Shown: piece by piece, positions 1 through 64,000 of the stretch | How positions within the stretch are numbered: the stretch's first letter is position 1 | Layout of the letters: each line of letters begins with the position of its first letter | Assembly (NCBI GenBank): GCA_000961585.1 | Contig: LADN01000023.1 | Location: 62,001-126,000 of the forward strand | Source: Peptococcaceae bacterium BRH_c4a | GTDB taxonomy: Bacteria > Bacillota > Desulfotomaculia > Desulfotomaculales > Desulfocucumaceae | Length of the DNA stretch: 64,000 nucleotides | Direction: 5' to 3' | Notes under the pieces: model-generated | What the model saw: only the letters and a program-made list of their open reading frames with translations | Told to the model about the DNA's origin: nothing | Database searches by the model: none | Translations under genes and position numbers: made by a program

Positions 1-112
1 AGTCCTTCAGCGGCTGTACTTCTTCTGTAGTTTCACAGCTCAGTTCGTCGGGCCTGCAGTACCGTCTCAGCTTTTCCACCGGCACACGCACCTTTTGTTT
101 AATGTCTGTCAT
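1..112 (-). CDS. Lon-like ATP-dependent protease, N-terminal fragment (runs off the window)
   Basis: Only the first 37 codons are visible, starting at an ATG (positions 112-110) with a G-rich ribosome binding site just upstream on the minus strand. The peptide reads VPVEKLRRYC then ETTEEVQPLKD, which resembles the N-terminal signature of the AAA+ Lon-like proteases of COG1067 (a KLRWRCDP...ETTEEL pattern). Those enzymes are cytosolic ATP-dependent proteases. The AAA and protease domains lie outside the window, so the assignment rests on this short motif alone. The gene is divergent from the tRNA cluster. Confidence 0.5.
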   Translation of the reverse strand, partial: MTDIKQKVRVPVEKLRRYCRPDELSCETTEEVQPLKD

Positions 113-221
113 TTTAGAAACCCCCAAATTAGCACCCTATTTTCTCAAAATAATACTTTATCAGACTGATTAATTCCTTCTTTTATATTGTATTTAAATT
201 ACAAATTGTTAAAAATACCAT

Positions 222-250
222 TTGACTTCTTTTAAAAGTTTTTGTATACT
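222..250 (+). promoter_or_regulatory. Sigma-A type promoter of the tRNA cluster
   Basis: TTGACT (222-227) and TATACT (245-250) are separated by 17 bp, close to the vegetative consensus. The first tRNA begins about 54 bp after the -10 box. No other plus-strand gene lies between, so this is the likely promoter of the four-tRNA transcript. Confidence 0.7.
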
Positions 251-303
251 TATCATTGTCAATGAACGGCGGCGGGTTGTAGCCACCACGGTCATGACCT
301 TAT

Positions 304-379
304 GGAGCTGTGGTGTAGTGGTTAACATGCCGGCCTGTCAAGCCGGAGATCGCGGGTTCAAGTCCCGTCAGCTCCGCCA
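304..379 (+). tRNA. tRNA-Asp (GTC)
   Basis: A standard 76-nt cloverleaf with encoded CCA. The acceptor GGAGCTG pairs with CAGCTCC, the anticodon loop reads CTGTCAA (GTC), and the T loop is TTCAAGT. It is the first gene of a cluster of four. Confidence 0.95.
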
Positions 380-383
380 ACAT

Positions 384-459
<76 letters not shown>

Positions 460-488
460 ACTAACATTATACAACAAAATTAATGCGT

Positions 489-563
489 GCGGAAGTAGCT
501 CAGTGGTAGAGCATCGCCTTGCCAAGGCGAGGGTCGCGAGTTCGAATCTCGTCTTCCGCTCCA
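489..563 (+). tRNA. tRNA-Gly (GCC)
   Basis: A 75-nt cloverleaf with encoded CCA. The acceptor GCGGAAG pairs with CTTCCGC and the anticodon loop TTGCCAA gives GCC. Third gene of the tRNA cluster. Confidence 0.95.
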
Positions 564-573
564 TTTTATGTCC

Positions 574-648
574 GGCGACATAGCCAAGTGGTAAGGCAGA
601 GGACTGCAAATCCTCCACTCCCCGGTTCAAATCCGGGTGTCGCCTCCA
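574..648 (+). tRNA. tRNA-Cys (GCA), integration site of the genomic island
   Basis: A 75-nt cloverleaf with encoded CCA. The acceptor GGCGACA pairs with TGTCGCC, the anticodon loop CTGCAAA gives GCA, and the discriminator base is T (U73), the usual cysteine identity base. Its last 46 bp (603-648) are repeated exactly at 28309-28354, and an integrase C-terminal remnant abuts its 3' end. This is the classical arrangement of an element that integrates into the 3' end of a tRNA gene and regenerates it. The terminator expected after the cluster is not here but beyond the right repeat. Confidence 0.95.
603..648 (+). repeat. attL: 46-bp direct repeat inside tRNA-Cys
   Basis: Identical over 46 bp to 28309-28354. 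It covers the anticodon arm through CCA of tRNA-Cys. Identity stops on both sides (602 G versus A; 649 A versus G), which defines the recombination core. Confidence 0.9.
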
Positions 649-863
649 AAAAATCCAGTATTGGCAAGCCTTTCGGTGGATGGGGGGCTTGTTATTTTTT
701 TTGCTTTTGGCTTTTTGATCACATTTTGATCACATGGAGTACCGAACAACCTTTTTTCTAGTTCCTGTGCAGCCTGTCTCTGCATCCCCGGCACAACATG
801 GGAATAGGTGTCAAGTGTCAACCGGACTGAGGAGTGTCCTAAACGCTCTGCAACGATTTCAGC
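627..863 (-). pseudogene. Tyrosine recombinase (phage-type integrase), C-terminal remnant
   Basis: The minus-strand frame reads AEIVAERLGH then TLDTYSHVVPGM, the usual C-terminal box of phage-type integrases that includes the LGH motif and the nucleophilic Tyr in the DTYSH context. The frame continues through the attL core and stops at 627. Upstream similarity ends at about 863, where a transposase remnant in the opposite orientation begins, so the catalytic Arg-Lys-His-Arg region is missing. It is very likely the fossil of the enzyme that integrated this island. Confidence 0.8.
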
Positions 864-1225
864 CAGATATACGGAGGCAAACAGTCCGAACCCAAAACCT
901 TAAAAGAAATTCTGGATGAACTTTATCAAGAGAGGAGTCTTTATTTTAAAGAACACCTGCCCACCACTCTGTTTTGGCTTATCACCTGCTTATCAGTATC
1001 GAGCATAGTTTGCGTAGTTGTGGAGATAACCGTCGCTGGTCTACGATTCGGACACAGATGTCAACCCATCAGCGGAACACTGTAATATTAACTGATGCGG
1101 ACAACAAAATCCATCATATCCGGGTTTCCGGCATGCCGGAAAAAGAACACCTGGAAATCTACCGCTTGCTTCGGGTGAAAGACCCCTTAAAAAGGAGGCA
1201 CAGCTTGGCTGGATCGAGGTTGTAG
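864..1225 (+). pseudogene. IS1634/IS4-family transposase remnant
   Basis: Two separate pieces in different frames resemble an IS1634-type DDE transposase. Around 867-970 there is a GGKQSEPKTLKEILDE-like stretch. At 974-1225 there is a C-terminal piece with HLLISIEHSLR, then STHQRNTVIL and MPEKEHLEIYRLL, which match the C-terminal conserved region of that family (LSTHQR, KPEPEH...I). The middle of the gene with the catalytic core is absent and the frames are shifted, so this is an inactivated, internally deleted copy. It interrupts the integrase remnant. Confidence 0.6.
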
Positions 1226-1542
1226 TGACCGAATAAATTTGAAGAATCCAAGTGCGGCAATCTTTTTAAGGTTTTTAATAGAAAGTTGGGCTAATAATTT
1301 TATACTTTTTGCCTGCAAGCCTGGTTACCCTGTATGTCTATACAGTCAGACAGCAAACATATATATTGTTCGCCATTTTTACACCTCCATGGTAACATAA
1401 ATTAGGACTCCTGGAAATATTCACTGAAAAATGTAAAAACCGGGCAGCAACCCGGCCAGCAAAAACATATTCATTTTAAAACAGACATAGCAACAGTATA
1501 GGGGAAGGACCCACGTCTACCATTCAGGTCACCTTGTTCCTT
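1226..1542. other. Intergenic stretch without a recognisable gene
   Basis: No coding frame with a plausible start is seen on either strand. The only clear element is the minus-strand terminator at 1435-1455. The composition is AT-rich, in keeping with decayed mobile-element DNA. Confidence 0.5.
1435..1455 (-). terminator. Rho-independent terminator of the XRE/PIN operon
   Basis: Read on the minus strand: a CCGGG / CCCGG stem with a 6-nt loop followed by five T residues. It lies about 90 bp after the PIN gene. Confidence 0.7.
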
Positions 1543-2103
1543 TTATAAATTTTTATTTTTCTGCTCGATAGCAATATTAATATTGAACATCTCTGCAAAC
1601 TCCCGGGAAGCAGTATCATTAAGCGTAAGATGACAGCTGCATGCCTCGGAAACGAGGAGAAAAAACAGTTTTTCCAGTTCAGGCTGGTCAATTATTTTAA
1701 AAAGGAAAGCACACCCCAAAATCCCCAGTGTCCTCGGGTTGTCCATTTTGAGTTCCCCGCATACCCTTGCCACCAGCTTATCATTCGAGGCACACAGAAA
1801 ACCTTTTTCATAGGCTGTGCATATCCGGTGTCTGTCATAAACGGAAAGTTGCTTCCACGTCTGGCCCAGTTTTACGAACAGTTCATAAGCTTTAGCTGTT
1901 TCAATAAATACTTCTATGTAATCAACTTGTCTTTTGATTTCATTGAGCTGTTTGTCGCCTGTAATCTCAGCCATGAGTTCCAGGGGGATATACAGTTCAG
2001 AAAAAACCAGGTTTAAAATATGCAGGGAGTTCAGTTCGTAAAAATCAAACAATACACTGGCATCCACCACTGCGGGCCGGTTATAAAATCGCTTCAGATT
2101 CAT
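1543..2103 (-). CDS. PIN-domain-like protein, putative toxin partner of the XRE/ImmA-IrrE gene
   Basis: The protein opens with VVDASVLFDF, the first acidic motif of PIN-like nucleases. A later SNDKLVARVCG segment and a NPRTLGILGC segment have the layout of the distal acidic and Thr/Gly motifs in PIN proteins of the DUF3368/UPF0175-linked type. I start it at the ATG at 2103 rather than the GTG at 2109. It overlaps the 3' end of the XRE/metalloprotease gene by about 23 bp, so the pair is translationally coupled. PIN domains are usually metal-dependent RNases. The pairing with a DNA-binding metalloprotease suggests a toxin-antitoxin module in which the partner represses or neutralises it. Function is inferred; no characterised relative is recognised. 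Confidence 0.6.
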   Translation of the reverse strand: MNLKRFYNRPAVVDASVLFDFYELNSLHILNLVFSELYIPLELMAEITGDKQLNEIKRQVDYIEVFIETAKAYELFVKLGQTWKQLSVYDRHRICTAYEKGFLCASNDKLVARVCGELKMDNPRTLGILGCAFLFKIIDQPELEKLFFLLVSEACSCHLTLNDTASREFAEMFNINIAIEQKNKNL

Positions 2104-3223
2104 TTTCACTGTACCATTCCCCGGTCAGTATTCTTGCCTGGGATAAAGGTATCTCCAGAAACTCGGAAATCTTGCTCAAGGAAATCTCTTCACGGTTAAA
2201 CAGCTCTTTGATTACAGCCAACCAGTAAGCACTCTTTTTGATTGCCTGCATGGGCCGGGGCTCTACCGTTGAATAGCCGTTTTTGTTGAGATACCCGATG
2301 TGGATACCTTTCTGTTTTTCCGTTATATAACCGTAATACTCCAGGGCATATATCAGGCATTTGGCGCTGACCTTAGATACACTCTTGACCTCCAAAACTT
2401 CCCTCAACACAAAGTCCCTGTTTTTAAACATGCTTTTGTATTTTTTTATTAAAGACCTGGATACCAGGAAACACATGGCAAAATGGTTGGCCACTTCTTC
2501 GTTGACGTTTCTCTTTTTGCCGTACGTGTGGCTGAAATAGTTAAAGCCCTGTAAATACTGTTCCTTGTGAAAAATCAGGTGACCCAGCTCGTGTATGGCG
2601 CTGAATACCTTCCTTTCTTCCGGTATTCCTGCGTCGTCGTTAATAACAATAAAGCTGCCGTATTCAGCGGAATATGCGGACACGGCGAAAACAGCATTAT
2701 TATCGAAGGGAAATGCCAGCACGTTGATTCCGTTTTCCTGCAATATCTGGTAATAGTTATCCGGGATTACGTCGGCCACTCCGAAATCTTCCCGCTTCTT
2801 AACTGCTATTTCTTCTATCAGCTCTTTTTCTTCCCTGTTCAGCCTGCTGCCGGAAATCCGAAGTTTATAGGATTCCGGCACCAGCACCAGCTTTCTTCCG
2901 GAAATATCCAATAAATCGCAAGTATTGTTGACTCGCCTCACAATTTTCTCGGCCAGCACGCTGTCAAAGTTTTCTTTGGGGTTATCCGCCCTGAACATAA
3001 AAGGAAACCCGTGGTGATCCTCAGCAAGGAAGTAATCAAAAGGCTTGTTAAAGTAACCTGCAATCCTGGCCAACTTGCCGCTGTCAATAACCTGCCTCCC
3101 CTTCAGGTAGCTGGTCATCGTCTGGCGGGTCACACCGACAATCTCGGCCATATGTTCAACCGAGATGTTTTGTTCTTCACGCATTTTTTCGATGTTATTA
3201 CCAATTATAAAGGCCATATCCAT
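2081..3223 (-). CDS. XRE-type HTH regulator fused to an ImmA/IrrE metallopeptidase
   Basis: Residues about 8-60 form a helix-turn-helix of the XRE type (SVEHMAEIVGVTRQTMTSYL). The middle holds an ImmA/IrrE (COG2856) peptidase domain with HELGH at residues 211-215, preceded by FSAI and followed by NEEVANHFAMCFL with the third metal ligand region. A C-terminal portion of about 100 residues carries a second putative HTH-like segment (SLSKISEFLEIPLSQARIL). Proteins of this build usually control mobile elements or act as the antitoxin half of a module by sensing stress and cleaving or releasing a repressor. It has a good GGAGGGG site, its own promoter with a dyad operator, and the overlapping PIN gene downstream. 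Confidence 0.8.
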   Translation of the reverse strand: MDMAFIIGNNIEKMREEQNISVEHMAEIVGVTRQTMTSYLKGRQVIDSGKLARIAGYFNKPFDYFLAEDHHGFPFMFRADNPKENFDSVLAEKIVRRVNNTCDLLDISGRKLVLVPESYKLRISGSRLNREEKELIEEIAVKKREDFGVADVIPDNYYQILQENGINVLAFPFDNNAVFAVSAYSAEYGSFIVINDDAGIPEERKVFSAIHELGHLIFHKEQYLQGFNYFSHTYGKKRNVNEEVANHFAMCFLVSRSLIKKYKSMFKNRDFVLREVLEVKSVSKVSAKCLIYALEYYGYITEKQKGIHIGYLNKNGYSTVEPRPMQAIKKSAYWLAVIKELFNREEISLSKISEFLEIPLSQARILTGEWYSENESEAIL

Positions 3224-3245
3224 GCAAATCCCCTCCGGTAAATAT

Positions 3246-3285
3246 ATTTTACATTATTTAATTAAGATATTCAACAAATGTAAAA
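3246..3285 (-). promoter_or_regulatory. Promoter and dyad operator of the XRE/PIN pair
   Basis: On the minus strand TTGAAT (3274-3269) and TAAAAT (3251-3246) are 17 bp apart. A perfect inverted repeat, TTTTACATT (3247-3255) and AATGTAAAA (3277-3285), spans the -10 box and the region above -35. This is a likely autoregulatory site for the XRE protein. The same -35/-10 hexamers are used in front of the BREX operon. Confidence 0.6.
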
Positions 3286-3314
3286 AATAATTACCGGCTA
3301 TCAGGACTTCTTCC

Positions 3315-5027
3315 TTACATGTTGTCCTGATTTACAGCTGTATAGAGGGCAGACATTTTCAATACATTGGCAGACAAGATTTTGTTCCTACCCCCTTCTT
3401 TCGACCTGTACAGCGCTCTGTCCGCCGCTTCCAGCAGTTCGCTGACGTCTTTCCCATCACTGCCGAATTCAGCCACTCCTCCACTGAACATGGACCGTAG
3501 AGTCTCCCCTGAGGACAGCCGACCTTCCCTACCCTCCCACTCCCGGCGCAGATTATCCGCCGCCGCTAAAGCTTCCTCCCGCCGACAGCGGGGAAACACC
3601 ACCACAAACTCCTCCCCACCATAGCGGATCACCTTGTCCGTCCTGCGAACCCCGGAGCAGAGAAAGTATCCGAACTCCTCCAGCACCTGATCACCGGCCT
3701 GGTGGCCGTGGGTGTCGTTAATTACCTTAAAGTAATCAAGGTCGCACATAAGGACCGAGAACGCCTCCCCGCTTATGTTATACCGCCGCACCTCTGCGCC
3801 AAGGCAGCTATTGAGGGCCAGTCTCCGGTAGCAGCCGGTCAGCTTGTCCCTCTCTACAAGCTTTCTGGTGTGATTTTTCCTGCTTAACAGGTCCTGCATG
3901 TTTGAAACGATCAGCCTATCATAACAAGCATCAGCCCCGGCCCTATAGTAAGCGTCTCCGGTATCCCCTATAATAGCTACCGGCAGGGAATAATTGCTGC
4001 TTCTCAGCTCTTTAATAAACTCCTCTACACCGGAAGAAGGCGCAAAAACCACAGCATCCGGCTTCTCTCCGTTCTCCAGCTCCCTCCAGAGAGAAAAGGT
4101 GCTCGTAAAACCTTGAAATCCACACCCGAAACGGAAGGATAATTGATGAGCCCGGCCACATACACGCACATTTTCAATGTCCCGGGCCTCCCCGCCTCTA
4201 CCATCCTGGAAACCAGCCTGCCGATACCACCGCCTTTTTTCAGGCAAACCTGCACACACCCCAGCCGAAACTGATCCTCTATCGCTCCCGGGTCACCTTC
4301 TCCGAGCAGAGCAATTAGGGCTGGTTTTTCCAGCGGCAGCCCCTGCCGCCAGTAAGGAAGGGAGCGGGCCACCAGCAGGGGGTCGGCGCTCACCGGTACG
4401 CAGATTGCATCAGCCGCTTCAATGACCTCCCGGGCATACCAGGCCATGGGATCCGATCCGGCGTCAATGATCACGCTTCCCTGAGCTTTGGCTGCACCCA
4501 ATATTTCTTTCAGGTCATCTCTTAATCCGGTATCCCGGTCGTCAACATGGGGGTCCAGCACCCAGGCAGATCTTCCGCAGTGAGGCGCTTGCCTTCCCCT
4601 TGCCATACAGCACCAGGGGCAGTCGCTTTCTTATGGCGCAGTTTACCCCGGCCGGATCCTCCGGGATTTCCAGGTGGCTAGCCGCCCCGTCAGGCGGGCG
4701 ACATCCCTGGGGTGGTAAAATGACTGCCTGGAAATCCTGTTTACTACCAGGAGATTATTGAACCTTTTCATTAGTTCACCCACCCCGTGGCTGGTGGCGG
4801 CCTGGACACACCTTTGGTAGGTTCGGCTACCAGCAGGGTCACATCGGACATGGTCGCGGCGGGCCTGACGTGCGGGAAGTGCATCTCGCCCCCGGCGTCG
4901 ATAACCACTGCTTCAAAAGAAGCAAAGTGATCCAGTATCTCTCCCGGCTGCACGGGGGAAACTCCTTCAGACTTTCCTGCCCCCCTGGGCCGGTCCCGGA
5001 AGAACGGCCAGGCCGCCCCACGCTTGC
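3315..5027 (-). pseudogene. Decayed CpaE/MinD-like ATPase with C-terminal GGDEF domain
   Basis: The 3' part (3315 to about 4110) is an intact diguanylate cyclase domain: RDKLTGCYRR, DLDYFKVINDTHGHQAGDQV and the active-site loop RYGGEEF. It is preceded by a receiver-like segment (KPDAVVFAPSSG). Further upstream the coding sense jumps frames several times. A 1-nt shift lies near 4105-4125. A MinD/CpaE-like segment (VIIDAGSDPMAWYAREVIEAAD) sits in another frame at about 4140-4606, stops occur around 4620-4680, and another ParA-like piece (VVIDAGGEMHFPHVRPA) lies at about 4790-4920. This looks like a broken TadZ/CpaE-GGDEF fusion. The cyclase part alone may still be expressible, but no clean start is visible. 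Confidence 0.6.
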
Positions 5028-5028
5028 A

Positions 5029-5063
5029 ACAACAAATCCCCCGGAAACCGGGGGATTTGTTGT
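5029..5063. repeat. Perfect 16-bp stem hairpin downstream of brxL
   Basis: ACAACAAATCCCCCGG and its exact complement enclose an AAA loop. There is no proper U tract on either side. It could act as the operon-end structure for the BREX transcript or be an inserted palindromic repeat. Confidence 0.6.
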
Positions 5064-5070
5064 ATCTCAA

Positions 5071-5094
5071 CGGTGCCGGCTCTTGCCGGCACCG
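5071..5094. repeat. Perfect 10-bp GC-rich hairpin downstream of brxL
   Basis: CGGTGCCGGC and its complement flank a TCTT loop, 7 bp from the neighbouring larger hairpin. It is the first strong structure that a transcript leaving brxL (ending at 5245) meets, so a role in 3' end formation is plausible. Confidence 0.55.
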
Positions 5095-5244
5095 GGGTTT
5101 TGAACCAACAGGGGTATGAATTCAACGTGCGATATATTCCACATGGGGATTTTATATAGGAAAATAATTCCATATATCGCATTGATTGACAAAGGATGTA
5201 TCTGCGGGCAGTGCTCATGGATACACCTTTTAAGAAGAGGTGCG

Positions 5245-7332
5245 TCATTCAATCCCGAGTGCTTTGAATACCGCATCTTCCGGGCTGGTGTAAAACGACG
5301 TTTGAAACTTCGCAAACAGGTCAGAAGGCACCATTGCGATATCGGCGGCAGAAGACAGAGGGAGCAGTATTTTTTTCGCTCCGGCATCAAAGCAAACCTG
5401 CAAAGTGTTGGCAAGTTCAGGTACCTTGCTGATCGTACCGCCTATGCTCATATTACCCAAAACACACATTTGCGATTGTACGGGCTTTCGGAGTGACGCG
5501 CCACACAGGGCAACAAATGCGCATAATGCCAGCTCTGACGTTGTTCCAACGCCCTGGCAATCCGCTATGTGCATCAGAAAATTGCTGGTATCAATACTGA
5601 TTGAACCACTTATAAGCTTCTTGTTAGCCTTGAAATAGTTTTGTGCTGTTTTAAGGTTTTCCCTTGCCTCACGGTCATATCCAACACCCGTTACTTCAAA
5701 CTTTCCGTTACCGCCCACCACTTCCGTTTCGAGCTTAAAGACGCCGAGCATACCGGTATCTCCATATGAAACCGTATAAACATGACCGGGTTTGCCCTGT
5801 CCTTCGGGGATCAGTTTGCCGGAACCTTGCTCCGGCACAGAAACAAAATACTCCTCAAAAGTCTCGTTATCCAAATAGGAAAAATGAACGTCATAAAACT
5901 CCATGCCGCCGATCCTTTTAAGCTGTTCCTTCACCCTGCGCCGTCCTTCAAGGGCGTATACCAGTATTTCAGCAACATCTTCCTTTGAAAAATGGCCATG
6001 AGGGTAGAGCAGTTTAATCATACCTGATACAGTTTTGCGTACGGCAATGACATCCCGCTGATTCAAGTCGCCGCCGAAGCGGAAATAGCGTTCAAAGGTA
6101 TCGCCATAGGATCGCTTGCGCATCTCGCGAAAAAACTCTGCGAGATAATCGGTGATAAAGCCGTATTCGTTTGTAAGGAATTCCGGGCGCATCTTGGGAA
6201 TTTCCCAACCGGGCAGGTAGTAGTGCATACGGTCAAAAAAAGCGCTATCATAAGCCATAGCCGCCGGGAACGGTTCAAACAGGTGGGATGTTTTAATCAG
6301 CACATCCACACTCTGGTTGATATTACCCACGAAAACCATGGAAGCGTTCGCGTTTTTTTCCTCTTTGCCCCTGGCAAAGGAACCAGACGCCATAAAATCC
6401 TTCATAATCTGGATACCGTCTTTATCCTTGAAGTTGATACCGGCAACCTCGTCAAAAGCTACACAATCCCACATGCCAACAAGCCCGATGGTTTTGTTCG
6501 ACATGTTGTAAAACAGGTTTGCAACGGTGGTCTGTCCACCTGAAATCAAAATGGAGTTGGGGGAGATTTCCTTGTAGATGTGGGATTTCCCCGTTCCACG
6601 GGGGCCAAGCTCACATAGGTTGTAGTTATTCTCCACCAAGGGAATCATCCGCGCCAGCAGATGCCACTTTGTCCTGTTTTCAAACTGCGTCGGCTCCATA
6701 CCGATGCTTCGCAGCAATACATCGATCCATTCTTCCTTTGCAAACTGCTTTCTGCCGTCGAAAAATTCCTGCATATCCATGTGTGGGAGCTGAATAGGTG
6801 TCAATTCCTCAATTTCGAAAGGGCTGACCTTATTTTTCTTGCCACCTTTGGGTGCGTCAGAGTCATATTCGTCGTAGCGCGCCTCAAGTCGGTTGTAATT
6901 CATGCGCAGGATACACCAAATACCCCCGGATAGCAATTTCTCATATTGTTTGATATAAAAGTCTGCCACGATGACGTTTTTAAGATTGAGATTGGAAAAA
7001 ACCGCCCGGTATGTATCGCTGTACGGGTCAAGTTTTGCCTCCACCTTATCGATGACTGTATAGCTGCCCATCTCACGAATTTTGGATTTTATCTTCTCCG
7101 CTTCATCGGGGCGCACAAAATTATCAGCGATAATGTCCTTGACCCGCTGTACGCCTTCTTCGATACTAACCTCGTCATCGGTGGCACAGTACATTCCCAG
7201 CAGATATTCCAGCACATAGACGGGCACATTCGCGCCTTCTTTAATTTTCTTTGTCAGGTCTTTACGGACAATCTTACCCGCAAATGCTTCCTGCAAAAGA
7301 GTATTCACACTTTTGCTGTTTTCTTCAAACAT
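5245..7332 (-). CDS. brxL: BREX protein BrxL (Lon-like AAA+ protein)
   Basis: The 695-residue protein has the BrxL layout: an N-terminal domain (EFSNLNLKNV-type core), an AAA+ ATPase with Walker A GPRGTGKSH at about residues 243-251 and a Walker B region WDCVAFDEVAG, and a C-terminal Lon-protease-like domain (TTSELALCAFVALCG, then SIGGTISKV). BrxL is the last gene of type 1 BREX operons and is required for phage restriction; structural work on the family describes DNA-binding rings. Here it is the last gene of the composite BREX-Cmr operon, 11 bp after pglZ, with a good AGGAGG site. Confidence 0.93.
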   Translation of the reverse strand: MFEENSKSVNTLLQEAFAGKIVRKDLTKKIKEGANVPVYVLEYLLGMYCATDDEVSIEEGVQRVKDIIADNFVRPDEAEKIKSKIREMGSYTVIDKVEAKLDPYSDTYRAVFSNLNLKNVIVADFYIKQYEKLLSGGIWCILRMNYNRLEARYDEYDSDAPKGGKKNKVSPFEIEELTPIQLPHMDMQEFFDGRKQFAKEEWIDVLLRSIGMEPTQFENRTKWHLLARMIPLVENNYNLCELGPRGTGKSHIYKEISPNSILISGGQTTVANLFYNMSNKTIGLVGMWDCVAFDEVAGINFKDKDGIQIMKDFMASGSFARGKEEKNANASMVFVGNINQSVDVLIKTSHLFEPFPAAMAYDSAFFDRMHYYLPGWEIPKMRPEFLTNEYGFITDYLAEFFREMRKRSYGDTFERYFRFGGDLNQRDVIAVRKTVSGMIKLLYPHGHFSKEDVAEILVYALEGRRRVKEQLKRIGGMEFYDVHFSYLDNETFEEYFVSVPEQGSGKLIPEGQGKPGHVYTVSYGDTGMLGVFKLETEVVGGNGKFEVTGVGYDREARENLKTAQNYFKANKKLISGSISIDTSNFLMHIADCQGVGTTSELALCAFVALCGASLRKPVQSQMCVLGNMSIGGTISKVPELANTLQVCFDAGAKKILLPLSSAADIAMVPSDLFAKFQTSFYTSPEDAVFKALGIE

Positions 7333-7343
7333 AACCTGCCCTC

Positions 7344-9887
7344 CTAAAACTGGATACTGCCGCCGAAAACAAGGTCAATAATAAATGGAATCCGCAGATA
7401 TTCGCTGTTCACAATCTCATCCTCATCCTTCAAAACGAGGTAGTATTTCTTGGATTTGTCATATGGCATATCTTTCAGCGTGAATTTTTCTTTGTATGTT
7501 CGCCCATCGGGTTTATCGCTTGTGCTTTCCGCGATGATGATGTTTTCATTGGAAATTCGATTCCCGGCCTCATCGGCAAAGTATGCCGTCACCCGCAGGG
7601 GCAGGAGTTTTTCGCCCACCGGCTCATTTTGGAAGAAAGTCAGGTGGGTAATGACGCTGGTGATTTTCCGTGACAGATTGGTCAGGCCGAGTGATACCTT
7701 CTTTGCGCCCATGGAGCGGTGCAGGTTCTTGTCGCTCTTAAACCGGATGACCGGTATAACAACCTCCTGCAGGTTTATCCCTCCGTGGACATAGCAACTC
7801 CCTGCGCCTTGTATCTTAAAGCAATTGGTCGCGCGGGGAATAACGGCGCGGATGTCTGTCTTATCCTTTGTCAGATAATCCATCGAAAAGACCTGTGTAC
7901 CCTGCATGTCGATGTTTTCCTTTGTCAGGATGAACCGGCGTTTCACTTCGATGGCGGCAGCGTCTTCCTTGGGCGTTTTATCGCTCTCAGCAAGAGGCGT
8001 CCGGCGATAAATATAGCCATGATCCGCAGTAATCAGAATATTGATGGCGCTGATATTGTTTCTAAGCGCTCTTACAAGCCCGGAAAGCTCACGGAAACAC
8101 TTTTCCGTGGCCTCAAATACTTCGTGCTCGGTGGCCGCGTTGTCTCCCCGGGCGTCAATCGTATTGTGATAGATATAAATCAGCTTGACGCCGGAAAATT
8201 TCTCCGCCATTTTTTTACCCATACCTATTACATGATCGTAGGTGGTTACGATAGATTCTTCCTTCACGAGCTTCAATATCTTCCCCCGGTTATCTGTCCC
8301 TTTTGTGGAGATGCCGTCGATTTCAATGTCTGCTTTGTCTGTTATGGAAATATTTTTGTGAGGCAAAAGAGACGCCATTCCAGGAGCAGTGTACGAGGGA
8401 ATCACGCCTAACATGACCTCCAATTCGCTGGACCCTTTTTGCTCCCTGTTGAGTATGGCGCTCAGCTCCACCGCTGATTCATAGCGCAAACCGTCTGAAA
8501 CAACAACAATCAGCCGCTCGTTATCGGCGACAAACCGCCTGACATACTTATCATAGAAGCATTGCTGCGATGTAACGCCGGGCACCTGCCATGCGCGCTC
8601 ATCGTCCCAAAGACCGTACCACTTCATGGATAGCTCGTTCAGATACCAGTTCGTGTAGCTGTTCTCCACCTTTTCAAAGAGCGGCCCAAAACCGTCCCGT
8701 TCTGCCAGCTTATCGTAACCTAACAGGAAATGCCGGTAACTGCTATCCAGCTTATAATATGTTTTCGTATATTCGTCAAAGAGTTTTGCCACGGTAAACC
8801 CAGACAGCTCGGCGTGTTTTTGCGCCAACTCCAAATACTCGCAGGCGTACAGCAAAACATCGTACTCTATTTTAAACTGCGGATAATACCGGCGGTTTTT
8901 CCGACTATGAATTACTTTGCGGTATCGCTCATATTCGCCCACCCCTTGGCCGATATTTTCGCAAACCCGGCTGATTATGCTGCGGTCGAATTCTTCGAAG
9001 GTATCGCAATCGACAATTTCATCGATACTCCACTTGGATGTGCGCCCGGAAAGGTTCAATCTATCTGCCACAAACCCGGCCAGCTTATTGTACGCTTCCC
9101 AAAGCTGGCTGTTTTTCATGAAGTTATCCACGAACACAAAGCAATTGGAATTTGCCGAAACATAGGTCTGCCACTCTTTCGGCAGGTTACCGTTAATGCT
9201 GTACGCCAGGTGTGTGCAAAGCAGCAGGATGGCAAGCTTCTCAAGGCTTTGTTCGGGGAAATTATAGCCATACGATTTTTGAATCAGCGCCCACAAAGCA
9301 TCCATGCTACCGAATTTGGCGATGCTGTCATAAACCGTGCTTTCCCCATTTGCCAGCTCAATCAAGAGCGTCCGCACAACGTTATCCAGATTGGGTGCTG
9401 GCAGCTTGCAGAGCGCGGACAGCACCCCTACGTCGATCTTAACCTCGGTATAGGGCGCCAGATGATACCCCTCGAACCGCTTGCAACGCTCGCTGTTGCG
9501 GAAGAACAACTTATACCGTGCCACCACATGGCGCAGGGCGCTGTCGATTTTGAAGTTCAGCAGGTTCAGTGATGTTTCGTCGGTAGAAAAGGTCTGGCTG
9601 TACTTGATGGTGTCGGTCAGCCAGTTCTCCCGGTTCGCCGGGCGGGGCAACGGGGAATAGACCAGCAGGTTGCCGGTCGTTTCCGTTTCCTCTATGTAAA
9701 GCTTTGTGGCAAACATGTTGTCGTCATAAAGCTTGATGATCTTCACGCCCTCAAGCGCAAGGCTGTCAATGTCCTCGGCAAACACGCCTTCCTCGTCGTA
9801 CCAGAAGACAATGTTACGGACGCTGCCCTGCGACAACTTGCGGGCAAATTGCCGCTCAAGGGATTTTTTAACTTCGGTTAGGTTCAT
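7344..9887 (-). CDS. pglZ: BREX protein PglZ (alkaline phosphatase superfamily)
   Basis: 847 residues, the normal PglZ length. Metal-site motifs of the alkaline phosphatase fold are present: VVVSDGLRYE at about residues 458-467 and ITADHGYIYRR at about 617-627. PglZ works with PglX and BrxC in host DNA methylation and phage exclusion. The ATG overlaps the stop codon (ATGA) of a 42-codon open frame that extends upstream through the 3' end of the cmr3-like gene. That overlap looks like old translational coupling to a gene now lost. Confidence 0.93.
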   Translation of the reverse strand: MNLTEVKKSLERQFARKLSQGSVRNIVFWYDEEGVFAEDIDSLALEGVKIIKLYDDNMFATKLYIEETETTGNLLVYSPLPRPANRENWLTDTIKYSQTFSTDETSLNLLNFKIDSALRHVVARYKLFFRNSERCKRFEGYHLAPYTEVKIDVGVLSALCKLPAPNLDNVVRTLLIELANGESTVYDSIAKFGSMDALWALIQKSYGYNFPEQSLEKLAILLLCTHLAYSINGNLPKEWQTYVSANSNCFVFVDNFMKNSQLWEAYNKLAGFVADRLNLSGRTSKWSIDEIVDCDTFEEFDRSIISRVCENIGQGVGEYERYRKVIHSRKNRRYYPQFKIEYDVLLYACEYLELAQKHAELSGFTVAKLFDEYTKTYYKLDSSYRHFLLGYDKLAERDGFGPLFEKVENSYTNWYLNELSMKWYGLWDDERAWQVPGVTSQQCFYDKYVRRFVADNERLIVVVSDGLRYESAVELSAILNREQKGSSELEVMLGVIPSYTAPGMASLLPHKNISITDKADIEIDGISTKGTDNRGKILKLVKEESIVTTYDHVIGMGKKMAEKFSGVKLIYIYHNTIDARGDNAATEHEVFEATEKCFRELSGLVRALRNNISAINILITADHGYIYRRTPLAESDKTPKEDAAAIEVKRRFILTKENIDMQGTQVFSMDYLTKDKTDIRAVIPRATNCFKIQGAGSCYVHGGINLQEVVIPVIRFKSDKNLHRSMGAKKVSLGLTNLSRKITSVITHLTFFQNEPVGEKLLPLRVTAYFADEAGNRISNENIIIAESTSDKPDGRTYKEKFTLKDMPYDKSKKYYLVLKDEDEIVNSEYLRIPFIIDLVFGGSIQF

Positions 9888-10012
9888 TTTCTTACCAGCC
9901 TTTTACGATAATTCGAACTTTTTAGCTTTGCGTATTCGACAAACTCCGGGATTATGTTGTTTCCTTCAAGCTTGTACCGCCGTCCGCAAACCATGTGCCA
10001 TATGGAGTTACT
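9884..10012 (-). pseudogene. C-terminal remnant of a lost BREX-associated gene between cmr3 and pglZ
   Basis: An open frame of 42 codons starts after a TGA at about 10015 and ends in a TGA that overlaps the pglZ ATG. It includes KLEGNNIIPEFVEYAKLK and ends NYRKRLVRK, a charged, protein-like C-terminus. It has no start codon in a sensible position and shares its first part with the 3' end of cmr3 in another frame. The simplest reading is the tail of an accessory gene that stood between pglX and pglZ before the Cmr module replaced its upstream part. I cannot name the family. Confidence 0.5.
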
Positions 10013-10941
10013 TCAAAAGTTCTTGCTTCTTGCAGAAGAGAGCCGGGAGCCCAGGCCAGGCCTTCGCTTTTAATATTCTGGCCGGCGCCTTTTACTATAT
10101 CCCAATTTCTCCCTACCAGCGGTTCTAAAAAACCCCGGCATGGAACTTTTTCCGGGCTTAACACATGGCCCCAAAGGTGTTCACCCTGACCAAGACCGAT
10201 GCGAACCACCTCTTTGTCCGGATACCACCGTCCGGGAAAACCGGGCAGCCTGATCGCCTCACTTCCATCGCTTCCCAGGATTTGCTCAGGAATCCCTTGT
10301 AGTTCCAGCAGCCCAAATCCATATTTTCGCTCTCCACCGATCTGAAGACGCTTGACCAGCTCGGTAAAGTTAACTTCACTGTTTGTATCGTTTTGGAACA
10401 GAACAATATCCCCGTCTTTTTCAATTACTTGAAATACCGCTGTTCCAGCAGATTTTTTTATCCAGAATAGTCCCCTTAAATACACAGGTGTAAAGTTATC
10501 AGCATCAGTGCGTGATGAAATAAGGTATGGATTGATAAACTCCACTTGATGCAGCAAACCCTCCTCAGCGGTAAAAGTGTCAGGTTTGACTGCGGCGGAA
10601 GCCATGGAGCTATAAAAGTCCTTTTCAAAATCCCGCCGGGTTAAAGGCTTGTCCACCAGGCCGAATTGCAGTCCTTTTCTTTCGATGTAACAGGGGAGAT
10701 AAAGCGTATCGCCTCCGGCACAAAGGTAGAGATTGCTAAAACGAAAGACTTCTCCCAGGGCTTGGCCTGTTTTCAAGTAATCGGACAAAGGAAACAAAGG
10801 TGTCAACTTTGCCGTCAGCGCTCCCCAGATGAGCTTGCCCGGAGCATAAGGGCGGGTGCGGAAAAGGTGCATTGTTTTGTGAAAGCCAATGTGCAAAGGG
10901 GAGCGAAGACGGAAGGTCCAGGTGTAAAGACTCCAGCTCAT
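9952..10941 (-). CDS. cmr3: Type III Cas5-group RAMP protein, Cmr3-like
   Basis: 329 residues beginning with a beta-strand and LRSPLHIGFHKT, as in RAMP proteins, and carrying a glycine-rich loop IGGERKYGFG at residues 201-210, the hallmark of RRM-fold RAMPs. By elimination it fills the Cas5/Cmr3 position, the subunit that holds the 5' tag of the crRNA. The last codons probably belong to the remnant of another gene: the frame after TPYGTW runs through sequence that reads better in a different frame. Its start overlaps the cmr5 stop by 4 bp. Membership of the RAMP superfamily is firm; identity as Cmr3 is moderately supported. Confidence 0.7.
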   Translation of the reverse strand: MSWSLYTWTFRLRSPLHIGFHKTMHLFRTRPYAPGKLIWGALTAKLTPLFPLSDYLKTGQALGEVFRFSNLYLCAGGDTLYLPCYIERKGLQFGLVDKPLTRRDFEKDFYSSMASAAVKPDTFTAEEGLLHQVEFINPYLISSRTDADNFTPVYLRGLFWIKKSAGTAVFQVIEKDGDIVLFQNDTNSEVNFTELVKRLQIGGERKYGFGLLELQGIPEQILGSDGSEAIRLPGFPGRWYPDKEVVRIGLGQGEHLWGHVLSPEKVPCRGFLEPLVGRNWDIVKGAGQNIKSEGLAWAPGSLLQEARTFEVTPYGTWFADGGTSLKETT

Positions 10942-11369
10942 TCTGACTCACCACCGCTTTTCAGCCCCTGCCCCGCGCCTTCTTTTTTCAGCGCCTTGGC
11001 ATGATAACGGGCATAAATAAGTGTTTTTTCGATTAAAAAAATTGCAAAGAATAACTCATCCAAATTTGATAACAAGCCGTTTTCTTTACTTAGCTCAGCT
11101 GTCAGATCGGCCGGAGAATTATTAGTAATTAACTTTTGTTCTTTTAGCAAGTTGAAAATGTTGTTTTTAATTTCCCCAGCCCCTTTTTCCTCTTTGCGTG
11201 AATCGCAAAAAAGGACCAGCGCATATAGCCCTTGTTCCTGGAGCACACCCAAAGCTTTGGTAATAAGGGTGTCGGCAGAATCTTGTCCGGCCTTTTTTAC
11301 GTCCGTGACCATCCGGATAGCCTTCGCAGCGCAAACTCGGTCCAGATTCCCATCCGTGCCGCTACTCAT
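10938..11369 (-). CDS. cmr5: Type III-B small subunit Cmr5 (Cas11)
   Basis: 143 residues, largely alpha-helical, with the Cmr5-like stretch ALGVLQEQGLYALVLFCDSR and a hydrophobic C-terminal helix. Cmr5 lines the inner filament of the Cmr complex and contacts target RNA. The gene overlaps cmr4 by 8 bp and cmr3 by 4 bp, so the three are translationally coupled. Confidence 0.82.
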   Translation of the reverse strand: MSSGTDGNLDRVCAAKAIRMVTDVKKAGQDSADTLITKALGVLQEQGLYALVLFCDSRKEEKGAGEIKNNIFNLLKEQKLITNNSPADLTAELSKENGLLSNLDELFFAIFLIEKTLIYARYHAKALKKEGAGQGLKSGGESE

Positions 11370-12345
11370 TTCCAGCCGCCTCCTCTCCCAAGTTGAGCAC
11401 CTTGAGGCGGCCCATACCCCGGGTGTTCATTCCCCCAATACCCAGGGAGGCAAACAATTTCAATCCTTTCTCCACCTGGACCTTCACCCAGGAACTCCCC
11501 ACCTCGCCTCCGTCCTCTGTCTTTAATTCTTTTTTGTTAATCCGGTAGGTATAGCCCGGATTATATTGCACGTCGAATCGAAGGACCGTGCCCCTGGGCA
11601 GCGCTTCGTAGGTAAAAAGCGCTTTATCTTCGGCGGCGCCTGTAGCCGGATCGATGCTCACCGAGGTTCTTACTTCCAAGTTATTGTTCACTATCTGGGA
11701 AAACAGCTTATCGGAAACCAGTACGCTTTTAGTCTTGATTGTTTCAGGCAAGCCTGTTATAGTATCAATTTGTTCACTAACATCATTATTATCCTTGTTG
11801 CTTTTCGAGAGCATAAGCCAGCCAAAATTCAGCCTTTGTCCGCCCTTCTTCAATTGAGCTCCCAGAGGCAGGAAGCATTTCTCCGGGTCAGGAATCTCCC
11901 GGTCAACCCCAGGACCCGATAGGGCGGTGGGAGAAGTGACCCACAGCGGCCCGGACATGGAAGCCACCGGGAAAAAGAGGATATGGGCATCGAAAAACTG
12001 GGCCAGCCCCTGCATGCTCCCCGTCCCCTTGGAAAACCCATAGGGGATACAGACGGGGCAAGCGGGGTCGGGACGCCCGCAGTGTTTCTCACCGCCCGGT
12101 CCACCGCTGCCGGCGCAAAGATACTCATCTTTTCCCTCTTTCCATCTGTACCGGCTGGTAGCCAGAGCGGTATAAGCCCGGGCCGGGCCGCTCACACCAG
12201 GACCGGGCACCTTGGGCAGGTTGGTTCCCGGCTCCCGCGCAATAGGCAGATCCACTCTCGCCAATCTGGCGCTCCCGGCACCGATATGCAGAGGGTCCGT
12301 GGCAATTGCCAGATAGTTTTTAGTTTCCGAATTACTGGCACACAT
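11362..12345 (-). CDS. cmr4: Type III-B backbone subunit Cmr4 (Cas7), catalytic Asp retained
   Basis: 327 residues. The N-terminus reads ATDPLHIGAG then RVDLPIARE; the equivalent Asp in the VDxPIxRE motif of characterised Cmr4 (Asp26 of the Pyrococcus protein) is the catalytic residue for target-RNA cleavage at 6-nt steps. Here it is Asp32. A cysteine-rich insert (CAGSG ... HCGRPDPACPVC) may bind zinc. A GIGGMNTRGMGRL loop near the C-terminus is the RAMP glycine-rich loop. The start overlaps the cas10 3' end by 14 bp. The RNase function is predicted to be intact, in contrast with the degenerate Cas10. Confidence 0.88.
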   Translation of the reverse strand: MCASNSETKNYLAIATDPLHIGAGSARLARVDLPIAREPGTNLPKVPGPGVSGPARAYTALATSRYRWKEGKDEYLCAGSGGPGGEKHCGRPDPACPVCIPYGFSKGTGSMQGLAQFFDAHILFFPVASMSGPLWVTSPTALSGPGVDREIPDPEKCFLPLGAQLKKGGQRLNFGWLMLSKSNKDNNDVSEQIDTITGLPETIKTKSVLVSDKLFSQIVNNNLEVRTSVSIDPATGAAEDKALFTYEALPRGTVLRFDVQYNPGYTYRINKKELKTEDGGEVGSSWVKVQVEKGLKLFASLGIGGMNTRGMGRLKVLNLGEEAAGNE

Positions 12346-15300
12346 CTAAATTCCTCCTCGGCTTTATTTTCCCAACCTGCAGGTGCCAGCGCAGACAGAG
12401 GTCCAGCAGGCCGTCGTCAGCTGCCTCCAGCAGCTTGTTAAAAAGCGCTCCCTCATTGCTCTCGCTAATGTCCAAGACATTAAGCAACGATGCTTTTACG
12501 TGAGCTTCCCACAGGTCGGCGTCTTCGTCTCTTTTAAACCGCTGCAGTTCATCCCGCCAGAAAGCGTAAATCTGAGAAATACTCCACCGTCCTTTATCAA
12601 GCCTTTCTTGAAACTCCTTCCACAGTTCGTCTATGCGTTGTATATCGTCTAAAAATCTGATCTCCTCGTCCACCCAGAACCTGTCGGAGGCGTTTTCCAG
12701 GTAAGCAAGCTTTAAGCAGGCTTTATCAATTTTGATCCGGTCATTTTTCTGGAGTTTCTTTACATGCACAACGTAATGCCCTTTACCGGTGTAATCAAAA
12801 GAATGATCGCCTCTATCCGGATCCCCGCCGTCAACTCTCAAATAAGGGTGCCAGTCGTCACCAATGTCCGGATCTCCCGTCGCGTAAGAAATGGTCCATT
12901 TCAGCGGCGCGTTAAGGCCAACCGCCTTCAAGGCAATAGTTCTTTTCTTTCCGTTGTTCGGGATATCCGGTTGATCTTCTATTTGCTCAATCTCCGCATC
13001 AATAGGATCACATTTTTCCTGAAATGCGTCCCCAAGCCTTTGGGCGGCGTCCATAGCCACATACAGGGGCGTCCTGCGATGAAAGGCCAAAACTCCCAGA
13101 TGCAGGGGAAGCCTGTCCCGCACCTTGGAAAACTGCCGGCAGTACTCTTCATATATCCGCTGGGCGATGGTCAAGGCATCACCGGCCGGTACCAAAGCCA
13201 TGAACTGATCAGGGGAATCATATATTTTGATGCAGGGGATATAACCCTGGAACTTGGCAGGCGCTTCACCGGCGTCTTTAAGTACATAGCCCTCCCGCCA
13301 GTCTTTATCATCTTCCCGTTTAATCCTGAGCTCCTGGCCGTGTTTATTCAAATAGGCGGCGATATCCGCAGCGATGTTGTCCCTTTTTGCCAGGATCTGC
13401 AGGTTGATGGTGCTGCAGAAAAGGGCCTCTGTTTCATCTACGCATACAGGGCTGAACCGCATTCCCCTAAGCTCCAGATCTAGTGTCGATCCCTGGGACA
13501 AGGCGGGATTAGGAGCGATTTTGAAACTAAGGCGAGCGTCTCGCCCAGTCCTTGCAGAAGGCTGCCCGGTATAAAAGCCGGGGATTATAGTGTCAAAAAC
13601 GTTCTTTTGGGTAAATGCATAGGTGGTTTCCCAAATTCGGCGTATCCGGGCAGCCGACGGGTGTTTGCGGAACAGCAGCCTGACCAGCCAATCCGCTTTT
13701 TGATCTTTCTGCGTAAGTCCCTCAGCTATGCCGCTGGCATCTCTTTCGGCAACAGGATCCCAAAAATCTTTTTCAAAGTTACTTACTTCTACTCCAAGCA
13801 GTTTTTTGCATAATTCATTCTGTTTACCGCTAAGACCGGTTGGGTCGTCAAACATTTTTTCCAACTGATTTTTTAGATCTTCAGGGGTGGTAATATTTAA
13901 TGACCCACATATATCTAAATTCTCCTTTTTCCATGTCTCAAACAGTTGGGCGGCAAAGGTACCGATCATTTTATCGGAAAGCCATGCGTCCAAACCAAAT
14001 TTGCCTATGAGCAAGGCGACCTGCCCGTTGCGATCCGCCACTTCGTCCAGCCAAATGGTGTGCCGTGAATACGGCGCATTGTTCAGCCATTTTTCCGCCC
14101 TTTTCTGATAACGCTCACTGCAGGCCTCGCACCTGTCTTTTTTTTCTCTTTTTAGCCTGATCCGGCAATTGGGGCAGATATCTTCTTTTGAAGCGCCTTT
14201 TACAGACTTGTTGTAATCCGTTAATAAAGTACTTATATCCCCCACATGCGGGAAGGCAAGCTCATTTAGTGCGGTTTCCCGCTGTCTACCCAATATAATA
14301 TAGCTGCGGCTCGGCTTTGGAGATATGACGTATTGCAAGCTATAATCAAGCGTTATTTTTCTATCTTTTATTTTTTGTTGTATCTCATTGATTAGGGAAT
14401 CGGAATCAGAAACAGCAGGAAAAGAAAAGTATATACCCGTAGCATCCCGGTAGATTTCGTTCCCCAGTGGATAGCAAAATTCAACGAGGTTTTTTATCTC
14501 AGCAAAGGCCGTTTCAACTGCCTCGCCATAGCCTAAGATATCACCGACTTTCAGACCTTTGGACATAAGCCCTATGCGATCAACGTTAAAGCTCAGGATA
14601 TGCCACCGCGATTTTCCCCTTGGCTCCGACCAGCCCTCCAGAACAATTTTAGCCAGACTGGATTTTAGCAGCGCAGCGATGGAATGGACGTAGTCATACA
14701 GAGAAATTTCGTTCAAAGGCCTTCTTGTTTCTGCGATCGCCAGGGGATAGTAACATTTAAATAATTCCATTGTATCTTGGTATAATTGGTAGGAAGTGTT
14801 ATCATCGTTTTCAAATCGCTCACTTTGAATCCTTCGCAATAATACTTCCAGTTGCAGGAAAAAATTCTTTTTCAGCTCGGGATCTGTAAGCAGTGGGATT
14901 TCCATTTCATAGCCGAATGCAGTGGACATAAAAGATTTCCCGCTTTTTTGTCTCCCCGACTGGTTCCTCCCCGCCAGTTCCTTCTCTATGCCGGAGACGA
15001 TGCCGTGCGCATCGGCAAGGATTTGGCGCAATCCTTTGAGATTGGTCCCGGTATGTTTATTTATATAGCTTTTAAAAGACTCTACTCTATTTGATTTAAG
15101 CTCTCCGGGATTAGAAATCTTAAAACTATTAAATAAACCGGCCCAGGTATTATCTTGCAAAATATTGCCTAAAGCAGTGCCGCAAAAAAAATCTTCGTTA
15201 CCAGGTTTACATATGTCCTTATATGAATATTTCTCAGTAGAACCTTCTTCTTTGCTCCTAACATGTTTTTCGGAAAAACGGCCTAATAGGTGCAAGTACG

Positions 15301-15364
15301 CTGCCAGCTCAGCCAGGAGAATAGGTGTGCGGTTATCCGCCAGTTTCTGCAATTGGCTGCTCAT
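12332..15364 (-). CDS. cas10: Large Cas10 subunit of Csx11/Cmr2 type with both catalytic centres degenerate
   Basis: 1010 residues. The N-terminal HD-like domain contains AAYLHLLGRF where active families have LLHDIGK, so the HD pair reads His25-Leu26. A Cmr2-like SLYDYVHSIAALL segment follows. The first palm domain spans roughly residues 250-340. A zinc ribbon has Cys at 397, 400, 412 and 415. The second palm reads IYDSPDQFMALVPA where active cyclases have Y-x-GGDD-x-LALVP: GGDD is replaced by Ser717-Pro718-Asp719-Gln720. The family (Csx11, more than 900 residues, RAMP module neighbours) fits subtype III-C-like systems, in which an inactivated polymerase domain is known. It lies 1 bp after cmr6. 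Predicted role: structural large subunit without cyclic oligoadenylate synthesis or DNase activity. Confidence 0.85.
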   Translation of the reverse strand: MSSQLQKLADNRTPILLAELAAYLHLLGRFSEKHVRSKEEGSTEKYSYKDICKPGNEDFFCGTALGNILQDNTWAGLFNSFKISNPGELKSNRVESFKSYINKHTGTNLKGLRQILADAHGIVSGIEKELAGRNQSGRQKSGKSFMSTAFGYEMEIPLLTDPELKKNFFLQLEVLLRRIQSERFENDDNTSYQLYQDTMELFKCYYPLAIAETRRPLNEISLYDYVHSIAALLKSSLAKIVLEGWSEPRGKSRWHILSFNVDRIGLMSKGLKVGDILGYGEAVETAFAEIKNLVEFCYPLGNEIYRDATGIYFSFPAVSDSDSLINEIQQKIKDRKITLDYSLQYVISPKPSRSYIILGRQRETALNELAFPHVGDISTLLTDYNKSVKGASKEDICPNCRIRLKREKKDRCEACSERYQKRAEKWLNNAPYSRHTIWLDEVADRNGQVALLIGKFGLDAWLSDKMIGTFAAQLFETWKKENLDICGSLNITTPEDLKNQLEKMFDDPTGLSGKQNELCKKLLGVEVSNFEKDFWDPVAERDASGIAEGLTQKDQKADWLVRLLFRKHPSAARIRRIWETTYAFTQKNVFDTIIPGFYTGQPSARTGRDARLSFKIAPNPALSQGSTLDLELRGMRFSPVCVDETEALFCSTINLQILAKRDNIAADIAAYLNKHGQELRIKREDDKDWREGYVLKDAGEAPAKFQGYIPCIKIYDSPDQFMALVPAGDALTIAQRIYEEYCRQFSKVRDRLPLHLGVLAFHRRTPLYVAMDAAQRLGDAFQEKCDPIDAEIEQIEDQPDIPNNGKKRTIALKAVGLNAPLKWTISYATGDPDIGDDWHPYLRVDGGDPDRGDHSFDYTGKGHYVVHVKKLQKNDRIKIDKACLKLAYLENASDRFWVDEEIRFLDDIQRIDELWKEFQERLDKGRWSISQIYAFWRDELQRFKRDEDADLWEAHVKASLLNVLDISESNEGALFNKLLEAADDGLLDLCLRWHLQVGKIKPRRNLDVCQ

Positions 15365-15365
15365 C

Positions 15366-16559
15366 TTAACCTACCTCCCGGAGCAGGAAATTTACTTTTT
15401 CCTCTAATTCGGAAAAACTGCCGAAGCAAACCGGGCTGTCAAGTCCCTGCAAGCATAGGTTTCCCCGGCTTTGCTCCCAGGAATCCTCAACGACGCCCCA
15501 GCCGAGTGATTTTTTAGCTGAAAAACCGTATTGTAAAAGCAGGGTTTCCAAGGCGGCGGCAACGGTCTTCAGGTCGCAGATGGCTTCATGATTCCGCTTT
15601 TTGTTCTGTGTCTCTTCCAGGTGGTGCAGGGGCACGTAAAGCAGCCGGAACATTCCCCTGGCTCCCCGGGGCGCCACCTCGTAATAAATGGGGTTTTTCC
15701 CCGCCTTGTACTTTCGGTCGTGGGGGTTGAGCACAGCCATTTCCACTTTGTCCCAAAAGGTAGGGAAAAAGTGGAGCATGCCAGCCGTGTGAGCCGTTTC
15801 CTCATCTTTCCGGGGGCCTTTGCCGGCGGAGAAAAGGTCTTTTACCTGCCGGCGAAATGCATCCTGGGCTTTCCTTCCACCCAACCTGTCCAGATGAGCC
15901 GCCCAGCCGGAAGGATTCGTCTCCAGGCCTTTTTCCGTTCCAAAGAGAAGGCAGTGCTGCAGCCGTCTGCGGGCAAACTGTTCCGGATTTTTTTCAACCG
16001 GTTCCAAATGCTCTTTCATCATCGCCCAACGCAAGCTTCCCTTCCAGGTGGGCGCCGCCGTAAAAGGCACGCCGAAAACCTTATCCACCCGTAAGGGGTT
16101 GTCAATGATATAAAAAGGAATGTCGTCACGGGAATAAAAAGGTGAAGCCAGGGTAAGCGGCAGTTCCAAAGACCAGCTCCCTTCCGGCAGCCCATGGAGA
16201 TCAACCAGGTTGTCAATGCCCAGCAAGTCAAGCTCTGAAAGCCGGCACGCGATATAATCGTTGTAGCTTCCGCCAGAGTGCATCACAGTTTTCAGCCCCG
16301 AAGGACTTTGCCCTTCGCCTGTTCTGGCATATGCCTTCGGATCTATTCGATCAGGCCTGCTCCTTGCGTCGGGGAGCTTGCTATCTATGCCCAAAGCGGT
16401 AACAAGCAGCCCGGTCCTGGCTCGAAGGTCATTGATTTCAACATATTTCCCTTTTCCCCGGACCAGGTCGTTGATATTTCTCTTTTCCTTTTCTCTTTTT
16501 TCTTCCCGGCTCCCTTCCCGTTCCTGAACTGAAAAGGCGGCATAATAATCATAAAGCAT
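15366..16559 (-). CDS. cmr6: Type III Cas7-group RAMP protein, Cmr6-like
   Basis: 397 residues with RAMP features: TAAPTWKGSLRWA at residues 168-179 (Lys-Gly-x-Leu-Arg motif after the first strand pair) and a C-terminal glycine-rich loop GFSAKKSLGWGVV at about 355-367. In Cmr complexes Cmr6 caps the filament at the 3' side of the crRNA next to Cmr1. The first 30 residues are strongly charged (EREGSREEKREKEKR), an unusual N-terminal extension. The gene lies 3 bp after cmr1 and 1 bp before cas10. Cmr6 identity is by synteny and length. Confidence 0.75.
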   Translation of the reverse strand: MLYDYYAAFSVQEREGSREEKREKEKRNINDLVRGKGKYVEINDLRARTGLLVTALGIDSKLPDARSRPDRIDPKAYARTGEGQSPSGLKTVMHSGGSYNDYIACRLSELDLLGIDNLVDLHGLPEGSWSLELPLTLASPFYSRDDIPFYIIDNPLRVDKVFGVPFTAAPTWKGSLRWAMMKEHLEPVEKNPEQFARRRLQHCLLFGTEKGLETNPSGWAAHLDRLGGRKAQDAFRRQVKDLFSAGKGPRKDEETAHTAGMLHFFPTFWDKVEMAVLNPHDRKYKAGKNPIYYEVAPRGARGMFRLLYVPLHHLEETQNKKRNHEAICDLKTVAAALETLLLQYGFSAKKSLGWGVVEDSWEQSRGNLCLQGLDSPVCFGSFSELEEKVNFLLREVG

Positions 16560-16562
16560 TTA

Positions 16563-17891
16563 TTAACATCCCTCCTCTCCTTCGGAAAGACTATCCAGAT
16601 AATTTAAGTAGTCTTTATTGTCAGGTGAAACCGTATCCCTGGGAGAGCCAAACTCCCGCCATACCGACAGACCGCCCTTACTTGCCTTGTCTCCAAAAAG
16701 TTGACCAAAGGGAAAGGGGGCCTTCCCTCGCCCTTCCAGGCTAGCTTTTAATTCATTCAAAAACATAGTTTTTATCTCAAACCGGCCGTCTTCCGGAGGG
16801 AGCCAGCCCCAGATGCGAAACTCCCACTGACCGTTATTTACCGGGTAGGCGCAGGAAACGTTGACCTTTGCGGCATTTTTGTTTATCGATTTTTCTTTTG
16901 GAAATGATTTTCGGCAATATCCACAAAAATAATTTCTGGCATTTCTGTTATCTTCTCTGACAGTGCCATAACATGAGGGACACAACGTTTTTGTTGAGCC
17001 AAATAACCAGTTGGCTACATTTTGCTCGAAATTTTGATCGCCTTTTTCCCACAAAACCTTTCCGCCACCGTAGCGCAGCCAGTTTTTCACCGCGGGAGCT
17101 ATGGGGACCGAGCCGGATTCTATCCAGTTATTCATCCTAAGATCTTCCGACCAACCCCGGTAATAATCGTTTTGATCTCTTTTTCCCCGTTCTCTAATTC
17201 CATCCACTTCCTCCCACCAGTTATTCCCTGTGGAAAGGCGTATTTTCGTAAAAAACATCTCTTTTAAATTTGGCATAGCAAAACTATTGGCTTCTTCCCG
17301 GATTTTAAAACCGGAAGGCAACATAGTTTTGAGCGCCGTCAATTGATTAAAAAACGCTGTTGCCTCCACTTTCAACTCCGCTTGTCCAATGATGTCCGTT
17401 ACACCGTAGCCATGCTGGGTCCTGGCGCCGAGGCAGCCCCAGCGGGTTGCAACCAAAAGCGGCAACATAATTAAAACTGGATCAAAATAAGCCTTGTAAG
17501 GAATGACAGATAAGTCTATTTCTCCCCAAAGTCCACTGCCCAAGCGCCAGCCGTTTGTCCTCCCCCTGGGGACAATATTGATTGGCGGGCCGTTAAAAAC
17601 ACTCTTGCCGCCGGCAAGCCGGATCTTAAAAGCGCGCTGCCAGCCGGTGGCGCCAAAGAGAAGGCAGCCCGGGCAGTAAAAATAAATCTCTTTTTTTTGC
17701 TGTTCCATTTTTTCGGGACATCGCCCGTCCGAAACAGGATCGCAAACAAAAGTTTTTTCCAGCCCCAACATCAGCGCCTCAGTCCACCAGCGCAGGGATC
17801 CCATAAAGCCCGAAGCCCTGACGATATCGCTCCTGGTGTCGATATCACCTGTCCAAAGCGGGGTTTTAAGTTTCAGTTTTATGGTTTCCAT
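16563..17891 (-). CDS. cmr1: Type III-B subunit Cmr1 (Cas7 group) with extra zinc-finger segment
   Basis: 442 residues. The start LKLKTPLWTGDIDTRSD, the motif GFMGSLRWWTEAL (28-40), CPGCLLFGATGW (73-84) and LGARTQHGYG (154-163) are diagnostic for Cmr1, the subunit at the 3' end of the crRNA that helps bind target RNA. A CPSCYG ... FCGYCRKSF segment at about residues 305-330 forms a four-cysteine zinc finger that appears to be an insertion. It is the first Cmr gene, 66 bp after pglX, and starts the embedded cassette. Confidence 0.88.
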   Translation of the reverse strand: METIKLKLKTPLWTGDIDTRSDIVRASGFMGSLRWWTEALMLGLEKTFVCDPVSDGRCPEKMEQQKKEIYFYCPGCLLFGATGWQRAFKIRLAGGKSVFNGPPINIVPRGRTNGWRLGSGLWGEIDLSVIPYKAYFDPVLIMLPLLVATRWGCLGARTQHGYGVTDIIGQAELKVEATAFFNQLTALKTMLPSGFKIREEANSFAMPNLKEMFFTKIRLSTGNNWWEEVDGIRERGKRDQNDYYRGWSEDLRMNNWIESGSVPIAPAVKNWLRYGGGKVLWEKGDQNFEQNVANWLFGSTKTLCPSCYGTVREDNRNARNYFCGYCRKSFPKEKSINKNAAKVNVSCAYPVNNGQWEFRIWGWLPPEDGRFEIKTMFLNELKASLEGRGKAPFPFGQLFGDKASKGGLSVWREFGSPRDTVSPDNKDYLNYLDSLSEGEEGC

Positions 17892-17957
17892 TTAAATTTC
17901 GTCACCTCTCCCCTCAAGCCTTTTCCTGCTTCACCGATGCAAAATATTTACACTCCC

Positions 17958-20900
17958 TCAAATCTTTGCCAGCAAATCCATCTTCACAGTTTTGCCATTG
18001 TCCTTCGGCACTTCGACGCCTTGGAATTTCGCGTAGTTCACCGTCACACCGTCGTCAAGGTCAAGCTCAATAGCCTGATGCGCGATGTGTGCCACCACCT
18101 GATCATATATCCGGCACTCTTCGATCCGCTTTTGCAGGGTTTCGATTTCCTTGCGGTAGGCCGCCTTTTCCCGGGCGTTTTCGGTGATGCCGGAAAGCAT
18201 CTCCAGCCGCCCGATCTCCGACTCGTACTTGCGCTGGAGCGGATGCAGGTAATCGGTGCGCACGCGCGCCACGGTAAACTTATCGTAGCGGTGCAGGTAG
18301 ATGAGCGCCTTGAAGCCGTCCTTCTTGCCGCTGTCAAACAGCCAGTAGATGGGCCGTTTCTGGTATGTCTTTACATGATCCTTGTAGAAGTCGTTCAGGA
18401 AATAGCGTCGGATTTTCTCCTTAGACGATCTGCCGCCATTGGGGTACAGAGCATCGGCGATGAAATTTAAGTTTTCATCCAGGGTAGCATCACCATACAC
18501 CACTCGGACAAAGTCCACAAACCGCACCACGATGTCGTCATCGAAGTAGTCGCTTGCGCCGATGGGGAGGACGGCGTCGCATGCGACGCCGTAGTGGGCA
18601 GTGGTTAGTGGGCAGTGGGCAGTTTCCTTTTTTGCCAAACAATCAGTTCTTGATAACTCTGCACACCCATATTCCCGCAAAACCCCCTTCAGATAATACC
18701 GCCCACTAACCACTGCCCACTGCCCACTAAATTCGCCTCCGGCGAATTGCAGCCCCGGCTCGTCCAGACTATACCGCCCGAACATGCAACCCACGGCGTA
18801 GGAGATAAAGCTGCGGATGTCCCGCGAGAGATCGGCCTTGCGGATGGTCACGTCCTTGTCCTCGACCTCCGGGGTCAGTTCGTCCTGAAGGCCGTAGATT
18901 TCGATAAAGATTCGGTTAAGTTCTTCTTCATTGGCTTTAAGTTTGGCAAACTGGTCTTTGGTTAATAGTTCCCACTCTTTGAAAGCTGATGAAATCATAC
19001 TTTTTGATTTTGCGTCGCCCCAAGCACAAACACCGGCCATTTTGAAGCCAACTAGTGGATGCACTCGGAAATTCCATGAGATTTCAAAACTATCCCAATC
19101 AGTACGAGAAATTAAAATATTTTCATGCACCAACTCACAAATTCTATTATTATCAGAAATGATTAATGGTTGGGATATTATATCAGTTATATTTGTGTTA
19201 ATTGTTGGGTTTAATAGTTTAACGATTTTGTCTGCAATTGGTGTATTGAGGTAGCCTAACACATAAGCAGTAAGGTTCTCATCATCGAAAAAGATAGACG
19301 GGGCAGCAAGATTAAAAGTTGAGTCATTTTCGAGAATTCTTGCAGCAAACTTATCACCTCCTGCGATCAACGTCCAGCATATCCCCGTACGAAACCATAT
19401 ATATTCTGGAGCGATCCTTGCAACATGATCTGATCGATAGTGCTGCCGAGCTGATTCCGACCAGTCTATCAATGTATCAACATTTCCAAACCATCTGCGA
19501 TAGGAGCCTCCCTTTGCATGAAACACCCACTTTTTTTCTTTGCCAACCTTAGTTGTATCTACTTCCCATAATAACCGTAGAAATTTGTCATTATTACCTG
19601 TTTTAGTCTGACCATCTGAAATCGCATATTTAGATATCTTTTCATGAGTAAAAACCTCACTTAACGCATTGCTAACCCAATACGCTATAGGCATACCAGG
19701 TATCTTCTCGAAATTTTTCTGCTTAGTGATAAACCTATCTACACCCAGTAAAAAAGCTTCTTCTTTGGCTACTTGACTTGGATAATTAACCAGTCGTACA
19801 TAAGTCGCTTTATATTCAAAAATGTTGTTATTACGCAAAACAAAGGCGGTTGTCTGAACAACTTCGCCGCTGATTTCTTCAAATGCTCTTGCACCCAAAT
19901 GAGCCATACTGACAATATCCCTAAGCAATATCTTGTCTCGTAGCTTTACATAGCTGGACAAGAACATCCATGCGTGTTGAGTAATCATAGCCTGAAAACC
20001 ATTTGGATTAAGCATTTGGCCGCACTTCTCGATTAACACAGCAAATAAATCGCTCTTACTATCAGGATAATTCTGCTTAACATACTCCGACAGCTTACCA
20101 CCCATACCTCCTGACCCCATATACGGGGGATTGGTCACCACAACATCATACATATGGGTCATGATCTCCGCAACGGACAAAACCTCAAGCAGGTTCCGCT
20201 CGGTCTGGTCAATACCTGCGGAGTAAATATCCAACTGCCCAAATAGAACATCATTCACAAAGCGCCGGAGCCGGTCATAATCCAGCGCCCGGTTGATTTT
20301 GAGAATGGAGCCGTATTCCCGGGCGTCAGCAAACAGTCTCATGAGATAAGTAAGGTCGTCTCTGCATTGCTGCTGCTCGGCCTCGCTCATGCCGTGGCCC
20401 ATATAGTCCAGATGATGCCGCCGGGCTCCATCGGATTCGATCACGGCGTGGACATGGGGCTGGGGAATGCTTTCCTGCCGGAAAAAACGGCGGTTATAGC
20501 TGCGCGCCTTCATCATCAGCGCGAAGTAGGCAAGCTGCGCCGCCCGCCCGTCAATGTCCAGCCCATAGAGGTTGTGTTGCAGAATCAGGTTCGGTATATC
20601 GCGGGTGGCATAGCCCAAATGCTCATACGCCTGATACAGCACGTCGAAGGCATAAACGAGGATATGCCCGCTGCCCATGCAGGGGTCGATGATTTTCACA
20701 TTTTCAATGCTAAATACAGTGGGCAGTGAGCAGTGATTAGTGAGCAGTTGTTGGCGCACTTCATCTGTTTGCTCCGCTTCTTCAATGTAATACTTCCAAC
20801 CGGCTTTAAGCTTTTCAATACTGCCCACTGTCCACTGCCCACTGCTCACTATAACTCGCCCCAGCGAGTTTTCCACCATGTACCGGACAATCCACTCCGG

Positions 20901-21665
20901 CGTGAAAAGCTGGGTGGCGGCGGGTATGGTTTCCTTGTTGATCTTGATATTTTTTTTCAGGCCAGCAAAAACCTCGTCTTTTTTTTCGGAGATGTAATAC
21001 TGGTACAGCCAGCCGATAATCTGCACTTGATCGCGGAAATTGTCCTCGTCGATGGAGTGGACAAGATCATGCGCGATACCGCCCTTCCGGTACAGGGCGT
21101 CGGGCAAAAGCAGCTCGGTATAGTCGTCAATCTTCTCAAACATCCCCGGCAGGATGTCTGACAGGGCGTTGCATTGGGAAATCAGGATATACTTGTACAG
21201 CTTTTCGGATGCGTCGATACCGGTGGCGGCGCGGTATTCGGCGATTTTGTCCTGATTGACATAGGGAAGCCGTTCGGCCTCGCACATAGCGTCCGGCTCG
21301 GCGCGGCCTTCGTCCCGGCTTGAAAGGATGCGGATACCGGAAGGCAGGTAGTCGTTTACTTCCATGAAACGCAGGGCAATCAGGCGGTTAAACCATGTGT
21401 AGGCTACTTCCTCCATCACATGCTGATACGCCTTTTCGTTGTCCAGCTCATTGCCCAATAAAGCCAGATACGCGCAAAGCCGCCCGCGCGCCCACGATTG
21501 TTCGGGCGTCATAAAGATACCGTCGCTGCGCAGTTTATGATACGCCTCATCGGGGGGCAATGCGCCGTCTTCATAAATATACAACTGATAAGCCTTCTGC
21601 CGGACAGCCTCGATGAGCTTCCGGCGCGCCGCCACAGCGTAGTTTTTGATTACTGTCTTATCCAT
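17958..21665 (-). CDS. pglX: BREX adenine methyltransferase PglX, with embedded inverted heptad repeats
   Basis: 1235 residues, the usual PglX length. The SAM-binding motif DPCMGSGHILVYAFDVL lies at about residues 320-336 and the catalytic NPPY motif VVTNPPYMG at about 507-515. PglX methylates a non-palindromic 6-mer on host DNA and is needed for exclusion. Two regions read as translated repeat DNA rather than normal protein: about residues 271-317 (SSGQWTVGS ... LLTNHCSLPTV) and 978-1025 (SGQWAVVSG ... TAHCPLTTAHY). Both keep the frame open. The gene starts 33 bp after brxC; the next gene downstream is cmr1, not pglZ. Confidence 0.9.
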   Translation of the reverse strand: MDKTVIKNYAVAARRKLIEAVRQKAYQLYIYEDGALPPDEAYHKLRSDGIFMTPEQSWARGRLCAYLALLGNELDNEKAYQHVMEEVAYTWFNRLIALRFMEVNDYLPSGIRILSSRDEGRAEPDAMCEAERLPYVNQDKIAEYRAATGIDASEKLYKYILISQCNALSDILPGMFEKIDDYTELLLPDALYRKGGIAHDLVHSIDEDNFRDQVQIIGWLYQYYISEKKDEVFAGLKKNIKINKETIPAATQLFTPEWIVRYMVENSLGRVIVSSGQWTVGSIEKLKAGWKYYIEEAEQTDEVRQQLLTNHCSLPTVFSIENVKIIDPCMGSGHILVYAFDVLYQAYEHLGYATRDIPNLILQHNLYGLDIDGRAAQLAYFALMMKARSYNRRFFRQESIPQPHVHAVIESDGARRHHLDYMGHGMSEAEQQQCRDDLTYLMRLFADAREYGSILKINRALDYDRLRRFVNDVLFGQLDIYSAGIDQTERNLLEVLSVAEIMTHMYDVVVTNPPYMGSGGMGGKLSEYVKQNYPDSKSDLFAVLIEKCGQMLNPNGFQAMITQHAWMFLSSYVKLRDKILLRDIVSMAHLGARAFEEISGEVVQTTAFVLRNNNIFEYKATYVRLVNYPSQVAKEEAFLLGVDRFITKQKNFEKIPGMPIAYWVSNALSEVFTHEKISKYAISDGQTKTGNNDKFLRLLWEVDTTKVGKEKKWVFHAKGGSYRRWFGNVDTLIDWSESARQHYRSDHVARIAPEYIWFRTGICWTLIAGGDKFAARILENDSTFNLAAPSIFFDDENLTAYVLGYLNTPIADKIVKLLNPTINTNITDIISQPLIISDNNRICELVHENILISRTDWDSFEISWNFRVHPLVGFKMAGVCAWGDAKSKSMISSAFKEWELLTKDQFAKLKANEEELNRIFIEIYGLQDELTPEVEDKDVTIRKADLSRDIRSFISYAVGCMFGRYSLDEPGLQFAGGEFSGQWAVVSGRYYLKGVLREYGCAELSRTDCLAKKETAHCPLTTAHYGVACDAVLPIGASDYFDDDIVVRFVDFVRVVYGDATLDENLNFIADALYPNGGRSSKEKIRRYFLNDFYKDHVKTYQKRPIYWLFDSGKKDGFKALIYLHRYDKFTVARVRTDYLHPLQRKYESEIGRLEMLSGITENAREKAAYRKEIETLQKRIEECRIYDQVVAHIAHQAIELDLDDGVTVNYAKFQGVEVPKDNGKTVKMDLLAKI
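18590..18732. repeat. Inverted GTGGGCA heptad repeat pair A inside pglX
   Basis: The left arm (18591-18622) is built of GTGGGCA/GTGGTTA heptads and the right arm (18698-18728) of the complementary TGCCCAC units, about 75 bp apart. The arms could form a stem of about 30 bp. Translated in frame in PglX. Confidence 0.75.
20716..20853. repeat. Inverted GTGGGCA heptad repeat pair B inside pglX
   Basis: The left arm (20716-20750) carries AGTGGGCAGTGAGCAGTG units and the right arm (20820-20853) the complementary CACTGCCCACTG units. The 70 bp between them encode normal PglX sequence (KAGWKYYIEEAEQ), so the arms look like separate, oppositely oriented insertions. The pair is related in sequence to pair A. 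Confidence 0.75.
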
Positions 21666-21698
21666 ACCATACCAACCTCTCGTGCGCCCTTGGGTGGA

Positions 21699-24600
21699 CT
21701 ATATTATTTTTATCGTGGTGTTTTCTTCAAGCTGATCTTCCAGTTTCGCGCGCAAATGGTCCAGCAGCTTATCAATATCGTCCTTGCTGGATACCTGAGT
21801 CGTCCCATGGAACAGCGTTTTCAGGCTCACGGTCTTAGTCTTACGGGCGGGCGCCGGGGGAATTGCATCTTCTCCGGCGCATGCCTGCCGGGCCGCAATG
21901 CGTGCTTCTTCCTCGTCAAAGCTCTGGATAAACCGCTGCTTCATGCGGTCGCTCTCCGTGCGCATGGCAATGGCCTCATAGATGTTGTTGGCATGGGAGA
22001 GCCTTTTCAGCAGCGCCGCGAAATCCGCGCGCACTTTATCCGAGAAGCTTTCTTTGCAGGAGCGGCGCTCCAGATCGGAAAGGGCAGCCGCCCTGTCCGC
22101 TTCGATATCCACGCGAATGGGCTTGCATTCTTCCTCTAAAAGATTGACAAAGCAGGTCATAAACTGATCCATCAGTTCCGGCAGTTTATGGATTTCAGAG
22201 TATGGCGACGGCAACCTGGTAATATGTTCTATGGCCTCTACCAGTTTGATGGTCTCGGGATCAAGCACATAGGAGCGGTTGCCTTCATAAATCGTCAACA
22301 TTTGCAGAGCTTTATCAAAAATTACCTTCTGATTTTTGATAAATTTCTTGATGTCCTGCACATCTTCCTCATAATCCAGCAGGGCGTCCTTTTCATCGGA
22401 GAGGAAATCATAAAACGCCTTAATATCTTTGATGCGCTCGATTTCCTCAAAGAGCTTCTTACCGCTTTCCAGCACAGCTTTGCCGGGATACCTGGCATTT
22501 TTGCCATATTCATCGAGTAATTGTTTAATGCCGGGATTTTCAGGATCGTGTCTTGTTAGCTCGGCGGAAGCAAGCTCTTTAATGCGATCCATAAGGCCGT
22601 CTTCATCGTTCGGCACATCGCTTCTGCCAAATACGTCCTTGGCAAGGTTTTTGGCGTTTGCGATCAGCACGGGGGAGATTTTTACGCGCGTTCTTATCAA
22701 AATACGTTCCAGATACTCTCTCTTTGTCACATAGTTGATCACATTCACGTCGGTTCCGGCAATATTTTCGCCGCCCAGTTCCAACCGGATTTCCTGCTTT
22801 TTGAACAGCGTCAGAACAATGCCGGCAATATCCATGTCCTTCCAGCCGTAAGGGATCTTACCTAAGATGTCAATCAGGCTGCGCATGGTGATCGGTATGT
22901 TTTTGTAGGAACTGCGGGTAATGACGTCCGACATTTCGGTGACGGCAAGGTGATTGGGTGCGGTTGGCTCCAGGCCTTCAAGCGTAATCTGCGTGTCTTT
23001 TGCGGTGAGGATTTCGCGCAGGCTGTCGCTCGTATAAAAGGGCTTCGTGATATAGCTCTGCTTGGTGTAAATACCTTCCACCAATGCCTTGAAGGCATCG
23101 TTAATCCTCTCGGAAGGCTGTTTTTCCTTAATGTCAAGCTTATTGCCGTACACATAGATATCGGCTCTTTTAAGAGCCTCAATGATCAGCTCTCGGCATC
23201 TGTCTGCACGCTGTTTGCCCTCGCGGGCTTTGGTTGTTTTGATATTCTCCACAACATCCGTTGATGTATTACCGGCATTACGGCGAATATAGGTCTCTAT
23301 TTGCAGAGCCTGTTCCATTTCTTCGATAAACGCCATGTCGGAGGGAAGCGTAACAATGACATTGCGTTCTCGCATGGACATTGTCTTCAACTCTATCTCG
23401 ATCGCGCTGCCAAGAGCGTACATGGGCGTCAATACGCGGATACCGATTTCCTCTTTTTGCGCACCGCGCGGCCTGTCGTCAATAATGGTGTTGAAAGAGA
23501 AATCGTAGCGGTCGTTGTAGCGATATTTCTTGTTGAGGCCGAATAATGCTGAAAAGATGTCGTCGCCAACCTTTTCGATGATTTCGCTGGTATCAATCTT
23601 AATTTCACGGATTTCACGGTTGATGTCCTGTTCCTCGTTGGTCAGGAAGATGAACTGGTCGCCGTTTTTGATGATCAGCTTCTGTTCCTCCAAACGGCGA
23701 AGCGAAGCATCTGCCTTTTTTTTCGCTTCGATCTTGTCCTGATCGATATTTTGCAGCATGATGGTGGTGATGTTTTCAAGATTCGCAGGCAGCACATTGG
23801 ATATGTATTTCACCATAAACAGAACTTTGAGTACTTCCACATCGTAGGGCTGTAAGGCTCCATCTGACCTTTCGGCGCTCTCTGCCGCCTTGATAATAAC
23901 AGCTCTGATATTATGATCTAAAAAGGTCTCGATGGTTTTATAAAACGCATTAAAGGGAATCAGGAGCCCATCTTCAAAACTTCTAAATTGCAAGGCCGCC
24001 TCCTGAAAGGCGTTGAGCAGCGATCGCTCCCCTTCCGATAGATGCTTGCCGGATGCGCCATGTGTGCGTATACCCGTGAAGACCGCCTGCAACAAGTTAA
24101 ATTGATACGAGATAAATGGATATACATCCACAAAATCTTCGGGAGAGCTGTACAGCTTCTTTTCCGGCGTATCCGGGGAAAAGGTGATCAGATTTTTTAG
24201 AATGGCTGCTTTATCGGCATACAAAAGGCGCAGCTTGTCCGCCGCCGTATCGGTTTTGGCAAGAAGTCTTTTCTTAATGACCTCATCCACATTTGCGGAG
24301 GATAGGGAAAGCCTCGTGTCAAAACGGCCAATGATTTTAGAGAAGTTATCTCTGTCCACCTTGGTTATTGAATCGATATCCTGCTGGCTAGTGGCAATTA
24401 CCCAAGCCTGCCCGCCGCATTCCGTGCCCAGGTTCTCGACAACGGTCTGTAAATTGAGCATCAAGCCGCTGTCACTGCCGATGTATTGCCCGATCTCGTC
24501 ACATAGAAAAATAACGAAATGCTTTTTGCCGATCGCCTTTGACTTCGCTTCAATGTATTCGCATACCCGCCTTGCAAAAGTGTTGATATCCAAAGAATAG

Positions 24601-25295
24601 TTGCCCTCGGATTTGCTATACCAGCTCCGCGCGGCGTCTACGCTCATTTTAGTCGTATCGGCAAGCGCCTGCACGATATTATCTTCTTCAAAATAGAAAT
24701 CCTCACGGGCATTTTCCCATTCATTGCCCGAAAGCTCTTTGAAGCGGGCGCGGAAGCTGTCGTAGACGCCGTCCTTGCTCATTTGCCGCTCCAGATCGGC
24801 AATCCAGGGCATACTGCCGCAAAAGCCCTGCATTTTATTGAAGACCTTCATGAACACCTTGACAATAGCGTCTTTATTTGTCTTGGAATCGGAGTCGGCC
24901 TCCGCGTCAATGTTAAACAGAATGACATCTGCACTGGTATTTGACGCCACCTGCATATCCGCCATAATCCGGCTGTCGGCTATCTTGCCTTCAAAGAAGC
25001 CGATGGCCTTCTTACCGTCGTACGTCTTATTTGAAAGAAGATAAGAAAGAATCTTGAGGAAATGTGATTTGCCGCTGCCAAAGAAGCCGGAAATCCAGAC
25101 GCCCATCTTATCGGTACGAATCGTCGTTCCTTTGCGATAACTCTCAAAGAATTCATCAAAATAGCGGTTTAACTCCTTGGTGACGACATACTCATCCAGT
25201 TCCTCCGTGATCATTTCAGTTGAATCCTGTCCGATCTTTACGACGCCCTGGATTTGTCTGGCGATGTCCTTTTTAAACATGTCTCGAATTATCAT
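21699..25295 (-). CDS. brxC: BREX ATPase BrxC
   Basis: 1198 residues from the ATG at 25295, chosen over the TTG at 25316 because AGGAG sits 7 bp upstream of it and the peptide then begins MIIRDMFKKDIARQIQG like other BrxC proteins. Walker A GFFGSGKS lies at residues 70-77 and a Walker B-like FVIFLCDEIGQYI follows around 265-280. BrxC is a very large P-loop protein essential for BREX methylation and exclusion. About 10 bp follow brxB and 33 bp precede pglX. Confidence 0.93.
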   Translation of the reverse strand: MIIRDMFKKDIARQIQGVVKIGQDSTEMITEELDEYVVTKELNRYFDEFFESYRKGTTIRTDKMGVWISGFFGSGKSHFLKILSYLLSNKTYDGKKAIGFFEGKIADSRIMADMQVASNTSADVILFNIDAEADSDSKTNKDAIVKVFMKVFNKMQGFCGSMPWIADLERQMSKDGVYDSFRARFKELSGNEWENAREDFYFEEDNIVQALADTTKMSVDAARSWYSKSEGNYSLDINTFARRVCEYIEAKSKAIGKKHFVIFLCDEIGQYIGSDSGLMLNLQTVVENLGTECGGQAWVIATSQQDIDSITKVDRDNFSKIIGRFDTRLSLSSANVDEVIKKRLLAKTDTAADKLRLLYADKAAILKNLITFSPDTPEKKLYSSPEDFVDVYPFISYQFNLLQAVFTGIRTHGASGKHLSEGERSLLNAFQEAALQFRSFEDGLLIPFNAFYKTIETFLDHNIRAVIIKAAESAERSDGALQPYDVEVLKVLFMVKYISNVLPANLENITTIMLQNIDQDKIEAKKKADASLRRLEEQKLIIKNGDQFIFLTNEEQDINREIREIKIDTSEIIEKVGDDIFSALFGLNKKYRYNDRYDFSFNTIIDDRPRGAQKEEIGIRVLTPMYALGSAIEIELKTMSMRERNVIVTLPSDMAFIEEMEQALQIETYIRRNAGNTSTDVVENIKTTKAREGKQRADRCRELIIEALKRADIYVYGNKLDIKEKQPSERINDAFKALVEGIYTKQSYITKPFYTSDSLREILTAKDTQITLEGLEPTAPNHLAVTEMSDVITRSSYKNIPITMRSLIDILGKIPYGWKDMDIAGIVLTLFKKQEIRLELGGENIAGTDVNVINYVTKREYLERILIRTRVKISPVLIANAKNLAKDVFGRSDVPNDEDGLMDRIKELASAELTRHDPENPGIKQLLDEYGKNARYPGKAVLESGKKLFEEIERIKDIKAFYDFLSDEKDALLDYEEDVQDIKKFIKNQKVIFDKALQMLTIYEGNRSYVLDPETIKLVEAIEHITRLPSPYSEIHKLPELMDQFMTCFVNLLEEECKPIRVDIEADRAAALSDLERRSCKESFSDKVRADFAALLKRLSHANNIYEAIAMRTESDRMKQRFIQSFDEEEARIAARQACAGEDAIPPAPARKTKTVSLKTLFHGTTQVSSKDDIDKLLDHLRAKLEDQLEENTTIKII

Positions 25296-25305
25296 CTCGC
25301 TTCTC

Positions 25306-25887
25306 CTATCTTTCAATTAACTTGAAGGCCCGGTAATAGTTATCGTCTGTAATTTCTCCAAACAACCGGAGCTCGTTTGTATAGTCACCGGGAAAAAACA
25401 TAACCAGAGGATTTCTGTCAATTTTGCTGTGCAAGTTGTTGAGTACGGTGTGAGATCGAATAATAGGCCACGCCTTTCCCACGCCGGTTAAAAAAATGAT
25501 ATCCCTTTCGGGCACGATGCTCTCCGTAATTTTTCCAACAATCAAGTCTCCGTCAAGGGTCAGCCGCAGCGTTTTCTTTATGGGATTGATGATAGCATGG
25601 CTGGTCTTGGCCTGCTCCATCTGCATAACTTTGTCGAGATAATTCTTTTCGCACAGAACGTTCAGAATTAGCTTATATAAATCAAACTGGACAATGCGCA
25701 CATCATCATACTGGTTATTGATTCGCTGCTCCAGATACGAAACGTGGGCGCGAACTGCCATTTCATCTGCCGGATCGTAGTCAAAGATCCAAAAATTGAT
25801 TTCGTTGGCCATGCCGCGTCCCGTGCGAAAACTCTTATCTAATATCTTCGGCTCAATCAGATCAAGCCGTTTGTTAAGTGTCATCAT
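25306..25887 (-). CDS. brxB: BREX protein BrxB (DUF1788)
   Basis: 193 residues matching the DUF1788 pattern: an RTGRGMANEINFWIFDYDP segment near the N-terminus, FLTGVGKAWPIIRSH and a C-terminal MFFPGDYTNELRLFG. BrxB is required for BREX in characterised systems but its biochemical role is unclear. It starts 3 bp after the brxA stop. Confidence 0.93.
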   Translation of the reverse strand: MMTLNKRLDLIEPKILDKSFRTGRGMANEINFWIFDYDPADEMAVRAHVSYLEQRINNQYDDVRIVQFDLYKLILNVLCEKNYLDKVMQMEQAKTSHAIINPIKKTLRLTLDGDLIVGKITESIVPERDIIFLTGVGKAWPIIRSHTVLNNLHSKIDRNPLVMFFPGDYTNELRLFGEITDDNYYRAFKLIER

Positions 25888-25890
25888 CCG

Positions 25891-26493
25891 CTAAACCTCC
25901 AGGAGCATGGCTTCTGTAAATATTTCGTTTTCGCCACCTGCCAAATTGTATATTTGTTGGTCACAGATAGGCTTTTGTATGAGCAGCGACTTTCCACTTC
26001 GTTTCGCCAGCCCGGCTTCGCAAAGAATATTTTTGTAGGTATTCCGTATGCGCACAAGATTATTCGATGTCCATCCTGACACAGTGTCGCTGCTTTGTGC
26101 CTTACGTTCAATAAAATCAAAAAAGTCTTTATCGCTTATTTCCATCTGTCCGGTCTGGAATTTATCCGCATAAACCTCACGCATAAATTCAAACAGCAAA
26201 CGGTCAGACTTAATCAGGGCGAGAAAGGCAATAAGCTTCGCATCGTCATCTCGCCCAGCCGCTAAAATGCGCAGGAGCGGCATGTCGATGGTCCCCAGAC
26301 GATTGAGCATCCTAAGCGGCAAATTGCGGCGTCTTTTTTCTTTATCAAGCTGATAAATGTTTGATTCCATAGATAATTTTATGATGTCGCCCCGCGTATT
26401 TCCTTCACATAGTAGCTGAGCAGTTCTGCGCATTTCTGCAAATAAGAAGGGCATATCCTTAATTGAGGATGTGTACGGTAATTTCCAAGCCAT
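25891..26493 (-). CDS. brxA: BREX protein BrxA (DUF1819)
   Basis: 200 residues with the DUF1819 hallmarks LPYTSSIKDMPFL near the start and RRTAQLLCEG. BrxA is a small DNA-binding protein with fold similarity to NusB-like helical domains. It is the first structural gene of the operon and follows the small XRE regulator by 9 bp. Confidence 0.92.
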   Translation of the reverse strand: MAWKLPYTSSIKDMPFLFAEMRRTAQLLCEGNTRGDIIKLSMESNIYQLDKEKRRRNLPLRMLNRLGTIDMPLLRILAAGRDDDAKLIAFLALIKSDRLLFEFMREVYADKFQTGQMEISDKDFFDFIERKAQSSDTVSGWTSNNLVRIRNTYKNILCEAGLAKRSGKSLLIQKPICDQQIYNLAGGENEIFTEAMLLEV

Positions 26494-26502
26494 AGCAACA
26501 TC

Positions 26503-26718
26503 CTATCCTTCGTTTTGATTCGGGACGATTTCCATAACGTCGCCGATATCGCAAGAAAGCGTATTGCATATCCGGCCCATCACTTCCATACTGACAGGCT
26601 GATCCTTCGATAGTTTTGCAAGCGTGGTCGTGCTGATGCCGGCGAGACTGAGCAAATCGGTCTTTTTTAGTTTTTTATCCAGTAAAAGCTTCCAAAGCTT
26701 AATGTAGCTTATCGCCAT
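26503..26718 (-). CDS. Small XRE/Cro-like regulator heading the BREX-Cmr operon
   Basis: 71 residues forming little more than a helix-turn-helix (KKTDLLSLAGISTTTLAKLS) with a short tail (CDIGDVMEIVPN), typical of Cro/CI-like proteins. It has a strong GGAGG site and is the first gene after the operon promoter, where two inverted repeats occur. It probably autoregulates the 21-kb operon. Many BREX loci are preceded by a different (WYL-type) regulator, so this is an alternative control arrangement. Confidence 0.85.
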   Translation of the reverse strand: MAISYIKLWKLLLDKKLKKTDLLSLAGISTTTLAKLSKDQPVSMEVMGRICNTLSCDIGDVMEIVPNQNEG

Positions 26719-26748
26719 TAGTCAAACCTCCATAGGTATGATAAGCAT

Positions 26749-26784
26749 ATTTTACCAAATTATTTTAATATATTCAATAAAATA
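26749..26784 (-). promoter_or_regulatory. Promoter of the BREX-Cmr operon with overlapping dyad
   Basis: Minus-strand TTGAAT (26777-26772) and TAAAAT (26754-26749) are 17 bp apart. A perfect 7-bp inverted repeat TATTTTA (26761-26767) / TAAAATA (26778-26784) brackets the -35 box and could be the operator for the XRE protein. Confidence 0.6.
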
Positions 26785-26806
26785 TCAGCAATCCACAAAA
26801 TAATAT

Positions 26807-26832
26807 CTGTGATAACAGAATTAATATCACAG
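26807..26832. promoter_or_regulatory. Upstream dyad, possible operator of the BREX-Cmr operon
   Basis: CTGTGATA (26807-26814) and TATCACAG (26825-26832) form a perfect 8-bp inverted repeat with a 10-bp spacer, about 30 bp above the -35 box. The spacing equals that of the promoter dyad. Confidence 0.45.
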
Positions 26833-27223
26833 TATAAACTGGCAAGCAGGGCAAGGTTGTACATACCTTTGCTTTTTTCAGATCTTGACTGGTAGCATCA
26901 ACGTTTTTATCTGGTCTAATGGAGTCATCGGAATAATCCACAGAATCCACAGGGCGGCGCTTACCGCATCCCGCACACGCGTAATTATCTTTATCATGAT
27001 GGCTGGATGGCTGGTTGCTATACCACTGTATTGTTCTTTTAGTATTGTAATATCAGTATTGTTTATGTGACAATTGCAAAACGCAAAAAGCTAATGGAAT
27101 AAAAAGGACCCAGGGTGTAAGCATAGTCTGTAAAAGAGCCATACCTAAGAAGTTACCTGATTATCCCTCTTCTGGTCGGTTTATCCATATTAAGATGCGT
27201 TTTAAGTACAGAAAACAACCTCT
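26833..27223. other. Intergenic stretch without a recognisable gene
   Basis: No credible coding frame. It lies between the operon control region and the transposase remnant and may include degraded insertion sequence DNA. Confidence 0.4.
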
Positions 27224-27739
27224 CTATAGAACTGCGCTGCCTGTAAAGTTCATTCCAGTTGCGCCGGTACCACTGCTTCTAACAGCCTTTTCATGGGCGG
27301 GCAAATCGGAACTGTCGATAACTATCTGTCCTTTAGAGCCGGTAACAGCAAGTATTTCACCGACCAGGTTCTCAGCGATTTGGCTCAGTAATTCCCGCAG
27401 TTCAGGTATCTCAGCCAATTCTGTTCCAAAGCGGGAGAAAGTGCTTTCCGAAGGTAATTTTTGTGCTATGTCAAAACCACACCAGTGAGCCAGAATTGGC
27501 GAATATGACAAACATTGATGCAGGGATTTCACTGTTACAAGACCCATTAATCTCTTGAGAACAAGCGCCCTGAAAATTGCCTTCCTGTTGGAAGGTCTGC
27601 GGCCACAGCCGGCATTAAAATAATACTGGTCTATTTGACTGGGGTTGACTTTAGAGATGATTTGAAAAATCTTGTCCTCTTCAGAAAAGTTTTCTACCAG
27701 AACTTCAAAGGGAAAAAGCATTTCATCCAGAACATACAT
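27224..27739 (-). pseudogene. IS5/IS1182-type transposase, N-terminal half only
   Basis: 171 codons resemble the N-terminal DUF772 region of IS1182-like transposases: FNAGCGRRPSNRKAIFRALVLKRL, SLHQCLSYSPILAHWCGF, PSESTFSRF, and the first catalytic Asp region IVIDSSDLPAHEK. The frame then ends abruptly at 27224, so the rest of the DDE core and C-terminus are missing. An inactive remnant at the right end of the island. Confidence 0.75.
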
Positions 27740-28308
27740 AACAGGGGTTTCACCTCGCTTGTGTGTGTTTTGTTGGCTAACTTACATTTCTACAAGCTAA
27801 AGGGCGAAACCTCCTTTTTTAACGATTTATGACATATTTTCCAGGTTTATATGGTGGGTAAGAGCTCTTTTAACCTACCCCATATCCCTTGTGTTTAAAG
27901 GGTTTGGAATTTTGAAATTGGCTCGGATAAGGTAACAACTATGACAATAAAGACTATTTTATTCTTTAACTCAATGCATCTCATATAAAGACACCCCCAC
28001 CATACACGTCAGGTAAAAATTGAAACTCGTTTTTTCAATAACACACAAATTCAAAGGTTAGAAAAATCCCACCGCATTTTTTGCAGTGGGATGCAAGGCA
28101 ATTTTCCTGATCAATTTAGTCACGGTGGTTTTAAAAAACTATCGTTATTTTGTTCTCCTACATGGGCGACGGGAATTAAAATTTCGTCACGAACACCACC
28201 GAAAACCATATAATTTGGCATCACTTCACAGACACCCATATATTACCATTTCCAATATCCATACGGCTTTTCGGGCTCCCCAGGGGTGTCAAATTGCCTT
28301 TCAGGAAA
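27740..28308. other. Intergenic stretch at the right end of the island
   Basis: No gene is supported on either strand. Short imperfect hairpins occur near 27843-27885. The stretch ends at the right att repeat. Confidence 0.4.
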
Positions 28309-28354
28309 ACTGCAAATCCTCCACTCCCCGGTTCAAATCCGGGTGTCGCCTCCA
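28309..28354 (+). repeat. attR: 46-bp copy of the tRNA-Cys 3' end
   Basis: Exact copy of 603-648. The sequence upstream does not complete a tRNA, so this is the displaced 3' end of the original tRNA-Cys gene at the right border of the island. Confidence 0.9.
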
Positions 28355-28388
28355 GAAAACTAGAAACCCTTGGTGCTCAAGGGTTTGA

Positions 28389-28420
28389 AGAACCACCAGA
28401 CGTTAAAAGCTGGTGGTTCT
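28389..28420 (+). terminator. Terminator, probably the original one of the tRNA cluster
   Basis: AGAACCACCAG and CTGGTGGTTCT form a perfect 11-bp stem with a 10-nt loop, followed by CTATTTTTG. It lies 35 bp after the right tRNA-Cys fragment, the normal place for the terminator of a tRNA operon, and suggests that island insertion separated the cluster from its terminator. Confidence 0.7.
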
Positions 28421-28626
28421 CTATTTTTGACGGCAGAGGATTTACGGCACGAGGACAATTTGTCAAATAATAAATCCCCTGCTGTCTCAGTCAACTCTCT
28501 GTCAACGGGTATAGTCCTCAAAAATATTTTTGAGGATGGCTGCCATGAGCGGGAGGCAAAGGGGGTCAGGCCTGCCCCCTCCCTTCTCACAGGGTTGGTG
28601 TCCCCCTGCCTTTAAGTTCGCTCTAA

Positions 28627-28659
28627 GGGTTCGGTAAGGGGATAACCCCTTCCGAACCC
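28627..28659. terminator. Strong hairpin at the 3' end of the stalk-protein gene
   Basis: GGGTTCGG-T-AAGGGG pairs with CCCCTTCCGAACCC around an ATAA loop (14 bp, one bulge). It lies about 35 bp after the stop at 28695 on the minus strand. No clear U tract, so its terminator role is tentative. Confidence 0.5.
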
Positions 28660-28694
28660 AAGGCCCACTTATTTTGTATTGTTTTGGTTTGTTA

Positions 28695-30074
28695 CTACTG
28701 ATTGAGTCGCACGGTTTTGGTCTGCTCATCCCAGCCTACCCGGGCTCCCAGAGCTTCACCCACCGACCTCACCGGCAACAGCGTGCGGCCGTCTTTAATG
28801 GCGGCAGCCGTATCCATCCCAACCGGTTTACCGTCAACAAGAATACTGTTTTGCCCAATTGTGACTTTGACTGTCTTCGCACCCAAGGTCAGGGTAGCGG
28901 TTTGCGTGGCTTCATCCCACTGGACTTGGGCGCCCAGGGCTTCGGCGATGGCCCTAATCGGCAACATGGTGCGCCCGTCCGTGTTGACAAAAGGCTTGAC
29001 GTCCGACTGCAGAGGCTGGCCGTTGACCATGACGTTGACGTACTCGCTTACAGTTACGGCGTTTTCGACATTGGTGGTTTGAGTCGTCTTGTTATTACTG
29101 GCGACATTGCTGTTGGAAATGGTGCTGCCGGTGATATTGGTGCTGGTGTTGGCGTTGTTTGTCGTATTGGTGGCGTTGGTTATGTTGTTGGTTGTGTTGT
29201 TGATGATGGTTACCGGACCGCCGCCGTTGCCGGGAGCGGATGTGCCCGCAGTTCCCGTTCCCGGGGCAGTTGTCCCGGGAACGGTGGAGCCGGGTGTTGT
29301 CGTGCCGGTAGTCGCCGCCGGCTGTGATTGGGCGGTATCAGCGCCTCCGTCGTACATGGCCTTTATTTCATCAGAGCTCAGGGCATAGTTGTATATTCTC
29401 AAGTCAGCCATACTGCCCATAAAGAATAAATTACTGTTATTCATATCATTTCCGGTTCCGATCCTCATTTTGTTGCCGGACGACTTTACACTGCCGCTGA
29501 TTTCTTTTGTTGCTTTCAAAGCTCCGTTATGATACAGGTAAAGGGCTTGCCCGTCGTACGAAAATACCAGGTGAGACCAGTTGCCGCTCAAGCCCCAATC
29601 CTGAAACGGTCCGGTTTGAATTAACTTTTCACCGCTGGTGAATCTTGAGTCCATTCTGACGCCAAATGTGCCCCGCGTATAAGCATGATAATTGTTATAA
29701 TTACCTTTATCGTCCAGTTTGGAAATAATAGAGCCGTTTTTATTGCCGTTAGCCGCCATGATCGGATCTACCATGACCCATGTAGATATGGTAAATTGAC
29801 TTCCCAGATTAAGTCCGGGAGTGCTTTTTACGTTAATGTACCCGCCGTTGAAAACAGCGCATTTTCCCACGGCACTGTCATCTGCGAAGGAAACATCGCC
29901 GACCTTGACGCCGTCATTTCCGTTGCCGGATGAATCCTTGAAATCGCCGTTAAATTTATACTGGGCAACTAATTTGTCACTGGCCTCCGCTTTCGGACAT
30001 ACAACAAAAACCATTGACACCGCAAGGCACATCATAAGAATGGCAGCAGAAAATTTTTTAAAAAATACTTTCAT
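28695..30074 (-). CDS. Secreted LamG-domain protein with C-terminal copper-amine-oxidase-type stalk domains
   Basis: 459 residues. A signal peptide (MKVFFKKFSAAILMMCLAVS) is followed at about 35-235 by a LamG/concanavalin-like module (LVAQYKFNGDFKDSSGNGNDG, GYINVKSTPGLNLGSQFTIS). An Asn/Thr-rich linker (NNTTNNITNATNTTNN) comes next, then two copies of the copper-amine-oxidase N-terminal 'stalk' domain (GRTMLPIRAIAEALGAQVQW; GRTLLPVRSVGEALGARVGW). Such proteins are abundant in the cell envelope of Desulfotomaculum-like bacteria and are not enzymes. It may bind polysaccharide or envelope glycans through LamG. The gene is a paralogue of the next upstream gene in its C-terminal half. Confidence 0.85.
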   Translation of the reverse strand: MKVFFKKFSAAILMMCLAVSMVFVVCPKAEASDKLVAQYKFNGDFKDSSGNGNDGVKVGDVSFADDSAVGKCAVFNGGYINVKSTPGLNLGSQFTISTWVMVDPIMAANGNKNGSIISKLDDKGNYNNYHAYTRGTFGVRMDSRFTSGEKLIQTGPFQDWGLSGNWSHLVFSYDGQALYLYHNGALKATKEISGSVKSSGNKMRIGTGNDMNNSNLFFMGSMADLRIYNYALSSDEIKAMYDGGADTAQSQPAATTGTTTPGSTVPGTTAPGTGTAGTSAPGNGGGPVTIINNTTNNITNATNTTNNANTSTNITGSTISNSNVASNNKTTQTTNVENAVTVSEYVNVMVNGQPLQSDVKPFVNTDGRTMLPIRAIAEALGAQVQWDEATQTATLTLGAKTVKVTIGQNSILVDGKPVGMDTAAAIKDGRTLLPVRSVGEALGARVGWDEQTKTVRLNQ

Positions 30075-30140
30075 GATTATCTTCTCCTTGTTTCTTTAAA
30101 ATTTTGCTTTTTCATAAGCAATTAGCCAGTTGATTAATCG

Positions 30141-31670
30141 TTAAAACAAATGCTTCCCATTTTCAGTTTCACTTTTGCGCCCGTGCCTGATTTCCAGCTT
30201 AACCGCCTTGGACAGGATATCGGTGGGGGCGGTTTCACTCCAGTGGTCCTCCCGGGAGGATTGCTTAGAGCCAAACGATAATGCAGCTACCGTTGGGCTA
30301 TCAACACCGAACGTATGAACATTAGAAGTCCATAACAGATTTCCACCGGAATCCCATACACCCACCTGGACCGCCCCCGTAAAACCGATGGCCGGATCTG
30401 TATCCCAGGTTTTTGTATTAACATCCAGCTTCCCGGAGGTTAAATCCAGGGTTGCATCCGATTCCATGTGAAAGGTGCCTACCCAATTTATATTATCGTC
30501 TTTATCATGGGCTGTAAGAGGTTCTAGCGAAATCGACAAAGCATCGGTATTTGAACCAAGGCTTTGGTCCAATTGCTGCGAGCCAAGCTTTAAATGTTGA
30601 ATACTCACATCAGTCACCTTTGGCATTATATCCCCAGGTAGTTGCAACGTCCACTGGCCCAAAGGCATTTTTTCCTTTAGTTCGTATTCCTTACCGCCAG
30701 TCCAGAGAGTATTTCCGTTTGCATCGACAGCCATTATATTTATTTTGACTTTAAAGATGTAATTTTCATTAAAATTTATAGTGGTATTAGCCTCAAAGAG
30801 GCCTGATTCGGATAGCTTTGCATGGGTTTGGATATAGGTATTGGGTTGTTCAAAAATATCCCTCTTACTTTTGTAAATGGGGAATTTTGCCTTCCAATCA
30901 GCCGTCTGCGATGTCTGGCCTGCGGGCTGTGTTCCCTGTGGATCTGTCTGGTTTGCCGGCTCACTGGTCTGGGAGCCGCTGTCGATGGTCACGGCAGAGT
31001 TTTGAGGGTTCCAACCCACTTTTGCCCCCAGCGCCTCGCCGATCACCCTGGCGGGAACAACCGTGCGCCCGTTCGTAACCGCTGCCGCCGTGTCCATGGA
31101 GTGCTCCAGACCGTTGACCGTATACGAATTTTGCCCTATTACCAGTTTAACCACCTTGTCGCCAAGGGTAATGGTTATGGTCTGGGTGGCTTCGTCCCAG
31201 TCAACCTTGGCGCCGAGGGCTTCGGCGATGGCGCGGAGAGCGACCATGGTCCGATCGTCCCCGTTAATGAAAGACGGCACATCGGAATGCAGCGGCCGGC
31301 CGTTTACCTGGACGCTTACCTCTTGCTTTACGGTAATTGTATTGATATTCTCAACATCGGTGCTCTGGGTGACCTGGTTGTTGCTGCCGATATTGCTGTT
31401 GGAAATGGTGCTCCCGCTGATATTGATATCGGTATTGGCGTTGTTGGTTGTATTGGTGGTGTTATTGATCTGGTTATTGACCTGGCTGTTGACTCCGGCG
31501 CCGGTATTTCCTGTGGTCCCAGGCGGGACGGCGCTGGTGTCGTTTTCATCGCTGCCGACACCTGCGCCGGCGCCCGGAAGGGGGCCGGGAGTTAAGGCCT
31601 GGCTTATTCCGGCGCCGGCAGTAAAAAGGAATACCAGCACCATGAGCAAAACTAATACCCTGTTCTTCAT
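30141..31670 (-). CDS. Secreted stalk-domain (copper amine oxidase N-terminal type) protein, paralogue of the downstream gene
   Basis: 509 residues with an N-terminal signal peptide (LVLLMVLVFLFTAGAGISQA). An Asn/Thr/Ser-rich linker (TTNTTNNANTDINISGST) is nearly the same as in the neighbour, followed by two stalk domains (DRTMVALRAIAEALGAKVDW; GRTVVPARVIGEALGAKVGW). The C-terminal half of about 260 residues has no domain I recognise; it looks like beta-sandwich domains (TTINFNENYIFKVKINIMA). The shared linker and domains indicate duplication followed by replacement of the N- or C-terminal module. Spacing of 66 bp to the downstream paralogue suggests co-transcription. Confidence 0.8.
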   Translation of the reverse strand: MKNRVLVLLMVLVFLFTAGAGISQALTPGPLPGAGAGVGSDENDTSAVPPGTTGNTGAGVNSQVNNQINNTTNTTNNANTDINISGSTISNSNIGSNNQVTQSTDVENINTITVKQEVSVQVNGRPLHSDVPSFINGDDRTMVALRAIAEALGAKVDWDEATQTITITLGDKVVKLVIGQNSYTVNGLEHSMDTAAAVTNGRTVVPARVIGEALGAKVGWNPQNSAVTIDSGSQTSEPANQTDPQGTQPAGQTSQTADWKAKFPIYKSKRDIFEQPNTYIQTHAKLSESGLFEANTTINFNENYIFKVKINIMAVDANGNTLWTGGKEYELKEKMPLGQWTLQLPGDIMPKVTDVSIQHLKLGSQQLDQSLGSNTDALSISLEPLTAHDKDDNINWVGTFHMESDATLDLTSGKLDVNTKTWDTDPAIGFTGAVQVGVWDSGGNLLWTSNVHTFGVDSPTVAALSFGSKQSSREDHWSETAPTDILSKAVKLEIRHGRKSETENGKHLF

Positions 31671-31736
31671 AAAAGGTTCTCCCTTCTTAGTAGATAGTTA
31701 AAGATTATTGGACCGCTCACCAAAACGCTTACTTAT

Positions 31737-32540
31737 TTAATCCTTCCCAAACAGGTTCCCAAGCCCGATATTCCCAAGGAGGCTGCCTTCTTCCTTGCCT
31801 CCACCCCCTTTTTTCCCTGCGGCAATCATCCTGTCGGCCAGTCTGGAAAATGGGAGGGACTGCAGCCATACGGCGCCCGGGCCTTTCAGTGTCGCAAAAA
31901 ACAGCCCTTCTCCGCCAAAAATGGCGCTTTTGATATTGCCGACAAATTCCACGTCATAGTTTACCGATGCCGTCATGGCCACAAGGCAGCCGGTATCAAT
32001 CTTCAGCATTTCCCCCTGGGCCAGGTCCTTCTTTATTATGGTTCCACCCGCATGCATAAAGGCCAGGCCGTCCCCTAAAAGCCTCTGCATAATAAAGCCC
32101 TCACCGCCGAAAAGCCCCGCCCCTATTTTTTTCTGAAAGGCGATTTCAATGGAAATACCTTTTGCCGCACATAGAAAAGCGTCTCTCTGGCAGATAATCT
32201 GCCCCCCATGATCACATAAATCAAAAGGAATTATTTTTCCCGGGTAGGGTGCGGCAAAGGCCACTGCCTTCCTTTCGTATGCACTGTTGGTAAATACCGT
32301 CATAAAAAGACTCTCTCCGGTAAGAACCCTTTTACCGGCCCCCATCAGCATTCCCATAACACCTTTTCCGCCGTCCCTTCCCGAACCGTCCCCGAACACA
32401 GAGTCCATCTCTATACTGCCGTCCATGTACATCATGGCTCCTGCCTCGGCCACCACGCTTTCCCCGCTGTCCAGGCCTATTTCCACAAATTGCATGTCGT
32501 CACCATAGACAGTAAAATCAATTTCATGCGCTTTTTTCAT
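31737..32540 (-). CDS. AIM24 / TIGR00266 family protein
   Basis: 267 residues with the family's glycine-rich repeat architecture: VEIGLDSGESVVAEAGAMMYMDG at the start, GLFGGEGFIMQRLLGDG in the centre, and a C-terminal GLGNLFGKD tail. The family folds as a beta-barrel of the tryptophan-RNA-binding attenuator-like type. Its function in bacteria is not established. A single gene with an acceptable GGAGG site; no operon partner is obvious. Confidence 0.85.
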   Translation of the reverse strand: MKKAHEIDFTVYGDDMQFVEIGLDSGESVVAEAGAMMYMDGSIEMDSVFGDGSGRDGGKGVMGMLMGAGKRVLTGESLFMTVFTNSAYERKAVAFAAPYPGKIIPFDLCDHGGQIICQRDAFLCAAKGISIEIAFQKKIGAGLFGGEGFIMQRLLGDGLAFMHAGGTIIKKDLAQGEMLKIDTGCLVAMTASVNYDVEFVGNIKSAIFGGEGLFFATLKGPGAVWLQSLPFSRLADRMIAAGKKGGGGKEEGSLLGNIGLGNLFGKD

Positions 32541-32657
32541 TCCCGCTCCTCCTCTTTCAGGATTACCATTTTATCAAATGTTTTCGTAAAACATGCTGAC
32601 CGTAAAATAATCCCTCCCTATAATGATTTTTGTAATATAATGTAATTAATCACCCCC

Positions 32658-32909
32658 TTATTGACTTATCTGTGCTCCGCAGCTTCTGCATCTGCCGTCG
32701 GGTGATATGAGTTGGGACTGCCGGCATTCTTTGTTCGGGCATATCACGTACAGCGACGCCCGACAGTATCGGCAATTGCTTTGAATAAGGATCCTGCGTC
32801 CGCAGGACGGACATAAGATATAAAGCTGTGCCCCGCATCGGCTGCATTCGCAATCTTCGCGGGCGATCGGTTGTCTGCATGCGGGGCACTTACGGTTCAT
32901 GCCGGCCAT
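32658..32909 (-). CDS. Small double zinc-ribbon protein
   Basis: 83 residues containing five CxxC-type pairs (CPAC, CSRC, CPSC, CRYC, CRSC) plus CPNKEC, so up to three zinc ribbons. Proteins of this build often act as adaptors, but nothing in the context indicates a partner. It is divergent from the large regulator at 33031, with a GGGAG site. Confidence 0.7.
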   Translation of the reverse strand: MAGMNRKCPACRQPIAREDCECSRCGAQLYILCPSCGRRILIQSNCRYCRASLYVICPNKECRQSQLISPDGRCRSCGAQISQ

Positions 32910-33030
32910 GAACGCATCTCCCTTTCGTCACGACGGTATTTATATGGCTGATTTTACTAAAGCAAGTGTGAAATGAACGTGATATTTTTTGGCGTCTTAA
33001 TAAATTTGGCCATTTTTTTGAGGTGAGTAC

Positions 33031-36000
33031 ATGGATAACATTCCGCTTTTGAAGGTAAAGCTGGCCATTCCCGAGCTTCCCAACAGGGTTCTCTACAGCG
33101 AGAGGATTAAAAATCTGAACATAGCCGGACACAGAGCGGTGATCATCACCGCTCCTGCAGGTTTCGGCAAAACTACCGCAGTCCTGTTGTCCCTTCGCAA
33201 AAACCGGGACAAGATGCGCTGGTACAGGATGGAGAAAGAGGATTCGTTTCTCCATGTTTTCTATGCTCATTTGATCGAGGCCCTTTTCGGTCAGGAAGCC
33301 AAAGGGGTGACCGACTCCGCCCGCAGCCTCAGAAGTATCGGCAAAATCTCAGAGGAATACCCGCTCCTCAATGCAGTCATATGTCAGGACGCCTGGACGC
33401 TGTACCCTGACGGCAAGGACTGCATATATATGGTTTTCGACGACTTCCACAACGTGGCGGGGAACACTGCCATCGTGGAATCGATAAGATACTTTATCAC
33501 CAATATGCCGCCAAATCTGCGGCTAATCATCATGTCGAGAGTTGATGCGGGCATCCCGGCAGGCAAATTGGCATTAAACGGGAGTATAGCCTTGATCGAT
33601 GTTCAGATACTGCGTTTCACAAAAGAAGAGGTTAAAAAGCTGATTTCGGAAACATATAAAATCAAACTGGAATACACCGATGTCGACTTTATTTATAAGC
33701 ATTCGGAAGGTTGGATTGCCGGAATAGCGATGATCGGTCACACCGTCGGCTTCAACCCTTCTGATATGCGGAAGCTGCTTCCGGATGACTCCAATAACCA
33801 GAAGATACTGTTCAGATATCTTTTCAACGAGGCTTTTGGCGGGTCCGATAAAGCCATGGTAAAAACCCTCGCCCGCATATCCATCCTGCCGGATTTTACC
33901 TGTGACGACTTGAAAGCGGTTTTCAACCTGGCGAATGCCGCCGAAACCGTTGCCTGGCTTGAAAGAAACAATATGTATATACAGAAAATCAAAGCAAAGG
34001 CTACAAGCTATCGTTTTCACTCCCTTTTCCGCAGTGCCCTGCTGTCGGTTTTAAATGAACTGTTCACTCCGGGCGAAATAGAGGAGATGAATCTAAACGC
34101 CGCAGATTACTATATGAAACTGGGCGATTTCAATCTTGCAATCAGATTCCTGATAGCTGCAGGCAAAACCAACGAAGCCATCAAGATCGCATCTGCGGAA
34201 GGCGTACGGTTTATGGACGCCGGGGATACGGACGGGGTGGCTTCCATTGTACAGGCATTCCCCGGAGAAATAGTGCAAAGCAATCCATATCTGCTGTTTA
34301 TGCACGGTGCATCGCAGATGAACGTCGAGTCCGACCAGAGTTATGCATACCTTCACAGGTCATTTTTAGGCTTTCGTCAGAGCGGTAATTTTGATCTTCA
34401 GATGAAGGCTATAGGTTTAATGACCGCTATCTCCTTCCAGAAAAACGACCTGAAGAATATAAAGAGCATTATTTCACTCTTGCCAAAATTAAAGGTTGTG
34501 ACTAAGAGCAGGTATGCCCGTATAACATTGTTGTTTAGCGCATTTATGAATCTCACCTGGGCAGACAAACTGAGGCTGGGAGATATCCTATACAGATTCA
34601 TAGAACGTATTGATTTCTACGAACAATTGTGGGATTACACCTTTAAGATGGCAAAAGGTATAATACTATGCAGAAAAGGTGAACTTGAGGCTGCCAAAGA
34701 AATGATCAATCAAATACTCAATCATCCAACGGCGCTGATAAATGACCATTGGAGGTCAATCGGGATGGCATCATGCCATGCCACCACCTCGCTGATGAGA
34801 GATATTGAAGCCTCGCAAAAGCTAGTAGTGGAGCTGGCAACCATCGGAGAAAAATACAATTCCGATTATGCGCTCGGCTATGCGTTAAGGCTTGCCGCAT
34901 ATAGCAAATACCAGACCCGGGACATTGAAGGCGCGGTAGCGCAGATGGACGAGTCGGCCAGTGTGTTTGCAAGATTTAATAATCCCATTATGGTTTGTGT
35001 TGAACGGATGACAAAATACCTGTGGGAGGCCGAATATGCACCGGCAGAACCTCTGGCTCAAAAGGCGTCTGCAGAATTAAGCGTGCTTGCAGCGCTTAAT
35101 CCGGGACAGGGTTTTTTAGAATTGTGCCAGACCACTGCCGGTGCGTTGTTCAAAGAAGCCGGTAATTATGACGAGGCAGAAAACTTGCTTCTTAAAGCAT
35201 ACAAAACTTCAAAAGGCAAAAAAGCCCGCCAGAGTATGTGTGGAACTGCCATGCACCTTGCGGACCTGTATTACAGAAAAAAAGACTATAAGCTTGAGGG
35301 GAAATATCTCAGGATATGGGGAGAGACCACAGCCGGCAGCGGTTATGTATATTTCCGCGAAATGAATTACCCCGCTCTGGTAAGGGTATGTGCCCGCTGT
35401 ATCGAAAAAAAAATAAACCCTTACCCTATGCAAAATATAGTAGGAATATATTTCGGCGCCGATGCCGCAGCATGCATGGCGGAGAACCCTGCGCAGGGGT
35501 ATTCAGATCCAAAGGCATTTATCTTAAACTATTCATTATCCCCGATAATAAAGAAAGTAAAGCTGATCAAGGTAAAACTGTTCGGCAGTTTTAAGATGTC
35601 TGTAGACAATGTGGAAATAGGGGAAAACGAATGGAAAACGCAGAAAATATGCGGAATCCTGAAATACTTACTGGCAAATCCGAAAAAAACAGTTTCAAGA
35701 GAGGTTTTGTCGACGGTATTCTGGCCGGAATCGAATGCAAAAGCTGCGTCCACATCACTGCGGGCTGCGCTGTATGAACTGAGAAAGACCCTCGCCCGTT
35801 TCGGACTGGCCTTTGAAAGCGAAGACGCACTGATAGCCGAAGGCAAAAACGGCTTTCACCTATGCAGCCGGAATACGATAGAAACCGATACCGACATTTT
35901 TACCGAACTTTACAGGCAGTATAAAGCAAAAGAACTTCCGTCTGAAGAGACAAAGGCTTTGCTTATACGAATGACCGGACTTTATGACGGTGATTTTCTC

Positions 36001-36297
36001 GGAGGTGATTTATACGATGAATGGGCGGCATTATACTGCGAACATTATAAATCTGTGTTTATAGAGGTGTCATATAATCTTGCAAGATTACATATGGCCG
36101 ATGACGAATCGGAGCAGGCGGAAGCATTATTATTGCGGCACATGAAAGTCGATCCTTTTGATGAAAAGGCATGCGGTATGCTCATCCATTTATATAACAG
36201 CACCGACCAGAAGAACCGCGCAGCGTCACTGCGCCGGCAGTTTGAAAAACGGTTTGAAGCCGAAATGGGCATAAAACCGGATTTAGAGAGGACGTAG
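33031..36297 (+). CDS. Large MalT/SARP-like transcriptional regulator (STAND NTPase + TPR + BTAD)
   Basis: 1088 residues. An N-terminal STAND ATPase has Walker A APAGFGKTT (41-49) and Walker B YMVFDDFH at about 130-137. A winged-helix linker and a long helical TPR-like middle section follow. The C-terminus from about 845 carries an OmpR-like DNA-binding fold (LFGSFKMSVDNVEIG, CGILKYLLANPKKTVSREVL) and a bacterial transcriptional activation domain (DGDFLGGDLYDEW, YNLARLHMADDES) as in SARP regulators. It probably binds a small ligand and activates nearby genes; the target is unknown. The start has a GAGGTGAG site. Confidence 0.85.
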   Translation: MDNIPLLKVKLAIPELPNRVLYSERIKNLNIAGHRAVIITAPAGFGKTTAVLLSLRKNRDKMRWYRMEKEDSFLHVFYAHLIEALFGQEAKGVTDSARSLRSIGKISEEYPLLNAVICQDAWTLYPDGKDCIYMVFDDFHNVAGNTAIVESIRYFITNMPPNLRLIIMSRVDAGIPAGKLALNGSIALIDVQILRFTKEEVKKLISETYKIKLEYTDVDFIYKHSEGWIAGIAMIGHTVGFNPSDMRKLLPDDSNNQKILFRYLFNEAFGGSDKAMVKTLARISILPDFTCDDLKAVFNLANAAETVAWLERNNMYIQKIKAKATSYRFHSLFRSALLSVLNELFTPGEIEEMNLNAADYYMKLGDFNLAIRFLIAAGKTNEAIKIASAEGVRFMDAGDTDGVASIVQAFPGEIVQSNPYLLFMHGASQMNVESDQSYAYLHRSFLGFRQSGNFDLQMKAIGLMTAISFQKNDLKNIKSIISLLPKLKVVTKSRYARITLLFSAFMNLTWADKLRLGDILYRFIERIDFYEQLWDYTFKMAKGIILCRKGELEAAKEMINQILNHPTALINDHWRSIGMASCHATTSLMRDIEASQKLVVELATIGEKYNSDYALGYALRLAAYSKYQTRDIEGAVAQMDESASVFARFNNPIMVCVERMTKYLWEAEYAPAEPLAQKASAELSVLAALNPGQGFLELCQTTAGALFKEAGNYDEAENLLLKAYKTSKGKKARQSMCGTAMHLADLYYRKKDYKLEGKYLRIWGETTAGSGYVYFREMNYPALVRVCARCIEKKINPYPMQNIVGIYFGADAAACMAENPAQGYSDPKAFILNYSLSPIIKKVKLIKVKLFGSFKMSVDNVEIGENEWKTQKICGILKYLLANPKKTVSREVLSTVFWPESNAKAASTSLRAALYELRKTLARFGLAFESEDALIAEGKNGFHLCSRNTIETDTDIFTELYRQYKAKELPSEETKALLIRMTGLYDGDFLGGDLYDEWAALYCEHYKSVFIEVSYNLARLHMADDESEQAEALLLRHMKVDPFDEKACGMLIHLYNSTDQKNRAASLRRQFEKRFEAEMGIKPDLERT

Positions 36298-36355
36298 ATA
36301 GCAGGGTAAAGCGCAGAAATAGCAGGTCAACCTGAATCGGCTATCCCTGCTATCT
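36296..36355. terminator. Inverted repeat following the SARP-like gene
   Basis: AGATAGCAGGG (36296-36306) and CCCTGCTATCT (36345-36355) are exact complements, with a 38-nt loop. The left arm overlaps the stop codon of the regulator. No U tract. Confidence 0.45.
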
Positions 36356-36427
36356 TCGGCGGAACCCTACCGGACGATCGGGTTGTTCTTCAACATTGCC
36401 CTATCCTCCCGGCAGGTAAGGGTTCAA

Positions 36428-36450
36428 CCGGTACCGTGACCCGGTACCGG
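36428..36450. terminator. Hairpin between convergent genes
   Basis: CCGGTACCG and CGGTACCGG form a perfect 9-bp stem around TGACC, 8 bp from the acs stop. A likely 3' end structure for acs, lacking a U run. Confidence 0.5.
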
Positions 36451-36457
36451 ACGCCGC

Positions 36458-38425
36458 CTACTGTTTTCCTTCCACCAGGGAACCTACCACCATTGGATCG
36501 GCCAAGGTGGAGGTGTCGCCAAGCTGGTCGATATCACCGGAGGCAATTTTCCTCAGAATTCTCCTCATAATCTTACCGCTCCTGGTCTTGGGCAGGGCAT
36601 TGGTAAAGTGGATTTTATCAGGGGATGCGATAGGACCGATCTCCTTGCGTACATGGGCCACAAGTTCTTTCTTTAAATCATCGGTAAACTCATATCCTTG
36701 TTTCATTGTTACATAGGCGTAAATACCCTCGCCTTTAATATCATGCGGGAAACCTACCACAGCGGCCTCGGCTACTTTAGGATGAGCCACCAGGGCGCTT
36801 TCCACTTCAGCGGTGCCCAGGCGGTGCCCGGAGACGTTGAGCACGTCATCCACACGGCCCATGAGCCAGAAGTAACCGTCCTCGTCTTTGCGGGCGCCGT
36901 CACCGGTGAAGTAGTAACCGGGATATTGGACGAAGTAAGTGTTTTTAAACCTGTCGGAGTCTCCATAGACGCCGCGCATAATCCCGGGCCACGGCCTGGC
37001 AATGACCAGGTACCCGCCCTCGTTAACATCGGCTTCGCTGCCGTCCTGGCGGATAACCTTCGCATCGAGACCGAAGAAGGGTACTGTGGCCGAACCTGGT
37101 TTGGCGGGGATTGCTCCGGGCAGCGGGGTGATCAAAATTCCACCTGTTTCTGTTTGCCACCAGGTATCCACGATGGGGGTTTTTTCCTTGCCTATCACAT
37201 TGTGGTACCACATCCACGCTTCGGGGTTGATGGGCTCACCCACCGTGCCCAGCAGGCGAAGGCTGCTGAGATTCCGCCCGAGGGGCCACTGCTCGCCGTC
37301 CCTCATCATGGCCCGGATAGCTGTGGGGGCAGTATAGAATATATTTACCCGGTATTTTTCCACTATTTCCCAGAACCTGTCCGGCTTGGGATAGTTGGGA
37401 ACCCCCTCGAACATCAGGGATGTTGCTCCTGCGGAGAGAGGGCCGTAGACAATATAGCTGTGGCCGGTCACCCAGCCGATATCAGCCGTGCACCAGAATA
37501 CATCCTCATCCCGGTAATCAAAAATGTACTTAAAGGTGGTGGTGGTGTAAACCATATACCCGCCTGTGGTATGCATCACACCCTTGGGTTTGCCTGTGCT
37601 GCCACTGGTGTAAAGAATAAACAGGGGATCTTCGGCATCCATATGTTCCGGCTCGCAATCGGCCGAAGCCTGGGCCATTTCTTCATGCCACCAGGAATCG
37701 CGCCCCTCCACCATGTTGCAATCCTTTTCAAGCCTTCTGACCACAATGCAGTTCTTTACCAAGGGGCACTGGGCCAGGGCACTGTCGGCGTTTTCCTTGC
37801 TGTTCAGCGGTTTTCCAGCCCGCAGGCCATAGTTGCTGGTGATCACGGTCTCCGCACTGGCGTCCTGAATTCTGTCCCGCAGGGCTTCGGCGCTGAAGCC
37901 GCCGAAAACAACGCTGTGAATGGCGCCAATCCTGGCGCAGGCCAGTACGGTAATGGGCAGTTCCGGGATCATGGGCAGGTAAACGGTTACCCGGTCTCCT
38001 TTTTTAACTCCCTTACTTTTAAGCACATTGGCGAACTTGCAAACTTCCCGGTGAAGTTGGTCATATGTGTAAATGCGGTACTCATCCTGGGGCTCCCCCT
38101 GCCAGATGAGGGCTGCCTTGTTCCTGCGCCAGGTGTTTACATGACGATCTAAACAGTTATAGGAAGCGTTGAGCTTGGCTCCCCGGAAGTAGCTGATATT
38201 GATGTCATCTTTGAAGCTGAATTCCTCCACGGTTTCCCATTTTTTAAACCAATCAATGTTCTCCCCGGCCATTTCGGCCCAGAATTCATTGGGCTGTTCT
38301 ATCGATTTGCGGTACATTTCATCTCGCTGCTCCCGACTGCTAACCCGCGCTTTTTCCGCAAATTCCCGTGAAGGAGCAAAAACTCTGGTTTCGATCATTA
38401 AATTTTGCACACTGCCGACCGACAT
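36458..38425 (-). CDS. acs: Acetyl-CoA synthetase (AMP-forming)
   Basis: 655 residues, the standard length. The nucleotide-binding P-loop [15 protein letters not shown], the WWQTETGG motif, [16 protein letters not shown] and the C-terminal catalytic lysine motif [14 protein letters not shown] are all intact. The enzyme activates acetate (or propionate) with ATP to acetyl-CoA via acetyl-AMP in the cytosol. It is a single transcription unit. In this metabolic setting it would allow acetate assimilation, or syntrophic oxidation in reverse. Confidence 0.97.
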
Positions 38426-38700
38426 ATTTTACCCTCCTCATTACTGGTAACTATTGTTAATTATTTTTCAGTTATTCCATCCCCCGGCGTACCGGGTTAT
38501 GCCGATGGTGCGTTTCGCATTAATAAACGGCGTTTCATTTTTCATTATATTACACCATTGCGGCATGATAGTTAAGAAATTTCACTCTAATGGAAATATT
38601 TCAGGACTAAATGACGCTAAAAAATGGTTAAATGGTTTGTACTTGAAAAACAACCGGGTTAGTTGCTCCCATTAATCGCCATTTAGTCGGATGTTTTTTT

Positions 38701-39807
38701 TTATAAAAATTGGATTATTCTCCTGACTTCATGCTCTTTTAAAACACGTTTTATTACCACCTTTGTCTGACCCGTCAGGTCCAGTTCGCTATTGGGACCG
38801 GATAATGATCGGTCCTTTTCTAACAATATCCGCACCTTCGGTGTAATTGGGTGATTAGTAACATTACTTACAACTATAGCAGTCTGATCGGTACTAAGCT
38901 CAACAACAGTCCCTGATGGATATGCCGCCACCTTAGACAGAAACGCCAGAACAATTTCATATTTAAAGTAACTGTCTCCGGCCCCTGCAAGAAGCTCATA
39001 GGCTTCGTTTGGGGGCATACCTTCTTTATAGCACCTATTGGAGGTTATAGCGTCATACATATCAACCATACCTACTATTTGAGACATGTCCAAAATATCT
39101 TTGCCGCTCTTCCCCGAAGGATAACCCTCCCCATTGTATTTTTCGTGGTGTTCATAAGCTATTATGCGGGAAACACTATCAATGCTTGAGTTTTTACGAA
39201 GTAGTTCAAGAGAATATTGAGGGTGTTTTTTAATTTCCTGAAATTCTTTTTCTGTAAGAATTCCCGGTTTATTAAGAATAAGAGGGGGAACCAAAGCTTT
39301 TCCTATATCGTGCAATAAGGCGCCCACCGCCAGTTGTTCCAATTGGGCTCTACCGTAATTTAATGAAATACCCGCCATTAAAGATAAAACACAGACATTT
39401 ACGCTATGCCCAAATAAATAATCATCTATCGACCTAATATCAATGATGTCATAAATCATTCTTTTATTTTCCAGTAGCTGACTGACTATTTCGGAAGTTG
39501 AAGATTTGATTTCACTTATATTTATGGCATCTCTATTTACTAATCTTGTACAGACACTTTTTATTGTTTTCTTAATGCAATTGCTTACTTGAACCCGTGT
39601 CTCTTCTAATATAACGTCACTTATGCTTATATCTTGCGAAATCTCATCCTCAATGTATATGGATGATATTCCCTTTTTAATCAGGGCGTTTATGTATGCA
39701 TTAGTTAACTTAACACCTTTAGCCAGTAGAATACGGCCGTCATGGTCATAGACATGGCTTGCCACTTCGGCACCAGGCATTAGAAAGCCGCAAGAAATTC
39801 TTCTCAT
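38701..39807 (-). CDS. HD-GYP domain c-di-GMP phosphodiesterase
   Basis: The ORF extends to 39849, but the ATG at 39807 has an AGAGG-like site and starts at conserved sequence (MRRISCGFLMPGAEVA). A DUF3391-like N-terminal region precedes an HD-GYP domain with the canonical HDIGK (LLHDIGKALVPP), HHEKYNGEGYP and DMYDAITSNRCYK motifs. HD-GYP enzymes hydrolyse cyclic di-GMP. The C-terminus (VVELSTDQTAIVVSNVTNHP) is the usual small beta domain. AT-rich relative to its neighbours. Confidence 0.9.
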   Translation of the reverse strand: MRRISCGFLMPGAEVASHVYDHDGRILLAKGVKLTNAYINALIKKGISSIYIEDEISQDISISDVILEETRVQVSNCIKKTIKSVCTRLVNRDAINISEIKSSTSEIVSQLLENKRMIYDIIDIRSIDDYLFGHSVNVCVLSLMAGISLNYGRAQLEQLAVGALLHDIGKALVPPLILNKPGILTEKEFQEIKKHPQYSLELLRKNSSIDSVSRIIAYEHHEKYNGEGYPSGKSGKDILDMSQIVGMVDMYDAITSNRCYKEGMPPNEAYELLAGAGDSYFKYEIVLAFLSKVAAYPSGTVVELSTDQTAIVVSNVTNHPITPKVRILLEKDRSLSGPNSELDLTGQTKVVIKRVLKEHEVRRIIQFL

Positions 39808-39852
39808 ACCACTACCTCTAATAAAGTTTGCTATAAAACAACCAGTCAATAA

Positions 39853-39915
39853 TTATAAACGGAAAATATTCAGCTCTAAATCATCCGGTGATGAGGTCAG
39901 AACACTTGCATTCAT
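39853..39915 (-). CDS. Possible 20-residue leader peptide
   Basis: A very short frame (MNASVLTSS...LELNIFRL) starts at an ATG with a strong GAGGAG site 7 nt upstream, just ahead of the HD-GYP gene. It may be a leader or a decayed small gene; only the ribosome binding site supports it. Confidence 0.25.
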   Translation of the reverse strand: MNASVLTSSPDDLELNIFRL

Positions 39916-39987
39916 TTCTATCTCCTCTCGTTTTTTTCTTATTATTTCAACAATATTAAACGATTTCCTGCTTTTATTGACAGTAGC

Positions 39988-40022
39988 AAACGGCCCTTTC
40001 ACTGTCAGTAAAGGCCGTTTTT
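39988..40022 (+). terminator. Terminator-like hairpin upstream of the Sec-type tRNA
   Basis: AAACGGCC and GGCCGTTT pair (extended by TTT/AAA past one bulge) and are followed by TT. It could insulate the tRNA-yedE unit from upstream transcription. Confidence 0.5.
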
Positions 40023-40128
40023 CAAGGCATTGCTCAGTATGTGTTAAAGGGAAAAGAATAGTACAATAAATATAATTTATTATGGTCATATGATTAATAA
40101 AAAGTATTTATAATGCTAATAAATATTG

Positions 40129-40157
40129 TTTATACACACAGGCTTTTGATGTATTAT
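40129..40157 (+). promoter_or_regulatory. Promoter of the Sec-type tRNA / yedE / tusA unit
   Basis: TTTATA (40129-40134) and TATTAT (40152-40157) are 17 bp apart. The predicted start site falls at or just before the tRNA 5' end at 40163. Confidence 0.5.
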
Positions 40158-40162
40158 TGAGT

Positions 40163-40259
40163 GGGGAGAAAGGGGGTGGTCCCTCTCACGGGCTGCAAAC
40201 CCGCTGGCCTGTCCGTGACCCGGGCGGGAGTCCGGTTCGATTCCGACTTCTCCCCTCCA
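40163..40259 (+). tRNA. Selenocysteine-tRNA-like tRNA with a Cys (GCA) anticodon
   Basis: 97 nt including encoded CCA. The acceptor is 8 bp (GGGGAGAA / TTCTCCCC), as in bacterial tRNA-Sec. A D arm of up to 6 bp encloses a 4-nt loop TGGT (40177-40180), also Sec-like. The anticodon loop CTGCAAA (40193-40199) gives GCA at 40195-40197, not TCA. A long variable arm follows (GCCTG / CGGGC, 9-nt loop). The T arm GTC-c-GG / CCGAC has a TTCGATT loop and one bulged C. The discriminator is T; U73 plus GCA are cysteine identity elements, whereas tRNA-Sec normally has G73 for SerRS. It is therefore a Sec-type body with Cys identity. It lies 26 bp before yedE, linking it to selenium or sulfur metabolism. 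Confidence 0.8.
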
Positions 40260-40285
40260 GAATATCAGATACCGGAGGTTGATCT

Positions 40286-41374
40286 ATGAAAAACAAAAAA
40301 GTATTGGTGGCGGTGACAGGAGGGGTTTTGGGAATACTGGCGATACTGCTGGTGAAAATGGGAAACCCCGCCAACATGGGGTACTGCATAGCTTGTTTCC
40401 TGAGGGACATAAGCGGAGGGCTGGGTTTTCACAGGGCGGAAATTGTTCAGTACATGAGGCCGGAAATTTTCGGACTGATATCAGGGGCATTTTTGGCGGC
40501 CTTTCTTTCCAAAGAGCATAAATCCGTTGGAGGATCCAGCCCTTTTATCCGTTTCACACTGGCGTTTGCCGGAATGATTGGCATGCTGGTATTTCTGGGT
40601 TGCCCCGTGAGGGCTGTGCTGCGCCTGGCAGGCGGGGACTGGAATGCCGGAGTGGGTATACTGGGGCTGATTGCGGGGGTTGTCATAGGTATTCAGTTTT
40701 TAAACAAGGGTTTTTCACTGGGAAGGGCAAGCGGCATGCAAAGCGTCAATGGATACATATTCCCGGTAATGGCAGTGGCTATATTGGTTTTATTGGTTTT
40801 TGGCACTTCTTTTTTCTTTAGCAGCAAAAGCGGCCCCGGTTCAATGCACGCTCCTGTTATAATTTCTTCAGCGGCCGGGATAGCAGTGGGAGCTCTGGCC
40901 CAGCGGTCCCGCTTTTGTATGATAGGGGGCATCAGGGATTTCATCCTGTTCAGGGACACTCATCTTTTAATTGGATTTATCGCTCTGCTGGTGATTGCCT
41001 TTCTGGGTAACCTTACCGTGGGAGCTTTTAAGCCGGGCTTCGCAGGCCAGCCAATAGCCCACACCGACGGAATCTGGAACTTTCTCGGGATGCTGCTGGC
41101 GGGAGCCTCGGCCACCATGCTGGGCGGCTGCCCGTTAAGACAGCTAATCGCCGCCAGCGAGGGGAATACCGATTGTGTGATTACAATTGTTGGCTTTATC
41201 GCAGGGGCAGCCTTCGCACACAACTTCGGACTGGCCGCCAGCGCCAAGGGTGTTTCTTTTGCCGGGCAGACGGCCACGTTAGTGGGTATTTTGATTGTAT
41301 TTACAATAGGATTTTTAGGAACATACCGTCAGACTTCATATTCGGGAGGCACCAGTTATGGACAAAATGGTTGA
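40286..41374 (+). CDS. yedE: YedE-family selenium/sulfur transporter
   Basis: 362 residues with about ten hydrophobic segments and the paired YeeE/YedE signature loops: MGYCIACFLRDI, LGCPVRAVLRLAGGDWNAG, QRSRFCMIGGIRDF and GGCPLRQLIAASEGN. The conserved cysteines line the channel in the thiosulfate transporter YeeE. The selenium-linked subgroup of this family occurs with a TusA-like YedF partner, as here (overlap of 17 bp with the tusA-like gene). Predicted to import a reduced selenium or sulfur oxyanion. Its start is 26 bp after the unusual Sec-type tRNA. Confidence 0.88.
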   Translation: MKNKKVLVAVTGGVLGILAILLVKMGNPANMGYCIACFLRDISGGLGFHRAEIVQYMRPEIFGLISGAFLAAFLSKEHKSVGGSSPFIRFTLAFAGMIGMLVFLGCPVRAVLRLAGGDWNAGVGILGLIAGVVIGIQFLNKGFSLGRASGMQSVNGYIFPVMAVAILVLLVFGTSFFFSSKSGPGSMHAPVIISSAAGIAVGALAQRSRFCMIGGIRDFILFRDTHLLIGFIALLVIAFLGNLTVGAFKPGFAGQPIAHTDGIWNFLGMLLAGASATMLGGCPLRQLIAASEGNTDCVITIVGFIAGAAFAHNFGLAASAKGVSFAGQTATLVGILIVFTIGFLGTYRQTSYSGGTSYGQNG

Positions 41375-41570
41375 TGCCCGGGGCTTACTTTGCCCGGAGC
41401 CTGTGTTATTGACAAAGAGAGTCATAGATAAACTTACTGATGGAACTGTTAAGGTAATTGTGGACAATAATGCGGCAAAGGAAAATGTCACCCGTCTTTC
41501 AGAAAATCTGGGGTGGACGGTAAGCATTAGCCCGGAAGGAAAGGATTATGTGCTGACTATTACGAAATAA
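41358..41570 (+). CDS. TusA/YedF-family sulfur (selenium) carrier protein
   Basis: 70 residues with the TusA motif DARGLLCPEPVLLTKR; Cys12 in CPxP is the persulfide or selenide-carrying residue. The rest follows the two-helix, four-strand TusA fold (DGTVKVIVDNNAAKENVTR). It overlaps the end of yedE and probably receives the imported sulfur or selenium species. The C-terminal DsrE-like domain of full-length YedF is absent. Confidence 0.88.
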   Translation: MDKMVDARGLLCPEPVLLTKRVIDKLTDGTVKVIVDNNAAKENVTRLSENLGWTVSISPEGKDYVLTITK

Positions 41571-41585
41571 ACGTTTGCTGGACTG

Positions 41586-41616
41586 AAGGGATCCGGGACT
41601 TTGTGCCGGATCCCTT
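41586..41616 (+). terminator. Terminator of the tRNA-yedE-tusA unit
   Basis: AAGGGATCCGG and CCGGATCCCTT form a perfect 11-bp stem around a 9-nt loop, 15 bp after the tusA-like stop, followed by GCTCATTT. Confidence 0.7.
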
Positions 41617-41771
41617 GCTCATTTAATTCTCTTTCAACTTATCCGCATAAAAACAGATTTCCATAATAAAAATTGTTAAACGGCGGTAAGCAGCATATTC
41701 CAGGTTTTTCAAGACGGCTTACAATATACTCCACAGCTTGTCAACGCAAAAAATGTTGAGGAGGAAAGCAG

Positions 41772-42962
41772 ATGAAAAAAACTATCCTGAAGGCTTTTTT
41801 TAAGAGCATCAACGGCGTTGACTTCAGAGTTGTATTCTGGGACGGTGAAGCCGTTGATTACGGAGCAGGCAAACCAATGCTGGCTATCATTTTCAACCGC
41901 GAGCCGCCAGTCAGCTTTAACCTGGCTGACCCCGCGCTTTCTTTCGGAGAGGCATACATGGACGGCATAATCGACTTTGATGGCGATCTGGAGGAAATAC
42001 TCCTCATAATCAAGCAGAACAGAGATACGTTAATATCCAGCGACTTAAAGAAAAAGTTTTTTTCAACCTTTCAAAACATAAACAGTGCGGCCTCCAGACA
42101 GAGGCAAAAGCAGAACATTCAGCATCATTACGACCTTGGAAACGATTTCTTCGCCCTTTGGCTGGATGAAACAATGAGCTATTCCTGCGCCTATTTCCGG
42201 GATCCGGACGATTCCCTTGCAAATGCCCAAATTCAAAAAATAGACTTGATCCTGAGTAAACTGCAGCTAAAGCCGGGGGAAAGGCTGCTTGATATAGGCT
42301 GCGGCTGGGGCTGGCTGATAATCCGGGCGGCCCAGCAGTTTAACGTATCCGCACTGGGAATTACACTGAGCGAAGAACAGTACAACGCCGTAGTCCGGAA
42401 AATAAATGAGCTGGGATTGTCCGGACGGGTTGAGGTTAAACTTCATAATTACCTGGAACTGCCTGACCGGGAGCAGTTCGACAAGGTGGTCAGCGTGGGA
42501 ATGTTTGAGCACGTTGGCAGGGAAAACCTGGGAAAATACATGGAAAAAGTCTATAAAGTACTTGTACCCGGGGGACTTTCAATGCTGCACACAATTACGG
42601 GAATGGATGAGCAGCCGGTAAACAGTTGGGCGGAGAAATATATTTTCCCGGGAGGCTATATACCTTCACTGAGAGAGACCATCTGGCTCCTGCCCCTGTA
42701 CGATTTCCACCTGCTGCACGCTGAAAGCCTCAGGATGCATTATGCCATGACCCTTGACAAGTGGTATGAAAACTTCACAAGACATACGGAAAGCCTCAAA
42801 AAAAAACTGGGCGAGAAATTTGTAAGGATGTGGAGCCTTTACCTGCGAGGCTGCTCAGCCAATTTCAGGGCGACTGGGCTGAACGTATACCAGCTGCTTT
42901 TCTCCAAGGGGCTGAACAACAGTCTTCCGCTGACCCTGGAGAGTGTTTACCGGCATTTTTAA
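41772..42962 (+). CDS. cfa: Cyclopropane-fatty-acyl-phospholipid synthase
   Basis: 396 residues. The SAM motif LLDIGCGWGWLIIRAA, the QHHYDLGNDFFALWLDETMSYSCAYF substrate and bicarbonate region and the VSVGMFEHVGRENL motif are all intact. The enzyme methylenates unsaturated fatty acyl chains of membrane phospholipids with SAM as donor. A good GAGGAGG site precedes the ATG. It stands alone and converges with the Hdr-type operon 16 bp downstream. Confidence 0.95.
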   Translation: MKKTILKAFFKSINGVDFRVVFWDGEAVDYGAGKPMLAIIFNREPPVSFNLADPALSFGEAYMDGIIDFDGDLEEILLIIKQNRDTLISSDLKKKFFSTFQNINSAASRQRQKQNIQHHYDLGNDFFALWLDETMSYSCAYFRDPDDSLANAQIQKIDLILSKLQLKPGERLLDIGCGWGWLIIRAAQQFNVSALGITLSEEQYNAVVRKINELGLSGRVEVKLHNYLELPDREQFDKVVSVGMFEHVGRENLGKYMEKVYKVLVPGGLSMLHTITGMDEQPVNSWAEKYIFPGGYIPSLRETIWLLPLYDFHLLHAESLRMHYAMTLDKWYENFTRHTESLKKKLGEKFVRMWSLYLRGCSANFRATGLNVYQLLFSKGLNNSLPLTLESVYRHF

Positions 42963-42978
42963 GGCCGGATTGAATCTG

Positions 42979-43335
42979 TTATAACAGTCCTCCAAGGTAA
43001 AAATCCATAATGTATTTGGGAAAACAAACGTCCTTTTCACTGGCCGAAAGACGCCGCAGACTGCGCACCACCCGGACGGCGTCCAGTTTGTTGGGACAAA
43101 CTGCATTGCACTGCTCACAGCCTATGCAACTCCACAAAAGAGGCGCTTGCAGCGCCTCGGCCACCCGGCCCAACTGGACCAGCCTGATCAGAGATGTGGG
43201 GTTGGGTTTTTTGAAAAGGGCCGGGCATACAGCCCCGCATTTGCCGCACTGTTCACAGAGGGCGGCGGCTCTGACCGTGACCCCGTCAAGAATGTCTGTT
43301 TCCCTTAAATCGGTTATATCTGCATTGCAGTTCAT
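42979..43335 (-). CDS. HdrC-like 4Fe-4S protein
   Basis: 118 residues with two CxxCxxCxxxCP clusters (CEQCGKCGAVCP and CIGCEQCNAVCP), the arrangement of heterodisulfide reductase subunit C. It would pass electrons between the HdrA-like flavoprotein and a further partner; the HdrB catalytic subunit is not present here. Last gene of the transporter-AprA-AprB-HdrA-HdrC-like operon, 17 bp after the HdrA-like gene. Confidence 0.85.
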   Translation of the reverse strand: MNCNADITDLRETDILDGVTVRAAALCEQCGKCGAVCPALFKKPNPTSLIRLVQLGRVAEALQAPLLWSCIGCEQCNAVCPNKLDAVRVVRSLRRLSASEKDVCFPKYIMDFYLGGLL

Positions 43336-43352
43336 AATTTATCCCCATTTTT

Positions 43353-45035
43353 TTATTTGAACGGACTAGGGCCCATTTTAACAAGCAGGTCGCCAAATCT
43401 TCGAATTTCACCCAAAAGCCTTTCGGTGTCATCTATGGTTATCCCTGTGGAATAAATCCTCTCCGGCTCGATCCTCATTCTGCCCAATGTCTCCCTGAGG
43501 TTCTGCAGCCGTGTTCCTGCCAGTGATGTTCCTCCCCCATGGTGGCACTGATCCGGGTGGCACCCGGCCAGCATCACTCCATCAAGCCCGCCTATCAGGG
43601 CCTCGTTTATCCAGGACATATTAACCGACCCGATACACGGCACTGGAATGGGCACAACCCCTTCCAGCCCTTCAATGTTTCCCCCCTGCCCGGTGAGTTT
43701 TTCCCAGGCCGGATAGGCGTCATTGCTGCACAGGAATAGCAGTACCGACGGTTGGGGGACACCTCCCGATAAAACCCTGTCCACAACATCTTCAATCTTT
43801 TTAATGCCCTGTCCGGGAAGGTTGATGCACATGAGGGGGCATCCTCCCTGACAAATACCGCAGCTGCGGCAGTCCCCGGGATAAACCTCCGGGTAACCGT
43901 CCGGCCCCAGTATGCAGGCTCCGTAGGGACATTCCTTGGCACACCGCCCGCAGTGATCACACTTCTTCTTATTTACTTCCGGGTATGCCGAAGGCTGCTG
44001 ATGCAGCTTTACCAGACACTGCGCCACCGCCGAAAGGGCGCTCCTGACACTGTCCTCCACGTCCATGGGCTGCTGGGCGCAGCCCGCCGCCCAGATCCCT
44101 GATCTTCTCAGCTCGGTGGGATCGCAGGGGGTATGGCCCGGGAAAAAACCGTAGCGGTCCTTTTCCAGCCCATCAATAACTGGCAGAACGGGCGGAACCA
44201 TGCCTGCGGCCAGAACCACCAGGTCAAAATCCCCCTTAACCTTTTTCCCGCTCAGTGTGTCCTCGGCCCTGACAATCAGTTTCCCGCCTTCATATTCAAC
44301 AGACGAGGGCAAGCCCCGTATAAACACCGGGCGGTATTCCTCACGCACATGCCTGTAGTATTCCTCTTTGCTTCCCGGCGTCCGGATATCCTTGTAAAAC
44401 ACCCATGTGCCGATATCCCCGCATGACTGGTGCAGGTATTCAATCTGCTTCAGGGTCACGGCACAGCAGTATCCTGAGCAGTAAGGGAGGTGATTTTTGT
44501 CCCTGCTGCCTGCGCACTGTATGAACGCAACCCGTTTCAGAGGCTTTCCTGTCACAGGATGGACCGGCCTGCCGCCGGTGGGACCGTCGGGCCTGAAGAG
44601 TGACTCAAATTCCATTGAAGTTATAACAGCCGGCAAGCTGCCATAACCGTATTCCTTGATTAAAGACGCATCATAAAGCTGTGCGCCGGTTGCAAGAATT
44701 ATCCCGTCAACTTTTAACTGGTATTCGTCAGCTTCCTGTTTTGTGTTGCGCAGTGTCACCGTCCAGATGCCTGGAGAATTTTTTTGCACCCCGGTCAATT
44801 CTGTCTGCAATCTCATATCGACGTTAGACAGGCCGGAGATATTGTTTACCAATATTTCAAGGCCGCAGCGGGGAGGACAAAGCCTGGGATAATAGCGGTG
44901 AAGCCCGGCCACCCTGCCTCCGTTAGCGGAGGACTTCTCCACCAGCACCACTTCCAGTCCTGCGCGGCCAAGCCTGTCAGCCGCCGTAAGCCCGGCGATG
45001 CCTCCCCCAACCACCAATATTTTTCCTTTTAACAA
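43353..45035 (-). CDS. HdrA/QmoB-like FAD and iron-sulfur protein with MvhD-type C-terminal domain
   Basis: 560 residues. The FAD-binding motif VVGGGIAGLTAADRL lies at the start, HdrA-type CxG...CAVTLKQ segments in the middle and two ferredoxin clusters CDHCGRCAKECP and CRSCGICQGGCP at about 370-420. The C-terminal 130 residues match the MvhD/FrhD delta domain (VLLFLCSNDAYPAW, GCHPDQCHHGGG). This fused layout is that of QmoB. Such proteins link the APS reductase pair or similar dehydrogenases to the electron pool in sulfate reducers. The operon context with AprA- and AprB-like proteins supports that reading. Confidence 0.85.
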   Translation of the reverse strand: MLKGKILVVGGGIAGLTAADRLGRAGLEVVLVEKSSANGGRVAGLHRYYPRLCPPRCGLEILVNNISGLSNVDMRLQTELTGVQKNSPGIWTVTLRNTKQEADEYQLKVDGIILATGAQLYDASLIKEYGYGSLPAVITSMEFESLFRPDGPTGGRPVHPVTGKPLKRVAFIQCAGSRDKNHLPYCSGYCCAVTLKQIEYLHQSCGDIGTWVFYKDIRTPGSKEEYYRHVREEYRPVFIRGLPSSVEYEGGKLIVRAEDTLSGKKVKGDFDLVVLAAGMVPPVLPVIDGLEKDRYGFFPGHTPCDPTELRRSGIWAAGCAQQPMDVEDSVRSALSAVAQCLVKLHQQPSAYPEVNKKKCDHCGRCAKECPYGACILGPDGYPEVYPGDCRSCGICQGGCPLMCINLPGQGIKKIEDVVDRVLSGGVPQPSVLLFLCSNDAYPAWEKLTGQGGNIEGLEGVVPIPVPCIGSVNMSWINEALIGGLDGVMLAGCHPDQCHHGGGTSLAGTRLQNLRETLGRMRIEPERIYSTGITIDDTERLLGEIRRFGDLLVKMGPSPFK

Positions 45036-45072
45036 CTACCTTATCCTCCTCCTGCGGGACAATGGCGGTGAG

Positions 45073-45097
45073 GGGCCGAAATTGTTTTTCCGGCCCC
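45073..45097 (-). other. Intercistronic hairpin before the HdrA-like gene
   Basis: GGGGCCG and CGGCCCC pair around an 11-nt loop in the 80-bp gap after the AprB-like gene. It may tune relative expression by mRNA processing or partial termination. Confidence 0.4.
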
Positions 45098-45114
45098 CGG
45101 TCCTTGTCATGTAT

Positions 45115-45435
45115 TTAGTTTCTGTTTTTGTAGGTGAACCTTTCCACCTTACCGTCCTGGCCGATACATGTCCAGCTAACCCTTTTGCCACCCATGAGAG
45201 GTATCAATTTGGCCGGGTAATATCCCAACTGGTAGGGCAGCTTTGTTTCAATGGCTCCCTGGGGGCAGGCCTTGACACAGGACATGCAGTCCCAGCAGTC
45301 CCGGGGTGACCGGCAGACTGCCCTAACGCTTTCCTCATTAAGAAACAACAGGTCACCGGGGCATATGGAAACGCAAAGGGGCTCATTCTCGCCCTTGCAT
45401 CCGTCACATTTTTTTAAATCAACCTTTGGCGGCAT
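45115..45435 (-). CDS. AprB-like ferredoxin (APS reductase beta subunit family)
   Basis: 106 residues with KKCDGCKGENEPLCVSICPGDL and CWDCMSCVKACPQGAIETKL, the two cluster motifs of AprB including its unusual first-cluster insertion. The tail VSWTCIGQDGKVERFTY matches the AprB strand region after the clusters, but the longer C-terminal arm that embraces AprA is missing (family about 145-165 residues). Partner of the AprA-like flavoprotein encoded just upstream. Confidence 0.8.
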   Translation of the reverse strand: MPPKVDLKKCDGCKGENEPLCVSICPGDLLFLNEESVRAVCRSPRDCWDCMSCVKACPQGAIETKLPYQLGYYPAKLIPLMGGKRVSWTCIGQDGKVERFTYKNRN

Positions 45436-45504
45436 CTAACTAACCTCCTTGAATCAACAACTTATTATTTAAGCTTACGCTATTTTCCGAACCATTGAAT
45501 GCAA

Positions 45505-47253
45505 TTAGGGAACCAGTTTCTCGTACGGCCTGGTAAACATCTCAACCTGCCCGGTTTCGGTATTTTTCCTGGAATTGACGAAGCAGTTGAATTTCTCGTC
45601 GTTACGCTCAGGGAAATCCATCCTGTTTTGCCAGCCCGGCCACCGGGTCTCTTCCCTGTAGAGCAGGTGATGCACCAGGACTTCAGCCACGTCAATCATG
45701 TCTATTACCTCATGGCACTTCATCAGTTGGTGCAGGTCCCCGGCCACCAGGAATTTGGTCTGATCTTTCAAGATGGCAATATTCTTTAACGCATACTCCA
45801 ACCGCTCCCGGTTCATGCGGTAAAACTGGTGTACACCTCCGGCGTACTCGTCCATCAGCCTTTGCAGTCTTTCTTCCATTTCCCACGGGCTTATGCCTTC
45901 TCCCACATTCATCTGGCGGTCGAAAGGCTGAAACACCCTTTCCTTTTCCCGTTGAATGTTTTCTTTGTCGGCGGCGGACTGTGCGGAGCCGGATGCCCCT
46001 AGGTATTCTATGGCTCCCCGGGCTGACAGTATTCCTTCTGCGGCGCATCCTCCCACAAATTTGTTGGGGGTGCCTCCGGCCACATCACCGCAGGCGAACA
46101 GCCCCGGGACAGTGGTTTGTCTTTTAACGTCAATCCAGTACCCGCTGGCCGTGTGCCCCCCCACGATGTAGGGGTCACTTCCGTAAATCTCGATGGGGTC
46201 CTTTGCTATATCCTGGTTTCGTGACGCCAGGAATAAAACAAAGGAGGGACGTTCATTCAGATAATCTGTTTTCAGGTCCTTTATCTGTTCCGGAGTCATG
46301 TGGGTGGTATCAACATAACATGGCCCGCGACCGGCCAGCCACTCCTCCATGGGGGCATTGGCCCTGATATAACGGGGCGCCTTATCCCCTCCCAGATGAG
46401 CGTAGCGTTCGGCCAGTATCTTTTCTCCCCTGGCGTTTACCATGGCAGCGTTATAGCCCACCGAAATGGTGTCAATGGGACCGTTAAAATCTTTTGTCCT
46501 TACGGCGCACCAGCGCATTTCAAAGGTGGTCATCTCTGCGCCCGCCCTTATTCCCATGGCATAACCGGTGCCCACATTGAAGGGGCTGTACCATATCTGG
46601 TGGTGGCTGTCATTTCCGTCATTGGTGTACGGCTTGTATATTCCCCCGGCGCCTCCGGTGGCCATTATGGTGGCCCCGGCCCGGATAATGTAAAACTTGC
46701 CCTCTCTGACGTTAAACCCCATGGCGCCCACTACCCGGTCTCCGTCCATGATATAGTTGGTGGCCACCACCCGGTTCAATATTTCACAGCCGTATTCCCG
46801 CACCTTTTCAGCCAGTATCACTTTCATCTCGGAACCGTGAATGGCTATATCCCAGCGCCCCCGGGCCAGGTATTCACCGTTGGCGTCCTTCTTAATGGGT
46901 AATCCCCAGCTTTCCCATTCTTCAATGGACTGGTTAAGCAGCTCGGCCATGGTGATGTAAAGATCTTCCCGCAAAATACCGCCTGCCTGATCCCTGCTCC
47001 ACTTAACCAGGCTCTCTACGGTTTCCCCTTTTTTGATGTAAGTGTTAATGGCGTCCATGCCGCCGGCCAGGCAGCCGCTGCGGTCAATATGCGCCTTTTC
47101 CATCAGGGTAACCTTCAGCGAGGGCTGCTGCCTCTTTGCCTCTATTGCGGCGTAACACCCTGCATTGCCGGCCCCGATGATTAAAATGTCGGTATCCAGG
47201 AAAATTTCTTCCACCTCTTGCGGAAGTACGGGGAACTTTTTGCCCATGTTCAA
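45505..47253 (-). CDS. AprA-like FAD oxidoreductase (APS reductase alpha / fumarate reductase superfamily)
   Basis: 582 residues. The FAD motif ILIIGAGNAGCYAAIEA is at 23-39, then KAHIDRSGCLAGGMDAINTY, ATGGAGGIYKPYT, SPFNVGTGYAMGIRAGAEMTTFEMR and the C-terminal ACGDVAGGTPNKFVGGCAAEG flavin contact. The residues around the active site resemble AprA more than fumarate reductase, and the AprB-like partner supports this. It is shorter than canonical AprA (about 610-660) and the neighbours are not sat or aprBA-qmoABC in the standard order. It could be a paralogue acting on another substrate delivered by the upstream anion transporter. Substrate not certain. Confidence 0.75.
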   Translation of the reverse strand: MNMGKKFPVLPQEVEEIFLDTDILIIGAGNAGCYAAIEAKRQQPSLKVTLMEKAHIDRSGCLAGGMDAINTYIKKGETVESLVKWSRDQAGGILREDLYITMAELLNQSIEEWESWGLPIKKDANGEYLARGRWDIAIHGSEMKVILAEKVREYGCEILNRVVATNYIMDGDRVVGAMGFNVREGKFYIIRAGATIMATGGAGGIYKPYTNDGNDSHHQIWYSPFNVGTGYAMGIRAGAEMTTFEMRWCAVRTKDFNGPIDTISVGYNAAMVNARGEKILAERYAHLGGDKAPRYIRANAPMEEWLAGRGPCYVDTTHMTPEQIKDLKTDYLNERPSFVLFLASRNQDIAKDPIEIYGSDPYIVGGHTASGYWIDVKRQTTVPGLFACGDVAGGTPNKFVGGCAAEGILSARGAIEYLGASGSAQSAADKENIQREKERVFQPFDRQMNVGEGISPWEMEERLQRLMDEYAGGVHQFYRMNRERLEYALKNIAILKDQTKFLVAGDLHQLMKCHEVIDMIDVAEVLVHHLLYREETRWPGWQNRMDFPERNDEKFNCFVNSRKNTETGQVEMFTRPYEKLVP

Positions 47254-47275
47254 AAAACCTCCTCTTGCTATCAGT

Positions 47276-48784
47276 TTATTTCCAGGTTACATACCCACCC
47301 CAGACAGGCAGTCCGTTGAAGGCGTACCACGGCATCATAATCACCATGAAATAAATCAGTGTCACCAGCATTATTGGTATTCCCACCCTGGCATAGGTGC
47401 TCGTGTTAAAAGTATTGGTTCCATATGCGATGACACAGGCGGTAACCTGGGTGGGGATAATGAATGAGAATGTATCAAAGTTACAGACCAGAAGGGTGAA
47501 CGCCACAGGGTTCAAATTGAGCACCTTGGCCAGTGACAGCATGATAGGCGCCAGCATGGAGACAGCCGCCACATTACTGAGCATAAATATTCGTATTACC
47601 GCAGTTACCAGGATAACCCCCACAACCACCACCAGGAAAGGCTGCCCTATAAAAAGGGGATGAGCAATATCGGCCAGCCATTTTGCCAGTCCGGTGCTGC
47701 TGATGGCGTTGGCCATTGACATTGCCCCGGCCAGGAGGAGGAATGTCCCCCAGATGGTCTTACTCTGTACCGCCTGCCAGGATACTGGCAGAAGTCCCGG
47801 GATAAAGAATATGCCCAGGGCGATTAACGTGGCCATACCCGTCTTGATTCCGTGGTAGGGCTCGGTTATCCACATTATCACGGCCAGGCCAAAAACTGCT
47901 ATAACAAACCATTCCACTAGGCTGGTCTTACCCATCTTGGTTTTCTCTTCTTTAATAAAATCGACCCCGCCTGGTATGCTTATGTCCTTAACATCAAACA
48001 ATTTTCTAAGCATTATAAACATTATTGGGTAAAGCCCCACAATAGGCCAGTGAAGCCAGAACCACCTGGCATAGCTCATCTGGTAACCCAGTTGTTTATC
48101 AAACAGGCCGGCCATAATGACGTTGGGCAAGTGTGCTGTAAGAAGAAGTATGCCTGCAACCATGGGGAAGTAACAAATACCCGATATGGCCAAGGCGGCC
48201 ACTGCTCTTTTGCCCTTTTCGTTATCTCCGAACAGGGCGCTTACCCCTTTTACAATGGGCAGAAGAACCGCTGCCCTGGATACCGCTGCAGGAACAAAAA
48301 CCCCCAGAACGGTGTTGACCGCCATGAAACCCTTGAGAACCTGATCCACCTGTGGCTTGACCCGGGACAGCACGGCCATGGCGATCCTTCTGTCCATGCC
48401 GGTGCACTGCATGATGGCCGCAAAAATGAAGGATCCCAGCACCAGGAAAGTCACGTCCTGGGTGTACCCCCCAAAGGCTTTGCCAATATCTTTTTCGGCC
48501 TTGGTCATGACCAGCATTAAAGGAATTAACAGTCCTGTTATGCCAACAGGTATGGCTTCAGTAATCCAGATAATCACCGCCCACACCGCCACCGCCGCCG
48601 CCTTCTGCCCTTCAGGCTTCAGCCCCGCAAGCGGAGGCGCATACAAAATGGCAAAAAAAGCTATCCAGGCAATAATAAATCCTATGAATGCGGCGTTTGG
48701 GTTTAAACCGGATCTGCGGGCGTTATTAATCATTCCTTCCGGCACCCAACTGGCATACCATTTGAGATCTCCGCTGTCTCTCAT
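47276..48784 (-). CDS. DASS/SLC13-family anion transporter
   Basis: 502 residues from the ATG at 48784, chosen because GGAAGGGG is 6 nt upstream; the ORF begins at 48817. About twelve hydrophobic segments and SLC13 hallmarks: AVWAVIIWITEAIPVGITGLLIPL, FLVLGSFIFAAIMQCTG and NFDTFSFIIPTQVTACVIAYG near the second substrate motif. It imports di- or tricarboxylates, or sulfate-like anions, with Na+. First gene of the operon with the Apr/Hdr-like genes, so it probably feeds their substrate. Confidence 0.85.
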   Translation of the reverse strand: MRDSGDLKWYASWVPEGMINNARRSGLNPNAAFIGFIIAWIAFFAILYAPPLAGLKPEGQKAAAVAVWAVIIWITEAIPVGITGLLIPLMLVMTKAEKDIGKAFGGYTQDVTFLVLGSFIFAAIMQCTGMDRRIAMAVLSRVKPQVDQVLKGFMAVNTVLGVFVPAAVSRAAVLLPIVKGVSALFGDNEKGKRAVAALAISGICYFPMVAGILLLTAHLPNVIMAGLFDKQLGYQMSYARWFWLHWPIVGLYPIMFIMLRKLFDVKDISIPGGVDFIKEEKTKMGKTSLVEWFVIAVFGLAVIMWITEPYHGIKTGMATLIALGIFFIPGLLPVSWQAVQSKTIWGTFLLLAGAMSMANAISSTGLAKWLADIAHPLFIGQPFLVVVVGVILVTAVIRIFMLSNVAAVSMLAPIMLSLAKVLNLNPVAFTLLVCNFDTFSFIIPTQVTACVIAYGTNTFNTSTYARVGIPIMLVTLIYFMVIMMPWYAFNGLPVWGGYVTWK

Positions 48785-49029
48785 ACACATCCCCTTCCAA
48801 TTCGTTTTCCGGGTCACGCCCTCCGATAATGCCTACCCTCCTCTCGGAAAAAAGATGTCGGCCAACTGACATTAAAATACCAAAAAACGATCAATCTGTA
48901 TGTTCTCAGCAAAACATAACTTTTGTAATATTACTTACACTTTTGCCTGAAAATCCATGAAATGCCCTAGAATCCTGGGGCTTATCTCAAGGTTTTACTT
49001 ATCTTTTTTATAATTTTTTTTTATACAAG

Positions 49030-49053
49030 AAAAAAATCGCCCTATCGGGCGAC
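49030..49053 (-). terminator. Rho-independent terminator of the Crp-type gene
   Basis: Read on the minus strand: TCGCCC / GGGCGA stem (6 bp) around a 4-nt loop, followed by at least six T residues, about 36 bp after the stop at 49089. Confidence 0.85.
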
Positions 49054-49088
49054 AAGCAGTTAGCTGTCATAATCTGTTAAAATCCTTA

Positions 49089-49748
49089 CTAGACCCATTT
49101 TCTCAGTTTCTCGGGATAAATAATTTTGATATCCCGCCCCTCCATCACTATGGCTTTTTCGCTCTTCATGGCATTGAACGCCGAAGTTACTGTGGGCCTT
49201 GAAGTCCCAATCATGCATGCTATTTCCTCATGGGTCAGCCTTAAGTTTATCTCTATCCCTTCACCGGTATCGACGCCCGCCCGCTCAGCCATCTTCAGCA
49301 GCAGCAGCGCCAGTCTTCCCTGAACCGGCCAGGTTACCATCTCGTAAATGGTGCGATGGGCCTCTCTCAACCTTACCCCCAAAGCCTCGGCCACTTTTAT
49401 GGCCAGGTGGGAGTGGATCCTTAACAAATCCAGAAACCCCTCTCTTTTTATAACAACAAGCTCAACCTCACCCATGGCCTCGGCATAACAGGATCTATAG
49501 GAACTGCTCAGCGTCTCGGCAAGGCCCGCCAGTTCCCCGGGATGTCTGACGGCCACCGTTACCCTCCGGCCATCTCCGGCAAGACGGTAAATCTTCACCC
49601 ACCCTTTTTCCACAAAATAAACCTGGCCGGAAAATTCACCTGCGGCAAATATGATCTGACCCTTGGGATATTTTATGCACTGGCCTGTCTGTCTGATCAG
49701 CGACTTATCGCTGTCGTTCAGGGTGAAAACCTTATGGTCGATATCCAT
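49089..49748 (-). CDS. Crp/Fnr-family transcriptional regulator
   Basis: 219 residues: an N-terminal cyclic-nucleotide-type beta-roll (GQIIFAAGEFSGQVYFVEKGWVKIYRL) with no N-terminal cysteine cluster, a dimerisation helix, and a C-terminal winged helix (THEEIACMIGTSRPTVTSAFNAM). The effector is not evident. It is located next to the DASS-Apr-Hdr operon and could control it. Own terminator. Confidence 0.88.
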   Translation of the reverse strand: MDIDHKVFTLNDSDKSLIRQTGQCIKYPKGQIIFAAGEFSGQVYFVEKGWVKIYRLAGDGRRVTVAVRHPGELAGLAETLSSSYRSCYAEAMGEVELVVIKREGFLDLLRIHSHLAIKVAEALGVRLREAHRTIYEMVTWPVQGRLALLLLKMAERAGVDTGEGIEINLRLTHEEIACMIGTSRPTVTSAFNAMKSEKAIVMEGRDIKIIYPEKLRKWV

Positions 49749-49906
49749 TTCTTAAACACCTCACCCATACCAAGCAAATAACAACTCCTGCAATACTAAG
49801 ATTATTATATGCAATTCGGCCCGAACTACCTTTTCTCCTTTAGTTATCTTTATCTTTTTCAGGACAGGACGTTAGCATCCCCCGCAGTATATTTCGTTAT
49901 TGGCAA

Positions 49907-50500
49907 TCAATATTTCAGCAGATAAATGACCATATTGGCCAATTCTGTAAGTGCCTTCTGCTGCCCCTCGTGGTCTTTCCACCAGGAAGACGGGGAATAC
50001 TTGGGATCCGGAGCTGAAACGGTAATAATCTCTACTCCGCTATCTTTGAATACTTTTTCGAATATATATCGGGACCTCCTGGTGTGATACGATGAAGTAA
50101 CTAAAATAAAGGATTTTATATTACTTTCCATTATTATTTTTTTGACAAACACCGCATTCTCATATGTGCTCTGGGATTTTTCCTCAAGCATCACCGCCGA
50201 TGGAGGAACACCGAGGTCTGCGGCCTCCTCCAGCATAATACGGGCTTCGGTGTATTTGGTTGACAGCCTGCCCCCGGTCATGATCACAACATCGCCATAG
50301 TTCTCCCTGTACAGTGCGGCTCCCTTTGCCACCCGGGGAACTGTTTCTCCGGCCAATACCACAATGGCATCACTTTTACGTGGTTTTTCATCCACCACCA
50401 GATACCTGCCATAGGCCGAAAGCCAGTATGGGGAAGAAGCAAATAGTATAATCACAGAGACTGTCAATGCTATAAAAAGTCTTTTTATCAACATTATCAC
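49907..50500 (-). CDS. YdcF/SanA-family (DUF218) protein
   Basis: 197 residues. One N-terminal transmembrane segment (LFIALTVSVIILFASSPYW) is followed by a DUF218 domain: SDAIVVLAGETVPRVAKGA, DVVIMTGG, EEKSQSTYENAVFVKKI and FILVTSSYHTRRSRYIFEKVF. Family members are envelope proteins with a Rossmann-like fold; some bind SAM or act in cell-wall maintenance, but the reaction is unknown. Confidence 0.85.
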   Translation of the reverse strand: MIMLIKRLFIALTVSVIILFASSPYWLSAYGRYLVVDEKPRKSDAIVVLAGETVPRVAKGAALYRENYGDVVIMTGGRLSTKYTEARIMLEEAADLGVPPSAVMLEEKSQSTYENAVFVKKIIMESNIKSFILVTSSYHTRRSRYIFEKVFKDSGVEIITVSAPDPKYSPSSWWKDHEGQQKALTELANMVIYLLKY

Positions 50501-50627
50501 CTGTGGTTAAATTTCTGTTCCTACTGTCCATTTTCCTTTTTCAGCTTACATCATATCTATTTTATAAATTTTATTTTTTTAAAAAAGACTTCTTACCTAT
50601 TGACCTTTTACCCAAAATAAAATAACT

Positions 50628-50659
50628 TATAATCAAGAAAATGAGTGAGTCATCAGTCA
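50628..50659 (+). promoter_or_regulatory. -10 box and FadR-like operator of the fad operon
   Basis: A consensus TATAAT lies at 50628-50633. Immediately downstream, TGAGTGA-GTCA-TCAGTCA (50642-50659) is a dyad with the same layout as the FadR operator of Bacillus (TGAATGA-N4-TCATTCA). It would overlap the transcription start and block it. A clear -35 is not seen. Confidence 0.55.
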
Positions 50660-50717
50660 TTTTAATCCTTCAACTAATTATTTTAAAAATAACAGGATAA
50701 AGGAGGAAACGCAGAAG

Positions 50718-53144
50718 ATGAAGCGCAGCATAAACAAAGCTGCCGTGCTGGGAGCAGGGGTTATGGGTGCAACCATTGCCGGACACCTGGCCAACGTGGG
50801 TATCCCCACCTACCTTCTGGACATCGTGCCGCCTACATTGAATGCCGATGAAGAGAAAGCGGGATTAACCCTGGAAAGCCCTAATGTGCGCAACAGGTTT
50901 GCAGTGAACGGGATTACAAATCTACTGAAGGCAAAACCGGCCCCCCTCTACATACCGGAAAACGCTAAACTACTTACCCCCGGGAATTTCGAAGATAATA
51001 TGAACGTGCTTTCAGAATGCGATCTCATTTTAGAAGTGGTTCTGGAAAGGTTAGATGTCAAGCAGAGCCTTTTTGAAAAGGTGGAGAAAAACTGGAAGCC
51101 GGGATCGATAGTAGCCTCCAACACCTCCGGCCTTTCTATAAACAAAATGGCCGAAGGTCGTTCAGCTGATTTTAAACAAAACTTTATCGGAATGCACTTC
51201 TTTAACCCCCCCAGATATATGCGCCTGCTGGAAATCATCCCGGGCAACGACACCAATCAGGAAGTTACCGGCTTTATGGTGGATTTCTGTGAAAGGACAC
51301 TGGGTAAGGGCGTAGTTATCTGCAAGGACACCCCCAACTTTGTGGCCAACCGTATAGGCGTTTTCGGAATGTGCTCCACAATAAAAGCCATGCTTGAATT
51401 CGGTCTGGGCATAGACGAGGTTGACGAGTTAACCGGTCGGGTCATGGGCCACCCCAAGAGCGCCTCATTCCGCACCCTGGACATGGTGGGCCTGGACGTT
51501 ATGCTCCATGTGGCCAGGAATGTCTATGACATTCCTGGCGACCCCCGGGAAAAGGCCATCTTCGAGCCCGTTGAATTCCTCCAGAAAATGCTGGCGAACA
51601 AGTGGCTGGGAGACAAGACCGGCCAGGGATTCTATAATAAGGTAAAAACAGCCAAAGGTAAGGAATTACTGGTTCTGGACTACAACACCATGGAGTACCG
51701 CCCCAAGGTAAAGGCAAATTTCAGCTCCCTTTCAAACGCCAAGGCCGCCAAAAAGCCCGCCAAGCAGATTAAGGAACTGGTTACCGGAAGCGATAAGGGA
51801 TCCCTGTTTTCCTGGAAAGTTACCAAGCAGCAGCTCCTGTACGCTGCCAGCCTGCTGGGAATCATTGCCGATGACATACAGTCCATCGACCAGGCTATGA
51901 AGTGGGGCTTTAACTGGGATTTCGGACCCTTCGAAATCTGGGATATGCTGGGTGTGGACTGGATGGTTGAGCGCCTGAAGAATGAAGGCGACACCATACC
52001 CAAGGTTGTTGAAGACCTTTTGGCCAGTGGCAAAACCAGTTTCTACGAAGAGAAAGACGGAATTCGTTACATCTTTGATCAAAACACCAAGGTCAGATCC
52101 GCCGGGAAATTTGGCGAGAACGTCATCTATCTTGATCCCCTCAAAAAGCAAAATAAGGTTATCAAGTCAAATGACGGCGCCAGCCTTATTGACATCGGCG
52201 ATGGCGTTGTCTGCCTGGAATTCCACAGCAAGTCAAATTCCATCGGCGGAGACATCGGGCAAATGATGGATTACTCTGTGAAAGAGATAGAAAAGAATTA
52301 CGAGGGCATGGTAATTGCCAACTACGGCAAGCACTTCTCGGTGGGCGCCAACATAATGCTGGTGATGATGTATGCCGAGGCCCAGGAGTGGGTCGAACTG
52401 GACATGATGATAAGGGACTTCCAGAACACCAACATGATCATGAAATTATGCAAAAAGCCCGTAGTGGCGGCTCCCCACGGCATGGCCCTGGGCGGAGGCT
52501 GCGAAATAGTAATGCACTGCAACAAGGTGGCTGCCTGTGCCGAATCCTATATAGGACTGGTGGAAGTGGGCCTAGGACTTGTCCCCGGCGGCGGCGGCGT
52601 CAAGGAAATGGCCTTCAGGGCAGCCGAGACAGAGCCCCCGGCGCCCACCAGTATTAAGACCGGAGGCACCAATTCCACTCAACCCATGATTAACCGCGCC
52701 TTTGAAAACATATCCATGGCAAAGGTGACCACCAGCGGCCCCGAGGCAGTTTCCATGGGATTTATAAGAGCAACCGACACCATCATTGTGACTAACCGTG
52801 ACCACCTTATAGGTGAGGCTAAAAAACTGGTCCTGAAGACGGCGCCGAATTTCCGGCCCACCCTTCCCAAAACCATGACAGCCCTGGGAGCACCAGGCGA
52901 AGCAGCCATCCGCGTGGGCATCGAAACCATGCTATGGGGTAACTTCATCAGCAAGCACGACGCTCTGGTTGCCGGTAAGGTTGCGCACATACTGACCGGG
53001 GGCGGGGTAACACCGGGCACAACTCTGACCGAGCAAAATCTGCTGGACCTGGAGCGTGAAGCCTTCCTTAGCCTGCTGGGTGAGAAAAAGACCGTCGACC
53101 GGATACGTCACATGCTGACCACCAATAAACCTCTCAGGAACTAG
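50718..53144 (+). CDS. fadN: 3-hydroxyacyl-CoA dehydrogenase / enoyl-CoA hydratase
   Basis: 808 residues in the FadN order. The N-terminal NAD-binding dehydrogenase (VLGAGVMGATIAGHLANVG) carries the HFFNPPRYMRLLEIIPG catalytic region, and the C-terminal crotonase domain has APHGMALGGGCEIVMHC and GLVEVGLGLVPGGGG. It performs hydration of enoyl-CoA and oxidation of 3-hydroxyacyl-CoA in beta-oxidation. First gene of fadN-fadA-fadE; a GGAGGAAA site precedes the ATG. Confidence 0.95.
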   Translation: MKRSINKAAVLGAGVMGATIAGHLANVGIPTYLLDIVPPTLNADEEKAGLTLESPNVRNRFAVNGITNLLKAKPAPLYIPENAKLLTPGNFEDNMNVLSECDLILEVVLERLDVKQSLFEKVEKNWKPGSIVASNTSGLSINKMAEGRSADFKQNFIGMHFFNPPRYMRLLEIIPGNDTNQEVTGFMVDFCERTLGKGVVICKDTPNFVANRIGVFGMCSTIKAMLEFGLGIDEVDELTGRVMGHPKSASFRTLDMVGLDVMLHVARNVYDIPGDPREKAIFEPVEFLQKMLANKWLGDKTGQGFYNKVKTAKGKELLVLDYNTMEYRPKVKANFSSLSNAKAAKKPAKQIKELVTGSDKGSLFSWKVTKQQLLYAASLLGIIADDIQSIDQAMKWGFNWDFGPFEIWDMLGVDWMVERLKNEGDTIPKVVEDLLASGKTSFYEEKDGIRYIFDQNTKVRSAGKFGENVIYLDPLKKQNKVIKSNDGASLIDIGDGVVCLEFHSKSNSIGGDIGQMMDYSVKEIEKNYEGMVIANYGKHFSVGANIMLVMMYAEAQEWVELDMMIRDFQNTNMIMKLCKKPVVAAPHGMALGGGCEIVMHCNKVAACAESYIGLVEVGLGLVPGGGGVKEMAFRAAETEPPAPTSIKTGGTNSTQPMINRAFENISMAKVTTSGPEAVSMGFIRATDTIIVTNRDHLIGEAKKLVLKTAPNFRPTLPKTMTALGAPGEAAIRVGIETMLWGNFISKHDALVAGKVAHILTGGGVTPGTTLTEQNLLDLEREAFLSLLGEKKTVDRIRHMLTTNKPLRN

Positions 53145-53222
53145 GTAATAGGCAAATAGACTTTCAAACGGCCGCTTAACAATATAAGGTAATCCACTAC
53201 GAACTAGGGGGTTTTAAGAAAA

Positions 53223-54401
53223 ATGCAAGAAGCCGTAATTGTCAGTGCGGTGCGTACCGCAGTGGGTAAGGCTCCCCGGGGCAAACTGAAAAATACCCGG
53301 CCGGAGTACATGGCGGCCACCGTTTTAAAAGAAGCCCTTGCCCGGATACCTGGCCTGGACCCGGCGGAAATAGACGATGTTTTGTTCGGATGCTCATTCC
53401 CTGAAGGTGAACAGGGAATGAACGTGGGACGGATGATCAACCTCCTGGCCGGGCTGCCTCACAGCGTATCAGGCGCCACCATAAACCGTTTCTGCTCCTC
53501 CGGAATTGAGTCCATCGCAGTGGGAGCAACCCGTATAATGGCAGGATATGTAGACGTATTCGTGGCCGGCGGTGTTGAGAGCATGAGCATGGTCCCCATG
53601 GGCGGCAACAAGCTGGCCCCGGATCCGGAGCTTTTGAGGATTTGCCCCGAAGCATACATGGGAATGGGACTGACCGCTGAAAACGTTGCAGAAAAATATA
53701 ATATTACCAGAGATGAGCAGGACTCCTTTGCCGAGGCCAGCCACCTGAAAGCCCTTAATGCAATAAAAGAAGGCAGATTCAAGGAAGAAATAGTGCCTCT
53801 CACCGTTACTGAAAAGCAATGGGTGGGCGACAGGATTAAAGAAAAGAGTTTTGTGTTTGACACCGATGAGGGTCCCCGCCCCGGAACCACCGTGCAAACC
53901 CTGGCCAAGCTAAAGCCGGTTTTCCGGGCCGGAGGCAGCGTCACAGCCGGAAACTCTTCCCAGACCAGTGACGGGGCGGCCTGTGTAGTACTAATGAGCC
54001 GTAAAAAAGCCGAGTCCCTGGGAATAAAGCCGCTGGGCATTTTCCGCGGTTATGCCGTGGGAGGATGCGCCCCCGAGCTGATGGGGATCGGTCCCATAGT
54101 GGCTATTCCCAAGGCCCTGAAGGTGGCCGGAATATCAAAAGACCGGGTGGACTTATTCGAGCTGAACGAAGCCTTTGCCTCCCAGGCCCTGGCCTCGATA
54201 AAAACACTGGAACTGGATATCAACAAGGTAAACCGTAACGGCGGAGCCATTGCCCTGGGTCATCCCCTGGGATGCACCGGATCCAAGCTGACCGCCACCC
54301 TGCTGCATGAAATGAAGCGCCGGAAGGCCCGCTACGGTGTGGTAAGCATGTGCATCGGCGGAGGAATGGGGGCCGCAAGCGTTTATGAAATGATAGACTA
54401 G
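53223..54401 (+). CDS. fadA: Acetyl-CoA acyltransferase (thiolase)
   Basis: 392 residues. The nucleophilic cysteine region [16 protein letters not shown], the His motif [17 protein letters not shown] and the second cysteine motif CIGGGMGAA are intact. It cleaves 3-ketoacyl-CoA with CoA. It lies 78 bp after fadN and 73 bp before fadE in the same operon. The short heptad-like repeat (AAGCTGTA units, 54403-54425) after its stop is a minor curiosity. Confidence 0.96.
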
Positions 54402-54474
54402 CTATAAGCTGTATGCTGTAAGCTGCTATTACCTGAATGTTTATTAATTTTAATTTCGAAAGGAGATATTTCAA

Positions 54475-56229
54475 ATGCTTCAAAAAGGCGGAATGTTTTT
54501 GTTTGAAAGCGTTAGCCCTGCGGATGTATTCACTCCGGAGGATTTTTCCGATGAGCACAAGATGATTGCCAGCACCTGCGAGGATTTTATCGCCAAAGAA
54601 GTTCTCCCCATTATAGATGAGCTTGATGCACAAAAAGATGGTTTGATGAAGAGCCTGCTGCTGAAGGCCGGCGATCTGGGGCTTCTTTCGACAGATATCG
54701 ACGAGGCATACGGCGGGTCCGAAATGGGCAAACTGGCCTCCATCATTATTACTGAAAATGTATGCGCGGGCGGTTCATTTGCAACCGGAATGCTGGCCCA
54801 TACCGGTATAGGCTCACTGCCCATAGTTATGTTCGGTAATGAGGAACAGAAGAACAAGTACCTTCCCAAACTGGCCACCGGCGAGTTTATCGCGGCCTAC
54901 GCCCTGACCGAGCCCGGCGCGGGATCCGATGCCATGAATGCAAAAACAAAGGCTGTACTGTCTGAAGATGGCAAGCACTACATCCTTAACGGTGAGAAAA
55001 TATTCATCACCAACGCCGGTTTTGCCGATGTGTTCGTAACCTACGCCAAAATTGACGGAGAAAAATTTACCGCTTTCATAGTGGATAAAGGCACGCCCGG
55101 ATTCAGCACCGGCGCTGAGGAAAAGAAAATGGGGATCAAGGGATCTTCCACCCGCAGCCTGGTATTCGAAGACGCCATGGTCCCGGCGGAAAATGTGCTG
55201 GGTGAAATAGGCAAGGGCCATGTCATCGCCTTTAACATTCTGAACATCGGACGTTTCAAACTGGGCGCCGGCACCACCGGATCGGCCAAGAAAGCTATTC
55301 GGCAGGCTGTAAAATACGCCAACCAGCGCATACAGTTCAAGAGCCCCATTTCCAAGTTCGGCATGATTCAGACTAAACTGGCCAAAATGAATGCCGCTTC
55401 CTACGCCTCGGAGTCAGCTCAGTACCGTCTGGCCGGTCTTATCGAGGATGCCCTGGCAGACAAAAAATCCGGTCCGGAAATTGGCAGCGCCATCGGGGAG
55501 TACGCCATCGAGTGCTCCATCAGCAAGATTGTTGGTTCTGAAGTACTGAGCTACGTGGTGGACGAAACCGTCCAAATCCACGGCGGCTACGGTTATGTTT
55601 CGGAATATCCTGCCGAGCGCTTCTACCGTGACTCCCGCATCAACCGCATTTTTGAGGGAACCAACGAAGTTAACCGCCTGATCATTCCTGCCACCCTGAT
55701 GCGCAAAGCCATGAAAGGCGAGATTCCATTCATGCAGGCAGCCATGGAACTCCAGAAAGAAATAATGAATCTGGGTGCAACCCTTCCGCCCGAAGATGGC
55801 AAGCCCCTTTACACCGAGCGCTGCATGCTGGCCCTGGCCAAAAAACTGTTCATCATGATTTCCGGTTCAGCAGCCCAGAAATATATGCAAAAGCTGGCTG
55901 GCGAGCAGGAACTGATCCAGATAATGGCCGATATAGCCATAGAGATTTATATGGTGGAATCCTGCATACTGCGCACCCTGAAGGCCTGGGAAAAAGATGC
56001 CGCCTCGGCAGAGCTGAAAATAGACCTGACCATGGCCTACATCTATGATAAATGGCCCGCCCTGGAACTCCTGGGCAAAGAAGCTCTGTGCTACATGGAG
56101 TCCGGCGATATGCTGGCCACCCAGATTGCCATTGTAAAGCGCATGACCAGATATACACCGGTGGACATGATCAAACTGCGCAGGCAGATTGCCGCCCGGA
56201 TAATCGACAAGGAAGATTACGTATGCTAA
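54475..56229 (+). CDS. fadE: Acyl-CoA dehydrogenase
   Basis: 584 residues, the long type of Bacillus FadE with a C-terminal extension of about 190 residues beyond the core fold. The FAD contact motif AYALTEPGAGSDAMN, GSSTRSLVFED and the region QIHGGYGYVSEYPAERFYRD ... FEGTNEVNR with the catalytic Glu are present. It oxidises acyl-CoA to enoyl-CoA, with electrons normally passed to ETF. The start follows AAGGAGAT. Third gene of the operon. Confidence 0.95.
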   Translation: MLQKGGMFLFESVSPADVFTPEDFSDEHKMIASTCEDFIAKEVLPIIDELDAQKDGLMKSLLLKAGDLGLLSTDIDEAYGGSEMGKLASIIITENVCAGGSFATGMLAHTGIGSLPIVMFGNEEQKNKYLPKLATGEFIAAYALTEPGAGSDAMNAKTKAVLSEDGKHYILNGEKIFITNAGFADVFVTYAKIDGEKFTAFIVDKGTPGFSTGAEEKKMGIKGSSTRSLVFEDAMVPAENVLGEIGKGHVIAFNILNIGRFKLGAGTTGSAKKAIRQAVKYANQRIQFKSPISKFGMIQTKLAKMNAASYASESAQYRLAGLIEDALADKKSGPEIGSAIGEYAIECSISKIVGSEVLSYVVDETVQIHGGYGYVSEYPAERFYRDSRINRIFEGTNEVNRLIIPATLMRKAMKGEIPFMQAAMELQKEIMNLGATLPPEDGKPLYTERCMLALAKKLFIMISGSAAQKYMQKLAGEQELIQIMADIAIEIYMVESCILRTLKAWEKDAASAELKIDLTMAYIYDKWPALELLGKEALCYMESGDMLATQIAIVKRMTRYTPVDMIKLRRQIAARIIDKEDYVC

Positions 56230-56321
56230 TGTCCCTGATGCATCCGGAATACCCGGTGTTTAATGATGAATACATTTATTTGCCATGGTAAATACTAACC
56301 TCCGTCAAGGAGGTGAGACCA

Positions 56322-56474
56322 ATGCCGCAAACCATTAAATGTACGGTGACCGAATGCCAGTATAACGCCGATATTATGTGCGACGCCCCAATGATTCAGG
56401 TTAACCACAATGGCTCCGACAGATCGGGAAGCTCGGATGAAACCAAATGCGATACCTTCAGACCTAAAAGATAG
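56322..56474 (+). CDS. DUF1540 small cysteine-rich protein
   Basis: 50 residues (MPQTIKCTVTECQYNADIMC, ending DETKCDTFRPKR) with the four cysteines of DUF1540 (CxxxxC...C...C). A strong AAGGAGGTGA site precedes the ATG. It follows the fad operon and may be transcribed with it. Probably a metal-binding protein; function unknown. Confidence 0.85.
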   Translation: MPQTIKCTVTECQYNADIMCDAPMIQVNHNGSDRSGSSDETKCDTFRPKR

Positions 56475-56477
56475 CAG

Positions 56478-56512
56478 ATTGTAGGGACTGACCCCGGGGC
56501 AGTCCCTACAAT
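56478..56512. terminator. Bidirectional terminator-like hairpin between convergent genes
   Basis: ATTGTAGGGACTG and CAGTCCCTACAAT pair perfectly over 13 bp, 4 bp after the DUF1540 stop. A T-rich stretch follows at 56520-56535. Confidence 0.6.
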
Positions 56513-56545
56513 CATAATTCAGCCGTTATTTTTTTGCTTTTGTGA

Positions 56546-57937
56546 TTACCTTCCCGGCAGCTTTTCGAACACCTGTGGAAACAGTACTCCACCCGCCATT
56601 ATCATGGCACTCAGCGGAAGACCTATATAAAGCGGATGAAGCATGCCCGGAAACGATAAGGCCCAGGCAACCGTAAGCGCCGGGGGAACCGTTACCGCCC
56701 AAAAACCTGCCCGATAGGATATTTTGCCCGGAAGGAACACTGCTCCCAAAAGGGGAAGAAATACCGTAACTCCCCTCAATGCATTGGACAGATAGGTCCA
56801 GTCCAATATCAGGTCTCCCAGCATGAAATAGCCGAAGGCGCAGGATAGTACCACTGCCACAAAAACGGCCCGCCTTGCTGCCATCAGTTGACTTTTATCC
56901 CCGGCCCCGGGTTTGAGCTGGAGGAATATATCCCTGCTGAACAGTGTGGCAATGCCAAGGGCCAGTGCACTGGACGTAAGCAGCAGCGAAACCAAAAGGG
57001 TTGCCACCCCGACTCCTCCAAGCCAGGACGGTAGATGAAGCAGCAAAAAAAGTGGGAGGGCGGCCACGGGATCAATGTCCGGATAGGCAGATCTCATGTA
57101 CATTCCCACCACCACCCCGGCAGCCCCAAAACAGGGAAAGGATGCGGCGGCCAAAAGGGAACCCCATCGGGCAGACTTTAAGCTTTTCCCTGCAAAAACC
57201 GGCTGTATAAAGGACTGGGTGGAGATAAAACCAACCACCACCGATACCCCGCCTGCCAGTTCTGTCAATATCCCCCGGGGAAACATACTAAACCAGGGAA
57301 AACCGTCAAATTGCCGGCCTATTCCATGTATTCCGCCCAGCATAATCCAACCGGCCACACCGGCTATAAATAACGTCAGCGTTAGCAGGAACAGCTTCAG
57401 CATACCTACCAGGGCTGCCCCCATGTGCCCTCCACCAATAACCAGCACCGCTGAAAAGACGGCAAACATTATCAGCCCTCCCATCGGTGTGACCTTAAAT
57501 ATGGAAGTTGTAAGGGGAACTGAGGCCAGCATCTGTACGGTCATTTGTATAAACATTCCCAAGGAAATAAAAACAGCCACCCAGGGTGCCACCCCGGCGC
57601 CATAATAACCGGATAAAAACTGGGATATGGTATCAACCCCTTTTTCTTTCAAGGGTTTGGCCAGAAAAAAAAACAGCAGCAGGCAGGCCGCCCCGGCCCC
57701 CAGGGTGAACCATATTCCGCTTATTCCGTACCGGTAGGCCATCTGTGCCGTGCCAATGGTCACAGTTCCCCCGGCAAAGGCCCCCACTATCCCCGCCAGC
57801 ACCATCATGGTCCCCAGTTTCCTGCCCCCTATGATAAAATCCCCTGATGATTTTACCAGCCTGGTAGAATATAACCCCACCGTCCCGATAACCAAAAGTG
57901 TTATGCCAATACTGGTATAGTGAATGTAGTCAAGCAA
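56546..57937 (-). CDS. Sodium:solute symporter (SSS family)
   Basis: 463 residues with about thirteen hydrophobic segments. SSS features include DFIIGGRKLGTMMVLAGIVGAFAGGTVTIGTAQMAYRYG and GGVSVVVGFISTQSFIQPVFAGKSLKSA near the sodium-site helices. The substrate is not predictable from sequence; short-chain or sulfonated carboxylates are plausible from context. Divergent from the DASS gene at 58025. Confidence 0.88.
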   Translation of the reverse strand: MLDYIHYTSIGITLLVIGTVGLYSTRLVKSSGDFIIGGRKLGTMMVLAGIVGAFAGGTVTIGTAQMAYRYGISGIWFTLGAGAACLLLFFFLAKPLKEKGVDTISQFLSGYYGAGVAPWVAVFISLGMFIQMTVQMLASVPLTTSIFKVTPMGGLIMFAVFSAVLVIGGGHMGAALVGMLKLFLLTLTLFIAGVAGWIMLGGIHGIGRQFDGFPWFSMFPRGILTELAGGVSVVVGFISTQSFIQPVFAGKSLKSARWGSLLAAASFPCFGAAGVVVGMYMRSAYPDIDPVAALPLFLLLHLPSWLGGVGVATLLVSLLLTSSALALGIATLFSRDIFLQLKPGAGDKSQLMAARRAVFVAVVLSCAFGYFMLGDLILDWTYLSNALRGVTVFLPLLGAVFLPGKISYRAGFWAVTVPPALTVAWALSFPGMLHPLYIGLPLSAMIMAGGVLFPQVFEKLPGR

Positions 57938-58024
57938 TCATCTCACCGGCTTTCAAAGTATGACATTAACTGGTTGCCATTTATCTCCATTTTTGATATC
58001 ATTTGCTTCTGGAGGGCGATGCAT

Positions 58025-59515
58025 ATGTTTTTTCTGACCGTCAGAATACCTACTGTCTTTATTAGGTTACTGGATAAAAAACTGATGGGTATTTTTCTGG
58101 CGGCATTGGTGTTCTTTGTCCTGTCGTCCCTTAAATTTCCCGGGAGCTTAAGCCCTATGGGCGCAAAGCTAATTACCGTGCTGGTAACCATGCTGATCAT
58201 CTGGATAACCGAATCAGTGGACTACTCAACCAGCGCCTTTTTTTTACTGGGAATATTCACAGTGTCTCTGGCGGGCTGCCCTGACCCGGTTAAAGGCGGC
58301 GAGCCCATGGGAACCCGAGAGGCGCTGTTCATGTCTCTAAGCGGCTTCAGTTCCGAAGCCTGGATAATGGTTACTTCAGCTCTGATCCTGGCCTCGGTGG
58401 TAAAGGACAGCGGGTTGGGCCAGCGGGCTGCCTATTATATTCTGCTGATGGCGGAAACTCCTGGAAAAATACTGCTGGGAAATCTTTTTATGTCCTATGT
58501 ATTCAGCATATTCATACCGGCCCAGGCCGCCAACGCAGCCCTGATGTGCGCCATTTCTTTCAGTATATTGGAAATCTACCATATAGAACGGGATGATAAT
58601 TTTGCCAAGGCCCTGATGCTGATGGCGGCCTTTGGAACGGGTATTGCCGGAATTGGCATACAGACATCGGGGGCGCCTACCATTCAAACGGCAAACTACT
58701 TATCAGAGGCCGGCTATCAGATTAGCTGGCTGTCATGGTCCTTATACGCAATGCCTTTTTCCATCACTGCCGGCCTGATCCTCTACGTATTGATCAGATT
58801 GAGGTTTCCTGTACGGGCGCTGCCATCTGAAGCCGTGTCAATCAGGCATAAATTATTGGAGATGGGCCCTCTGTCGGCAAAGGAACTGAAGCTGGCAGCC
58901 ATAATGTCGGCCACCACCCTTCTATGGGCTACGGAACAAAGGCTTCACAATATAGACAGCAGCACCGTTTCAGTTCTGGCTGTAATGGCAATTTTCCTAC
59001 CCTTTATTAACATTACCACATGGGACAGGCTGGTCAAGACCATCAACTGGGGAACCCTTTTCCTGTTCGGAGCCGCTATTTCCCTGGGGCAGTGGCTCCT
59101 AAAAAGCGGGGCGGCTTCCTGGGTGGCGCAGAATACCATCAGCCTTTTGAACCTGGAACAACTGGGCTTAATCCCCATAGTCACAATATCTGTGGCCTTT
59201 TTTTCTATAATGTCACTGGCATTTTCGGCCAGAGCGGCGGCAGTGGCCGCACTGGTCCCGGCCGCCATAGGATTTGCCCAAAGCTTCACCCAATCCCACG
59301 GCGTCACGGTATGGGGCTATACACTTATACTTTATTTCGCCATCCAGTACTCCGTCTTGTTACCGGTCAATACCCCAATGTCAATGGTGGCCTATTCCAC
59401 CAACACCTTCTCAGCCAGGGAAATGCTTGGTATAGGAGCCCCCCTGGCAATTATTCTGATGCTGATCACCCTTCTTTTTGTAAAGACATACTGGCACTGG
59501 CTGGGACTGGTGTAG
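58025..59515 (+). CDS. DASS/SLC13-family anion transporter
   Basis: 496 residues from the ATG at 58025; this start has GGAGG 9 nt upstream, whereas the ORF opens at 57920 inside the divergent symporter. It has about twelve transmembrane segments, with SLC13-type ALILASVVKDSGLGQRAAYYIL, LFGAAISLGQWLLKSGAASW and SVLLPVNTPMSMVAYSTNTFS. A di-anion importer; located next to suyAB and a second symporter, so sulfolactate or a dicarboxylate are candidates. Confidence 0.85.
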   Translation: MFFLTVRIPTVFIRLLDKKLMGIFLAALVFFVLSSLKFPGSLSPMGAKLITVLVTMLIIWITESVDYSTSAFFLLGIFTVSLAGCPDPVKGGEPMGTREALFMSLSGFSSEAWIMVTSALILASVVKDSGLGQRAAYYILLMAETPGKILLGNLFMSYVFSIFIPAQAANAALMCAISFSILEIYHIERDDNFAKALMLMAAFGTGIAGIGIQTSGAPTIQTANYLSEAGYQISWLSWSLYAMPFSITAGLILYVLIRLRFPVRALPSEAVSIRHKLLEMGPLSAKELKLAAIMSATTLLWATEQRLHNIDSSTVSVLAVMAIFLPFINITTWDRLVKTINWGTLFLFGAAISLGQWLLKSGAASWVAQNTISLLNLEQLGLIPIVTISVAFFSIMSLAFSARAAAVAALVPAAIGFAQSFTQSHGVTVWGYTLILYFAIQYSVLLPVNTPMSMVAYSTNTFSAREMLGIGAPLAIILMLITLLFVKTYWHWLGLV

Positions 59516-59582
59516 ACTGATGGATTCTGGTCTGCGGTCTTACCCACTATGGTACCATATATTTCTGTGGATAAGAAAGACT

Positions 59583-59618
59583 AAAAAAAAGGCTGCGGCG
59601 GAAACCCGTCAACAGCCT
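59583..59618 (-). terminator. Rho-independent terminator of the suyAB operon
   Basis: On the minus strand AGGCTG ... CAGCCT is followed by eight T residues. The loop contains a partial inner stem. Located about 42 bp after the suyB stop. Confidence 0.85.
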
Positions 59619-59659
59619 GGGGAAAGTTCATCTATCTTTTGCCGGATATAGCTTTATTA

Positions 59660-60876
59660 TCAAGCGCTGCGATAGAGCTTGGTCAGAACAAATTCTCTAT
59701 GTCCCAGAGCTTCGTTGGCAGTATACCGTCCGTTGCAGGTACGCAACAGCATTTCCAGCAGAGCGTCTCCAGCCTGGTCCAGGTTCATTTCACGGCGAAG
59801 AATTCCGCTTACGTCAACGTCGATATGCTCAGTCATGGTGGCAACTGTCAGCGGGTTGGCGGAAAGCTTGATAACCGGAATAATGCAGTTACCGATAATG
59901 TTGCCCTGCCCGGTGGGGAAGAAGTGCGCCACAGCGCCGGAAGCCGCCCACAGTGTTACCGCCTCGGCAGCCGCCGATGATGTATCCATATACCAGAGTC
60001 CCTTGCCGGTAGGAGCTTCAGCAGGGTTCAGAACTCCAACGTATTTGCACTTTCCAATTTTCTGGAGGTTACCCAAGGCCTTTTCTTCAATGGTTGTCAG
60101 ACCGCCGGTGATGTTTCCCTTGGTGGGCTGGGATCCGGAAAGGTCCACACCCTGGCTGATGATAAACTCATTGTAATCGTTCCACATTTTATAAAAAGCT
60201 TCTCCCACTTCGGGAGTAGCGCCATGGGCCTTAACGATGTCTTCACCGCCGGTAATCTCGGAAGTCTCACCAAAACTGCAGGTGGCGCCGGCAGCTACCA
60301 GTTTTTCAACGGCATTACCCACTGTGGGGTTGGAAGCCAGTCCGGATGTGGTGTCGGACTCGCCGCATTTGACCGATACATATAGTTCGTCCACGGTGCA
60401 GGGTACTTTTTGCAGCTCGGTGGACATTTGACCGATACATAAAGTTCGTCCACGCTGCAAGGTACTTTTTGCAGTTCGGTGGCCCACTGAATATACTCTT
60501 TGGCCTTGCGGGAAGCCTTTTCAATGGTTTTGAGATCCCCATTACGCTCAATGGGGAAACCTGTTACAGGCTTGCCGGTCTTGGCGATGCCTTCCACGAT
60601 AACGTTTGTCCACTCGGGCTCAATGCCGATAACCACGACAGCTGCTACGTTGGGGTTGCTGCCGATGCCGATGATGGTCCGGAAGAACAGATCAAGGTCT
60701 TCACCAAACTGAAGACGACCATAGGCGTGAGGCAGGGCAATGGTCCCCTTGATATTGTTTGCCACAGCTTCGCAGGCTGCGTTGGAAAGGTCATCCAGAG
60801 GAAGTATGGCCACGTGATTGCGGATACCCACTTTACCGTTTTCACGACGGTATCCCATAAAAGTCGGAAATGTCAT
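59660..60876 (-). pseudogene. suyB: (2R)-sulfolactate sulfo-lyase beta subunit, frame broken by a 59-bp tandem duplication
   Basis: The two halves match SuyB along the whole length: [20 protein letters not shown] and [16 protein letters not shown] at the start, [20 protein letters not shown] in the middle and [16 protein letters not shown] at the end. The reading frame is lost at 60366-60482, where the segment encoding [18 protein letters not shown] is present twice with a 59-bp period. Removing one copy restores an uninterrupted frame of normal length. SuyAB splits 3-sulfolactate to pyruvate and sulfite. The start is the ATG at 60876 with GAGGTGG upstream. The defect could be real or an assembly artefact. 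Confidence 0.85.
60366..60482 (-). repeat. 59-bp tandem duplication within suyB
   Basis: Copies 60366-60423 and 60425-60482 are 58 bp each with one extra base between. They differ at four positions, three of them synonymous in the gene frame, as two divergent alleles would. Confidence 0.9.
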
Positions 60877-60878
60877 TT

Positions 60879-61157
60879 TTACCACCTCGCAGTCTTTAGA
60901 TTATGAATGTGAACATGCTCACCCACGGTTATGTCCTGAACAGTTTTACCTATATTTACACTGTACTTAACAATTGTCTCGCCGGCTTTTACAGGCGCCA
61001 TGGCGATTTTGTGACCCAGGGGAATATTGCTGACGGCGGTAACGGTAACAGTGGAATCATCCTCCATTACCCAGCCCTCCACTACTTCCCCGGCCTTGAT
61101 ATCGGTGACAGCCACTCCTACAGAGTCATTTTTGTCATGCATTATGAATCTGGTCAA
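60879..61157 (-). CDS. suyA: (2R)-sulfolactate sulfo-lyase alpha subunit
   Basis: 92 residues of the SAF-domain type found in SuyA and UxaA N-terminal parts: [38 protein letters not shown] and [27 protein letters not shown]. Together with SuyB it forms the lyase that cleaves sulfolactate in the cytosol. The stop lies next to the suyB start, so the genes are translationally coupled. A strong promoter lies upstream at 61313-61341. Confidence 0.9.
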
Positions 61158-61312
61158 AATAGGTCCCCCTCTCTAAATAATTAATTAGTAAAACAATCAA
61201 CCAACGTTTCTAAAATGAATCTGGACTATCACCCCCACAAACACAACAATGTACATGGCTTTCAATTAAAATATGGTAGGAGGTCTGTGGTACTACCAAT
61301 TAAGATATTACC

Positions 61313-61341
61313 ATTTTACTCCCGTTTACTTTCAATGTCAA
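61313..61341 (-). promoter_or_regulatory. Strong vegetative promoter of suyAB
   Basis: On the minus strand a perfect TTGACA (61341-61336) and TAAAAT (61318-61313) with 17-bp spacing. The predicted 5' leader before suyA is about 150 nt, in which I see no known riboswitch. Confidence 0.75.
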
Positions 61342-61452
61342 TTGTATTCCCAACAAAAACTTAATAACTTTTCAACAGTTATTAGTAGGGTATCCTCATT
61401 TTGTCTATTTGTTTATTAATGGCCGTGTTTATTGGCCTTCTCCAGGTCAATT

Positions 61453-61887
61453 TTAAAATCCAGGAAGAAGTATCCAGCACATACAACCAGTATCCCAGGG
61501 AGCAGCCAGCAGTACTCCTATAATGGGCGACATGAAGAACCCGGCTCCACCCGGAATTCCCGGTGACTCAAGACCAAGGATCAAAACTGGAGGAATCAGC
61601 ATAAGTATTTCAGTAAGTGAAATGGGTATATTTAAAAGCCTGGCCACAGTGATGGTAACCAGAAGCACTGCCATTGTGGTGCAGTTCTTGTTCAGCACGG
61701 TGCCGAACACGATGGATACCTCGGCCACTTCACGGCGCAGTCCTAAATTACCCTTGGTGCCAAATTTCATGGGTATTCCTATGGCCAGGCAGCCGATCAT
61801 GATGGGGTAGTACCAGAGCAGAGCCTTAAAGAAAACCAGTATTGCGTCACCGGCTTTCATAAAAAGGATTGTAACCACAGGGGCCAA
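61453..61887 (-). pseudogene. Dicarboxylate/amino acid:cation symporter (DAACS), C-terminal remnant
   Basis: About 144 codons resemble the second half of a DAACS/SLC1 symporter: a LGLRREVAEVSIVFGTVLN stretch (the P-x-G-x-x-x-N helix region), NIPISLTEILMLIPPVLILG and SPGIPGGAGFFMSPIIGVLL. The N-terminal 250 or so residues are absent. The frame near 61500-61520 is also altered, after which similarity ends (WDTGCMCWILLPGF). No start site is credible. A decayed transporter gene upstream of suyAB. Confidence 0.6.
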
Positions 61888-62061
61888 CTGCTATAATTGA
61901 TGCAATGACGTCTGAGGTTAGAGGTAATACCAATATCTAAAAGGCCGGGAGGTGAATTAAAGAAACTATAAAAACGTTCGCTATATGTAGATAGAAAAAT
62001 TACAATGATTGTCGGCACAGATCACCATAAGAAATCCAATAAAAATAGAGAGGGGTTTTTT

Positions 62062-63099
62062 ATGCGTTTTCTATCAAAAACAGTTATTTTACTTGTTGCA
62101 CTACTTTCACTGAGCCTGGTTGCAGCCGGGTGCGGCGATAAAGGCCAGGATAAATCAAAGGGTGACGCCCCCAAGTCCGGTGCCAAGGCCAAGTACAGCC
62201 TGGCTACCGCCGGAACAGGCGGAACCTACTACCCCATGGGCGGGGGTGTGTCCAGCGTGGTAAAAGAAGCCACCGGCATAGAAATAGCTGTTGAAACCAG
62301 CGGTGGATCAGCCGAAAACCTCAGGCTCATCCAGTCAGGGGAGACCGATATGGCCTGGGCCAATGCCTCGGAGATTTATTGGGCCTGGAACGGAGAGGAA
62401 TTTTTTAAGGGACAAAACATAAAAGATTTCCGGGTTGTTACATTTTCCTGGAACGCCATTTATCACTGGGCCGTACATAAGGACAGAGGAATCAACAGTT
62501 TTGCAGACCTAAAAGGCAAAAAAGTAGGAATTGGCCCGCAGGGTTCAGGAGCCGCTGTTTTCGCGGAAACCTACCTGAAGGCTGTGGGAGTATGGGACAA
62601 GGTCCAGCCCGCCTACCTGCCCCCCGACGACTCGGCAACATCCTTTAAGGACAAGAAAATAGGTCTATTTGGTTATTTCTCCAGGGTGCCAATGTCTGCC
62701 CTGATGGATATCACCTCCCAAACTGAAATCAAATTACTTGATCCTACCATAGAGGGTGAGAAGGTTGGCTTCTCCCAAAAATATCCCTTCTATACTAAGA
62801 CCGTTATCCCCAAGGGATCGTACAAGGGACAGGATCAGGACGTAAACAAGTATGGCAACCCGGTCTATCTGGTTGTAAGCAAAAAGATACCCGATCAGGT
62901 GGTATATGACATGCTCAAAGCCATTTATTCAGAGAATGGACAGAAGCGCCTTCTTCAAACCAACAAGGCGGCTGAGGACATGACTCTCAAAACCGCCATG
63001 AATGGCGTATCAGAAATGGGAGTACCCATACACCCGGGTGCAGTCAAATTTTTCAAAGAAAATGGCGTGAACGTTCCTGCCAATTTGATTGAAAAGTAA
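62062..63099 (+). CDS. TAXI-family TRAP transporter substrate-binding lipoprotein
   Basis: 345 residues from the ATG at 62062, chosen because AGAGAGGGG lies upstream and the lipoprotein signal peptide then starts correctly (LVALLSLSLVAAGC, lipobox Cys about residue 24). The TAXI signature GTGGTYYPMGGGVSSVVKEATGIE and the segment QSGETDMAWANASEIYWAW follow. It binds an organic anion outside the membrane and delivers it to the fused permease encoded downstream. Confidence 0.92.
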   Translation: MRFLSKTVILLVALLSLSLVAAGCGDKGQDKSKGDAPKSGAKAKYSLATAGTGGTYYPMGGGVSSVVKEATGIEIAVETSGGSAENLRLIQSGETDMAWANASEIYWAWNGEEFFKGQNIKDFRVVTFSWNAIYHWAVHKDRGINSFADLKGKKVGIGPQGSGAAVFAETYLKAVGVWDKVQPAYLPPDDSATSFKDKKIGLFGYFSRVPMSALMDITSQTEIKLLDPTIEGEKVGFSQKYPFYTKTVIPKGSYKGQDQDVNKYGNPVYLVVSKKIPDQVVYDMLKAIYSENGQKRLLQTNKAAEDMTLKTAMNGVSEMGVPIHPGAVKFFKENGVNVPANLIEK

Positions 63100-63129
63100 G
63101 CCCAAAGGACCTTTAATCTGACATTTAGA

Positions 63130-63164
63130 CACATAGCTGGCACCCCCAGGGTGCCAGCTATGTG
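63130..63164 (+). other. Intercistronic hairpin between TRAP receptor and permease
   Basis: CACATAGCTGGCACCC and its exact complement enclose a 3-nt loop (16-bp stem), 30 bp after the receptor stop. Such structures usually protect the upstream message and lower permease expression. Confidence 0.65.
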
Positions 63165-63207
63165 CAGGATTCAGACTATTACAATCTTTAGGAGGAGGCA
63201 CGCATCT

Positions 63208-64000
63208 TTGGAAAAAGACTTTAAGAATCAACAAGTTCCCGCGTCGGATCAAGATATGGAAAAGCTGATTGACCAATACGAGGGAAATGCTGAAAAAAGA
63301 AATCTTAAGGGTCCCGTCGGAAAAATGATATCATTGATAGCTGCGCTGTTTACCCTGTTTTACCTGTACCAGGGCGCCGTGGGGGTTATTTCCCCGGAGT
63401 CCAACAGGGGTGTGTACGTAGGTATAACAGCCTTCCTTTGCTTTCTACTTTTTCCGGCGAGCAAAAAATCACCCGGCGGAAGGATAACGGTACTGGACGC
63501 TGTTCTTGCCATAGCTGCTGTAACTACAACCGCTTACTTCATTATTATGTACCCTCAAATGGCAAACCGTATCGGATTTGTAACCACTGCCGATCTTGTA
63601 ATGGGTGTCATCGCCATCGTTCTGGCACTGGAAACTGTTCGACGGGTTACAGGCAATATTCTGGCTATTATTGCGGCGGTGTTTCTGCTGTACGGCTATT
63701 TTGGCAATTATTTCCCGGAAATGCTGGCCCATAAAGGTTTCAGCATTTCCAGAATATCAAGTTTCACCTTCTCCTCATTATACGGACTGTATGGTTCGGT
63801 GGCAGCAATTTTTGCATCCTTCGTTTTCCTGTTTATTACCTTTGGCACATTCCTTGAAGCCTCCGGGGCAGGGAAATTCTTTATTGACTTTCCTTATTCT
63901 TTCCTGGGAAGGACCCGTGGCGGCCCGGCCAAGGTAGCCGTGCTGGCCAGCGGTTTTATGGGAAGTATCAATGGAAGCGCCACAGCCAATGTGGTTACCA
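63208..64000 (+). CDS. TRAP transporter, fused 4TM/12TM permease (N-terminal part, runs off the window)
   Basis: Starts at a TTG with GGAGGAGG 10 nt upstream; it reads LEKDFKNQQVPASDQDMEKL and then multiple hydrophobic helices without a stop to the window end. Later segments LALETVRRVTGNILAIIAA and FGTFLEASGAGKFF match the fused DctQM permeases that partner TAXI receptors. 264 residues are visible of about 650. It lies about 110 bp after the receptor gene. Confidence 0.85.
   Translation, partial: MEKDFKNQQVPASDQDMEKLIDQYEGNAEKRNLKGPVGKMISLIAALFTLFYLYQGAVGVISPESNRGVYVGITAFLCFLLFPASKKSPGGRITVLDAVLAIAAVTTTAYFIIMYPQMANRIGFVTTADLVMGVIAIVLALETVRRVTGNILAIIAAVFLLYGYFGNYFPEMLAHKGFSISRISSFTFSSLYGLYGSVAAIFASFVFLFITFGTFLEASGAGKFFIDFPYSFLGRTRGGPAKVAVLASGFMGSINGSATANVVT

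Follow-up and report, generated by a model that had tools for sequence, protein, structure and literature searches.

A probable HEC-02B remnant between a type III-C effector cassette and pglZ in a BREX operon

Introduction

BREX operons are known to carry additional genes among their core genes. Modules of an auxiliary nuclease and an OLD-ATPase have been described as embedded in BREX core loci (PMC12839542), and on pEFER the gene brxU is inserted between brxC and pglX (PMC8565348). Here we analyze a stretch of 64,000 nucleotides from Peptococcaceae bacterium BRH_c4a (contig LADN01000023.1; the whole stretch is hereafter called the window), where a type III-C CRISPR effector cassette is situated between pglX and pglZ. 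A sequence-only reading of this DNA had proposed that the junction of cmr3 and pglZ is the scar of a replaced accessory gene, a 42-codon open frame being its tail.

Results

All six type 1-like BREX genes are found in order in the window, i.e. brxA-brxB-brxC-pglX-[cassette]-pglZ-brxL (Table 1), and the cassette is a type III-C module in which Cas10c is accompanied by the subunits Cmr1, 3, 4, 5 and 6. No repeat array (CRISPR) was found in window positions 1-32000. Flanked by tRNA sequence, the BREX and III-C region has the look of an island, and no integrase was found among its scanned ORFs. A tRNA-Cys gene is located at 574-648, and a 51 nt copy of its 3' part, 98% identical, lies 27.7 kb away at 28309-28359; window 28302-28354 is matched at 100% in a genome of the same genus (G299). 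The island further contains, downstream of brxL, an HTH and IrrE-like peptidase gene (2081-3223) beside a GGDEF gene (3315-4259), and upstream of brxA there is a transposase fragment (DUF772, 27224-27739). Within pglX we found a direct repeat of 54 nt (76%; 18695-18748 and 20817-20870), rich in CCCACT runs, near which the pglX homology of Pelotomaculum terephthalicicum and G393 breaks.

Table 1. Features of the BREX operon and of the cmr3-pglZ junction, in window coordinates.
Feature	Position	Strand	Basis or remark
brxL	5245..7332	-	
pglZ	7344..9887	-	PF08665 E 8.8e-51; 97% identical in G389
Stop-to-stop frame, 42 codons	9884..10012	-	composite, not a gene
pglZ leader, HEC-02 allele type	9888..9902	-	leader alignment
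Probable HEC-02B remnant, last ~8 codons, with 2-nt indel	9903..9927	-	ends GAA TTA TCG TAA
Breakpoint zone, ATACG common to cassette end and HEC-02B	9927..9936	-	alignments; putative deletion joint
Cassette DNA, 21 nt after the cmr3 stop	9931..9951	-	common to L037 (P. terephthalicicum); blastn to 9931
cmr3, last gene of the III-C cassette	9952..10941	-	PADLOC Cmr3 E 3.7e-64; own stop 9954-9952
III-C effector cassette (cmr1, cmr6, cas10c, cmr4, cmr5, cmr3)	9952..17891	-	
Left junction, 12 nt from pglX stop to start of shared cassette DNA	17946..17957	-	
pglX	17958..21665	-	PADLOC PglX, E printed as 0
brxC, brxB, brxA	21699..26493	-	

The interval between pglX and pglZ is a slot that holds different defence cargo in related bacteria. 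By searching for pglZ at E 1e-20 or better, we found 16 places in 13 of the 113 genomes of the order, and the pglX-pglZ gap was covered in 12 of these (all except G393:C11, G392:C303, G330 and G388). Cargo was present at eight of the 12 loci, the four empty ones being G393:C7, G384, G382 and G397:C69. Besides the III-C cassette of the window, the cargo consists of HEC-02 (G392), a RelB/YoeB pair together with a decayed III-C cassette and a HEC-02B remnant (P. terephthalicicum, G319), a 189-aa HEPN-like gene with only a CARF_HEPN match in PADLOC (E 0.0012; G389), two small genes (G311), one MNT-like gene (G346), a 260-aa gene (G397:C23) and a RelB-like pair (G360). The MNT and HEPN labels for the G311 and G346 cargo, the toxin partner in G360 and the HEPN-like label in G389 were given by eye and are tentative. 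Since the ATG of pglZ is exactly where homology to G389 and G393 sets in again, exchange of cargo through recombination in the conserved 3' end of pglX and 5' end of pglZ would be plausible.

The 42-codon frame (SNSIWHMVCGRRYKLEGNNIIPEFVEYAKLKSSNYRKRLVRK, read from 10012 to 9884) crosses the 64 bp gap between the cmr3 stop at 9952 and the pglZ start at 9887. It terminates in EYAKLKSSNYRKRLVRK, its stop overlaps the start of pglZ as ATGA, and it has no start codon of its own, all of which had been reported earlier and is borne out by the coordinates and the translation. As an open frame it is at chance level, since a frame of at least 42 codons spans the gap in 91% of 5000 resamples (first-order Markov, 10300-9600), and openness beyond chance was thus not found. 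Stop-to-stop frames of at least this length make up 739 of 4836 in the window, and within 10 cas and BREX genes (19.9 kb) there are 82 off-frame stretches of at least 42 codons on the sense strand. Searched against the 113 genomes of the order, the 42-residue peptide matched itself and, in P. terephthalicicum, the corresponding cmr3 DNA read out of frame (E 5.7e-11). Of the 14 genomes with a match of any kind, the remaining 12 had E values of 0.005 or worse. Similarly, when the peptide was compared by blastp with eight cargo proteins of pglX-pglZ intervals, no hit was better than E 0.09.

We consider it very improbable that a replaced gene actually had this frame as its C-terminus and lent its last codons to cmr3, as the sequence-only reading had it. 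The frame is indeed open and overlaps pglZ as ATGA. Against this, no homologous protein ending in the same residues was found between pglX and pglZ elsewhere (113 genomes, eight cargo proteins), and the first half of the frame is cmr3 read out of frame, i.e. DNA that is common to the cassette also where other DNA lies downstream. Furthermore, the frame is closed in the relative G392, with stops just upstream, and the resident gene there (HEC-02B) is read in another frame. In the part shared with P. terephthalicicum, five out of five differences are nonsynonymous in the 42-codon frame; this selection test is weak and does not discriminate, because cmr3 itself has 13 synonymous and 31 nonsynonymous changed codons. 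The frame is a chance frame, formed by the end of cmr3 and the probable HEC-02B stub read in a third frame, and is probably not translated.

The end of the cassette can be located by comparison with P. terephthalicicum JT, whose cmr3 product is 91% identical over all 329 residues. At the DNA level the two are 95.5% identical over window 11201-9931, the identity ending at GTCGAATACG, 21 nt past the cmr3 stop, and the C-terminus SLKETT is common to both. Beyond the shared DNA, that of P. terephthalicicum is different. Because the sharing extends to 9931, the cassette includes the last cmr3 codons and also the initial third of the gap. Consequently, cmr3 has not borrowed its last codons, and the breakpoint previously placed at 9.99-10.02 kb is moved by these alignments to near 9936-9927. 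A frameshifted cmr3 tail was also weighed and is dismissed: P. terephthalicicum shares the stop, and cmr3 homologues end variously within ~0-16 residues of this position. In G406, which carries the closest Cas10c relative, the DNA past the cmr3 stop was uninformative as to where the cassette ends. No promoter- or terminator-like site was found at the cmr3-pglZ junction.

Past GAATACG, the window reads CAAAGCTAAAAAG. Aligned to the 3' end of HEC-02B and the pglZ leader of G392, where the pglX-pglZ slot contains an intact HEC-02A (PADLOC E 3e-126) and HEC-02B (E 4.2e-59), window 9927-9896 agrees at 26 of 30 aligned bases, with four mismatches and one 2-nt gap. The score of 33 compares with a mean of 13.3 for shuffled sequences, none of 2000 shuffles scoring as high, and this segment is the best of 2842 tiles covering the whole window, the next ones scoring 25. 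The leader of P. terephthalicicum alone gave a weaker match to the window (10 of 2000 shuffles as high), and scores at chance level were obtained with the leaders of G389 (HEPN-like allele), G393 (empty slot) and the first P. terephthalicicum copy (RelB/YoeB allele). The similarity to HEC-02B is thus found at the same position relative to pglZ, and P. terephthalicicum provides an independent relative in which the same cassette lies beside a HEC-02 allele (residues 86-169, 82%). The reading frame of HEC-02B is not kept throughout the stub, ~4-5 codons being in frame before the 2-nt indel; it ends in ELS and a stop in the window, as against ELP and a stop in G392, and differs from the 42-codon frame. 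The match is short, and the comparison comprises one intact HEC-02 allele (G392) and one remnant (P. terephthalicicum).

Leaders can hold conserved ribosome-binding sequences, and the remnant measures just ~25-32 nt. The gap could therefore be regarded as an ordinary pglZ leader plus cassette flank, in a lineage where no accessory gene was ever present. We hold this to be unlikely, since the leaders of G389, G393 and the first P. terephthalicicum copy are unrelated and only HEC-02-type leaders match, and since homology to G389 or G393 starts exactly at the pglZ ATG. Moreover, the pglZ DNA of the window is ~96% identical to that of G389 and ~79% to that of G392, and because the leader is nevertheless unlike that of G389, it goes with the cargo and not with the pglZ phylogeny. 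Judging from these alignments, an accessory defence gene very likely once lay between pglX and pglZ and left its last bases in the gap. The idea of a scar at this junction thereby survives in part, with another frame, another gene and another breakpoint than first proposed.

The only assembly showing a possible intermediate is that of P. terephthalicicum JT (locus L037, from G319). To the right of its cassette, a second pglX tail (L037 9008-9278, 271 bp, 90% identical to the intact tail of the same strain) is followed by half of HEC-02B (residues 86-169, 82% identity) and then by pglZ at L037 9558. The start of the pglX-HEC-02 intergenic region resembles the HEC-02 allele of G392. To the left are an intact pglX, the RelB/YoeB pair and small scattered pieces of pglZ. 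The cassette itself (L037 6867-8990) is decayed, with cmr6, cas10, cmr4 and most of cmr5 gone, and the codon changes given above show no purifying selection on its cmr3 relative to the window.

Lastly, III-C modules were surveyed in a phylum set of 398 genomes, 23 of which have Cas10c, at 25 loci. The flanks of these loci were compared with type 1-like and PglXI/BrxHI BREX proteins, the window and G236 being classified by their own annotation. At six of the 25 loci the module lies in or directly against BREX genes, a number that is a lower bound because several contigs are short. The positions are between pglX and pglZ (the window and G150), between PglXI and BrxHI (G171 and G285), between BrxC and PglXI (G223), and directly after BrxA (G236). 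Leaving the window aside, III-C modules thus lie inside or directly against BREX operons of different types in five genomes (L085, L090, L095, L089 and L087). The Cas10c tree places the window with the non-BREX G406 (100/100) and G150 with G160 and G236, and the two pglX-pglZ embeddings are therefore separate.

Discussion

The reading that we favor, with a probability of roughly 0.68, is that the cassette arrived in a HEC-02 slot and that a later deletion of ~0.5 kb left the HEC-02B stub before pglZ. The III-C cassette would first have come to lie upstream of HEC-02 cargo, an arrangement of which P. terephthalicicum may still show a decayed form. In a P. terephthalicicum-like ancestor, the deletion may then have run between two ATACG motifs, namely GAATACG in the cassette and GCATACG in HEC-02B, and would have eliminated the copied pglX tail together with almost the whole of HEC-02B, so that the last ~8 codons remained ahead of pglZ. 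Both the ATACG deletion and this order of events are what we infer. The window also needs a second change, on the left side, because the RelB/YoeB pair and the pglZ fragments found left of the cassette in P. terephthalicicum are absent from it; their absence is not accounted for by the right-hand deletion.

Conversely, the window could represent the original insertion, in which the cassette directly replaced HEC-02, the arrangement in P. terephthalicicum having arisen later by recombination of two BREX alleles. This would agree with the tight junctions of the window, i.e. 12 nt after the pglX stop and a 64-bp gap, with its complete cassette as opposed to the one in P. terephthalicicum that lacks cmr6, cas10, cmr4 and most of cmr5, and with the same tight pglX-cassette-pglZ order in G150. 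It would, however, require two joinings of the right end of the cassette at or beside TACG, one to HEC-02B and, in the other lineage, one to pglX, whereas a single deletion event on the right side suffices under the history of arrival followed by deletion. Direct replacement is accordingly given little weight, somewhat less than the ordinary leader discussed above.

On a wider scale, we tentatively suggest, at somewhat less than even odds, that III-C modules are recurrent, exchangeable BREX cargo. Their uptake would have occurred repeatedly, in type 1-like operons into the pglX-pglZ slot and in operons of the PglXI/BrxHI type into other positions, where they may replace other defence modules via conserved flanks and may act jointly with BREX, the gap in the window being the footprint of one such swap. 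The repeated nesting makes it testable whether RNA-guided and methylation-based systems cooperate or merely share a slot. What began as a weak ORF has in this way become a record of defence-system replacement in one operon slot, which may be filled by HEC-02, toxin-antitoxin, HEPN-like, MNT-like or CRISPR genes, or by none.

In the literature searched, mostly without subscription papers, we found no report of a III-C module inside BREX, and PMC12839542, in which CRISPR, Cmr and Cas10 were looked for, gave no such cargo case. The modules described there are alike in being exchangeable defence cargo in a BREX operon, and they include OLD-ABC/nuclease pairs as well as HEPN and MNT genes, similar to the sister alleles treated here; they differ from the window in that the section on embedded modules names no CRISPR effector modules and describes neither a scar nor a breakpoint. 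The brxU gene on pEFER is likewise a second phage-defence gene within a BREX operon, but it is a single intact gene in another slot, and the passages on it (PMC8565348) mention no replaced predecessor. HEC-02, as defined by the PADLOC models HEC-02A and HEC-02B, is found as an intact pair in G392, as half of HEC-02B in P. terephthalicicum and as ~8 codons in the window, where it is a stub only and not a functional system.

What the first reader, a model, noticed from the sequence alone, without database searches (positions are those of the whole stretch)
40163..40259. Selenocysteine-type tRNA with a cysteine anticodon and cysteine discriminator, next to yedE and a tusA-like gene
The fold is that of tRNA-Sec (8-bp acceptor, 4-nt D loop, long variable arm), but the anticodon is GCA and base 73 is U. 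Those are the main cysteinyl-tRNA synthetase determinants and are wrong for SerRS/SelA. Sec-like tRNAs with sense anticodons have been reported in metagenome surveys, some reading Cys codons. The position 26 bp before a selenium/sulfur transporter and a persulfide carrier suggests a Cys-charged tRNA used for recoding, or as a substrate or sensor in sulfur-selenium trafficking. The bulged C in the T stem is an extra oddity.
Basis: partly seen in the sequence, partly recalled or inferred. Interest (0 to 1): 0.9.

Follow-up and report, generated by a model that had tools for sequence, protein, structure and literature searches.

The report
Cysteine tRNA that mimics selenocysteine tRNA
This is a cysteine-carrying tRNA built like the tRNA for selenocysteine, sitting at the head of a selenium-transport operon; it belongs to a known family whose tested member puts cysteine in at selenocysteine UGA codons, and what looks new here is how often the family is tied to selenium genes.

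Summary
At 40163-40259 (+) lies a tRNA with a tRNA-Sec fold, anticodon GCA and U73, 26 nt before yedE and a tusA-like gene. It is a conserved RNA: compensatory changes across 35 relatives far exceed controls. The genome also has a normal UCA tRNA-Sec, a normal tRNA-Cys, one SelB and one CysRS.

It is a member of the known selC*/tRNA-ReC family. [quoted passage not shown]

Added here: 44 of 87 loci in Bacillota, Nitrospirota, Planctomycetota and Deltaproteobacteria have a selenium gene within 2.5 kb, against 7 at 2.5-5 kb; yedE 18 against 0. All 26 carriers in a phylum sample have SelB, against 263 of 398 overall. Its T-stem base G49:C65/U50:A64 is that of tRNA-Sec (79/83 and 31/34; elongators 11/70).

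Best explanation: a Cys-charged, SelB-delivered fallback for Sec UGA codons, expressed with selenium-supply genes. Recoding is inferred from the relative; co-regulation is untested.

The parts
40163..40259 (+). selC*-type (tRNA-ReC-like) tRNA-Cys gene, CCA encoded, U73 at 40256
   Evidence: ARAGORN, Rfam RF01852, family model R1 98.4 bits, covariation
40163..40170 (+). acceptor stem 5' strand, 8 bp with 40248-40255
   Evidence: sequence; all 8 pairs show double-sided changes in relatives
40172..40185 (+). D arm: 5-bp stem (40172-40176 / 40181-40185), 4-nt loop TGGT at 40177-40180
   Evidence: sequence, covariation
40195..40197 (+). anticodon GCA (loop CTGCAAA 40193-40199)
   Evidence: GCA in 85 of 87 loci
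40208..40228 (+). long variable arm: 8-bp stem 40208-40215 / 40221-40228
   Evidence: sequence, double-sided changes in all 8 pairs
40230..40247 (+). T arm GTCCGG-TTCGATT-CCGAC: 5 bp with a bulged C (40232 or 40233); base pairs G49:C65 and U50:A64 shared with tRNA-Sec
40129..40157 (+). sigma-70-like promoter TTTATA-17-TATTAT ending 5 nt before the tRNA
   Evidence: number of sites not above shuffles; -10-like boxes at a similar place before many relatives
40274..40278 (+). Shine-Dalgarno-like GGAGG before yedE
   Evidence: sequence
40286..41374 (+). yedE, putative selenium transporter
   Evidence: TIGR04112 seleno_YedE 487.6 bits, cut-off 200
41358..41570 (+). tusA-like gene (resembles the N-terminal domain of YedF), overlaps yedE by 17 nt
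   Evidence: Pfam TusA 67.2 bits; TIGR03527 60.7 bits over its first third, below the cut-off of 110
574..648 (+). canonical 7/5 tRNA-Cys (GCA) of the same genome

Best explanation
It is a selC*-type tRNA-Cys (tRNA-ReC-like). The host CysRS charges it with cysteine through U73 and the GCA anticodon. Its long acceptor/T arm, like that of tRNA-Sec, makes it cargo for SelB rather than EF-Tu. SelB takes it to SECIS-marked Sec UGA codons, where GCA mispairs with UGA and cysteine replaces selenocysteine: a fallback that keeps selenoprotein mRNAs translated when selenium runs short. Being first in the operon with yedE and the tusA-like gene, it is made together with the selenium supply genes. Shown here: the RNA and its fold, its identity elements, the presence of one SelB, one CysRS, a true tRNA-Sec and UGA-containing selD genes in the same genome, the recurrent linkage to selenium genes, and the T-stem signature shared with tRNA-Sec. 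Reported for a relative: SelB instead of EF-Tu, UGA read as Cys. Inferred: charging and recoding by this very tRNA, operon co-transcription, and the fallback purpose.
For: Fold and covariation. GCA in 85/87 and U73 in 85/87 loci. The same genome has tRNA-Sec UCA, one SelB, one CysRS and two selD genes with one in-frame TGA each. 26 of 26 carriers in a 398-genome phylum sample have SelB, against 263 of 398 overall. Selenium genes within 2.5 kb in 44/87 loci, 7/87 at 2.5-5 kb; yedE 18 against 0; three upstream LysR genes pass LysR_Sec_metab, one downstream gene is full YedF. T-stem G49:C65/U50:A64: 79/83 members, 31/34 tRNA-Sec, 11/70 elongators; the four exceptions are the delta-type 8/4 tRNAs, three of them next to their own selB. 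Review PMC11415595: D. [quoted passage not shown] review PMC7609411 describes the family.
Against: No expression, charging or mass-spectrometry data for this tRNA. GCA does not pair with UGA by standard rules, so recoding by this member rests on the relative. The shared T-stem signature may reflect descent from selC rather than SelB binding. About half of the loci have no recognised selenium gene within 2.5 kb, and several are followed by tRNA-Lys, so the link to selenium genes is not obligatory. The number of promoter-like matches is no higher than in shuffles.
Confidence: 0.78

Rival explanations
1. A supernumerary Cys isoacceptor that reads ordinary UGC/UGU codons through EF-Tu; the Sec-like shape is an evolutionary relic of its origin from selC.
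For: GCA anticodon in 85/87 loci; some copies in tandem with tRNA-Lys (CTT) 9-22 nt downstream, as in ordinary tRNA operons.
Against: The 13-nt acceptor/T strand and the T-stem signature stay as in tRNA-Sec across phyla; all 26 carriers in the sample have SelB; the review says the D. nigrificans relative does not interact with EF-Tu.
Confidence: 0.1
2. A regulatory tRNA: as the 5' part of the yedE-tusA transcript its processing or charging state tunes expression of the selenium supply genes.
For: A promoter-like site ends 5 nt before the tRNA and no terminator-like site was found between tRNA and yedE; yedE follows within about 50 nt on the same strand in most yedE-linked loci.
Against: The tRNA is as conserved where yedE is not next to it; in some genomes it precedes tRNA-Lys instead; own-family genomes G004 and G006 keep yedE-tusA with no match to the tRNA model in the stretch.
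Confidence: 0.06
3. A tRNA-Sec with a Cys anticodon (serylated, converted by SelA) that places selenocysteine at UGC/UGU codons, as described for Aeromonas salmonicida.
For: Sec-type fold over the Rfam cut-off; the Aeromonas type exists (PMC11415595).
Against: U73 in place of the G73 seen in the tRNA-Sec genes of the same genomes; a normal UCA tRNA-Sec is present; D stem of 5 bp rather than 6.
Confidence: 0.03
4. A decaying copy without function.
For: A relic of such a tRNA lies before yedE in G041 (26.5 bits), so decay occurs.
Against: This copy is intact: 98.4 bits to the family model, all identity elements kept, conserved in the genus with yedE and tusA downstream.
Confidence: 0.02

Closest known systems
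tRNA-ReC: D. [quoted passage not shown] 2018, RNA Biol; read only as cited in PMC11415595; the name ReC is from memory)
   Same: tRNA-Sec-like fold, GCA anticodon, Cys identity; same kind of host (Desulfotomaculum-type Clostridia).
   Different: Different species and sequence; this member heads a yedE-tusA operon. No experiment on this member.
selC* tRNA-Cys family (Mukai et al. 2017, NAR; read only through review PMC7609411)
   Same: U73, Cys anticodon, 8-bp acceptor, long variable arm, bulge in the T stem, anaerobic Firmicutes among the hosts.
   Different: The review defines it by a modified 8/4 structure with A51a bulge; this one has 8 + 5 bp with a bulged C. No selB* or cysS* here.
tRNA-Sec (selC)
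   Same: 8-bp acceptor, 4-nt D loop, long variable arm, T stem starting G49:C65/U50:A64.
   Different: Anticodon GCA instead of UCA, U73 instead of G73, D stem 5 bp, bulged T stem.
Selenium gene neighbourhoods of Lin et al. 2015 (PMC5322559): YedE, YedF, LysR_Se, DUF3343
   Same: The protein genes beside these tRNAs are of these same families (YedE, YedF/TusA, LysR_Sec, SelD).
   Different: No such tRNA-Cys turned up in the passages of that paper that were searched.

Membership tests
selC*/tRNA-ReC tRNA-Cys | tRNA-Sec-like fold (8-bp acceptor, long variable arm, 4-nt D loop) | tested here: met
   RF01852 51.6 bits over cut-off 47; R1 98.4 bits; covariation
selC*/tRNA-ReC tRNA-Cys | Cys identity elements: U73 and GCA anticodon | tested here: met
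   family-wide 85/87 each
selC*/tRNA-ReC tRNA-Cys | co-exists with a canonical tRNA-Sec and SelB | tested here: met
selC*/tRNA-ReC tRNA-Cys | modified 8/4 arm with unpaired A51a, as the review PMC7609411 words it | tested here: inconclusive
   Here 8/5 with a bulged C; 78 of 83 members have the 13-nt strand, and the 8/4 form with bulged A occurs in the four delta-type members. Whether the primary paper counts the 8/5 form in could not be read.
selC*/tRNA-ReC tRNA-Cys | cysteinylated by CysRS, bound by SelB and not EF-Tu, inserts Cys at Sec UGA | not testable with these tools
   Reported for the D. nigrificans relative (SelB, not EF-Tu; UGA as Cys) in PMC11415595
tRNA-Sec | UCA anticodon and G73 | tested here: not met
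   GCA and U73; the genome's true tRNA-Sec is elsewhere
canonical tRNA-Cys | 7/5 arm, short variable loop | tested here: not met
   8/5 arm and 8-bp variable arm; the genome's canonical tRNA-Cys is at 574-648
selC* with selB*/cysS* operon (delta-proteobacterial type) | second selB or cysS in the genome | tested here: not met
   one SelB and one CysRS over the cut-offs

The most novel reading that the evidence does not exclude
The Cys-for-Sec fallback tRNA is a regular component of selenium-supply operons across phyla, with the Se transporter, carrier and selenium LysR regulator, so that cysteine recoding of Sec codons is switched together with selenium uptake. This linkage was not found in the texts that could be read.
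Probability: 0.4. Interest if true: 0.65.

Novelty: new member of a known kind. Interest (0 to 1): 0.45.

Why it matters
Why bacteria keep a tRNA that puts cysteine in place of selenocysteine is not settled in what I could read. Repeated placement with yedE, yedF/tusA, selD, selB and a selenium LysR regulator suggests selenium status as the trigger and gives cultured hosts in which to test it (for example Desulfoscipio geothermicus with a copy beside yedE, or Carboxydothermus islandicus with one beside the double-cubane pair). The T-stem base shared with tRNA-Sec also makes a testable prediction: one elongation factor for both.

Tried and rejected
Phage or plasmid origin: no match in phage and plasmid collections; the 50 pattern matches in viral contigs were weak or other kinds of sequence when inspected by eye (list partly cut) and were not pursued. 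A second SelB or CysRS as partner: not in this genome. A single-sequence fold of the tRNA gives a wrong anticodon arm at -47 kcal/mol, so the structure rests on covariation. The primary papers (Mukai 2017; Vargas-Rodriguez 2018) are not held and were read only through reviews. A first neighbour count by predicted ORFs missed genes and was replaced by tblastn.

Full report
Check. The window holds a tRNA at 40163-40259 (+). ARAGORN calls it tRNA-Cys (GCA); Rfam scores the same stretch as tRNA-Sec, 51.6 bits over the gathering score of 47. The sequence gives an 8-bp acceptor, a 5-bp D stem with the 4-nt loop TGGT, the loop CTGCAAA, an 8-bp variable arm, a 5-bp T stem with one bulged C, U73 and an encoded CCA. 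yedE starts 26 nt downstream (TIGR04112, 487.6 bits), and a tusA-like gene overlaps its end. The same genome holds a normal UCA tRNA-Sec (74 bits), a normal tRNA-Cys at 574-648, one SelB, one CysRS and two selD genes each with one in-frame TGA.

It is a family. After structural filtering and removal of duplicates, 87 loci were kept. An alignment of 35 members gives 90.3% paired cells, 178 cells changed on both sides against 55.5 (sd 6.6) in shuffles, and 16-58 with partners slid; the alignment was made by sequence, but the structure was written from these sequences, so the paired percentage leans towards it. A covariance model from it scores members 85-104 bits, tRNA-Sec 55-69 and ordinary tRNAs under 30 (training members included). 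Of 87 loci 85 have GCA and 85 have U73; 79 have all 8 acceptor pairs.

Neighbourhood. tblastn with reference selenium proteins finds at least one of YedE, TusA/YedF, SelD, SelB, LysR, the double-cubane protein or its activase within 2.5 kb in 44 of 87 loci, and at 2.5-5 kb in 7; among 46 loci with both flanks complete, 21 against 3. YedE: 18 near, none far, mostly 20-50 nt downstream on the same strand. Three of the upstream LysR proteins pass NF040786 LysR_Sec_metab (296, 260 and 312 bits, cut-off 250), a Nitrospirae neighbour is full YedF (TIGR03527, 206.7 bits), and the downstream pair in Carboxydothermus is double_cubane plus an activase. YedE, YedF and LysR_Se are the selenium genes of Lin et al. 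2015 (PMC5322559). The loci are related to each other, so the counts are not independent events; but the linkage appears in Bacillota families of several kinds, in Nitrospirota (TusA/YedF, LysR), in a Planctomycetota MAG (L087) and, as selB, in Deltaproteobacteria and a Nitrospira MAG.

SelB. In 398 genomes of the phylum, 26 carry a match of 79 bits or more to the family model, and all 26 have SelB over the cut-off, against 263 of 398 overall; without regard to kinship chance would give about 2e-5 by a simple power (my arithmetic). In members of the order, tRNA-Sec and this tRNA differ in much of the acceptor stem but share the 13-nt 3' strand and the T-stem base G49:C65/U50:A64. Over all sequences held: 79 of 83 members, 31 of 34 tRNA-Sec, 11 of 70 elongator tRNAs. 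The four exceptions have the 8/4 form with a bulged A; three of the four lie 19-32 nt before a selB gene. Shared ancestry with selC could also explain the sharing.

Known. Review PMC7609411 describes selC* tRNA-Cys of Mukai et al. 2017: tRNA-Sec-like, U73, GCA (some UCA), in anaerobic Firmicutes, Thermodesulfobacteria, Nitrospirae and Proteobacteria. [quoted passage not shown] The title of the experiment (Vargas-Rodriguez et al. 2018) is in its reference list and in that of PMC8762117. From memory, that paper named the group tRNA-ReC and proposed a safeguard role; I could not read it. A SelB-like archaeal protein that binds Cys-tRNA-Cys is a further precedent (PMC4329189).

Verdict. The tRNA is a new member of a known kind. 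Its mechanism is best taken from the tested relative: Cys charging, SelB delivery, Cys at Sec UGA codons. Whether the linkage has been published I could not determine.

Noticed in passing
L227:5001-5097 (G057:C58) and L292:4923-5021 (G041): Beside yedE in G057 the copy has anticodon ACA in place of GCA, while the genome's other copy has GCA; in G041 a degraded relic with the loop CTACAAA lies before yedE and an intact copy lies elsewhere.
   Followed up: partly
L237:5001-5096 (G037): A family member with anticodon TCA and A73: a possible reversion towards Sec or opal decoding (from memory, a Pelotomaculum lineage with such a change, tRNA-ReU, has been published).
   Followed up: no
L126, L211, L217, L223 (9-22 nt downstream): In several Desulfotomaculum-type genomes the tRNA is directly followed by tRNA-Lys (CTT), in L209 276 nt downstream.
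   Followed up: no
L221, 3 nt downstream of the tRNA: ARAGORN reports a tRNA with a four-letter anticodon (ggcg), perhaps an 8-nt anticodon loop; in L146 an odd one (tt).
   Followed up: no
L282 (+21), L126, L145, L216, L217 (+22 to +153), L209 (+405): A small protein of about 70-79 aa without a known family follows the tRNA in several genomes.
   Followed up: partly
L088/L341, L150/L338, L339 (Cloacimonadota): In three Cloacimonadota genomes the only tRNA-Sec-like gene over the cut-off has anticodon GCA, and its 3' end resembles tRNA-Sec rather than tRNA-Cys; two of them have SelB. Selenocysteine at Cys codons is possible. A fourth (L337, L348) has both UCA and GCA forms.
   Followed up: partly
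L077, L085, L094, L102, L139 (Bacillota MAGs): A second, divergent group with GCA and U73 on a Sec-like fold, in four of five genomes beside a separate UCA tRNA-Sec: perhaps an independent origin of the same kind.
   Followed up: partly
L285, L287, L288, L291 and others: Relatives with yedE and tusA but no match to the tRNA model in the stretch: gain or loss at the same operon within the order.
   Followed up: partly
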